Origin: Parcubacteria group bacterium CG1_02_58_44
GTDB taxonomy: Bacteria; Patescibacteriota; Patescibacteriia; SG8-24
Length of the DNA: 35,488 nt
Direction: 5' to 3'
Assembly (NCBI GenBank): GCA_001872545.1
Contig: MNWN01000034.1
Coordinates: 1 to 35,488, forward strand
The notes below the pieces were generated by a model that ran no database searches, was not told the DNA's origin, and was given only the letters and a program-made list of their open reading frames with translations. The translations under genes were made by a program, and so were the position numbers. This document shows positions 1 to 35,488 of this stretch, in pieces. Within the stretch, counting starts at the first letter, position 1. Every line of letters begins with the position of its first letter.

Positions 1-1
1 C

Positions 2-274
2 CAGGGGAAAGAAATGAGCGGCCATGCGCGCTTCACGAAGGAGACGGGGATCAAGGTGTATTTCGCCCATCCGGCATCGCCATGGCAGCGCGGGACGAAC
101 GAGAACACCAACGGGCTCATCCGGCAGTACTTCCCCAGAGGAACGGACTTCAGGACGGTACCGACCCGTGAACTGAAGCGGGTACAGCGCCAGCTCAACG
201 ACAGGCCGAGACAGGTACTCGACTATCTCAAACCGGACGAAGTGTTCAACAGGCTCGTTGCGTTAAAAGTCTGA
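2..274 (+). CDS. IS30-family transposase, C-terminal fragment (cut by window edge)
   Basis: This is the last ~90 residues of a DDE transposase of the IS30 family. The frame is open to the window edge, so the gene starts outside. The stretch HPASPWQRGTNENTNGLIRQ followed by FPRGTDF is the family's C-terminal signature and contains the final catalytic glutamate of the DDE triad (the E in TNEN). The downstream part with NDRPR and LDYLKPDEVF also matches the usual IS30 ending. Whether the element is intact cannot be seen. Its end probably lies just past the stop codon, immediately before the next gene. Confidence 0.9.
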   Translation, partial: QGKEMSGHARFTKETGIKVYFAHPASPWQRGTNENTNGLIRQYFPRGTDFRTVPTRELKRVQRQLNDRPRQVLDYLKPDEVFNRLVALKV

Positions 275-305
275 GACTGCCATCATGAAAAATTCACTGG
301 CAGTC
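275..305. repeat. Perfect 8-bp inverted repeat across a start codon
   Basis: GACTGCCA at 275-282 is the exact reverse complement of TGGCAGTC at 298-305, with a 15-nt spacer holding the ATG at 285. The left arm begins right after the transposase stop codon, so it may belong to the insertion-sequence right end. Alternatively it folds as a hairpin in the mRNA over the start codon of the downstream gene. Neither role is proven by the sequence. Confidence 0.5.
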
Positions 306-1121
306 TTCGAAAATTTCAAGATTCGTCGGCATTATGACGAAAAAACAGAAACTTGGTTTTTTTCGGTGATTGATATTGTCGCCGCACTCACCGAACAGGC
401 AGATTTTAAAAGAGCTCAAAGCTATTGGACGACTCTCAAAAGTCGCTTAAAAAAAGAGGGAAATGAGTCTGTCACATTTTGTGACAGACTGAAATTGCCG
501 TCAGGAGACGGCAAGTTCTACATGACCGATGTGGCAAGTGCAGAAACGATTCTTCGTCTCATCCAATCCGTTCCGTCCAAAAAAGCTGAACCGATCAAAC
601 TTTGGCTTGCCAAAGTCGGTTATGAGCGAATGCAGGAAATGACTGATCCGGAAAAAGCACTGGATCGTTCTCGTGAATATTGGCAGAAACAGGGACGAAG
701 CGAAAAATGGATCCAGCGACGCATGATGGGGCAGGAAACCCGAAATAAACTTACGGATTATTGGTCTGAAAGTGGCGTAGAAAAAGGAGAAGAGTTTGCA
801 GTCTTAACGAACATCATTCATCAGGAATGGAGCGGACTGTCCGTAAAGGATCATAAGAGCTTTAAAGGCCTAAAAGCGCAAAACCTGCGAGATCATATGA
901 GCGAAGAAGAGTTGATTTTTACAGCGCTTGCGGAACTTTCCACGAGAAAGATTGCCGAGAAGGAACAAGCAAAAGGCTTGGAAGAAAACAAGATTCCCGC
1001 GAAAAAAGGTGGAAAAATTGCGAAAGACGCACGCCTTGCCTTGGAACAAAAAACAGGAAAAAGCGTGATAAGTGGTGAAAATTTTCTGCCGAAGAAGAAA
1101 CCCGGCAAAAAACTCACGTGA
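285..1121 (+). CDS. DinD-like protein with Bro-N-type domain
   Basis: A 278-residue protein resembling E. coli DinD (DNA-damage-inducible protein D) and Bro-N/antirepressor-like proteins. The N-terminal ~110 residues (VFENFKIRRHYD, FFSVIDIVAAL, LWLAKVGYERM) match the Bro-N DNA-binding domain as found in this group. The C-terminal half (EEFAVLTNIIHQEWSGL, LKAQNLRDHMS, AKDARLALEQKTGKSV) matches the DinD tail. The last ~15 residues are lysine-rich. The precise biochemical role of DinD-like proteins in restriction loci is not settled; E. coli DinD is known as a RecA modulator. It sits 10 nt before a type III Res gene, and such proteins are often found inside restriction-modification loci. No SD is visible; the insertion sequence upstream may have separated it from its promoter and methylase partner. 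Confidence 0.85.
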   Translation: MKNSLAVFENFKIRRHYDEKTETWFFSVIDIVAALTEQADFKRAQSYWTTLKSRLKKEGNESVTFCDRLKLPSGDGKFYMTDVASAETILRLIQSVPSKKAEPIKLWLAKVGYERMQEMTDPEKALDRSREYWQKQGRSEKWIQRRMMGQETRNKLTDYWSESGVEKGEEFAVLTNIIHQEWSGLSVKDHKSFKGLKAQNLRDHMSEEELIFTALAELSTRKIAEKEQAKGLEENKIPAKKGGKIAKDARLALEQKTGKSVISGENFLPKKKPGKKLT

Positions 1122-1131
1122 GTCTTTAGCT

Positions 1132-3807
1132 ATGGCACTGCACAAAAACTTTCCCAAAGACAAATTTCAGATACTTGATCCGGCAATCCGGTGGTTTCCG
1201 GCCGAAGAGGATTTGAGAAAAGAGGGTTATGAAAAGCTTTTGCCCCCTTTTGTGCCGGAACTTCGGGAAAGGGTCGCCGGGTGGCGGAAAAACAACTATG
1301 AGGGCGCGAGCGAGACATCAAAAGCCCTTTTGAACTGGTGGTTTGAGGAACCGCACACGATCTTTGCCAAAGACGGCACGAGCGTCGCGTTTCAGTATTA
1401 TTTTGCGCAGAGGGAAGCGGTAGAGACGATTGTTTGGATCTATGACGTTGAGAAAGTCGTCAACAAATACGACTTGATCAAGTTTGACAAATTGGGTCGG
1501 GTAAGTCCGAACATGTTTATCGAGGACTGGCTCCGCTTTGTGATAAAAATGGCGACAGGAAGCGGAAAGACGAAAGTCATGAGCCTGCTCTTGGCCTGGT
1601 CATATTTTCATAGGCTCTACGAGGAAAATTCGGAACTTTCTAAAAACTTTCTGCTCATCACGCCGAACATCATCGTCTTGGACAGGATCAAGGCAGATTT
1701 TGAGGGACTGAAGATATTTTACGAAGATCCGATTTTGCCCGACAACGGTTACGGCGGACAAAATTGGCAGGACGATTTTCAAATAAAGCTGCACCTGCAG
1801 GATGAAGTCGGCACGATTTCAAAATCGGGAAATATCTTTCTGACCAACATTCACAGGGTTTATGAGGGCAGCATCAGCGAAGCGAGCTTCGAAGATGAGG
1901 ATACGTCGGATTATTTCTTGGGCAATAAGGTAGTCGGTAAAACTAATGATTCAAAAATTGATTTGGGCGAGATTGTCCGCGATGTCGATGAACTGATGGT
2001 CATCAACGACGAGGCGCACCACATACACGATCCAAAAATGGCGTGGTTCAAGTCCATCGAGGATATACACAACAGACTGCTTCAAAAAGGCAAAAAGTTA
2101 GCTCTGCAAATTGACGTTACGGCCACGCCGAAAAACAACCGCGGGGAAATTTTCGTGCAGACCGTCTCCGACTATCCTTTGGTCGAAGCGATACGTCAGG
2201 GCGTGGTAAAAAATCCGGTTTTGCCGGATCAAGCCAGCCAAGCAAAATTACAAGAAAAGACAAGTTTAAAACCCGAAGAAAAATATGAAGATTTTATTAG
2301 ATTGGGTGTTGAAGAGTGGCAGAAAACTTATAACGAGTTATCGCCAACAGGGAAAAAATCTATTTTGTTTATAATGACGAATGATACACAGGATTGTGAT
2401 GATGTGGCCGAATTTTTAGAAAAAAGCTATCCGCAACTGAAAGGCGCGGTCTTGACCATTCACACAAACAGGAGCGGTGAAATTTCGGAAACGACTACCG
2501 GCAAAAAAGAAAAAGAACTTCAGGACTTGAGAAAGAAAGCCAATGAGATAGACAGCGTGGAAAGTCCCTACAAGGTGATAGTTTCCGTCCTGATGCTCAA
2601 AGAGGGCTGGGATGTCAAAAACGTGACGACTATCGTCGGTCTGCGTCCATACGGGTCAGATTCAAAGATATTGCCGGAGCAGACACTGGGTCGCGGACTT
2701 CGCCGGATGTTTTTCGGTCAGGATATCGAGGAATATGTGAGCGTCATCGGCACGCCCGCATTTATGGAGTTCGTGGAATCTATCAAGGCGGAGGGCGTTG
2801 AGCTAGAGAGACGAAAAATGGACCGTTCCGGCTCGCCGATCACGCCGACAGTCATTGAAGTCGACAGCCAGAACGTAAGGAAAGACATCGAAAATTTGGA
2901 TATTGAATTGCCGGTTTTGACGCCGAGAATACGGAGAGAATATAAGAACCTCAACCTATTGGATGTTGCCGGATTTAAGCACGAAAAAATCCCGATAAGA
3001 CAGTTTAGCGAGGAAGAAAAGAAAGAGATCGTCTTTAAGGAAGTGATTGACGACAAACTTCACCACACTACTGTCTTGAACAGCACTACCGAACCGAACT
3101 ATCAAAGTGTCGTTGGTTTCTTCGCACAGAGAATAATGAAGGAGCTGCACCTTTTTGGGTGCTACGACATACTTTTTGGCAAGGTAAAGGGATTTATCGC
3201 CGCTGACCTGTTTGACGAAACCGTCGATCTTAATGACGCAAATGTCTTAAGGAACCTGTCCGAACCGGAAGCGGTCAAAACAATCGTGGAAACGTTCAAA
3301 AAGGAGATAAACAATCTGACCGTGCAGGATGTCGGCGATACGGAAATAAAAAACTATCTGAGGGTAAGCGGTGCGAGACCGTTTGTCGTTACCGACAAGA
3401 AATATCTGCTGCCAAAAAAGAGCGTATTCAATAAGATTGTCGGCGATAGCGATTTTGAACTTGAGTTTGCCGACTTTTTGGAAGGTGCGGACGACGTGCT
3501 TTCTTTTGCCAAAAATTATTTCGAAATTCACTTCAAGATCGATTATAAAAGCGCAAGCGGAGCAATCTCCAGTTACTATCCCGACTTTTTTGTAAAGTTA
3601 GACGGCAAGACGATTTATATCGTGGAAACAAAGGGGCGAGAAGATCTAGACGATATTGAAAAAATAAAGAGATTGGCGCAATGGTGCGAGGACGCAAGTG
3701 ATAGGCAGAAAAAGATTGCCTACAAAATGCTTTATGTGAAGCAGAAAGAATGGGACAAATACAAACCGACGAGCTTCAAGCAGTTGGCGGAGGTTTTTAA
3801 GAAATAG
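1132..3807 (+). CDS. Type III restriction enzyme Res-like helicase-nuclease
   Basis: An 891-residue SF2 helicase fused to a nuclease, as in Res subunits of type III restriction systems. Walker A is ATGSGKT at about 141-147, and the DEAH-like Walker B (NDEAHHIHD) is near 292-300. TQTLGRG-like text in the second RecA lobe (PEQTLGRGLRR) is helicase motif VI. At the C-terminus YYPDFF (D818) and IYIVETKG (E833, K835) form a PD-(D/E)XK nuclease site. Res enzymes need a Mod methyltransferase for site recognition; none is present in the window, so it is either upstream and cut off, lost, or this is an orphan. A longer reading frame from 1072 exists, but its first 20 residues overlap the previous gene; the ATG at 1132 starts 10 nt after that gene's stop. 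Base composition is AT-rich compared with everything after 4.4 kb. Confidence 0.88.
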   Translation: MALHKNFPKDKFQILDPAIRWFPAEEDLRKEGYEKLLPPFVPELRERVAGWRKNNYEGASETSKALLNWWFEEPHTIFAKDGTSVAFQYYFAQREAVETIVWIYDVEKVVNKYDLIKFDKLGRVSPNMFIEDWLRFVIKMATGSGKTKVMSLLLAWSYFHRLYEENSELSKNFLLITPNIIVLDRIKADFEGLKIFYEDPILPDNGYGGQNWQDDFQIKLHLQDEVGTISKSGNIFLTNIHRVYEGSISEASFEDEDTSDYFLGNKVVGKTNDSKIDLGEIVRDVDELMVINDEAHHIHDPKMAWFKSIEDIHNRLLQKGKKLALQIDVTATPKNNRGEIFVQTVSDYPLVEAIRQGVVKNPVLPDQASQAKLQEKTSLKPEEKYEDFIRLGVEEWQKTYNELSPTGKKSILFIMTNDTQDCDDVAEFLEKSYPQLKGAVLTIHTNRSGEISETTTGKKEKELQDLRKKANEIDSVESPYKVIVSVLMLKEGWDVKNVTTIVGLRPYGSDSKILPEQTLGRGLRRMFFGQDIEEYVSVIGTPAFMEFVESIKAEGVELERRKMDRSGSPITPTVIEVDSQNVRKDIENLDIELPVLTPRIRREYKNLNLLDVAGFKHEKIPIRQFSEEEKKEIVFKEVIDDKLHHTTVLNSTTEPNYQSVVGFFAQRIMKELHLFGCYDILFGKVKGFIAADLFDETVDLNDANVLRNLSEPEAVKTIVETFKKEINNLTVQDVGDTEIKNYLRVSGARPFVVTDKKYLLPKKSVFNKIVGDSDFELEFADFLEGADDVLSFAKNYFEIHFKIDYKSASGAISSYYPDFFVKLDGKTIYIVETKGREDLDDIEKIKRLAQWCEDASDRQKKIAYKMLYVKQKEWDKYKPTSFKQLAEVFKK

Positions 3808-3850
3808 CTGATGGGTTAAGAAATGAAAGTTTAGTTCTTTAAAGACAAAA

Positions 3851-3890
3851 AGGCCGTCAGGTGCGTGCTGCATCCGACGGTCTTTGTTTT
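3851..3890. terminator. Hairpin terminator, probably bidirectional
   Basis: AGGCCGTC at 3851-3858 pairs with GACGGTCT at 3876-3883 (one G-U pair), followed by TTGTTTT on the plus strand and preceded by an A-rich run that serves as a T-tract on the minus strand. It lies between two convergent genes. Confidence 0.75.
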
Positions 3891-3935
3891 AGTCGAATGA
3901 TAAACCAGACGGGGCGATGTTAGCCACTTCTCTGA

Positions 3936-4412
3936 CTACATGGAACACTGTCCGACGCTTTTTAGGCGTCGATCGGCGATGATTTCAAGTCCATATTCGC
4001 AGTTCTTTATGATTTTCGTGGGGTAGCATTGACCTGACATTGGTTCTAGACACTCAAACTCCTTCTTCTCCCAATCGAAGGAACACCCATCAATCGAAGC
4101 AGATGAGTCTTTTTTCGCCATAAGGGAACGTAAGTTAAAGATGTTTCCTTCGTCGAAGGATATACATTTGCCTAGACAGTCGTCTGAAGTCTGACAAACC
4201 TGATTCGCGTCTGGATAGATAACCGAACACCTATAGAAGCAGCCAGCGATTCCACAGCTAGTGTCGACCATCTTGCCTTTTCGTAGATTGCATCGCCAGC
4301 TTACTTCCAGATTCAGACCGGAAACAGGCCAGATGAAAATATATATCGCTGTACCTAGTAGGATTAGGACTAAAGTGAGGATACCGATCCACATCTTTTT
4401 TAGGTTGGTCAT
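3936..4412 (-). CDS. Cysteine-rich membrane-anchored protein of unknown function
   Basis: A 158-residue protein not assigned to a family. Residues ~8-29 form one hydrophobic membrane segment after a short positive start (MTNLKKMW), so the remainder is probably outside the cell. The exported part carries twelve cysteines, including the cluster CQTSDDCLGKC, which suggests a disulfide-stabilised fold rather than a metal site, though either is possible. It is convergent with the Res gene and shares its terminator. No SD precedes the ATG. Composition is intermediate between the AT-rich left edge and the GC-rich body of the window. Confidence 0.7.
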   Translation of the reverse strand: MTNLKKMWIGILTLVLILLGTAIYIFIWPVSGLNLEVSWRCNLRKGKMVDTSCGIAGCFYRCSVIYPDANQVCQTSDDCLGKCISFDEGNIFNLRSLMAKKDSSASIDGCSFDWEKKEFECLEPMSGQCYPTKIIKNCEYGLEIIADRRLKSVGQCSM

Positions 4413-4475
4413 ATCGGATAACGGTTCAGAATTGTTAATTTGACTGACGTTTTTGCGAACGGTTTCGGTTTTCCG

Positions 4476-5021
4476 CTACATCAAGTACTTCCGAAGCTCT
4501 CGTCGGCGGTCGCGGTGGTCGGGTATGGTCCTGGCGACCAGCTTCCAGAAGCGGACCGAGTGGTTCATCTCGCCCAGGTGGCACAGCTCGTGGGCTATGA
4601 TGTACTCGGCCAGGTGCGGCGGCAGGTGGATCAGCTTGTAGTTGAAGTTGAGGTTACGTTTGGACGAACAGCTGCCCCAGCGTCCGTACAGGTTTTTGAT
4701 CGAGACGCGGCCGTAGGTGAAGCCGTAGGCGGAGTTGAGCCGCCGGAGCGTATCGTGGACCGTCTTGCGGACGGTTTCGCGGTGACGGAGGTAGTCGCGT
4801 CGTCCGCCGGGCAGGTAGGCGCAGTCGGCCGCCTTCTTCCTCTTGGCCAGCTTCTGTCGGATCCAGTCGCCGTATTTCTCGACGAAACGGACGATCGTCC
4901 GGACCGAAGCGGCCGGTGGGGCGGTGACCACGACCCGGGCGTCCGGATAGACGGTCGCCCTCAGCCGTTTGGCGCGGACCGAACGGCGTATCGTGTAGGT
5001 TATGTCGCTTGTTTCGGGCAT
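4476..5021 (-). CDS. YgjP-like (M48-type) zinc metallopeptidase domain protein
   Basis: A 181-residue protein with the YgjP/DUF45 metallopeptidase signature: HELCH at residues 144-148 followed by H154 in MNHSVRFW, giving the three zinc ligands and the catalytic glutamate E145. Upstream, NLYGRWGSCSSKRNL is the conserved block that precedes the active site in this family, and the N-terminus (IRRSVRAKRLRATV) is the typical start. Length agrees with short family members. The frame extends to an earlier ATG at 5093, but those residues do not resemble the family, so 5021 is chosen. Function is presumed proteolysis in the cytoplasm; substrates of the family are not known. Confidence 0.85.
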   Translation of the reverse strand: MPETSDITYTIRRSVRAKRLRATVYPDARVVVTAPPAASVRTIVRFVEKYGDWIRQKLAKRKKAADCAYLPGGRRDYLRHRETVRKTVHDTLRRLNSAYGFTYGRVSIKNLYGRWGSCSSKRNLNFNYKLIHLPPHLAEYIIAHELCHLGEMNHSVRFWKLVARTIPDHRDRRRELRKYLM

Positions 5022-5085
5022 GAGCTCAGGATAGCAGAACGGCTGCGGTCTGTGGGGCGATCCGTTGCGGATATGCAGTCGGCGA

Positions 5086-5114
5086 TTGCCCATCCGTCGA
5101 TTGGACTGTACTCT
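5086..5114 (+). promoter_or_regulatory. Possible promoter of the copper operon
   Basis: TTGCCC at 5086-5091 and TACTCT at 5109-5114 are 17 nt apart, 20 nt before the ATG at 5135. The -35 match is modest. Confidence 0.4.
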
Positions 5115-5134
5115 GAAAGCAGAGACAGCTTCTT

Positions 5135-5503
5135 ATGAAGAAAATGCTTTACCTAATCCTGATTCCGGCAATGCTGGCCTTTGGCCTGGTATTTAGCCTG
5201 GGCGCGAGCGGTTACGGGTCGAACGGCAGTCATTACGGTCAGGGGATCATGATGCCATGCCTTGGTTCGGACTGTGGCAACCTTCTCCAGAAGGTAACCT
5301 GCTCGGCTCATTGCCTGACATCCGGTCTGCTGCCCACGGCCGGTCTGACGGACATCTTGACGGTGCTGCCGTACGTTTTCGCCGTGATGGCTTTCGCAAC
5401 GGTGGTGGTCGGATCGTTAGTATCTTTCCGTCCGCGGCTGCTTGCAGTGCCAGCATCGCCGTCGTCTACTCAGAGCGCCAGAACTATCGTGAAAAGGGAG
5501 TGA
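5135..5503 (+). CDS. Small two-segment membrane protein ahead of the copper genes
   Basis: A 122-residue protein without a recognised family. It has an N-terminal hydrophobic segment (residues ~4-24), a short probably external loop holding four cysteines and a methionine pair (IMMPCLGSDC, VTCSAHC), and a second membrane segment (~73-97) followed by a basic tail. Two Cys pairs with Met and His between membrane segments could bind copper, and the next two genes are copper handling genes on the same strand 46 nt downstream. That role is inferred from position and composition only. Confidence 0.65.
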   Translation: MKKMLYLILIPAMLAFGLVFSLGASGYGSNGSHYGQGIMMPCLGSDCGNLLQKVTCSAHCLTSGLLPTAGLTDILTVLPYVFAVMAFATVVVGSLVSFRPRLLAVPASPSSTQSARTIVKRE

Positions 5504-5549
5504 CCTGTAGGCGGAAACCATCTCCGTTCTAATTTCAGTCACTCCTTTT
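5492..5549 (+). promoter_or_regulatory. Hairpin between the small membrane gene and the HMA fusion gene
   Basis: AAAAGGGAGTGAC at 5492-5504 pairs with GTCACTCCTTTT at 5538-5549 with one bulged G. The 3' arm ends in TTTT directly at the ATG of the next gene, and the 5' arm overlaps the previous stop codon. A GGAG-type purine run lies only in the 5' arm. It could act as an attenuator/terminator or as a cover over the downstream start. Confidence 0.55.
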
Positions 5550-6899
5550 ATGTCCAAGAAAATAGTCTTTCGTGTCGAGGGGACCACCTGCGCCAGCTGT
5601 GAGGTCCTGCTCGAGCGAGCCTTCAGAAAATTGCCGGGCGTGTCCGAGGCTGACGCCTCGAACCGAACCGGTCTGGTCAGGTTGACCGTCAAAGACGACG
5701 AAATACCTTCCGTGTCCGACTTGGAACGTGCGGCTAACGATTCAAAATATCATTTTTCCGTCGATGACGGACGCCGCAGCTCCGTATTCCGGCGCATCGA
5801 CTGGTTGCGGGGAGTAACGGTTTTCGCCCTGGCCTTCTCGCTGTACCTGGTCTTCTTCAAGTCCGGCATTCTGCCGACCGGCGCATCGCTCGACTCATCG
5901 GCCGGTCTGGCCGCGGTGTTCTTTGTCGGTCTAGTGGCCTCCTTTTCGTCCTGCTCGGCCGTGGTCGGCGGTCTGGTAGCTGCGGTGGCCGCTTCTGCAC
6001 CCAGAGGTCAGTCGCTGATGGAGCGTTTCAAACCGCATCTGATCTTCAATGTCGGAAGAATCGTCGGTTTCGCCGTCTTGGGCGGTGCGGTCGGTGGTTT
6101 GGGAAACATGATCGGTCTGTCGACCGGACTGAACGGACTGTTCTTGCTGGTCGTGTCCGCGATAATGATCGGAGTCGGTTTCGGTCTGTCCGGCGTCTTT
6201 GCCGGAGGATCGGTCTTCGGCCTGTCGAAGCGCATTTCGCGTTTCATGGAACGGCGGGCCGGCAAGGGTCAGGCCTGGACCGTCATGGGCCTGGGTGCAC
6301 TGACCTTCTTCCTGCCGTGCGGCTTCACTCAGTCGATGCAGCTGCTGGCCGCATCCTCGGGTTCGGTCCTCGGCGGAGCGGTCATCATGTCGGTCTTCTC
6401 CCTGGGCACCGCACCGGCCCTTCTGGGACTGGGTCTGGCTGCCGGTTCGGCCGCCGGTCGCATCAGGAAATATCTGAGCGTGGGCATCGGTATCTTTGTG
6501 GTAGCGGTCGGCTTCTCCAATTTCGCCGGTGCGGCCACCTTGCTCAACAGCGGCTCATCCGAGGTGCCGGTCGAGACGGCAGGGGTCAAGGCACCGGTCG
6601 CGCACATCGAGAACGGCGAGCAGGTGATCCAGATGGAGGTTACCTCGACGCTCGAGTACGCGCCCGACACGCTCTACGTTCAGGTGGGCACGCCGGTCAG
6701 GTGGGATATCTACGGCAGCGACCGCATGGGCTGCGCCAGCTCTTTGGTCCTGCGCGAATTCGGCGTTCGGACTTCGCTACGTCCGGGTTTCAACTCGGTC
6801 CGCTTCGTGCCCAGCCGTCCGGGCACCTTTCGCTTTACCTGTTCGATGGGCATGACCCGCGGGACCATGATAGTGCTGCCTAAGGAGAGTGGTCGTTAA
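5550..6899 (+). CDS. HMA domain - TauE/DsbD-like membrane protein - cupredoxin fusion
   Basis: A 449-residue protein with three parts. Residues 1-70 are a heavy-metal-associated domain with the metal-binding CASC motif (C14, C17). Residues ~85-325 are a polytopic membrane region resembling the sulfite-exporter TauE/SafE or DsbD-like family, with conserved FLPCGFTQSMQL. The C-terminal ~100 residues are a cupredoxin-like domain after a membrane exit, with GCASSLV and FTCSMGMTRG carrying candidate Cys/Met copper ligands. Known relatives of this architecture accompany copper ATPases. A reasonable reading is that the HMA domain takes Cu(I) on the inside and the cupredoxin handles copper outside, with CopA encoded 15 nt downstream. 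Transport by this protein itself is not shown. No SD precedes the start; a hairpin does. Confidence 0.85.
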   Translation: MSKKIVFRVEGTTCASCEVLLERAFRKLPGVSEADASNRTGLVRLTVKDDEIPSVSDLERAANDSKYHFSVDDGRRSSVFRRIDWLRGVTVFALAFSLYLVFFKSGILPTGASLDSSAGLAAVFFVGLVASFSSCSAVVGGLVAAVAASAPRGQSLMERFKPHLIFNVGRIVGFAVLGGAVGGLGNMIGLSTGLNGLFLLVVSAIMIGVGFGLSGVFAGGSVFGLSKRISRFMERRAGKGQAWTVMGLGALTFFLPCGFTQSMQLLAASSGSVLGGAVIMSVFSLGTAPALLGLGLAAGSAAGRIRKYLSVGIGIFVVAVGFSNFAGAATLLNSGSSEVPVETAGVKAPVAHIENGEQVIQMEVTSTLEYAPDTLYVQVGTPVRWDIYGSDRMGCASSLVLREFGVRTSLRPGFNSVRFVPSRPGTFRFTCSMGMTRGTMIVLPKESGR

Positions 6900-6914
6900 C
6901 GGATTTCCTCGATT

Positions 6915-9089
<2,175 letters not shown>

Positions 9090-9117
9090 TTCAGTGTTGT
9101 TGTATCCTGAGGTCCGG

Positions 9118-9140
9118 CCGACTAAGATTAAGTCGGTTTC
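9118..9140 (+). terminator. Weak hairpin terminator after the copper ATPase gene
   Basis: CCGACT at 9118-9123 pairs with AGTCGG at 9131-9136 around a 7-nt loop, followed by TTTC. The T-run is short, so termination may be partial. Confidence 0.4.
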
Positions 9141-9158
9141 ATTCCCTGTCTTAAAGCC

Positions 9159-10484
9159 ATGAGCAAGATGAGTGTTCGGACTAGCTGGTTGGTGGCGGCC
9201 GCCGTTTTGCTGACGGTCATGGCAATCAGCTCCGGTTTGCTGTGGTTGGTCCATAGAATGGAGGAAGCGTCGGAGGATCGGTTCGGGTCGGCTACTCCTG
9301 TCCTGGTGCCCAGTCCGGACGGCGGGTTGGTTGAGGAGGCAGCCGTGGCGGTTCCGGCCACGGAGCAGGTCGGCACGGACGGCGCCCCAACCTACGGTCC
9401 GGAGGTGCCGCCTCCGCCGCCGGTCTCGATTTCCGCCCAGAACTCGCAGGGACTGCGGCGGGTGGAGTTCAGTCCGCCGATCGGCGACGTCTTCCGGCTG
9501 GACTACGATCCGATCACCGACACCCTGCTCCTGGCCGTGGTCGAGACGGACGGCAGCGGATCGATCTGGCGGCTGTCGAACGACGAGACGGTCGAGCGGG
9601 TACTAATGGGCGGCGAACGGACGAACGAGATCTTCCTCGGGTCGGACAGCCGCGGCACGGTCTATGCCGGATTCGCCGGACCGGGCACGCTCTATCGCAG
9701 CGCGGATCGCGGTGTCACCTGGCAGCAGGTGGCCTCCGGCATCGACGGAACCTTCTGGGGACTGACCGACGACGGGAACGGGACGCTCTGGGGTTCGCTG
9801 CATTCCTACAACTCGGCGCTTCTCTACCGCAGTACGGACGACGGGCTGACCTGGCAGGTCTGGCGCGACTTTCAGCGGATGTTCCCCGAGTACGCCGTCA
9901 CTTATCGCGAGGGCGACGGCCGGTTCAAACTGCGTCATCTGCACGACGTGGCCTACGTCGACGGACAGCTGTTCGTGGGAGTGGGGGACGTGGCCCGCTT
10001 TACGGTCAAGTCCGACGACGGCGGGCTGACCTGGCGGCAGGTCTGGAGCGAAGGTTTCACCGCCCATGTCCAGGTTCCCGGCAACGGCCTGCTGCTGGGC
10101 CCGGACCGTCTGCAGTCGCAGGGCCTGGCGCGATACGACTTCGGCACTGACCGGACCGAGGAGGTCTGGAGTCCGATTCCCTTCGGCTGGGCCGGCTTCA
10201 CCTACAGCCTGATGCGGTTCGACGGAGTCTACTATGCGGCCTTCCACAACGAGGCCAACGAGGTCGACTCGTTCTCCGGCCGGAGCGGCGTAGTGGTCTC
10301 GCGCGACGGGTTCAGCTGGTATCCGTTCATGGAGATCGATCCGCTGACCAACTGGGCCAGGACCGACATCTTTCTGGCGCCGCGGCGCGACTGGACCGGC
10401 TGGATCACCCTGAACGGAGCGCTCTACATCTTCGAGTCGCCGATCGGTCGGTGGTTCGACGTGCATCGGGCCTTCGGCGGATAG
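9159..10484 (+). CDS. Membrane-anchored or secreted Asp-box (BNR) beta-propeller protein
   Basis: A 441-residue protein with an N-terminal membrane segment or signal anchor (residues ~10-31), a ~65-residue low-complexity linker rich in Pro, Glu and Val (PEVPPPPPVS), and a C-terminal domain of Asp-box repeats: YRSADRGVTW, YRSTDDGLTW, KSDDGGLTW and VVSRDGFSW. Asp-box repeats occur in beta-propeller proteins such as sialidases, but sialidase catalytic residues are not evident, so this is better seen as an extracellular propeller of unknown ligand. It sits between two P-type ATPase genes on the same strand, without obvious functional link. Confidence 0.75.
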   Translation: MSKMSVRTSWLVAAAVLLTVMAISSGLLWLVHRMEEASEDRFGSATPVLVPSPDGGLVEEAAVAVPATEQVGTDGAPTYGPEVPPPPPVSISAQNSQGLRRVEFSPPIGDVFRLDYDPITDTLLLAVVETDGSGSIWRLSNDETVERVLMGGERTNEIFLGSDSRGTVYAGFAGPGTLYRSADRGVTWQQVASGIDGTFWGLTDDGNGTLWGSLHSYNSALLYRSTDDGLTWQVWRDFQRMFPEYAVTYREGDGRFKLRHLHDVAYVDGQLFVGVGDVARFTVKSDDGGLTWRQVWSEGFTAHVQVPGNGLLLGPDRLQSQGLARYDFGTDRTEEVWSPIPFGWAGFTYSLMRFDGVYYAAFHNEANEVDSFSGRSGVVVSRDGFSWYPFMEIDPLTNWARTDIFLAPRRDWTGWITLNGALYIFESPIGRWFDVHRAFGG

Positions 10485-10540
10485 AGGACCGCGTTTTGGA
10501 TAGGGTCATTTAGGGGTTAAGGGCTTTTTAGATAAAGACA

Positions 10541-13108
10541 ATGAGTATAGAGACATCCTCAGACCGGTCGTTTGGTGACGTTCGCGACTACCGACAGGCG
10601 GCGGTTTCCGAGACCAAGGACCTGTTGGCGGGATTGAAGTCCGGTAGTGGCGGCCTGTCGTCCGAGGAGCGACGTCATAGGCTGGCCGACTGCGGACTGA
10701 ACGAGACTACGGTCCGACAAACGACGGCCTGGGGTATCCTGCTGCGCCAGTTTCGTTCGCCGTTCGTGTACCTGTTGGCCGGAGCTGTGGCAGTGGCGCT
10801 GTATGCCGGAGAGTACGTCGATGCCGGACTGATCGCAGTCTTTGTCCTGATCAACACTGCACTCAGTTTCTACCAGGAGTATCGGGCCGAGCAGGCCGTA
10901 CGTCTCCTTCGCGGGTACTGGCGCTATGACGTCACCGTCCTGGTCGACGGCCAGCCGACTTCGGTCGGTTCGGAGCGGGTGGTGCCGGGCGACGTGCTGC
11001 GCCTGGCGGCCGGCGACCGGATTCCGGCCGACGTGCGTTTTATGTCCGCCGACAGCGTCACTGTGGACGAGTCGATGCTGACCGGCGAGTCGGTCCACGT
11101 CGAAAAGTCGTGCCGGACTGCGTCCGTCGAGCCGCAGGACTACTTCGATGCGGGCAACGTCGGCTTCGCCGGAACCTCGCTCCTGTCCGGCGAGGCCTTA
11201 GCGGTCGTGTTCGCGACTGGGCGGCATTCTTCGCTCGGCCTGATCGTCGGGTTGGCCGGACGGTCCGCATCTTCGGGCGTCTTCGAGCGGGAGATCGGCT
11301 CGTTCAGCCGTTTCATACTTAAGATGGTGGGAGTGACGCTCCTGGTGATCTTTCTGTTGAACGTCGTCCTCAGGGGTTGGGGAAATCTCGACCAGATGCT
11401 GCTGTTCTTCATCGCTCTGACTATCGGGGTGGTGCCGGAGGCCCTGCCGGTAGTCATGACCGTGACCCATACGCGAGCCGCGCTGCGTCTGGCCGCCAAG
11501 AAAGTCATCGTCAAGCGGCTGTCGGCAGTGGACGATCTGGGCAGCGTGGACGTGCTTTGCATCGACAAGACCGGGACCGTGACCAGGAACGAGCTGGAGG
11601 TGTCGGTCATTATGGCCGACGATCCGGAACGGTGCGTGATCCTGAGTCTGGTCGGATCTCCGGCTGCGGAAGGCTGTCGCTCGGTTGGCAACTCGTTTGA
11701 CCGGGCGCTGCGGAGCTTTGCCGGCCAGAGAGTGGCGGGGGAGGCGGCTCGTTACCGTCAGGTCGCCGAGCTTCCATTTGATCCCGATCGACGTCGCGGC
11801 AGCGTGCTGGTGGAGGATCCTGACGGCGGACGTCGTCTGGTGGTTCGCGGTTCGCCCGACGAAGTGCTGGAGTTGTGTGGTCGGGTCGGCGAGCCGATCG
11901 AGCTGGGTCGCTGGCTTGAGCGCGAGGGTCTGGCCGGACGTCGGGTTTTGGTCGTGGCCGAGAGGGCGATGTCCTCCGGTTGCGAGACGGTTAGCGTAGA
12001 GGATGAGACCGGTCTGGAGTTCGTCGGTGCACTGTCGTTCGAGGATCCGCTGAAGGACGGGGCGGCCGCAGCCATACATAAAGCTGGTCAGATGAGGATC
12101 CAGATCAAGATGCTGACCGGCGACGCCCGGGAGGTGGCCGGTGCAGTGGCTGAACAGTTGGGATTGGTAACCGATCCGTCCGAGGTTATCACCGGTCACG
12201 AGTTCGACGCGCTCGATGCCGGGGGACAGGTCGAGGCAGTCGGCCGTTTTGTGGTTTTTGCCCGCGTCAATCCGGAGCAGAAGTTTCGCATCATATCCCT
12301 ATTGCAGCAGGCCGGACGGTCGGTCGGCTTTTTGGGGGAGGGCTTCAACGACGTGCCGGCCCTGCGTCTGGCCGACGTAGGCATAGCGGTGGAGAACGCC
12401 GCCGACGTGGCCAAGGACGCCGCTGACATAATCCTGGGCGATGCCAGCCTGTCGGCGATCGTGGACGGCGCGGAGATCGGACGCCGGAACTTCGCCAACG
12501 TCATCAAGTACCTGACCGTCACATTGGCCGCAAACTTTGGCAACTTCTACTCGGTGGCGATCGCTTCGCTCTTGGTGCCGTTCCTGCCCATGCTGCCGGT
12601 GCAGATCCTGCTGCTGAACCTGCTGACCGACGCACCGATGATTACGGTGGCGGCCGATGCGGCCCATCCGTCGGAGCTCAGGCGGCCCAACCACTACGAC
12701 GCCCGTCAGGTCATCCTGATGGCGACTGTGCTGGGGGTGGTGAGCAGTGCCTTCGACTTCCTGACCTTCGGCGTCTTTCACGGTCTGGGCGCTGAGCCAT
12801 TGCGGACACTTTGGTTCATGGAGAGTGCTCTGACCGAGATCTTACTCATCTTCTCCGTCCGCACAGCCGGACCGTTCTATCGCGGCCCGCGGATACCGCC
12901 GTCGGTGAGCTGGATCATGGGGGTGATGGCCGTAGTCTGTCTGGTCCTGCCGTATACTGGTTGGGGGCACAGGCTTTTTGGATTCGTCTCGCCTCATCCG
13001 TGGCAGCTGGCTGCGGTCCTGGCTATCGTCGCGGTCTATTTCTGCCTGACTGAACTGGTTAAGCTGCGCTTTTTCGGTCGTAAAAGGGCTTATTCCGGTG
13101 ACAGATAG
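10541..13108 (+). CDS. P-type cation ATPase, closest in style to Mg2+ (MgtA) type
   Basis: An 855-residue P-type ATPase. The N-terminal cation-ATPase domain (LSSEERRHRLADCGLNE), actuator TGES, membrane PEALPVVMT, phosphorylation motif DKTGT with D342, and LTGD are all present. The C-terminal membrane region (NFGNFYSV, VPFLPMLPVQILLLNLL) resembles magnesium-translocating ATPases more than calcium or sodium pumps; the substrate is inferred only. One departure is the hinge motif, which reads GEGFND (599-604) instead of the usual GDGxND. The whole frame is intact, so it is unlikely to be a decayed gene. It starts 56 nt after the beta-propeller gene; no clear SD is present. Confidence 0.88.
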   Translation: MSIETSSDRSFGDVRDYRQAAVSETKDLLAGLKSGSGGLSSEERRHRLADCGLNETTVRQTTAWGILLRQFRSPFVYLLAGAVAVALYAGEYVDAGLIAVFVLINTALSFYQEYRAEQAVRLLRGYWRYDVTVLVDGQPTSVGSERVVPGDVLRLAAGDRIPADVRFMSADSVTVDESMLTGESVHVEKSCRTASVEPQDYFDAGNVGFAGTSLLSGEALAVVFATGRHSSLGLIVGLAGRSASSGVFEREIGSFSRFILKMVGVTLLVIFLLNVVLRGWGNLDQMLLFFIALTIGVVPEALPVVMTVTHTRAALRLAAKKVIVKRLSAVDDLGSVDVLCIDKTGTVTRNELEVSVIMADDPERCVILSLVGSPAAEGCRSVGNSFDRALRSFAGQRVAGEAARYRQVAELPFDPDRRRGSVLVEDPDGGRRLVVRGSPDEVLELCGRVGEPIELGRWLEREGLAGRRVLVVAERAMSSGCETVSVEDETGLEFVGALSFEDPLKDGAAAAIHKAGQMRIQIKMLTGDAREVAGAVAEQLGLVTDPSEVITGHEFDALDAGGQVEAVGRFVVFARVNPEQKFRIISLLQQAGRSVGFLGEGFNDVPALRLADVGIAVENAADVAKDAADIILGDASLSAIVDGAEIGRRNFANVIKYLTVTLAANFGNFYSVAIASLLVPFLPMLPVQILLLNLLTDAPMITVAADAAHPSELRRPNHYDARQVILMATVLGVVSSAFDFLTFGVFHGLGAEPLRTLWFMESALTEILLIFSVRTAGPFYRGPRIPPSVSWIMGVMAVVCLVLPYTGWGHRLFGFVSPHPWQLAAVLAIVAVYFCLTELVKLRFFGRKRAYSGDR

Positions 13109-13154
13109 GACAATTAAGGGTAATTTTTCGCAAGGTCAGGAAAATCGGCCCTAC

Positions 13155-13183
13155 TTGACAGCTTTTTAAGATCGGTTTAGAGT
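13155..13183 (+). promoter_or_regulatory. Strong sigma70-type promoter
   Basis: TTGACA at 13155-13160, a 17-nt spacer and TAGAGT at 13178-13183. The predicted start near 13190 leaves a leader of about 200 nt before the next gene. Confidence 0.7.
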
Positions 13184-13189
13184 GTTTTT

Positions 13190-13389
13190 CGTACCCGCAA
13201 CAGTGGAGTACCGGCCGCTTCTTCTCAGAAAAAGATATGAAACTGTCCGATGAACCCATAAGTATGTGACGGCCCCGGAAGTGAGAATCCGGGGTCGTCG
13301 TGTGTTTGGATGGGCAAAAACGGAACGAGTCTTGATCATTTTCCAGAAAAGTGCCAATCTTCAGCTGCTCTTTAAAGAAAGGTGGGAAG
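13190..13389 (+). promoter_or_regulatory. Structured ~200-nt leader or small RNA
   Basis: This region follows a consensus promoter and precedes a gene with an SD. GTAC at each end of 13191-13211 can form a small hairpin. GACGGCCCCGGA (13268-13279) and TCCGGGGTCGTC (13288-13299) form a 12-bp stem with one G-U pair and an 8-nt loop, followed by GTGTGTTT. GGCCG at 13213-13217 can instead pair with CGGCC at 13270-13274, which would break the large stem. A 10-codon reading frame (ATG at 13237, TGA at 13267) ends at the stem base. It does not match any riboswitch or housekeeping RNA that I recognise. Confidence 0.45.
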
Positions 13390-13884
13390 ATGATCTGCCT
13401 AAATGGTCCCATAGTTGAGGTAGACTATGCGGAGTCAATGATCGCTTTGTGTTCGCTGGGCGGTTCTCTCTGGCGGAAACAGGTATTGCAGCCGTCCGTG
13501 CCACCGGCCTCTCAGGTCGGTCGGCAGAGGGTTAAAGTGGCCTTAGTCGGGACTGAAATAGTCTCTGAAAAGGACTTCGAGATTTGGTCGGCTGTCGGCG
13601 GCGTACGTTTGGCCACGCCGGTAGAGATGGTTGCGGCCATGAGGTGCGAAAGGGTTTGGAAAGTCCTGACCCTAAGTCGTGAGGATAATGTCGTTTTGGC
13701 TCTTGGTGCTTTCGTCCAGAACGATCCGGACGAATATCCGGAAGAGATCGGCTGTTTCTCTGCTGCCGCTTCTCTCGTGAGAGCTGAAAGAGAATATCGG
13801 GTCACTTTGGTCAAACTTCCGGCGAGACTGATTTCTCGTCACTGGTGGAAAGAAAGGCCTCTGGTATTGGCGGTGTTGGAGTGA
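13390..13884 (+). CDS. Unknown protein with strong ribosome binding site
   Basis: A 164-residue soluble-looking protein with no membrane segment, signal peptide or motif I recognise. The start at 13390 is chosen because AGGTGGG stands 4-9 nt before it; an upstream ATG at 13351 in the same frame has no SD. The middle (LVGTEIVSEKDFEIWSAVGG) and the end (RLISRHWWKERPLVLAVLE) look like a folded domain. It lies upstream of, but is separated by a terminator and a new promoter from, the hydrogenase-large-subunit-like gene, and both have unusually good SDs for this window. No function is proposed. Confidence 0.7.
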   Translation: MICLNGPIVEVDYAESMIALCSLGGSLWRKQVLQPSVPPASQVGRQRVKVALVGTEIVSEKDFEIWSAVGGVRLATPVEMVAAMRCERVWKVLTLSREDNVVLALGAFVQNDPDEYPEEIGCFSAAASLVRAEREYRVTLVKLPARLISRHWWKERPLVLAVLE

Positions 13885-13928
13885 TATCCGACAGGTGCAG
13901 CCATGATGTATTTCTCGTCCTCGGAGTC

Positions 13929-13953
13929 GCCCATCGGTTAGGTGGGCTTTTTT
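13929..13953 (+). terminator. Rho-independent terminator
   Basis: GCCCATC at 13929-13935 pairs with GGTGGGC at 13941-13947 around GGTTA, followed by TTTTTT. Confidence 0.85.
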
Positions 13954-13984
13954 GTTCGAAAGCCATGGTTTGCGGCGGTTCGGG

Positions 13985-14013
13985 TTGACTTTCGTCCGGC
14001 GGGGAGGTAACTT
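13985..14013 (+). promoter_or_regulatory. Promoter of the hydrogenase-like pseudoenzyme gene
   Basis: TTGACT at 13985-13990, 17-nt spacer, TAACTT at 14008-14013. The expected start near 14020 gives a short leader containing the SD AGAGGTGGAGG. Confidence 0.6.
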
Positions 14014-14045
14014 TTCGGATCAGTTCTTTATCAGAGGTGGAGGAA

Positions 14046-15206
14046 ATGTCGGAGAAAGCAGAAGAAGTCGTCTCACCGCCGAGGTTGGTCGTAAGTGTCG
14101 ACATTTTCGGTAGGGTGACGGTCGAACAGCCCTCACACGATCCGTATGCCGGTTTGGTCGGCTGTCTAGTTCAGGGGTTGCCGGAAGTCATGCAGAAGAC
14201 GTTACTGCAGACCGTGCCGCACTTGGTCGCCGCAGCCGGAATTCGGGATCTGGCACTGGGAAAACCGGTCTCGCCGGACGAGTCGGATCGCCGCCGGCTG
14301 GGACTGTGGGGTTTCGCCCTGCGGGCCCACGGTCTGCATCTGGCCAGTTGCATACGGGCCGGACTGATGGGCGACGACGAGGCCGAAAGGTCGGCTTATC
14401 TCGGTTGGGCCGAGGACCTGATGCGGTGCGGTCAGGCCGTAGTCTCGGTCTTCCTGTCCGGTGCGGAATTCGCAAGTTTTGCGCATCTAGTTCCTAACTG
14501 GAGTGAGCTGACAAAAAAGGCCTCGAAAGGTGCCCGGGAACTGGCGTTTGCCGTTGCGGGTCGGAAGTTTCCGTATTGTCTTCCGTCGTTCGATGTTCGC
14601 TGCCTCGGGTATGGTTGGCTGAAGCCCTTTGGTTATTTCGGGGCTGCCCATGACCCGGTTCTGGACCACGTATTTTCTGAGCAGGGAATTCGACGTTTGA
14701 CCCACAGTTTTGGCATTCCGGCCGTAGTCGGACCGATGGCCAGACTGAACACCTTGAAAGGTCGCCATCGGCGTCTTGATCCTACCTTTCCGTCCAATCC
14801 GTTTTCGCTGCTGGGTAAAGAGATGCTGGAGTCGACAATCCTTGTCGTAGCTATCGGGGCGACGCTTGGGTCGTGCTCGACTGAGGTAGACGATGCGACT
14901 GTAGCTCCGAACTTGATAGCCGTTGGCGGCATGAGGTTCAGAAGCTGGGTTGAGGCGCCGCGTGGCATCCTCTGCCATCAGGTCACGACAGATAGGGAAG
15001 GTTGTCTGGTTGAGGGTCGGGTACTGCTGCCGAGCTGGCAGAACCTGTGGCTGCTGGAACGTGCGGCGACGGAGGTCGTTTTGCAGATGAGGGTCGAGGG
15101 CCGGACACGACCGGAAATGGAAGCGACGCTGACCGATCTTGCTAGATTTTACAATCCCTGTGTTGACCAGGACGGCGACTTCGTCGAGTTCCGTTGGATG
15201 GAATGA
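14046..15206 (+). CDS. NiFe hydrogenase large-subunit homologue lacking nickel ligands
   Basis: A 386-residue protein that aligns by eye along its whole length with the active large subunit encoded at 19974-21269. Shared blocks: VSPDESDRRRLGLWGFALRA with HGLHL against PSPQTMDLRHLTMYGLNIRD with HALHL; VVGPMARLNTL against MVGALARLNLA; WVEAPRGILCHQ against VVEAPRGTLYHK; PSWQNLWLLER against PTGQNQINIER; RFYNPCVDQDGDF against RAYDPCMSCATHF. The N-terminal nickel motif (RICGTC in the active protein) is replaced by KTLLQT around residues 51-56, and in the C-terminal motif only C372 remains, with Q375 and D378 at the positions of the second Cys and the His. It cannot carry a normal NiFe site. An intact frame, its own promoter and a good SD argue that it is expressed and selected, perhaps as a structural, regulatory or assembly partner. 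The ATG at 14046 is preferred over a GTG at 14037 that lies inside the SD. Confidence 0.8.
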   Translation: MSEKAEEVVSPPRLVVSVDIFGRVTVEQPSHDPYAGLVGCLVQGLPEVMQKTLLQTVPHLVAAAGIRDLALGKPVSPDESDRRRLGLWGFALRAHGLHLASCIRAGLMGDDEAERSAYLGWAEDLMRCGQAVVSVFLSGAEFASFAHLVPNWSELTKKASKGARELAFAVAGRKFPYCLPSFDVRCLGYGWLKPFGYFGAAHDPVLDHVFSEQGIRRLTHSFGIPAVVGPMARLNTLKGRHRRLDPTFPSNPFSLLGKEMLESTILVVAIGATLGSCSTEVDDATVAPNLIAVGGMRFRSWVEAPRGILCHQVTTDREGCLVEGRVLLPSWQNLWLLERAATEVVLQMRVEGRTRPEMEATLTDLARFYNPCVDQDGDFVEFRWME

Positions 15207-15234
15207 CGTCGGACCGCCGCGAACTTTTTACTTT

Positions 15235-15262
15235 GCCCCCGCTGGTCGGGGGCCTTTTGTTT
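15235..15262 (+). terminator. Rho-independent terminator
   Basis: GCCCCCG at 15235-15241 pairs with CGGGGGC at 15247-15253, followed by CTTTTGTTTG. Its T-tract overlaps the -35 box of the next promoter. Confidence 0.85.
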
Positions 15263-15285
15263 GTTCCTCGGTCATGGGCTATAGT
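15257..15285 (+). promoter_or_regulatory. Leaderless-type promoter
   Basis: TTGTTT at 15257-15262, 17-nt spacer, TATAGT at 15280-15285, then 9 nt to the ATG at 15295. Transcription would start at or within a base or two of the start codon. Confidence 0.7.
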
Positions 15286-15294
15286 GCGAGAACT

Positions 15295-16023
15295 ATGGAC
15301 GGAATACTTCGCTGCAGCCGCTACGCCTTTGGGCCGAACCGCCTGCATTACTGCGGGCCGGATGCCAATCGTGAGCTGCTGGCCTACATCGGGGAAGGGG
15401 AGGCGGACTTCGGCCTGCGGGCCATGCTGTCCGCCTTCAAGACTCTGGCGCCGTACTTGAGGCTGATCGCGCAGGCGAACGGCATTGCCGACATGTTCGA
15501 CGACCGTGTAGTTGAGGCCTACTGGCTAGGCAACGAGCTGCTCGACGGCGTGGACAGGCAGCGGTTCTATCGGCATCTGGAGGACGGCTTGGGCCTGCGG
15601 CGGAAGTTGGGTACCGGCTTTTCCTCGGTTTCCGACCGGATCGGATTGGGCGCAGTGCCGCATCATTCGTTTCATGTGCTGAGCGTCTGGCGGCGGACTG
15701 GTCAGGCCGACATCTTCCATACGCTCGACAGTCTGGACTCCTGCCGGATCGCACCGGGCGAAGTCCTGTCCGTGCATGGTCCCAAGGTGACCGTCGAGGT
15801 CGAACCGCTTGCAACCGATGGCCGATCCGTCTGGCTGGGGTCGTCCGAACTGCGGACCGTGCTGCGCCCGTTCGAGTCGCGCGAGGATATGGACGAGCTG
15901 TCTGCCGGTCAGATCGTGGCCCTGCACTGGGGCGTGCCCTGTGAGGTCATCACTCCGGAACAGGCGGATCGGCTGAGGAGATATACGGCACGGCATCTGG
16001 CTCTGGCCGTCCTGCCGCAGTGA
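15295..16023 (+). CDS. Conserved unknown protein (possibly DUF6390) next to hydrogenase genes
   Basis: A 242-residue soluble protein. The opening ILRCSRYAFGPNRLHYCGPD and the later block VVEAYWLGNELLDGV resemble what I remember of the DUF6390 family, but this was not checked and the name is tentative. Residues ~100-150 contain several histidines (VPHHSFHVLSVW) and the C-terminal third (VALHWGVPCEVITPEQ) is small-domain-like. The frame extends upstream to 15139, but those codons lie within the previous gene and the terminator; the ATG at 15295 is placed exactly for a leaderless transcript. It follows the hydrogenase-like pseudoenzyme gene, so a role tied to hydrogenase is an inference from position. 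Confidence 0.75.
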   Translation: MDGILRCSRYAFGPNRLHYCGPDANRELLAYIGEGEADFGLRAMLSAFKTLAPYLRLIAQANGIADMFDDRVVEAYWLGNELLDGVDRQRFYRHLEDGLGLRRKLGTGFSSVSDRIGLGAVPHHSFHVLSVWRRTGQADIFHTLDSLDSCRIAPGEVLSVHGPKVTVEVEPLATDGRSVWLGSSELRTVLRPFESREDMDELSAGQIVALHWGVPCEVITPEQADRLRRYTARHLALAVLPQ

Positions 16024-16045
16024 CGAGCCCTCGGTTACGGGCACG

Positions 16046-16053
16046 ACTGATAT
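16046..16053 (+). promoter_or_regulatory. Extended -10 promoter element
   Basis: TGATATACT lies about 37 nt before the ATG at 16091; it reads as an extended -10 without a clear -35 box. The position is approximate by a base or two. Confidence 0.4.
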
Positions 16054-16090
16054 ACTGAGTCTGCCGTTAGCCGCTTATCGAATTAAATTT

Positions 16091-16825
16091 ATGGATACCG
16101 GATACTACCGAACCGTCATCTTTGACATCGAGACAGTAGCCCGGCCGTTTGAGCGGCTCGATCCGTCGTTGCAGGATAAGGTCGTCGAGAGGGCAGCGAC
16201 CCGGGCGCGGGAGGAATCGGCCGACCCGGAGGCGACGCTGGAGGAGGAAAAAAATCTGTTGGCCCTGAACCCGCTGTATGCCGAGGTGGCGGCGATCGGC
16301 GTACTCGATGCCGAGACCGACCGCGGTGCGGTCTATTATGTCGCACCCGGACAGGAGGGACAGGAGATCGAGGAAGACGACATCAAGCTCTCGGCACTCT
16401 CGGAGGGCGACGCGTTGCGAAGGTTCTGGGAAGTGGCTCGGGCCTGCCGCAAGCTGGTCGGCTTCAACAGCCGGACGTTCGACGTGCCGTTCCTGAACGT
16501 GAGGTCGGCAGTGAACGGCCTGCGCCCGTCGGTCGACCTGATGGCCAACCGGTACCTCAAGCTGCAGCCCGCACCGCAGCATATCGATCTGTTGGATCAG
16601 CTAACCTTTTACGGGGCGACTTGGCCGCGGCGTGGCAGCCTGCATGAGTGGTGTCTGGCGTTCGGTATTTCGAGCCCCAAAGTCGGCGGCGTGTCCGGTT
16701 CGGAGGTCGGTCAGATGTTCACCGGCGGACGGTACTTGGACATCGCCCGCTACAACGTTCGCGATCTGCAGGCCACGCGCGAGCTCTACCGCCGCTGGGA
16801 CGAGCTGCTTAACTTTCAGAAGTAG
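16091..16825 (+). CDS. DEDD-type 3'-5' exonuclease (PolB-exonuclease-like)
   Basis: A 244-residue RNase H-fold exonuclease. The Exo I motif is FDIETV near residues 11-16 (Asp and Glu metal ligands), Exo II is LVGFNSRTFDVPFL near 117-130, HIDLLDQLTFYG follows, and Exo III is YNVRDLQATRELYRRW near the end, giving the fourth acidic ligand with a Tyr seven residues earlier in the expected DEDDy arrangement. It resembles the stand-alone predicted 3'-5' exonucleases related to the proofreading domain of family B DNA polymerases. The substrate, DNA or RNA, cannot be told. It ends 13 nt before an SRAP-like gene on the same strand, which suggests a shared nucleic-acid maintenance context. Confidence 0.85.
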   Translation: MDTGYYRTVIFDIETVARPFERLDPSLQDKVVERAATRAREESADPEATLEEEKNLLALNPLYAEVAAIGVLDAETDRGAVYYVAPGQEGQEIEEDDIKLSALSEGDALRRFWEVARACRKLVGFNSRTFDVPFLNVRSAVNGLRPSVDLMANRYLKLQPAPQHIDLLDQLTFYGATWPRRGSLHEWCLAFGISSPKVGGVSGSEVGQMFTGGRYLDIARYNVRDLQATRELYRRWDELLNFQK

Positions 16826-16838
16826 CCTCTCCGGTCGT

Positions 16839-17396
16839 ATGCGTATCAGCCTGGAACTTAGGACTACCCCGTCTCAGCTTACAGCGCGTTTTTCCGTACC
16901 CTCGGGCGGTGCCAGAACCGACCGGCAGCGCGTCGAGCCCGGGGCCTGGGGAGCGGTGATCCGCGACTCGGCCGGTCGGAGCATGGAGTTGATGCGTTGG
17001 GGGAAGGGGGAGTCGCGGCTGTCGGACGATGTCCGCCTGTCGGTCGACGTGCGGATCGAGGACCTGGTCGGACGGCATAGTCGACATCTGCTGGAGCGGC
17101 GGCTGCTGGTACCGGTCTCGTCCTTCTCCGTCGGGTCGGGCGGTGAGATGCGGCGGTTTCGTTCGGTCGACGGCGGACTGTTGACTCTGGCCGGAGTCTG
17201 GGACGTCGACGGGTACTGGCGCGGCCGGCCGGTGCGCTGCTTCCGGGTCGTTACCGGACCGGGTGACGCTCTGGCTCGCCTGCCGCTCGTACTGCGATCG
17301 GAGAACGAACGCATTTGGTTGAATCCATTCGCTGCCGATACGGCCCTGCTCGATGCGCTTGAACCACTGAACGAGGATTCGCTCGAAATTAGCTAG
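16839..17396 (+). CDS. Divergent SRAP (HMCES/YedK-like) protein lacking catalytic residues
   Basis: A 185-residue protein that follows the SRAP domain outline. MELMRWGKGES corresponds to the family's RWGLIP block, RRLLVPVSSFSV to RCLVPADGFYEW, LTLAGVWDVDG to the AGLW block, CFRVVTGPGD to the TILT block, and RLPLVLRSENERIWLNP to the RMPVIL-WL block. SRAP proteins normally begin MCGR with the Cys that crosslinks abasic sites; here the protein begins MRIS. The glutamate of GFYEW and the histidine before RMP are also missing. If the assignment is right, it has lost the thiazolidine crosslinking chemistry. It follows an exonuclease gene by 13 nt. The start at 16839 is the first ATG after that gene. 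Confidence 0.6.
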   Translation: MRISLELRTTPSQLTARFSVPSGGARTDRQRVEPGAWGAVIRDSAGRSMELMRWGKGESRLSDDVRLSVDVRIEDLVGRHSRHLLERRLLVPVSSFSVGSGGEMRRFRSVDGGLLTLAGVWDVDGYWRGRPVRCFRVVTGPGDALARLPLVLRSENERIWLNPFAADTALLDALEPLNEDSLEIS

Positions 17397-17466
17397 GACC
17401 GGAGCGGATGGAAATGATCGGCCGTTGGGTATTGTTTTTTAAGCCTCTTTCGAGTTGTGCCCGCAC

Positions 17467-17496
17467 TTCGGTTTTTTGTTTGAATGATGATATAAT
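17467..17496 (+). promoter_or_regulatory. Promoter of the hydrogenase operon
   Basis: A perfect TATAAT at 17491-17496 with TTCGGT 18 nt upstream (17467-17472). The predicted start near 17503 gives a ~48-nt leader in which GTCGA and TCGAC can form a small hairpin, followed by GAGGT 11 nt before the ATG. Confidence 0.65.
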
Positions 17497-17550
17497 CCAA
17501 GTCGACTGGTTTCGACTGCGGATTATTGGTAGTCGAGGTAAAGCGTCATT

Positions 17551-17865
17551 ATGGCTAAGAAATCGAAAGAAAATGGGGGACTGGGGCGGTTTCGTCCAAC
17601 AGTCAGCGAGACCGACGACGTGCAGGTGACGCGGTTCCTAGGCCTGTGCAAGAGCTGCGGCCAATGCATCGAGAAGTGTCCGGTCAGGGCGATCAGCTGG
17701 GACGAGAGCGAGCTGGGACTGTTGGGGGAGCCGGCGATCAGGATCGACACCGCCGTCTGCATCGGCTGCGAGCTGTGCGAACAGATATGTCCGGACGCGG
17801 CGATCGAGATTCGCAACAAGAAAACCGAACGTCTGCTTAAGGAACGGGCGGCCAAGACCAAGTAA
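17551..17865 (+). CDS. 2x[4Fe-4S] ferredoxin of the hydrogenase operon
   Basis: A 104-residue bacterial-type ferredoxin with two complete cluster motifs: CKSCGQCIEKCP (C33, C36, C39, C43) and CIGCELCEQICP (C70, C73, C76, C80). The N-terminal 30 residues and the lysine-rich tail are extensions beyond the fold. It is the first gene of an operon ending with the catalytic subunits of a NiFe hydrogenase, so it probably passes electrons between the hydrogenase and the FAD oxidoreductase, either as a stable subunit or as a free carrier. Confidence 0.9.
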   Translation: MAKKSKENGGLGRFRPTVSETDDVQVTRFLGLCKSCGQCIEKCPVRAISWDESELGLLGEPAIRIDTAVCIGCELCEQICPDAAIEIRNKKTERLLKERAAKTK

Positions 17866-17899
17866 AGTTTTTTAGACATTAAGGACTAACCGTACTTCT

Positions 17900-18181
17900 A
17901 TGCCAGAAGAGAGAAAGATCGCCAGCATCAAGATCGACCGCGACAGCTGCATCGGCGCTGCGCCCTGCGTGGCGGCGGCCGGCAGCGTTTTCGAGCTCGA
18001 CACCGAGCAGAAGGCCGTGCTGAAGAGGAAGGGCGGCGAACGGGTCTCGGACCAGACCGACAAGGTTGACCTCGAGGACGGGGTGATCTCCGACGACACC
18101 CTGCTTGCCGCGGCCCAGTCCTGTCCGGTCCGGGCCATCTATCTTTACGACGAGGCCGGCAACCAGATCTTTCCGGCCTAG
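17900..18181 (+). CDS. Single-cluster ferredoxin with three cysteine ligands
   Basis: A 93-residue ferredoxin. The first motif reads CIGAAPC (C17, C23), with alanine at residue 20 where a [4Fe-4S] ferredoxin has its second Cys; the last ligand is C75 in AAQSCPVRAI. Three Cys normally hold a [3Fe-4S] cluster or a [4Fe-4S] cluster with a non-Cys ligand. The region between (GSVFELDTEQKAVL) and the IYLYDEAG tail fit the family of one-cluster bacterial ferredoxins. It is the second of two ferredoxin genes in the hydrogenase operon, and probably offers a cluster of different potential from the first. Confidence 0.88.
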   Translation: MPEERKIASIKIDRDSCIGAAPCVAAAGSVFELDTEQKAVLKRKGGERVSDQTDKVDLEDGVISDDTLLAAAQSCPVRAIYLYDEAGNQIFPA

Positions 18182-18197
18182 TTAGGACGCCTTACAA

Positions 18198-19442
18198 ATG
18201 GAAAGGTACGACTACCTGATCATCGGCGGCGGTATCGCGGGGACGACCGCCGCCGAGACGTTAAAGAGGGAGGAACCTGCCGCGCGAGTGGCCATCATTT
18301 CGGACGAACCCTGTCCGCTGTATTCGCGCATCCTGCTTTCCAAGCCGAACTTTTTTTTGGGCAAGGTGCCGTTCGAGACCATCTGGATGAGGAAGCCGGA
18401 GCGCTACGCCGAGCAGGGCATCGACTTCATGTCCGGCCGACGGGCCGAACGCCTTTCGGTCGGGGATCATGCGGTGACGTTGGATGACGGTACCGAGCTG
18501 GGCTTCGGTCAGCTGCTTCTGGCCACCGGCTGTCCGGCAAGGAAGCTGGACGTGCCTGGGCTGTCCGGCAAGGTCGGCGTCAGCTACATGAAGACGGTGA
18601 ACGACGCCCGTACGGTCATGGCGGAGATCCGTCGGGCTAAACGGGCCGTGGTCGTGGGCGCAGGTTTCGTCAGTTTTGAGATGTGCGACCTGCTGCGGCA
18701 GGCCGGACTGGAGGTGGAGGTAATGGTGCGCGAAACCTATTTCTGGGAGCCGGTTCTGGACCGGACCGCCGGACAGCTCATCGAGCAGTCCCTGACGGAG
18801 GGCGGAGTCCGGGTTCGTCTGAAGTCGGAAGTTGCCGAAGTGCTTGGGAATGATCGTGTCGAGGGCGTCAGGCTGAAGGACGGCACCGAGATCGACTGCG
18901 ACCTGCTGGTGATCGGCATCGGTGTGCAGTTCGACGGCAGTTGGCTGGAGCGGGCCGGGGTGGCAGTTGGCCGCGGCGTCAGGACCGACGAGCATCTGAA
19001 GACTAACCTGGACGGCATCTGGGCGGCCGGCGACGTGGCCGAGCTCGACGATCCGGCTGTCGGAGAGCCATATATCTGTGGTACTTGGCTGGATGCGCAG
19101 GAGCAGGGACGGACCGCCGCACTCAACATGCTCGGTCGGAATCTGTCCTACCGGGCCGTATCTTCATACACTTCGCACGGCTTCGGCCTGAGTCTGGCCT
19201 TTGTCGGACGGATCAGGTGCGAAAGCAGACGGCTTTTTCCTCGTGGTCGGGTAGAGTCCGGCTCGTACGGCTGCATTGTCGTTCGGAATGGACGATCGGT
19301 CGTCGGCGGCTTCCTGATCAACCGCGGCAGCGACTTGGCTCCGATAAAGGCCGCCATTGAGGGCGAAGTAGACATCTCCGGCCAGATGGCGCTGCTGTCC
19401 GATCCGGAATCCGACCTGACGACGCTCCTGCCCAAAAAATAA
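18198..19442 (+). CDS. FAD-dependent pyridine nucleotide-disulfide-type oxidoreductase
   Basis: A 414-residue flavoprotein with the FAD-binding GGGIAG near residues 10-15, the NAD(P)-binding VVVGAGFVSFE near 151-161, LLLATG (106-111), and the second FAD motif TNLDGIWAAGDVAE. It belongs to the rubredoxin/ferredoxin reductase-like branch without a redox-active CxxC disulfide. In this operon it most likely exchanges electrons between NAD(P)H and the ferredoxins and hydrogenase. The nucleotide preference (NAD or NADP) cannot be decided by eye. It starts 16 nt after the three-Cys ferredoxin and ends 9 nt before the small subunit gene. Confidence 0.88.
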   Translation: MERYDYLIIGGGIAGTTAAETLKREEPAARVAIISDEPCPLYSRILLSKPNFFLGKVPFETIWMRKPERYAEQGIDFMSGRRAERLSVGDHAVTLDDGTELGFGQLLLATGCPARKLDVPGLSGKVGVSYMKTVNDARTVMAEIRRAKRAVVVGAGFVSFEMCDLLRQAGLEVEVMVRETYFWEPVLDRTAGQLIEQSLTEGGVRVRLKSEVAEVLGNDRVEGVRLKDGTEIDCDLLVIGIGVQFDGSWLERAGVAVGRGVRTDEHLKTNLDGIWAAGDVAELDDPAVGEPYICGTWLDAQEQGRTAALNMLGRNLSYRAVSSYTSHGFGLSLAFVGRIRCESRRLFPRGRVESGSYGCIVVRNGRSVVGGFLINRGSDLAPIKAAIEGEVDISGQMALLSDPESDLTTLLPKK

Positions 19443-19451
19443 ACGACACCT

Positions 19452-19961
19452 ATGAACGAACAAGACAAGCCCAGAAAGGTACGCATCGGCTGGTTCAGCT
19501 TCGCCTGCTGCGAGGACAACACCATCGTCATGACCGAACTGCTGAACGACCGTTGGCAGGAGTGGCGCGAACTGTTCGACTTTCGGCATGCCCGCGTACT
19601 GCAGACCAATAATGTCCTCGACCAGATGGACATCGCCTTCATCGAGGGGGCGGTGGCCGGCGAGCCCCAGGCCCAGGAAATCCGCGAGATCCGGAAGTTG
19701 GCGACGCTGGTAGTCGCGATCGGTTCGTGTGCCGTGACCGGCATGCCGTCGGCCCAGCGCAACCTGTTCAGCGACGAGCAGAAGCAGGACGTCGGGTTCC
19801 TGGTCGAGCGCTTCGGTCACCTGGATCAGGTGCTCAAGCTGAGCGACGTGATCAAGGTCGACGCCGAGGTGCCCGGCTGTTCGATGGATCCGCAGCGCTT
19901 TCTCGACACCGTCGACTCGGCCGTGGCCCAGGTAAGGGCCGGCTGGGCATCCGAAAAGTAA
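19452..19961 (+). CDS. NiFe hydrogenase small subunit, minimal one-cluster form
   Basis: A 169-residue protein homologous to the proximal-cluster domain of NiFe hydrogenase small subunits. Candidate cluster ligands are C19 and C20 in SFACCEDN, C93 in AIGSCAVTGMPSAQRN and C143 in VPGCSMDPQRF. The usual first motif is CxxC; adjacent cysteines here mean that one ligand may be shifted. There is no C-terminal domain for medial and distal clusters and no signal peptide, so the enzyme is cytoplasmic and relies on separate ferredoxins. NNVLDQMDIAFIEGAVAGE is the conserved stretch of the fold. The group (3-like or other) would need a phylogeny. Confidence 0.9.
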   Translation: MNEQDKPRKVRIGWFSFACCEDNTIVMTELLNDRWQEWRELFDFRHARVLQTNNVLDQMDIAFIEGAVAGEPQAQEIREIRKLATLVVAIGSCAVTGMPSAQRNLFSDEQKQDVGFLVERFGHLDQVLKLSDVIKVDAEVPGCSMDPQRFLDTVDSAVAQVRAGWASEK

Positions 19962-19973
19962 CGCCTGTAGCCT

Positions 19974-21269
19974 ATGCATTCGCAAGACATATCGCTCGAC
20001 GCCATCTGCAAGGTCGAGGGCCACGCCAAACTCGATTTGCGCATCCGCGACGGTAAGGTGGAACACGTTCACTATCAGATTCAGGAGTACAAGCGCTTCT
20101 TTTCCAAGGCGGTCGAGGGCAAGCCTCTGGCGGCCATTCCGCCGCTGTTGTCGAGGATCTGCGGTACCTGCTCGAACGCCCACGTCATGTGCGCCATCGA
20201 AGCCTGCGAGAACGCGGTCGGCCTGCAGCCGTCGCCGCAGACCATGGACCTCCGTCACCTGACCATGTACGGGCTGAACATCCGCGACCACGCCCTTCAC
20301 CTGTACATCTTCGTCATGCCGGACCTCTACGGCAAGGACAATTTCCTGTCTTTTGACGAGAACGACGAGGAACAGCATCAGCATCTGCATGACTGTTTCG
20401 AGATCAAGGCGGCAGGCAACTACCTGGCCCAGATCGTGGCCGGTCGGTCGGTCCATGCGACCTATCCGACTCTCGGCGGGTTCAATCATCTGCCGTCGAA
20501 GGAGGAGATCGAGGAGGCAATTCGTAAGCTGGAGGCGGCACGTCCGGCGGCCATGCGCTGCATCGCGATTTTTGAACGCTGCGACTGGAGCTTCGACCGT
20601 GACATGGACTATCAGGCGCTGGTGCCGAAGGGCAGCTACTGGTTCCTGGACGGTGACGTGGTCACGAGCCATGGCGAACGGTACGGCGAGAAGCGCTATC
20701 CCGACCTGCTGGAGCATGTGGTGCTGCCGTATTCGACCGCCTCGGCCTATACGCACGAGGGACGGCCGTTCATGGTCGGAGCGCTCGCCCGACTGAATCT
20801 GGCCCAGGAAACGCTGCATCTGCAGACTAGGGAATCGCTGGGTCGGACGCTGGAGCTGTTTCCTTCCACCAACATCTACCGCAACAATCTGGCTCAGGCG
20901 ATCGAACTGCTGCACAGCATCGATCATGCGATCGAACTGCTGCAGGGACGTGAGTTTGCGGTCGAGGCGCCCATCAGGCCGGAGATTCGTGAAGGGGAGG
21001 GGATCGGCGTGGTCGAGGCGCCGCGCGGGACGCTCTACCATAAGATCGTGGTCGGAGAGGATGGGCTAGTGCGGCGGGGCGAGGTCATCGTGCCGACCGG
21101 ACAGAATCAGATCAACATCGAGCGCGACATCGCGGGACTGGTCGACGGACTGCTGCCGGATACCGACCGTCCGACGATCGAGCACGAGATCGAGAAGCTC
21201 ATTCGGGCCTACGATCCTTGCATGAGCTGCGCTACGCACTTTCTGAAAGTCGATTGGGATTTGGTATGA
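19974..21269 (+). CDS. NiFe hydrogenase large (catalytic) subunit
   Basis: A 431-residue catalytic subunit that holds the NiFe(CN)2CO centre. The L1 motif is RICGTCSNAH (C63, C66, H70) and the L2 motif is DPCMSCATH (C416, C419, H422), so all four nickel cysteines are present. The EGHAKL block near residue 15 and EAPRGTLYHK, with PTGQNQ after it, are also conserved. Nine residues (FLKVDWDLV) follow H422, the place where maturation proteases cut, so the tail is short but present; a maturation-protease-like gene lies on the opposite strand at 21783-22154. It follows the small subunit by 12 nt. No hyp genes are in the window. Confidence 0.93.
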   Translation: MHSQDISLDAICKVEGHAKLDLRIRDGKVEHVHYQIQEYKRFFSKAVEGKPLAAIPPLLSRICGTCSNAHVMCAIEACENAVGLQPSPQTMDLRHLTMYGLNIRDHALHLYIFVMPDLYGKDNFLSFDENDEEQHQHLHDCFEIKAAGNYLAQIVAGRSVHATYPTLGGFNHLPSKEEIEEAIRKLEAARPAAMRCIAIFERCDWSFDRDMDYQALVPKGSYWFLDGDVVTSHGERYGEKRYPDLLEHVVLPYSTASAYTHEGRPFMVGALARLNLAQETLHLQTRESLGRTLELFPSTNIYRNNLAQAIELLHSIDHAIELLQGREFAVEAPIRPEIREGEGIGVVEAPRGTLYHKIVVGEDGLVRRGEVIVPTGQNQINIERDIAGLVDGLLPDTDRPTIEHEIEKLIRAYDPCMSCATHFLKVDWDLV

Positions 21270-21718
21270 GGAAGGCAAGACTCCTGCGTCTGATTCCGGT
21301 CGCTGTTCTCGGACTGATTATTGGTATTTTTACACTGCTGACTTCAGCAGGTCTGCTCGCCTATCTGCTTGATGACAGTTTGACGTTCGTTAACGATACG
21401 GACGGACGTATAGAGTTTATGGTCTTTTTTCATGACAACTACGATCTTGAAAACGGAAAGGTGTCCAGAGTCTATGCGCTAGAACCCGGAGACGAAAAGA
21501 GGATTAGGGATTCCTACCCGGCTTGCGTTCATCTAAACAATTCCGGTGAGAGTTTCCTGCTGGAGATGGAAATCGGTGCGGATGAGCAGACTTTAAATCT
21601 GTTGGAGATCATGAACTCCGGGGCCTGTCCGTTAGACCTAGATGAATGGAACGCCGGCGACAGATGGAAATGCGTCGTCAAAAAGTCAGGTGTCTTGCCC
21701 TGCCAGCCGATTAAGTGA
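21266..21718 (+). CDS. Small membrane-anchored protein overlapping the hydrogenase large subunit gene
   Basis: A 150-residue protein whose ATG overlaps the large-subunit stop codon (ATGA at 21266-21269), which predicts translational coupling. An N-terminal basic stretch (MRKARLLRLIP) and a hydrophobic segment of about 25 residues (~9-35) anchor it; the remaining ~110 residues are acidic and contain four cysteines (YPACVHL, SGACPLD, RWKCVV, VLPCQP). No known family was recognised. As the last gene of the hydrogenase operon it may tether or accompany the enzyme, but this is only inferred from position. The frame could extend upstream to 21218, but that part lies inside the large subunit gene. 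Confidence 0.7.
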   Translation: MRKARLLRLIPVAVLGLIIGIFTLLTSAGLLAYLLDDSLTFVNDTDGRIEFMVFFHDNYDLENGKVSRVYALEPGDEKRIRDSYPACVHLNNSGESFLLEMEIGADEQTLNLLEIMNSGACPLDLDEWNAGDRWKCVVKKSGVLPCQPIK

Positions 21719-21744
21719 GTGTTCCTGGCAAGACAGAAAATAAG

Positions 21745-21770
21745 AAAGCGCCTCCGGATGGGGCGTTTTT
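21745..21770 (+). terminator. Terminator of the hydrogenase operon
   Basis: AAAGCGCCT (21745-21753) pairs with GGGGCGTTTT (21760-21769) with G-U pairs, and the 3' arm runs into a T5 tract. Confidence 0.75.
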
Positions 21771-21782
21771 CCGTAGTCGGTA

Positions 21783-22154
21783 TCAGGATTTCGTCAGTGC
21801 GGCGGCGACGAAGTCCGAGGCTGCAGCCTCGTTCATTCGTGGTGGCAGGCCGATCACCGTCACTTGGCCGATTCGGCCCAGTTTGCTGAGCAGGCGCAGT
21901 TGGGCCAGGGCGTCGAAGTCATGGGTCGAGCAGCGCGGCGAGGTCCGGAAGGCGTCGAGTGACCTGAAGATCGTCGGCTCGGTCAGGTTGATGACCGTAT
22001 CTATGACCGTCAGGTCGCCGCTTACTTCCCATTCCTCGTTCGGGTCGAGCGCGAGAAATCGGTCGTCGGGCAGCCGTCGACGCAGGTTGGGCAGGATTTT
22101 GAGCGGCAGGGAGTCGGGTTCATAGGCCGAGCTGCCGAAGACGAGGATGTCCAT
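21783..22154 (-). CDS. Hydrogenase maturation protease-like protein (HycI/HybD type)
   Basis: A 123-residue protein with the outline of NiFe hydrogenase maturation endopeptidases, which clip the C-terminal tail of the large subunit after nickel insertion. The start MDILVFGSSAYEPDSL corresponds to the N-terminal beta strand and the acidic nickel-sensing residue (E12 or D14), VIDTVINLTEP holds D52, and CSTHDFDALAQLRLLSKLG holds H78, mirroring Glu16, Asp62 and His93 of HybD. VTVIGLPP is the last conserved strand. It is convergent with the hydrogenase operon. The start at 22154 is chosen because a leaderless promoter ends 9 nt upstream; a longer frame to 22304 is not supported. Confidence 0.78.
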   Translation of the reverse strand: MDILVFGSSAYEPDSLPLKILPNLRRRLPDDRFLALDPNEEWEVSGDLTVIDTVINLTEPTIFRSLDAFRTSPRCSTHDFDALAQLRLLSKLGRIGQVTVIGLPPRMNEAAASDFVAAALTKS

Positions 22155-22163
22155 ATGAAAGTC

Positions 22164-22192
22164 AGAGTAGTGCCGCAGCTGCGGACAAGCAA
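22164..22192 (-). promoter_or_regulatory. Leaderless-type promoter of the maturation protease gene
   Basis: On the minus strand TTGCTT (22192-22187), a 17-nt spacer and TACTCT (22169-22164) are followed by 9 nt and the ATG at 22154. Confidence 0.7.
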
Positions 22193-22312
22193 GATATGGC
22201 ATCTTTTGGCTGTCTCGGAGTCGTGGATAACTTCGTCGGTTCGCTTCAACCGTCCGTTCCCGACAGGAAAATTTAGCTAAGATCTGGGCAAAAATGGGCC
22301 TCAAAAGAGGTC

Positions 22313-22340
22313 TTGCGCGAAACGTTCGGATTGGTATAAT
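22313..22340 (+). promoter_or_regulatory. Promoter of the mini zinc-ribbon gene
   Basis: TTGCGC at 22313-22318, 16-nt spacer, and a perfect TATAAT at 22335-22340. Just upstream GGCCTC and GAGGTC (22298-22312) form a small inverted repeat. Confidence 0.65.
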
Positions 22341-22379
22341 CCGGTCGCTAAATCATTCATAATTCGCACGCTGCCGAAT

Positions 22380-22529
22380 ATGGAATGCGTTTCCTGCGGT
22401 GCCGAGCTGGAACCGGATCAGGACCAGCTCTGTCCGGACTGCCAGTCCGCCGGGTCCGACGATGAGGACACGGATACGGATACGGACGAGGACGATGACG
22501 ACTTTGGGTCGGACGAGGACGAGGAGTAG
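22380..22529 (+). CDS. 49-residue zinc-ribbon protein with acidic tail
   Basis: A small gene missed by size filters. It begins MECVSCGAELEPDQDQLCPD followed by CQ, with two CxxC knuckles (C3, C6, C18, C21) forming a rubredoxin-like zinc ribbon. Residues 27-49 are almost entirely Asp, Glu and Thr, encoded by a short GATACG-type repeat. It has its own promoter with a perfect TATAAT and ends 12 nt before a strong terminator, so it is a monocistronic unit. Such zinc-ribbon plus acidic-tail mini-proteins occur in reduced genomes; function is unknown. No SD is visible. Confidence 0.75.
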   Translation: MECVSCGAELEPDQDQLCPDCQSAGSDDEDTDTDTDEDDDDFGSDEDEE

Positions 22530-22541
22530 TTCCTCGCAACG

Positions 22542-22569
22542 AAAAGGAGAGCGTTATGGCTCTCCTTTT
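22542..22569. terminator. Strong bidirectional terminator
   Basis: AAAAGGAGAGC (22542-22552) and GCTCTCCTTTT (22559-22569) form a perfect 11-bp stem with a 6-nt loop, with T-runs on both strands between two convergent genes. Confidence 0.92.
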
Positions 22570-22580
22570 GCTGTCCGTCG

Positions 22581-24419
22581 TCAATCCGCGGACACGCCCA
22601 TCTCGGCCGATAGACGCACGGCCTCATCGACCTGTAACTCGAACGTCTCGATGCCCGTCTCCCAGAAATGCGGGTCAGTAGGATCCTCGCCGAACGGACG
22701 CAGCAGGTCGGTGAGCGGGCGGGTACCGCCGGTCCGCAGCAGGTCCAGATACATCGGCTCGAATCGATCACCGAACTTTTCGCGCAGGCGGTAGAGCGTC
22801 CTGGTCAGCAGTTCGCCGATCGCATAGGCGTAGACGTAGAAAGGTTGGTGGAAGTGGCTGACGTAGGACCAAAGCCGTTCGGCGTGGTCGTAGGAGAAGG
22901 TCTCCCCGGGCGGACCGTAGAGTTCCTGAGTGGTCTGCAGCCAGGCGTCGTTCAGCTCCTCGGGCGACAGGCGGCCGGTCGCATCGTGAATTCGACGTTC
23001 GAAGTTGGAGAAGCCGATCTGTCGAACCACGGAGTTGGCGAAGTCCTCGCATTTCTCCATTAGCAGGGCAAGCGCCGCTCGAGTGTCTCCGGACTGCCTC
23101 AGCCGATTCAGTAGGAAGTCAAAGGTGATCATCTCACCGAAGATGCTGGCGGTTTCTGCGTAGGCCATCGGCGCATGCTGCATCAGCGGTCCCTGCGCCT
23201 CGCCGGCCAGCAGTCCGTGCACGCCGTGACCCAACTCATGGGCCAGCGTGGCCACGTCCCGCGGCGAACCCAGATAGTTGAGCAGCGTGAAGGACAGCGG
23301 ATGTCCGTCGGGCAGGCAGAACGACAGGTTGAAGGCTCCGCCCTGCTTGCCGGGCCGATGCGGGGCATCGACTCGTCGGCTGTCGAACTGGCTCCTGACC
23401 AGTTGGGCCAAGGTAGGACTGAACGACTCATAGGCCGACTCGACCAGCTTCCGGGCCTCACCGAATGGGATGGCCGTGCCGTCGCGGAAGGGGAGCGGCG
23501 CACTGCGGTCGCTCCAGGCCAGACGTTCCAGCCCCAGATGGGCGGCCTTGAGCCGGTAGTATCTCAGCATCGCCGGTGCGGCCCGGTTGACGACGGCCTC
23601 ATGCAGGGCTTCGACCGTACGATCGTCGAGCAGGTTGGATAGGTTGCGGGATGCCATGGGGTGGGCGAAGCCGCGTTCCCGGTCCTCCAGCGACTTGCCT
23701 CGGACCGTAGCCATCAGGGTTTCGGTCGAGAACTTCAGGAAGAACCCGCCTAGGGAGTCGTGGATCGACTTTAGGACGCCGGTGCGTCGGTCGCGGTCCC
23801 GGCTTTCGGTCAGTTCATGAAGGGCTTGCTGCAGGGTCAGCTCTCCGGTCGGCAGGGCGACACGGAGGTCGGCTTTCACCTCGTCGTAGAACTGGGCCCA
23901 GGATGACGGACCGAACGGCTCTCGTTTGGTCAGGGCCTGTTCGACCGGCTCGGAAAGCAGGTGGTCGCGGAAGAGGCGGATCTTCCTGAGCCAGGGCAGG
24001 TGGTGTCGGACTGTCGGGTCGGCTTCGGCCTGCCGTGCGACGGTCTCGTCGGACAGGGCCGCTATCTCGATCTCCAGGAAGGTTAGGTGTTCGCCGAACA
24101 TGTCGGAGATCGACTCTTGGGCCGCGGCCAGCCTTTTCTTGGTCAGCTGATCGCCCGTGTTCAACGCTCGCTGCAGTTCGAGAAAGACGGCCGGACGTTC
24201 GACCAGTACCGTCAGCGTACGGTAATCCTCGATCGCCGGACCGAGCTGCGTGTCGAGTCGGCCGCGGTACTTGGCAGCGAACTGATCGGCCAGTCGGCGG
24301 CATTCGGCCAGGTCGGCGTCGATTTTTGGATCGTCCGGACCGGAATAGAGTTCAGACAGGTCCCAGACTGACGAGTTGGTGCCGAGCGTTTCGTTGTTGT
24401 CGCTTTCGGGGCTGTGCAT
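22581..24419 (-). CDS. pepF: Oligoendopeptidase F (M3 family)
   Basis: A 612-residue zinc metallopeptidase of the M3B oligoendopeptidase F type, which cleaves short peptides in the cytoplasm. The zinc motif is HELGHGVHG, and the third ligand glutamate follows about 25 residues later in YAETASIFGEM. The N-terminal WDLSELYSGPDDPKI block and the C-terminal YVYAYAIGELL and FGEDPTDPHFW blocks are characteristic, and the length matches the family (about 600). It follows the pseudouridine synthase gene by 78 nt in the same direction. The upstream region contains GAAAGAAAG but no clear SD. Confidence 0.93.
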   Translation of the reverse strand: MHSPESDNNETLGTNSSVWDLSELYSGPDDPKIDADLAECRRLADQFAAKYRGRLDTQLGPAIEDYRTLTVLVERPAVFLELQRALNTGDQLTKKRLAAAQESISDMFGEHLTFLEIEIAALSDETVARQAEADPTVRHHLPWLRKIRLFRDHLLSEPVEQALTKREPFGPSSWAQFYDEVKADLRVALPTGELTLQQALHELTESRDRDRRTGVLKSIHDSLGGFFLKFSTETLMATVRGKSLEDRERGFAHPMASRNLSNLLDDRTVEALHEAVVNRAAPAMLRYYRLKAAHLGLERLAWSDRSAPLPFRDGTAIPFGEARKLVESAYESFSPTLAQLVRSQFDSRRVDAPHRPGKQGGAFNLSFCLPDGHPLSFTLLNYLGSPRDVATLAHELGHGVHGLLAGEAQGPLMQHAPMAYAETASIFGEMITFDFLLNRLRQSGDTRAALALLMEKCEDFANSVVRQIGFSNFERRIHDATGRLSPEELNDAWLQTTQELYGPPGETFSYDHAERLWSYVSHFHQPFYVYAYAIGELLTRTLYRLREKFGDRFEPMYLDLLRTGGTRPLTDLLRPFGEDPTDPHFWETGIETFELQVDEAVRLSAEMGVSAD

Positions 24420-24497
24420 GTCTTTCTTTCGGTGATTGTGTAATCTGTCGTGATGCCGAACGGATCGAACAGTCGGACATTAGGGTGTGGATAATTC

Positions 24498-25223
24498 CTA
24501 TCTAAGGCGTCGGACAGTCGGAGACTGAGGTCGGCTATTGCCTTTAAGCTGGGTTACTTCCTGTCCGGTCAGTTCGCGCCAGGCACCCGGCGGCAGCTGA
24601 CCGAGCATCAGGGTGTGGATGCGGACGCGCCTAAGTCCGATGACCCGGTGCCCGACTGATTCGCACATGCGTCGGACCTGCCGGTTGCGTCCTTCTCTGA
24701 TGGTGACGGTCAGGCGGTTTGTGTCGATACGTCGGATATCGGCCGGTTGGGTCTTTGTGCCGTCGAGTTCGACTCCGGCGGCCAGTACGGCCAGGTCGGC
24801 ATCGGAGATGTCCTCGGCCAGTCGGACTAGGTACTCCTTCTCGTGGCCGTAGCGGGGGTGGGTCAGCCGGTTGGTCAGTTCGCCGTCGTCCGTCAGGATC
24901 AGCAGGCCGGAGGATTCGACATCCAGCCGCCCGACAGGAAAGAGGCGGCGGTCGGAGCCGACTAGGTCTAGGACGTTGTCCTTGGCCCGTCGGTCGGAAG
25001 TGCAGATTACGCCGATCGGCTTGTTGACCATCAGGTAGGTATGTCCGACGGACTGCTGGACAGCCTTCTCGTTGACCGTTACTCGATCGTTCGGTCCGAC
25101 CTGCTCGCCCATTTTTGCCAGTTGGCCGTTGATCTTGACCCGGCCGGCGGCTATCAGCTCGTCGGCCTGACGTCGGGAGCAGAAGCCGTTGGCGGAGAGG
25201 TATTTGTTCAGTCTGGTATTCAT
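24498..25223 (-). CDS. rluB: rRNA pseudouridine synthase, RsuA/RluB family
   Basis: A 241-residue enzyme that converts a specific uridine in ribosomal RNA to pseudouridine. The N-terminal S4 RNA-binding domain (RLNKYLSANGFCSRRQADEL) spans residues 3-50. The catalytic domain starts at YLMVNKPIGVICT and has the active-site aspartate D101 in GRLDVESSGLL; EGRNRQVRRM is the conserved C-terminal block. The RluB/RluE/RluF/RsuA choice cannot be settled by eye; RluB is the commonest in this setting. It has a leaderless-type promoter. The protein ends in a short basic tail. Confidence 0.88.
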   Translation of the reverse strand: MNTRLNKYLSANGFCSRRQADELIAAGRVKINGQLAKMGEQVGPNDRVTVNEKAVQQSVGHTYLMVNKPIGVICTSDRRAKDNVLDLVGSDRRLFPVGRLDVESSGLLILTDDGELTNRLTHPRYGHEKEYLVRLAEDISDADLAVLAAGVELDGTKTQPADIRRIDTNRLTVTIREGRNRQVRRMCESVGHRVIGLRRVRIHTLMLGQLPPGAWRELTGQEVTQLKGNSRPQSPTVRRLR

Positions 25224-25230
25224 GCCAGAT

Positions 25231-25259
25231 ATCGTACCGGCGGCCGTTCAACCGGTCAA
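25231..25259 (-). promoter_or_regulatory. Leaderless-type promoter of the pseudouridine synthase gene
   Basis: Minus strand TTGACC (25259-25254), 17-nt spacer, TACGAT (25236-25231), then 7 nt to the ATG at 25223. Confidence 0.7.
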
Positions 25260-25345
25260 TTTGCGGTCAGTTCCGCCAATCGCTCATTCGAACAAAAAGT
25301 TTTTATGTTTTTGGCTAATCTTAGCTCATTATTCATCTGTTACCC

Positions 25346-25374
25346 TTGACAAAAAAGGTTTTTTGTGTCATGCT
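25346..25374 (+). promoter_or_regulatory. Consensus promoter upstream of a transglycosylase-like gene
   Basis: TTGACA at 25346-25351, 17-nt spacer rich in A and T, CATGCT at 25369-25374. Confidence 0.6.
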
Positions 25375-25383
25375 GCGTGGTCG

Positions 25384-25409
25384 GCTGACCCGGAGAGAGT
25401 CAGCTTTTT
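25384..25409 (+). terminator. Hairpin with T-tract between promoter and gene (attenuator-like)
   Basis: GCTGAC (25384-25389) pairs with GTCAGC (25399-25404) followed by TTTTT. It begins about 10 nt after the -10 box and ends 10 nt before the ATG at 25420, and its loop carries GGAGAGA, which resembles an SD. Confidence 0.55.
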
Positions 25410-25419
25410 GAATCAAACC

Positions 25420-26016
25420 ATGAACGACATGAGAAATGATCCAAAGCATATCAGCCTTATCCTCATACTGGCCTTTCTGGTCGTGGCTGTGTCTGTCGAT
25501 CGGGCGGTCGGTGCGTGGGGTGGGGATGCGTTGCCGGGGGTCCATTACGTAAGCGCTGCCGTCCGGGACGAGATGCCGGACGACTTTTCGGCTGAGGAAG
25601 AGCTGCCTCCGACCCGGGTTTTCGAGACCGTGCAGGGCGTACTGCTCGACGTGTGCGAATCCCGCGGCTACGGCGAGGACTGTGCACGGACGCTGTTGGG
25701 CATGCTGTGGAAGGAGTCGCTGAATGACGCCAAGGCGATAGGCGACGGCGGGCGCGCCCGAGGCTACTTCCAGATTCATTACCGTCTGCACGGAATTCCG
25801 GTCAGTTGTGCCGAGGACCTGCGTTGCTCGGCCGACTGGACGGTCAGTTACCTAGAGCAGAACGGCTATCCTCGCTATGCGACCTATGCCGTGCAGTGTC
25901 ACAATGGATGCAACATCAACAACGGTTACGCCGCCTCGGCCCTGCGTTGGGGAGAGCGGAAGTGGAGTTCACCACTGTTTTTGGAAAGGCCGGAGACGGC
26001 AATGGCGTTGAAGTAA
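25420..26016 (+). CDS. Exported lysozyme/transglycosylase-like protein
   Basis: A 198-residue protein with an N-terminal signal or anchor (residues ~11-32) and a soluble-lytic-transglycosylase-like fold. LLGMLWKESLND holds the candidate catalytic glutamate (in KES) and RARGYFQIHYRLHG is the GxFQI-type motif of the family; NINNGYAASALRWGERKW is the typical last helix. Six or more cysteines in the exported part (VCESRGYGEDC, VSCAEDLRC, QCHNGC) could form disulfides. It probably cleaves peptidoglycan in the envelope. The frame continues upstream, but the hairpin and promoter there argue for the ATG at 25420 (or 25429). Confidence 0.75.
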   Translation: MNDMRNDPKHISLILILAFLVVAVSVDRAVGAWGGDALPGVHYVSAAVRDEMPDDFSAEEELPPTRVFETVQGVLLDVCESRGYGEDCARTLLGMLWKESLNDAKAIGDGGRARGYFQIHYRLHGIPVSCAEDLRCSADWTVSYLEQNGYPRYATYAVQCHNGCNINNGYAASALRWGERKWSSPLFLERPETAMALK

Positions 26017-26033
26017 CAAAATGATAAAAAAAG

Positions 26034-26066
26034 AAAAGTCCGACCTGGAAAGGCCGGGCTTTTTTG
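26034..26066. terminator. Bidirectional terminator
   Basis: AAAAGTCCGACCT and AGGCCGGGCTTTTTT form a long stem with one mismatch around a GGAA loop, between convergent genes. Confidence 0.9.
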
Positions 26067-26082
26067 GTTTTCGGATCGTTCC

Positions 26083-27540
26083 CTATAGTCCGACTGCGGC
26101 AGCGGTGACCTCTCCCTCGTCCTCGCTGGTGATCAGCAGCAGAGTGTCGCCGACCGGATGCAGGGCCAGGACTTCCGAACTGCAGGTGACGACTGAGGCC
26201 CAGCGGTAGCCGTAGCCCAGGAAGACCTCCTCTGAGGGTATGGGACGGCGGAAACCCGATTCGATAACGTAGACTGTCGGATCGTCGGAGGTCTTGACGA
26301 GCGTGCCGTCCGGAACGGTGACCGGCTCGCCGACGATGAACATTTCGAGCTGGGTCGGAGCGGCTTGGACGATCGGTTGGTTGGTGAATCTGATGTCGAG
26401 GATCGACCTGTCCCAGATCGGATGGCGAACGCCGGAGTTCACCCAGAAGACGGCGCCCGTGACGCTGTCCTGGACCAGTTGACCGAGCGGATAGGACTCC
26501 TCCGGCATGATGGGCAGGCCCAGCTTGTAGTCTTCGATGTCCGCCGCGAGCACGTCCTCTATCTCCTCCGGATTGAAGCCGATCAGCCGGAAGGCCTCCA
26601 AAGACTCAATCGGGCGACGCTCGTCGCCGGCGAGCAGGAAAATGGCGCCGGTCTCGTCTCGGACCAGGGCCAGATCGGTGAAGGCGATCGGACGCCCTGG
26701 GCTGGCCTGGCTGACCGTTCGGAAGTCGTCGTCGCCGAGTTCGATCGGCGTCAGATGACGGAACCTGCTGTTTAGGACCGAAAGGTTGGTGATGGGACGA
26801 AACTGACTACCTTGGATCAGGGCGAATTCGCCGGTATCGACGTCGGTCAGGAGCGTGCCGTCCGGAAATTTGATATCGGCCGCGCCCTCACCGAACCAGC
26901 GCTGCCAGATGTTCCAGAGGAGCTGATTGCCGTGCAGGTGCGGCGTGTAGCTGTAGAGGCCGGCCGTGGCCAGGTTGGCCGGGGTGACCTGAAGGTCACT
27001 CATCGCATAGGTGATGCCAGGCTGCTTGAGGTAGGACAGGTCGGCGGCGTTGGTCATATACCAGTCCATCCAGCCGGCGCCGGCATCGATCTGCTTGGAG
27101 AAACCTTTGTACTTTTGGGCCAGTTCGCTCGACTTATAGCAGCCGTCGCAGAGCGCATAACCGGTCGCCCATTCCAATCGATTAGCGGTTGGGGCGGCGG
27201 CCTCGACCACACCCGACTCTTTTTGCATTAGAACCAGCACGTACTTGGGATTGACGCTGTAGCGCTTCGCCGCATCGTCCACCAGCTGGGCCGTGCCCTT
27301 CAGCAGTCCATCGACCGGATCAACGTCAAACCGGTCGTTCAGGCTACCCCGTTGATTTAGAAAGCTGTAGATGTCTGCGAACGACATCGCGTTGGCGTCG
27401 CGCATCTCGCTGTCGGAAATGATGTAGTTAGGATTGAAGGAGGCGGCGACGGACGGGGACAGTCCCGGCGTCAGTCCGGCAGTGACGACCAATAGGGCCG
27501 CCAGCCAAGTTTTCCTTGAGGTCTTTTTATGGTCAGGCAT
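26083..27540 (-). CDS. Secreted transglycosylase-like protein with four C-terminal repeats
   Basis: A 485-residue exported protein. A signal peptide covers residues ~1-33 (cleavage near SVAAS). Residues ~55-220 resemble the lysozyme-like domain seen in secreted proteins of Patescibacteria: KYVLVLMQKESGVV with a candidate catalytic glutamate, EWATGYALCDGC, and HLHGNQLLWNIWQRWFG. The rest holds four repeats of about 60 residues with the pattern G-x-L-x(8-12)-[VI]-x(4)-G-x2-RPI: FRPITNLSVL, RRPIESLEAF, RHPIWDRSIL and RRPIPSEEVFLGYGY. These repeats are likely a surface or wall-binding module. It is convergent with the other transglycosylase-like gene and shares a terminator. Confidence 0.75.
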   Translation of the reverse strand: MPDHKKTSRKTWLAALLVVTAGLTPGLSPSVAASFNPNYIISDSEMRDANAMSFADIYSFLNQRGSLNDRFDVDPVDGLLKGTAQLVDDAAKRYSVNPKYVLVLMQKESGVVEAAAPTANRLEWATGYALCDGCYKSSELAQKYKGFSKQIDAGAGWMDWYMTNAADLSYLKQPGITYAMSDLQVTPANLATAGLYSYTPHLHGNQLLWNIWQRWFGEGAADIKFPDGTLLTDVDTGEFALIQGSQFRPITNLSVLNSRFRHLTPIELGDDDFRTVSQASPGRPIAFTDLALVRDETGAIFLLAGDERRPIESLEAFRLIGFNPEEIEDVLAADIEDYKLGLPIMPEESYPLGQLVQDSVTGAVFWVNSGVRHPIWDRSILDIRFTNQPIVQAAPTQLEMFIVGEPVTVPDGTLVKTSDDPTVYVIESGFRRPIPSEEVFLGYGYRWASVVTCSSEVLALHPVGDTLLLITSEDEGEVTAAAVGL

Positions 27541-27548
27541 ACGGGGAC

Positions 27549-27577
27549 ATTATATAGCTTGACCCAATTCGATGGAA
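27549..27577 (-). promoter_or_regulatory. Leaderless-type promoter
   Basis: Minus strand TTCCAT (27577-27572), 17-nt spacer, perfect TATAAT (27554-27549), 8 nt to the ATG at 27540. Confidence 0.7.
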
Positions 27578-27654
27578 GCGGCAGCTGCGAACGGAACGTT
27601 CTCGTCTCTAGCCTGTCCGTGGTAAGCTGGCAACAGTAATTAGGTTTTTTGCGT

Positions 27655-27660
27655 TACTCT
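27655..27660 (+). promoter_or_regulatory. -10 box 9 nt before a start codon (leaderless type)
   Basis: TACTCT at 27655-27660 stands exactly 9 nt before the ATG at 27670. No good -35 box is seen. Confidence 0.5.
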
Positions 27661-27669
27661 ATTAAAGAT

Positions 27670-28392
27670 ATGTTCCGTTGGAAGCATCGGCATCCGGCCA
27701 ATGAAGGCATCGGGGCGTTCATGTGCGAAGTGATATTCGGCTTGGAGGACGGGATCGTCTCGTCCGGAGGCGTGTCGATCGGCATTGCCGCCGGAACGGG
27801 GGACAGCCGTATCGTAGTCCTGTCCGGATTCGTCGTGGTAGTCGTGGAGGCGCTGTCCATGGCCGCCGGTTCCTACCTGTCCGTTAAGTCGGCCCGGCAG
27901 GTAGTCGAAGGTCGGGTGAAAATGGTCAGTCAGGAGATCTCCGCCGATCCCGAAGGGAAACGCTCGGAGCTGAGGGAGGCCTATCGACGGCGCGGTTTCG
28001 GAGAGGCCGAAGCCGCTGAACTGGTCCGGCTCGTTACCCGAGACCCCGAGGTCTGGCTGGAGGAGCTGATCTGCAAGGATCTGGGCATCGGCCTTCATGA
28101 GATGGAACGGGCCAGAGGCAATTCCGTGGTGATGTGGGCGGCGAACATGGCTGGCGGAGCGGTGCCTCTCCTGCCATTTCTGCTCCTGCCGATCGGTCCG
28201 GCGATCGGGGTGGCGTTCGGACTGAGTCTGGTTACGCTGTTCGCGATCGGCTGGTGGAAGGCCCGCAAGACCGGCACTTCCCGCTGGAGGGGTGCGTTCG
28301 AGATGATGGCCGTAGCTGCCTCGGCCGGCGTCGTCGGTTTCTTGATCGGCAAGATCGTAGCCTCGCTGACCGGAGTGGAAATGGTGGCCTGA
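27670..28392 (+). CDS. VIT1/CCC1-family transporter
   Basis: A 240-residue membrane protein of the VIT1/CCC1 family, which moves Fe2+ or Mn2+ out of the cytoplasm in known members. The conserved first helix region reads FGLEDGIVSS, followed by GSYLSVKS, and the acidic cytosolic stretch (residues ~95-145, with EELICKDLGI) is the metal-binding domain region. About five membrane segments can be counted (two before and three after the cytosolic part). A TTG start at 27649 is possible, but a -10 box 9 nt before the ATG at 27670 favours the latter. Iron specificity is not proven. Confidence 0.85.
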   Translation: MFRWKHRHPANEGIGAFMCEVIFGLEDGIVSSGGVSIGIAAGTGDSRIVVLSGFVVVVVEALSMAAGSYLSVKSARQVVEGRVKMVSQEISADPEGKRSELREAYRRRGFGEAEAAELVRLVTRDPEVWLEELICKDLGIGLHEMERARGNSVVMWAANMAGGAVPLLPFLLLPIGPAIGVAFGLSLVTLFAIGWWKARKTGTSRWRGAFEMMAVAASAGVVGFLIGKIVASLTGVEMVA

Positions 28393-28400
28393 ACGGTCCT

Positions 28401-28826
28401 ATGAGACATCGACTTTCGCCCACTAGCCTCAACCTGTTTCTCAACTGTCCGCGCTGCTTTTGGCTGCAGTTCAACCGAGACGTGCATCGCCCCAAGACAT
28501 TCTTCCCGTCGCTGCCCGGTGGGATGGTCTTGGTCATCAAGGACTACTTCGACCGGTACCGCAGCCAGAACGAACTTCCGCCGGAGATCGACGGTCGGGT
28601 GCGCGGTCGGCTGGTCGGCGATCAGAAGCTGATGGACCGTTGGCGTAATTGGAAGACCGGGCTGGAGGCCTCGGTCGTCGAGTTGGATGCGACTCTGTTC
28701 GGTGCGCTCGATGACTGTCTGGTCGACGCCGGCGAGCATCTGCCGCTTGACTACAAGACTCGCGGCTTCAGGCCGGAGAGAGGGAGCGGTATGGAGCTCT
28801 ACTACCGCAACCAACTCGACTGCTAG
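28401..28826 (+). CDS. PD-(D/E)XK nuclease, Cas4/RecB-like, N-terminal part (frameshifted)
   Basis: This 141-residue frame starts with the nuclease opening LSPTSLNLFLNCPRCFWLQ (C16, C19) and holds the catalytic D104 (GALDDCL) and DYK at 117-119. It then stops at TAG inside YYRNQLDC, in the middle of the QxxxY motif that follows the active site in RecB-type nucleases. The remaining part of the domain continues in the -1 frame (next entry). Adding one base after TA at 28825 would give QLDCYALLLE and restore the protein. It begins 8 nt after the VIT1-type gene. The family includes DNA-repair nucleases with or without an Fe-S cluster; function here is not known. Confidence 0.7.
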   Translation: MRHRLSPTSLNLFLNCPRCFWLQFNRDVHRPKTFFPSLPGGMVLVIKDYFDRYRSQNELPPEIDGRVRGRLVGDQKLMDRWRNWKTGLEASVVELDATLFGALDDCLVDAGEHLPLDYKTRGFRPERGSGMELYYRNQLDC

Positions 28827-29122
28827 CACTGCTCCTCGAGGCCGGTGGCTTTGCGGCTGGACGGAAGGGTTACCTGGTCTATTACTACCCGACGAGCATC
28901 TATGGGCAGGGGACAGTCAAGTTCGGCGTCGAGACGGTTGAGATTGAAGTGGATGCGCGGCGGGCTAGGAAGACCTTAGAGCGGGCGGTGACCTGTCTGA
29001 ATGGACCGGAGCCGGAAGCTCATGTTCGTTGCGAGTACTGTGGCTGGCAGGGAGTTGACAGCTCCTTTCCGAAATGGGTGGCATTAAAGAAGGAGACGAG
29101 GAATGCCAGACGTAACCGATAG
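28826..29122 (+). pseudogene. C-terminal part of the frameshifted PD-(D/E)XK nuclease
   Basis: In the -1 frame relative to the previous entry the sequence reads ALLLEAGGFAAGRKGYLVYY, then VKFGVETVEIEVDARRAR, LNGPEPEAH and RCEYCGWQG, which is the normal end of Cas4/RecB-like nucleases with a CxxC that can pair with the N-terminal Cys to hold a cluster or zinc. There is no ATG of its own. The frame ends at 29122, overlapping the next gene by 20 nt. A single-base deletion or a sequencing error explains the break better than two genes. Confidence 0.7.
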
Positions 29123-29576
29123 GTTGAGGTCATTGAAGATCGCTGTAACATCGGAGGAAAAGCAGGCGATCAGAGCTCTGGCGGTTAAACTGGGCTGTAG
29201 GCCCTCGATTCTGATTAGTCAGGGTGCCTATCTGTGTGCTGGACTTCATTCTTGTCCGGTCACCTTCGGTCAAAGATCACCGTCATTTTGGGCTTGGACC
29301 GGTGAGGTGTTTTTGCCTCTCTTCACCGCAGAGACGAACGAAGGGAGAACTTCTCTTGTTGAACCGCCGACCGGACGAGCAGAAGAGAGTATGACCGTGA
29401 GGCTGCCTCTACGGAATTTGGTAGTCTTGAGGCATTGTCTGGGGAGGGAGAGCTGCCAGTCGGGGACGATGTTGATCGTTCGCTGCATCGGAGGGGTCTT
29501 GAACGGTGTGATACCACAGCCCTATGAAGAGCTGGGAGGACGTCTTTATCCCGTTAGGCCGGTTCGAGCGGCCTGA
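29103..29576 (+). CDS. Unknown protein with possible ribbon-helix-helix N-terminus
   Basis: A 157-residue protein. Residues ~9-47 (LKIAVTSEEKQAIRALAVKL, then SILISQGAYL) have the strand-helix-helix pattern of CopG/Arc-type DNA-binding domains, though this is a weak call. The rest (PVTFGQRSPSF onward) is unrecognised and has four cysteines. An AAGGAG lies 8 nt before the ATG, one of the few good SDs in the window, inside the end of the nuclease reading frame. Confidence 0.6.
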   Translation: MPDVTDRLRSLKIAVTSEEKQAIRALAVKLGCRPSILISQGAYLCAGLHSCPVTFGQRSPSFWAWTGEVFLPLFTAETNEGRTSLVEPPTGRAEESMTVRLPLRNLVVLRHCLGRESCQSGTMLIVRCIGGVLNGVIPQPYEELGGRLYPVRPVRAA

Positions 29577-29616
29577 TACTTAAAAACCCCCGGTTTATCC
29601 TACTTTTAGTTCTCGT

Positions 29617-29647
29617 GGCCGCGCTTAAAAGTGCGGTCTTCTTTTTC
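29617..29647 (+). terminator. Rho-independent terminator
   Basis: GGCCGCGCT (29617-29625) pairs with AGTGCGGTC (29630-29638) around TAAA, followed by TTCTTTTTC. Confidence 0.85.
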
Positions 29648-29722
29648 TGCTATTTTCCCTCAATTTTGCGACACTTACATATTTCTTTAGTTTTCTTTTT
29701 TCTACAAACAATCTCCCGACAC

Positions 29723-29751
29723 TTGACGGCCTTATTCCTTTAAGGTTAAAT
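29723..29751 (+). promoter_or_regulatory. Promoter of the regulator-suf operon, with a possible operator
   Basis: TTGACG at 29723-29728, 17-nt spacer, TTAAAT at 29746-29751. The spacer itself (29730-29745) contains CCTTA and TAAGG as 5-bp arms 6 nt apart, a place where the regulator encoded downstream could bind. CGACACTT also occurs twice, at 29669-29676 and 29717-29724. Confidence 0.6.
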
Positions 29752-29778
29752 CCTAGTGTTCAACTGTGAATTAAACCC

Positions 29779-30195
29779 ATGCGACAGTTCTTGAAGGTAC
29801 CTCAGCGGGTCCATAACGCGGTTATTTTGATGGCCGACCTGGCCGAGCATGGACAGGGCGGTGTTTTGGTGTCCCTAAATGAGGTGGCCGAAAGGAATGG
29901 ATTGTCGCGTGGCTTTTTGGAGGAAATCGCGGTGCCGCTCAAAGAGGCCGGACTGATTGAGGCTCGGCGCGGAGCGAATGGCGGCTATGCGCTGTCCCGC
30001 CCGGCGGAACGGATCACCGTTTCCGACGTCGTGACCGCGATCGAGGGGCCGATGGCCTTCGTTGGCTGTCTGGGCGGCGGATCGTGCGGGTTGTCCGGCA
30101 CCTGCTCGACGCGGCGTGTCTGGGCTAACGTCCAGCGACGGGTCGAGGAAACTATGGCCGAAATGTCCCTGACTGACGTGCTCGGCGGACGCTGA
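29779..30195 (+). CDS. Rrf2-family (IscR-like) Fe-S-sensing transcription regulator
   Basis: A 138-residue winged-helix regulator. The DNA-binding domain is residues ~8-75 (VSLNEVAERNGLSRGFLEEI, KEAGLIEARRGANGGYAL). The cluster-binding loop holds C97, C103 and C109 with CxxxxxC-CxxxxxC spacing like IscR. IscR uses a histidine three residues after the last Cys as its fourth ligand; here that position is R112, so cluster binding may be by three Cys plus another ligand. It heads the suf genes with a 3-nt gap to sufB, so it very likely adjusts Suf expression to Fe-S supply by feedback on its own promoter. Confidence 0.9.
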   Translation: MRQFLKVPQRVHNAVILMADLAEHGQGGVLVSLNEVAERNGLSRGFLEEIAVPLKEAGLIEARRGANGGYALSRPAERITVSDVVTAIEGPMAFVGCLGGGSCGLSGTCSTRRVWANVQRRVEETMAEMSLTDVLGGR

Positions 30196-30198
30196 CCT

Positions 30199-31611
30199 AT
30201 GGCTGAGAAGCGAATCAAAAAAGAAAACTCGAGTCTGAGCCAGGAGTTGGCTCGGGCTTCACGGTCGCCGGCCAGGTTTCAGTCTGGTCCGGGCCTGACC
30301 GAGGAATTGGTGGTCGAAATCTCAAGGCAGAAGGACGAGCCGGAATGGATGCTCGAGAGGCGGCTGCGTGGGCTGGAGCTGTGGCAGGAGAAGCCGATGC
30401 CGGCATGGGGTCCGTCGCTCGACGGACTGGAGCTCGATCGGCTGTCCTACTTCGTCCGTCCGAACGCGGAGGAGTCGCGGTACTGGAAGGACGTGCCGAC
30501 GGAAATTCGACGGACCTTCGATCGACTGGGTCTGCCCCAGGCCGAGCGGGAGGCGCTCTCCGGCGTGGGCGCGCAGTTCGACTCCGATGTCGTCTATCAT
30601 AATCTGAAAAAGGAATGGAAGGAGTTGGGCGTGATTTTTGAAAGCATGGACGTGGCGGTGCGCAAGTATCCCGAGTTGGTGCGGGAGCGGTTCATGAGCC
30701 GTTGCGTCCCGATCGGCGAGCATAAGTTCACAGCCCTGCATGCCGCAGTCTGGAGCGGGGGCACGTTCATCTACGTCCCGTCGGGAGTGGAGGTCACGGT
30801 GCCGATGCAGGCCTACTTTCGTATGAACTCGGAGCGCGGCGGCCAGTTCGAGCACACGCTGATCGTCGCCGACGAGGGCAGTACGGTCGAGTACATTGAG
30901 GGCTGTTCCGCGCCCAACTACACGACCAGCTCGCTCCACGCCGGATGCGTCGAGATTTTCGTCGGACGTAACGCCACCGTGCGCTATTCGTCGATCGAGA
31001 ACTGGAGCAGGAACGTCTATAACCTGAACACCAAGCGCGCCGTGGTCGATGAAGGCGGCACGATCGAGTGGCTGTCCGGCAATCTGGGCAGCTGCACTAC
31101 CATGCTCTACCCGTGCAGCGTGCTCGCGGGGCGGGGCGCGCGTTCGGACGCCCTGGGTATCGCCATGGCCGGTGTCGGGCAACAGCAGGACACTGGTTTC
31201 AAGGCGATTCATCTGGCAGCAGACACTACCTCGACTATTCGCACCAGAAGTATTAGCAAGGGCGGAGGACGGGCCTCGTATCGGGGATTGGTTCAGGTGG
31301 GACCGGAGGCGGCGGCGGCGAGGTCTTCGGTAAGCTGCAACGCGCTGATCATCGGTTCCGGTTCGGGTTCCGACACCTGGCCGATTTTGCGGACGGTCCG
31401 TGGCGATTCCGAGCTCACTCACGAGGCACGGGTCGGACGGATCGGCACTGAGGAAATGTTCTACCTGATGAGTCGCGGACTGACAGAGGATGAGGCGATA
31501 AAGATGATCGTCGGCGGCTTTGTCGATCCGGTTGTGCGGCGGTTGCCGCTCGAGTACGCGGTCGAACTAAATCGTCTGGTCGAGATGGAAATGGAAGGCA
31601 CTGTTGGTTGA
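30199..31611 (+). CDS. sufB: Fe-S cluster assembly scaffold SufB
   Basis: A 470-residue SufB, core of the SufBC2D complex on which Fe-S clusters are built. The conserved blocks YHNLKKEWKELGVIF, FIYVPSGVEV, YFRMNSERGGQFEHTLI, EYIEGCSAP, HAGCVEIFV and SIENWS with VYNLNTKR appear in order, followed by the beta-helix region and the C-terminal MSRGLTEDEAIKMIVGGFVD helix. Length is normal. It starts 3 nt after the regulator stop with no SD, suggesting coupled translation. Confidence 0.97.
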   Translation: MAEKRIKKENSSLSQELARASRSPARFQSGPGLTEELVVEISRQKDEPEWMLERRLRGLELWQEKPMPAWGPSLDGLELDRLSYFVRPNAEESRYWKDVPTEIRRTFDRLGLPQAEREALSGVGAQFDSDVVYHNLKKEWKELGVIFESMDVAVRKYPELVRERFMSRCVPIGEHKFTALHAAVWSGGTFIYVPSGVEVTVPMQAYFRMNSERGGQFEHTLIVADEGSTVEYIEGCSAPNYTTSSLHAGCVEIFVGRNATVRYSSIENWSRNVYNLNTKRAVVDEGGTIEWLSGNLGSCTTMLYPCSVLAGRGARSDALGIAMAGVGQQQDTGFKAIHLAADTTSTIRTRSISKGGGRASYRGLVQVGPEAAAARSSVSCNALIIGSGSGSDTWPILRTVRGDSELTHEARVGRIGTEEMFYLMSRGLTEDEAIKMIVGGFVDPVVRRLPLEYAVELNRLVEMEMEGTVG

Positions 31612-31615
31612 AGTT

Positions 31616-32641
31616 ATGACGACCATTATAGATAAAAAATGTGAGACGAAGAACTGTCCGGCGGGTGACTGCGGGACCTGCCGAACCTGCCGAACTGGCT
31701 GTTCCAACACAAAGAAGGCGTTAGTTTTGGGTTGGACTGAGGCTTTGCGACATCGGACGGTCGGTACGGCTCTAGCTAGTCTGCCGGCCGATCTCGCTTC
31801 GACCGACGGAACAGTGGTCTTCGTTCCGGCCGGTTGCCGAGTCGAAGGGCCGGTTCGTCTGGCAGACTGCGGTTCACCGAACGGAACTCTGGCGGTCGTG
31901 GCCGAAGCCGGCAGCGAACTGACTCTGCTCGATACGGCGCGCTGCGGCTGCGGTGACGGACCGCAGCAGGCCAGACTTTTGATTTTTGTCGGCCGAGGTG
32001 CGACGGTTCGCCTAACCGAACTGCGCTGTCTGCTCGAAGATCAACGGTTTGACGGGCGTATCTGGGCCTCGGTGAACGAAGACGGAAGATTGAAACTTTT
32101 TTCCGGGCTGCTGGGAGGAGGACATCTGAACTGTCGGACGGAAATAGCCCTCGAGAGTCGAGGTGCGGCGGTCGAAAGATACGGACTGGCGCTGGGTACC
32201 GAGAACGGACACTGCGAGATGAACGACACAATTCGACATTTCGCCGTCGGCACTTCTTCATATATCATGACCAGAAGCGTTTTGACCGATCATGCGTCCG
32301 CCGACTGGCGGCTGCTAACCGAGATCGAACCGAAGGCTGAAGAGTGCGACGGACGACAGGATTGTCGTACTTTACTGCTCTCACCAACGGCGAGAGCTGA
32401 AATAGTACCTTCGTTCGAGATCGGCACTGACGACGTAACCTGTTCGCATAGCGCCTCGATCGGCCAGCCGGACGCACAGTCGCTGTTCTACCTTGAATCG
32501 CGCGGCCTGCCGGCGGAACAGGCTCGACGGCTGACTGCGCTAGGATTCTTCCGTCCGCTTGTCGAACGGATCTGGGATGACGAGACACGGGAGACGGTTT
32601 TGGGCATGATTCAATCGCGGCTGGAATGCCGAGTAAACTAA
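31616..32641 (+). CDS. sufD: SufD-like Fe-S assembly protein with Cys-rich N-terminus
   Basis: A 341-residue SufB/SufD family protein, shorter than SufB and second in the operon, so it is taken as SufD. The C-terminal part has the diagnostic YIMTRSVLTDHASADWRLLT, SHSASIGQPDAQSLFYLESR and the GLPAEQARRL helix. The N-terminal 30 residues are odd: six cysteines at 9, 14, 19, 22, 25 and 29 (NCPAGDCGTCRTCRTGC), with a further CGCGDG stretch around residue 105. I do not know this in typical SufD; it could bind a metal or cluster. The ATG at 31616 is used rather than a TTG at 31604 that overlaps sufB. Confidence 0.88.
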   Translation: MTTIIDKKCETKNCPAGDCGTCRTCRTGCSNTKKALVLGWTEALRHRTVGTALASLPADLASTDGTVVFVPAGCRVEGPVRLADCGSPNGTLAVVAEAGSELTLLDTARCGCGDGPQQARLLIFVGRGATVRLTELRCLLEDQRFDGRIWASVNEDGRLKLFSGLLGGGHLNCRTEIALESRGAAVERYGLALGTENGHCEMNDTIRHFAVGTSSYIMTRSVLTDHASADWRLLTEIEPKAEECDGRQDCRTLLLSPTARAEIVPSFEIGTDDVTCSHSASIGQPDAQSLFYLESRGLPAEQARRLTALGFFRPLVERIWDDETRETVLGMIQSRLECRVN

Positions 32642-32645
32642 ACCT

Positions 32646-33896
32646 ATGAACGAACAGGAATACAACATCGCAGGCCTATCCCGTCAGGAGTTTCCCATGC
32701 TTCAGGACGCTGCCTGCCGTGACCGTAACGGTCGGCCTTTTCATTATCTCGATTCCGCCGCCTCGGCCCTGACGCCGGAGTCGGTTCTGCGGGCCATGGA
32801 CGGTTATTATCGGCAGTACCGCTGCAACGTGCATCGCGGCATGTACGACGAGAGCGCCCGGGCTACGGAAGAGTACGAGACCTCTCGTATCAAGGTCGCC
32901 GGCCTGCTGAACGCCGCACCGGAGGAGATCGTCTTCACCCGCGGTGCTACCGAGTCGCTCAACATGGTCGCCTATAAGTTGGCAGCGCGGCTCGGTCCGG
33001 GCGACGAGGTGGTAATCTCGATCATGGAGCACCATGCCAATCTGGTTACGTGGCAGCAGTTCGCCAAACAGTACGGATTCAAGGTCCGGTTCATCGGCCT
33101 GAGGGACGACTTCACTTTGGATATGGATGAGGCCCGGCGGCTGATCGGTCCGCAGACTAAGGTGGTGTCGGTAATGCATGTCTCGAACGCGCTCGGCACC
33201 GTCCTGCCCTTGGGCGAGCTGCATGATCTGGCACGACAGCACGGTGCAACGGTCATTGTCGATGCGGCACAGTCAGTCGGGCATCGCCCGATTGATGTCC
33301 AAACGATGGACTGCGACTTCTTGGCCTTCTCCGGACACAAGATGTACGGACCGACCGGCATCGGCGTGCTGTACGGCAAGCACGAAAGGCTCGATGCACT
33401 CGATCCGTTTCTCTATGGAGGCGACATGATCCTGGAGGTGACGGAAGAGGACTCGAAGTGGAACGGCCCGCCGCACAAGTTCGAGGCCGGCACACCGAAC
33501 ATCGCCGGAGCGATCGGTCTGGGCGCGGCGGTGGACTTCGTGACTGCGGTCGGCGTGGAGAACATCGAACGACATGAAAGGGCACTGGCTCGAAGGGCAC
33601 TCAGCCGGCTGGCTGACGTTCCGGGGTTGAAAATTTATGGGCCTACGAACGACGAGTTGGATCGTGGCGGAGTCGTATCATTTAATGTCGAAGGCATCCA
33701 TCCGCACGACATGGCCGACATTCTGGGCGGTGAGGGCGTCTGTACCCGTGGCGGGCACCATTGTGCCATGCCGCTCATGCGGCGACTGGGGCTGCCGGGC
33801 ACGACCCGGGCCAGCTTCGGCCTTTACAACGGCGAAAAGGACATCGAGGCGCTGCAGAGTGCCATTCTGAAAGCCATTAAGACCCTGAAGGCATGA
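32646..33896 (+). CDS. sufS: Cysteine desulfurase SufS
   Basis: A 416-residue pyridoxal-phosphate enzyme that takes sulfur from cysteine for the Suf scaffold. The PLP lysine is K232 in FSGHKMYGP, the PLP-binding H130 block is MEHHANLVTW, and the active Cys that carries the persulfide is C373 in RGGHHCAMPLM. The N-terminal LDSAASALTP block is typical of class II desulfurases (SufS). It is 4 nt after sufD and overlaps sufU by 4 nt (ATGA). Confidence 0.97.
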   Translation: MNEQEYNIAGLSRQEFPMLQDAACRDRNGRPFHYLDSAASALTPESVLRAMDGYYRQYRCNVHRGMYDESARATEEYETSRIKVAGLLNAAPEEIVFTRGATESLNMVAYKLAARLGPGDEVVISIMEHHANLVTWQQFAKQYGFKVRFIGLRDDFTLDMDEARRLIGPQTKVVSVMHVSNALGTVLPLGELHDLARQHGATVIVDAAQSVGHRPIDVQTMDCDFLAFSGHKMYGPTGIGVLYGKHERLDALDPFLYGGDMILEVTEEDSKWNGPPHKFEAGTPNIAGAIGLGAAVDFVTAVGVENIERHERALARRALSRLADVPGLKIYGPTNDELDRGGVVSFNVEGIHPHDMADILGGEGVCTRGGHHCAMPLMRRLGLPGTTRASFGLYNGEKDIEALQSAILKAIKTLKA

Positions 33897-34297
33897 ACGG
33901 TATCGACCACGATCGAATTGGGCGGGCTGATCTTTATCGGCAGAACATCCTGGACCATAACCGTTCGCCACGCAACAGGCGTCGGATGGACGACGCTACG
34001 ATCAGCCGGCGCGAGGTCAACATGAGCTGCGGCGACGATGTAGAGATTTTCGTTCGGGTAGAGGATGGCCGCATCGCCGACCTAAGCTTTGATGGCATCG
34101 GCTGTGCCATCAGTCAGGCCGCGACTTCGATGCTGACCGAGAAGGCCAAGGGTTTGACTTTGGAAGAGGTGGCGGTCTTGGATCGCAGTTTCGTCTTCGG
34201 ACTATTGGGGGTCGAAGTCGGACCGGCCCGACTAAAGTGTGCTCTCTTGGGTCTCGAGACCCTGAAGAAGGCACTGCGGGAAAATTCTGATACCTAA
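33893..34297 (+). CDS. sufU: SufU/IscU-like sulfur acceptor or scaffold
   Basis: A 134-residue IscU-fold protein. The three conserved cysteines are C46 (MSCGDD), C71 (GIGCAISQAATSM) and C116 (RLKCALLGL), with D48 completing the zinc or cluster site. The insertion between the second and third Cys that marks SufU is visible in part (residues 90-110). In SufU systems it passes sulfur from SufS to SufB and holds zinc. Its ATG overlaps the sufS stop, so it is translationally coupled. Confidence 0.92.
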   Translation: MNGIDHDRIGRADLYRQNILDHNRSPRNRRRMDDATISRREVNMSCGDDVEIFVRVEDGRIADLSFDGIGCAISQAATSMLTEKAKGLTLEEVAVLDRSFVFGLLGVEVGPARLKCALLGLETLKKALRENSDT

Positions 34298-34333
34298 ATT
34301 GTTATTTCGGACCTGATTCGGGAACCGTAATCA

Positions 34334-34422
34334 TGTCGTCCCGAAAATTTGCGTCAGCAATTATCCGGGATCCAGGGCAGGACATTAACGGCTCTGGATT
34401 CCGGCTCAAGGCCGGAAGGACA
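34334..34422 (+). repeat. REP-like pair (REPIN/MITE-like) between sufU and sufC
   Basis: An 89-bp block bounded by TGTCGTCCCG and CGGAAGGACA, which are near inverted repeats. Inside, the left unit (TCCCGAAAATTTG / CAATTATCCGGGA) and the right unit (TTCCGG / CCGGAA) are each palindromic, with GGATCCAG and CTGGAT facing each other. The left unit resembles REP-type repeats with a GGGATCCAG end known from many bacteria. A second copy of the left unit lies just after sufC. Confidence 0.7.
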
Positions 34423-34431
34423 AACAGAAAG

Positions 34432-35175
34432 ATGACTATCATGAGCAACAAGCAACTCAAAATTGAAAACCTAAAGGTGGCCCGCGGGGGACAGGAGATC
34501 GTTCATGGCGTCTCCTTCGAGATTCCGGCCGGTACGCTTCGAGTTTTGATGGGTCCGAACGGGTCGGGCAAGAGCTCGTTGGCGAACGCACTCATGGGAC
34601 ATCCCGACTACGTGATCACGGATGGCTGTGTAGTGCTGGACGGCGAGGACATTACGTCTCTGACGCCGGACCGGCGCGCCAGGCTCGGACTACTGCTGTC
34701 GCTGCAGTCGCCGCCCGAAGTGCCGGGCGTGCCGTTGGCTGAATTCCTGCGCCTGGTCTACAACTCCTTGCATGACCAGGACATCGATCCTGTGGACTTC
34801 CGGCAGATGCTCGAGGTGCAGCTCAAGCGGTTCGGTCTTCCGATCTCGTTCGCTGACCGTGGAGTCAATGAGGGCTTCTCCGGCGGCGAGCGAAAAAAGT
34901 CGGAGATGCTGCAGCTCGCGGTGCTCTCGCCCAAGTACGCCGTGCTCGACGAGACCGACTCAGGCCTGGACGTGGACGCGCTCAAGATGGTGGCCGAGGG
35001 GGTCAACGCGCTGCAGTCCGAGGGAACCGGCCTGCTGCTCATCACGCACCACACGCGAATACTCGACTATCTGAAACCGGATCGGGTACTGGTAATGAAG
35101 GATGGTCACATTGTCCGTGAAGGAGGTCCGGAGCTGGCGCGGGAGATTGAAGAGAAGGGATTTGGAGAAATTTAA
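34432..35175 (+). CDS. sufC: Suf ATPase SufC
   Basis: A 247-residue ABC-type ATPase that powers the SufBCD scaffold. Walker A is GPNGSGKSS, the Q-loop SLQSPPEVPGVPL is the SufC-type, the signature is FSGGERKKSE, Walker B is YAVLDETDSGLD and the switch is LITHHTRIL. It is separated from sufU by 134 nt, much of it a repeat element, unlike the tight spacing of the other suf genes. The frame continues upstream into the repeat to 34333, which is not a sensible start. Either 34432 or 34441 is the true ATG; GGAAGGA lies upstream, in the repeat's right end. Confidence 0.95.
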   Translation: MTIMSNKQLKIENLKVARGGQEIVHGVSFEIPAGTLRVLMGPNGSGKSSLANALMGHPDYVITDGCVVLDGEDITSLTPDRRARLGLLLSLQSPPEVPGVPLAEFLRLVYNSLHDQDIDPVDFRQMLEVQLKRFGLPISFADRGVNEGFSGGERKKSEMLQLAVLSPKYAVLDETDSGLDVDALKMVAEGVNALQSEGTGLLLITHHTRILDYLKPDRVLVMKDGHIVREGGPELAREIEEKGFGEI

Positions 35176-35187
35176 ATCAGCTGTACA

Positions 35188-35241
35188 TGTCGTCCCGGAA
35201 ATTGTGTCAGCAATTATCCGGGATCCAGAGTCAGATATTAA
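35188..35241 (+). repeat. Second copy of the REP-like unit, after sufC
   Basis: About 54 bp matching 34334-34388 with few differences, including TGTCGTCCCG, AATT, GTCAGCAATTATCCGGGATC and CCAG, then ATATTAA. The right-hand unit of the first copy is missing; instead GGGTCATGACTAGTTAA leads into the IS1595-type element, whose insertion may have cut it. Confidence 0.75.
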
Positions 35242-35255
35242 TAATTGGGTCATGA

Positions 35256-35488
35256 CTAGTTAAGAGGGTCCTTTCGCAAGATGTTGAGTAACTTTTTGTA
35301 GGTGTCTTCGTGTCGGTAATTGAACCTGAATTCGCATTCTTTCAGATGCAGGTAGAACAGATCCTTTCGGATGCCACGTCGTTTCATCAGCCGGGTCTTC
35401 GCCGTCCCCCAGAAGCTCTCGATGCCGTTAATATGCACGCCTGTTCCCGTGATGGCAAATTCATTTTCCCCGTGGTTCGCGCTGTGAT
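35256..35488 (-). CDS. IS1595-family (ISXO2-like) transposase, C-terminal part
   Basis: The last ~77 residues of an ISXO2-type DDE transposase; the frame is open to the window edge, so its start lies outside. ANHGENEF, then VHINGIESFWGTAKTRL and FYLHLKECEFRFNYR are the family's C-terminal signature, with the final catalytic glutamate in IESFWG. Upstream of the stop in the element's own direction nothing looks broken. The element's left end probably lies near 35226, where the repeat copy stops. Confidence 0.9.
   Translation of the reverse strand, partial: HSANHGENEFAITGTGVHINGIESFWGTAKTRLMKRRGIRKDLFYLHLKECEFRFNYRHEDTYKKLLNILRKDPLN

Follow-up and report, generated by a model that had tools for sequence, protein, structure and literature searches.

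A non-catalytic paralogue of the hyd2-type NiFe hydrogenase large subunit encoded in a hydrogenase cluster of Candidatus Uhrbacteria

What can be the use of a protein built like the large subunit (LSU) of a NiFe hydrogenase that has lost the metal site of the enzyme and is encoded only a few kilobases from an intact LSU? This question is raised by a gene of a Candidatus Uhrbacteria (Patescibacteria) genome, here called P0001, that lies in a hydrogenase cluster (Table 1) of the window, by which we mean the whole stretch of DNA analysed (35,488 nucleotides of contig MNWN01000034.1). The active LSU of this cluster (P0002), its truncated small subunit (no other PF01058 gene was found in the genome) and its PF07992 oxidoreductase match hyd2, a subclade within the group 3b hydrogenases that is specific to CPR (Jaffe et al., 2020; PMC7304191). 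Truncated small subunits with a mean of 164 aa and the presence of the PF07992 family near hyd2 have both been described (PMC7304191). The small protein encoded upstream of P0001, which starts with MICLNGPIVEVDY, resembles HypC by eye; this candidate was rejected, as hhalign gave a probability of only 0.2%.

Table 1. Features of the hydrogenase cluster in the window, with the metal-less LSU of a Woesearchaeota contig (L141)
Feature	Position	Strand	Remarks
Small protein upstream of P0001	13390..13884	+	No known family; evolves fast; also found in G009 and G005
Terminator-like stem-loop and T run	13929..13953	+	Ends the upstream gene, setting P0001 apart
Shine-Dalgarno-like AGAGGTGG / AGAGGTGGAGG	14034..14045	+	5' of the P0001 ATG; read from the sequence
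P0001, non-catalytic NiFe hydrogenase LSU paralogue	14046..15206	+	386 aa
Terminator-like stem-loop CCCCCGCTGGTCGGGGG	15235..15263	+	3' of P0001; conserved in G009, a genome of the same genus
DUF6390 protein	15295..16023	+	HypC-like C-terminal domain, by profile and fold
2x[4Fe-4S] ferredoxin-like protein	17551..17865	+	Hydrogenase cluster
Small ferredoxin-like protein	17900..18181	+	Hydrogenase cluster; weak matches; conserved in G009 and G005
FAD/NAD(P) pyridine nucleotide-disulphide oxidoreductase	18198..19442	+	PF07992
Truncated hydrogenase small subunit	19452..19961	+	PF01058; 169 aa
P0002, intact hyd2-type LSU	19974..21269	+	RICGTC ... DPCMSCATH
Metal-less LSU, Woesearchaeota	L141:3100-4332	-	Operon with 4256-6514 (-), beside 6637-10507 (+)

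P0001 is a paralogue of the CPR hyd2 (group 3b-like) LSU, full-length, intact and non-catalytic. A sequence-only reading of this DNA had already proposed an LSU paralogue without a nickel site, and sequence, profile, fold and tree all support the proposal. In blastp, P0001 matches P0002 with 71.6 bits (E 4e-18; 26% identity over 368 aa), and a profile built only from LSUs scores 57.9 bits on P0001, the best of 2000 shuffles reaching 3.5. The sequence blocks shared with P0002 that had been listed earlier are all present, and the high-probability profile match that had been anticipated was obtained with hhalign against 13 LSUs (98.5%, E 1.9e-15), although it covers residues 57-386 and thus falls short of full length: it is strong in the last 85 residues and moderate in 57-240, while residues 1-56, L1 included, have no confident alignment to LSUs. 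P0001 matches no Pfam family, PF00374 included (no match at E<=0.1, against 3.7e-25 for P0002), and in NCBIfam it matches only the sulfhydrogenase alpha subunit, weakly (7.7e-6). The AlphaFold2 model of P0001 is of moderate confidence (pLDDT 70.5, pTM 0.74), being well-defined roughly from 10 to 140 and from 300 to 386 and poor in the middle region (below 50). As anticipated, a fold search with this model brings up LSU structures, with HyhL of the HyhL-HypA complex as the best PDB match (E 4e-10, TM about 0.65) and F420-reducing and soluble hydrogenase large subunits as weaker ones. Because an LSU alignment was the input of the model, this is supporting rather than independent evidence.

The metal ligands are lost, with one exception. 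Both cysteines of L1 are gone, C63 and C66 of the LSU aligning with L53 and Q55 of P0001, and in L2 only C416 is kept (as C372), C419 and H422 being replaced by Q375 and D378, exactly as had been read from the sequence. Thus, a single ligand (C372) is left of the four cysteines that make up L1 RxCGxC and L2 DPCxxC, and H2 catalysis by P0001 itself is excluded on known four-cysteine chemistry. Among the 43 positions that are LSU-invariant (the same residue in >=95% of 39 LSUs), 19 are kept in P0001, including those of EAPRG.L, P..N and R.Y.PC, and those lost include, besides E15 of the KVEGH motif, both cysteines of L1 and the second one of L2. In hydrogenases, the CN ligands of the Fe are contacted by the Arg of APRG and by the Thr/Ser of the VPT block; these residues are kept in P0001 as R306 and S330.

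The P0001 frame runs from the ATG to the TGA without interruption, although at this composition a frame under no constraint should contain about 14 stops (P(no stop) ~8e-7). Together with the structured subset of LSU-invariant residues that is kept, this bears out the earlier claim that the intact frame argues for selection. The coding score of the frame is the best of six, yet it is 0.09 compared with 0.25-0.30 in the neighbours, and GC3 is 0.64 compared with 0.76-0.85 in most of them. Expression signals of its own had also been attributed to the gene. The Shine-Dalgarno-like sequence stands, whereas a promoter scan directly 5' of 14046 gave nothing above the scan threshold and the 3' terminator, real as it is, is not specific to P0001, because it is also found where P0001 is missing. 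This is the case in G009, a genome of the same genus (Candidatus Uhrbacteria bacterium RIFOXYC2_FULL_47_19, contig MGFG01000032) with a syntenic cluster in which the LSU is 93% and DUF6390 88% identical. There, the CCCCCGCTGGTCGGGGG terminator and the DUF6390 start region come immediately after the upstream gene, whereas in the window they stand behind P0001. The two genomes differ here by the clean gain or loss of one gene.

Orthologues of P0001, which had been expected to exist and to co-occur with DUF6390 and the hydrogenase, were found neither in the Patescibacteria genomes sampled (10 from the family, 381 from the class and 380 from the phylum, about 760 in all; the class and phylum samples overlap) nor in two GTDB contig scans, plasmids or viral contigs. 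No sampled hyd2 locus other than the source carries P0001, and DUF6390 and hyd2 hydrogenases are widespread without it, also within the genus. P0001 has so far been found in one Uhrbacteria species only, and since G009 keeps the rest of the cluster, the gene is dispensable and was probably acquired horizontally. As to the remainder of the window, positions 10541-13108 and 13205-13236 are a site of gene turnover; the P-type ATPase gene located at 10541-13108 has no DNA match at the same place in G009, which carries about 0.9 kb of its own there. Positions 1-4000 are of low GC (0.43-0.48, compared with about 0.6 elsewhere), encode a BRO-N protein and a type III restriction-like helicase, and are probably a mobile or defence insertion.

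With such a distribution, P0001 might be a transient recent acquisition that has no role in the hydrogenase, either a passenger or a gene in early decay, located in the cluster by chance at a site of gene turnover. The absence from all sampled relatives and the atypical GC3 and codon score fit this explanation, as do the presence in the same stretch of an ATPase gene that G009 lacks at that place and the very long branch of P0001 in the tree (7.2 changes per site). However, the frame is intact and preceded by a Shine-Dalgarno-like sequence despite the extreme divergence, the residues that are kept are structured LSU-invariant ones, and it is unlikely that an LSU-descended gene lands by chance in a hydrogenase cluster, even if a homologous gene could have come along with hydrogenase DNA. 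On balance, we regard a gene without hydrogenase role as unlikely, though one to be reckoned with.

The tree of 79 sequences also bears on the descent of P0001. In it, P0001 groups with hyd2 and archaeal LSUs (96/100), and HupK/HoxV, which are treated below, are placed with group 1-type LSUs. When P0001 is forced onto the Uhrbacteria LSUs the tree is no worse than the free one or even better, and on the tree P0001 could therefore be a recent tandem duplicate of the genome's own LSU that has decayed. This origin is implausible on rates, because the two congeneric LSUs share 93% identity whereas P0001 shares 26% with P0002. Had the duplication taken place within the genus, P0001 must have undergone extreme acceleration, and a decayed copy sits badly with the intact frame. 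A recent duplicate of P0002 is hence very improbable. The composition and the indel are best accommodated by an old paralogue that would have been received from an unsampled lineage; P0001 was presumably either acquired horizontally or duplicated anciently and mostly lost.

An additional element of this locus is the DUF6390 protein encoded next to P0001. Its C-terminal domain matches HypC in hhalign (82%, E 1.1e-5), with sub-threshold HypC matches at the same place in several genomes. In the model of the protein (pLDDT 90.3), the four best Foldseek matches are HypC chains, with TM normalised to HypC of up to 0.8 and weak E-values (0.016 and up) because the shared part is a small domain only. 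C150 and H211 are invariant, and in the alignment they appear to be the counterparts of the Fe-binding Cys and His of HypC. The N-terminal domain is helical and contains an invariant CG and a conserved HHSFHV motif. DUF6390 is also found inside hyp clusters of Sulfobacillus and Mycobacterium plasmids (L038:14974-15747; L039:14956-15711), and it is probably the family described as fam002, which is common to hyd1 and hyd2 loci and shows HypC homology in some members (PMC7304191). HypC, HypD, HypE and HypF were not detected in the source genome (a 95% complete assembly; HypA and HypB were outside the search). HypD occurs in 3 of the 76 Patescibacteria genomes with an LSU or DUF6390, all three without DUF6390, and additionally in G273, which does have DUF6390. 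DUF6390 itself is present in 34 of the 51 LSU-bearing genomes of the class. This makes up the puzzle around P0001: patescibacterial hyd2 enzymes keep the four cysteines, HypD is present in few of the hydrogenase-bearing genomes searched, and DUF6390 is common alongside. With a HypC-like domain in DUF6390 and HypC/D/E/F undetected, hyd2 maturation appears unconventional, as an enzyme with all four ligands seems to do without the classical Fe(CN)2CO machinery. No paper on DUF6390 or on a Hyp-free CPR hydrogenase was found in the literature searched.

The reading that we prefer for P0001, with a probability of roughly 40%, is that of a non-catalytic accessory protein that would rely on its LSU fold for docking to LSU partners and work in the manner of HupK/HoxV. 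HupK and HoxV both resemble LSUs. HoxV is inactive as an enzyme, contains Fe(CN)2CO without nickel and associates with apo-HoxG, and HupK interacts with HypC as well as with HupF (PMC12134894, PMC3534401). By analogy, P0001, keeping the LSU fold, would be handled by the partners of the real LSU, candidates for which are the HypC-like DUF6390 protein next door and the single small subunit, and it might act in the assembly, storage or protection of the hydrogenase. Homology and fold, with HyhL-HypA as the top PDB match, point in this direction, as does the loss of the metal ligands from a protein that yet keeps the CN-contact residues. The LSU-invariant positions kept in P0001 and in HupK/HoxV overlap (13/20, Fisher p 0.011), as one would expect of proteins that are handled by partners of the same kinds; this is modest evidence for a like constraint. 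Moreover, HupF/HoxL, the partner of HupK/HoxV, is a HypC-type protein (PMC12134894, PMC3534401), as the neighbour of P0001 is HypC-like, and the intact frame, the coding signal and the single-gene indel in otherwise conserved synteny also speak for this reading. Nevertheless, G009 keeps both the LSU and DUF6390 without P0001, all other sampled hyd2 loci lack it, a terminator stands between P0001 and DUF6390, the L1 cysteine invariant in HupK/HoxV is absent, and the fold model, built on an LSU alignment, is of moderate quality. In addition, the Fe(CN)2CO pathway served by HoxV may not exist here, and a literal HoxV role of P0001 is weakened because the known supplier machinery of HoxV is missing. 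The apparent absence of the classical machinery in turn makes a scaffold-like protein more interesting. A separately evolved HoxV-like scaffold that together with DUF6390 would provide Hyp-independent building or delivery of the active site for Patescibacteria hyd2 is a more specific idea, which we consider improbable.

Alternatively, P0001 could be a subunit, comparable to NuoD: joined to the truncated small subunit or to the real LSU, it would form a module that transfers electrons, regulates or serves as a decoy. The LSU fold of the model is compatible with this. As the genome has one small subunit, P0001 would have to share it. A parallel comes from the collected loci, in which the LSU-like proteins that are complete and lack the ligands are, besides P0001, HoxV and one Woesearchaeota protein (other ligand-flagged entries are truncated proteins or ones that depart only from the strict pattern used in the search). 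The Woesearchaeota contig (DPANNHV_H2.bin.54) holds a pair of divergent operons for group 3b-like hydrogenases, each of four genes, and one of the pair is intact. In the LSU of the other, the L1 cysteines are gone (RIDSSIS) and L2 is wholly absent, and this metal-less LSU has small, gamma and beta subunits of its own. It is thus, like P0001, a group 3b-like LSU without the cysteines located few kb from an intact one, and it is apparently undescribed. Unlike P0001, it belongs to a complete four-gene operon, and it branches with other archaeal LSUs, independently of P0001. On a further Woesearchaeota contig, two LSU genes with intact ligands (L137:6913-8214 and 8984-10252) lie about 0.8 kb apart, and one of them is the nearest relative of the metal-less protein. 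Against a subunit role, there is next to P0001 neither a small subunit nor an electron-transfer gene that would belong to it. In LSUs, the L1 region faces the proximal cluster of the small subunit, and it is the least conserved part of P0001. As the hydrogenase of the same genus also does without P0001, a subunit role is possible but is given clearly less credit than the accessory role.

Comparison with known systems places P0001 among several lines of metal-less LSU descendants. NuoD/FpoD and Ehr large subunits are parts of membrane complexes. Like P0001, NuoD/FpoD and the CPR group 4 Ehr large subunits are LSU descendants without metal ligands, while for P0001 there is no NuoD match in NCBIfam and no membrane partner gene among the annotated neighbours. 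The loss of the cysteines from CPR Ehr proteins (PMC7304191) and, above all, HupK/HoxV (PMC12134894, PMC3534401) are precedents that run counter to the initial impression that no family like P0001 had been described. HupK/HoxV, known from Rhizobium leguminosarum and Cupriavidus necator, share with P0001 the LSU fold without the Ni site in a cytoplasmic protein, a residue loss of the same kind, the location in a hydrogenase cluster, a similar length (386 aa in P0001, 383 aa in HupK/HoxV), and the E-x-x-RG-x-L, PT/PS..N and first L2 Cys elements. In five HupK/HoxV sequences, one L1 cysteine (C52 of HoxV) and DPC are invariant. P0001 lacks this cysteine; it reads EAPRGILCH where HupK/HoxV have E-x-ARG-x-L-x-H, and LPSWQNL in place of the APTEWNF block. 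HupK/HoxV work with HypCD and HupF/HoxL and are encoded with hypABCDEF and hupF/hoxL, whereas P0001 adjoins DUF6390 in a genome in which HypC/D/E/F are undetected. It is accordingly most doubtful that P0001 belongs, as a divergent member, to the HupK/HoxV family proper: the AU test stops short of formally rejecting a joint clade (p 0.08), but this clade costs 20.7 log-likelihood units relative to the free tree, and the match to the HupK/HoxV profile (40%, E 3e-4, 77 columns only) is far below that to hyd2 LSUs. The CPR hyd2 LSUs (PMC7304191) are the closest to P0001 by profile, blastp and tree, and a C-terminal ...W ending is common to both; those checked with complete L1 and L2 all keep RICGTC and DPC.SC, whereas P0001 has lost three of the four cysteines. 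In all, loss of the metal site from hydrogenase LSUs has earlier given rise to NuoD of complex I and to the HupK/HoxV assembly proteins, and P0001 represents a further, apparently independent, loss of this kind in an ultra-small bacterium.
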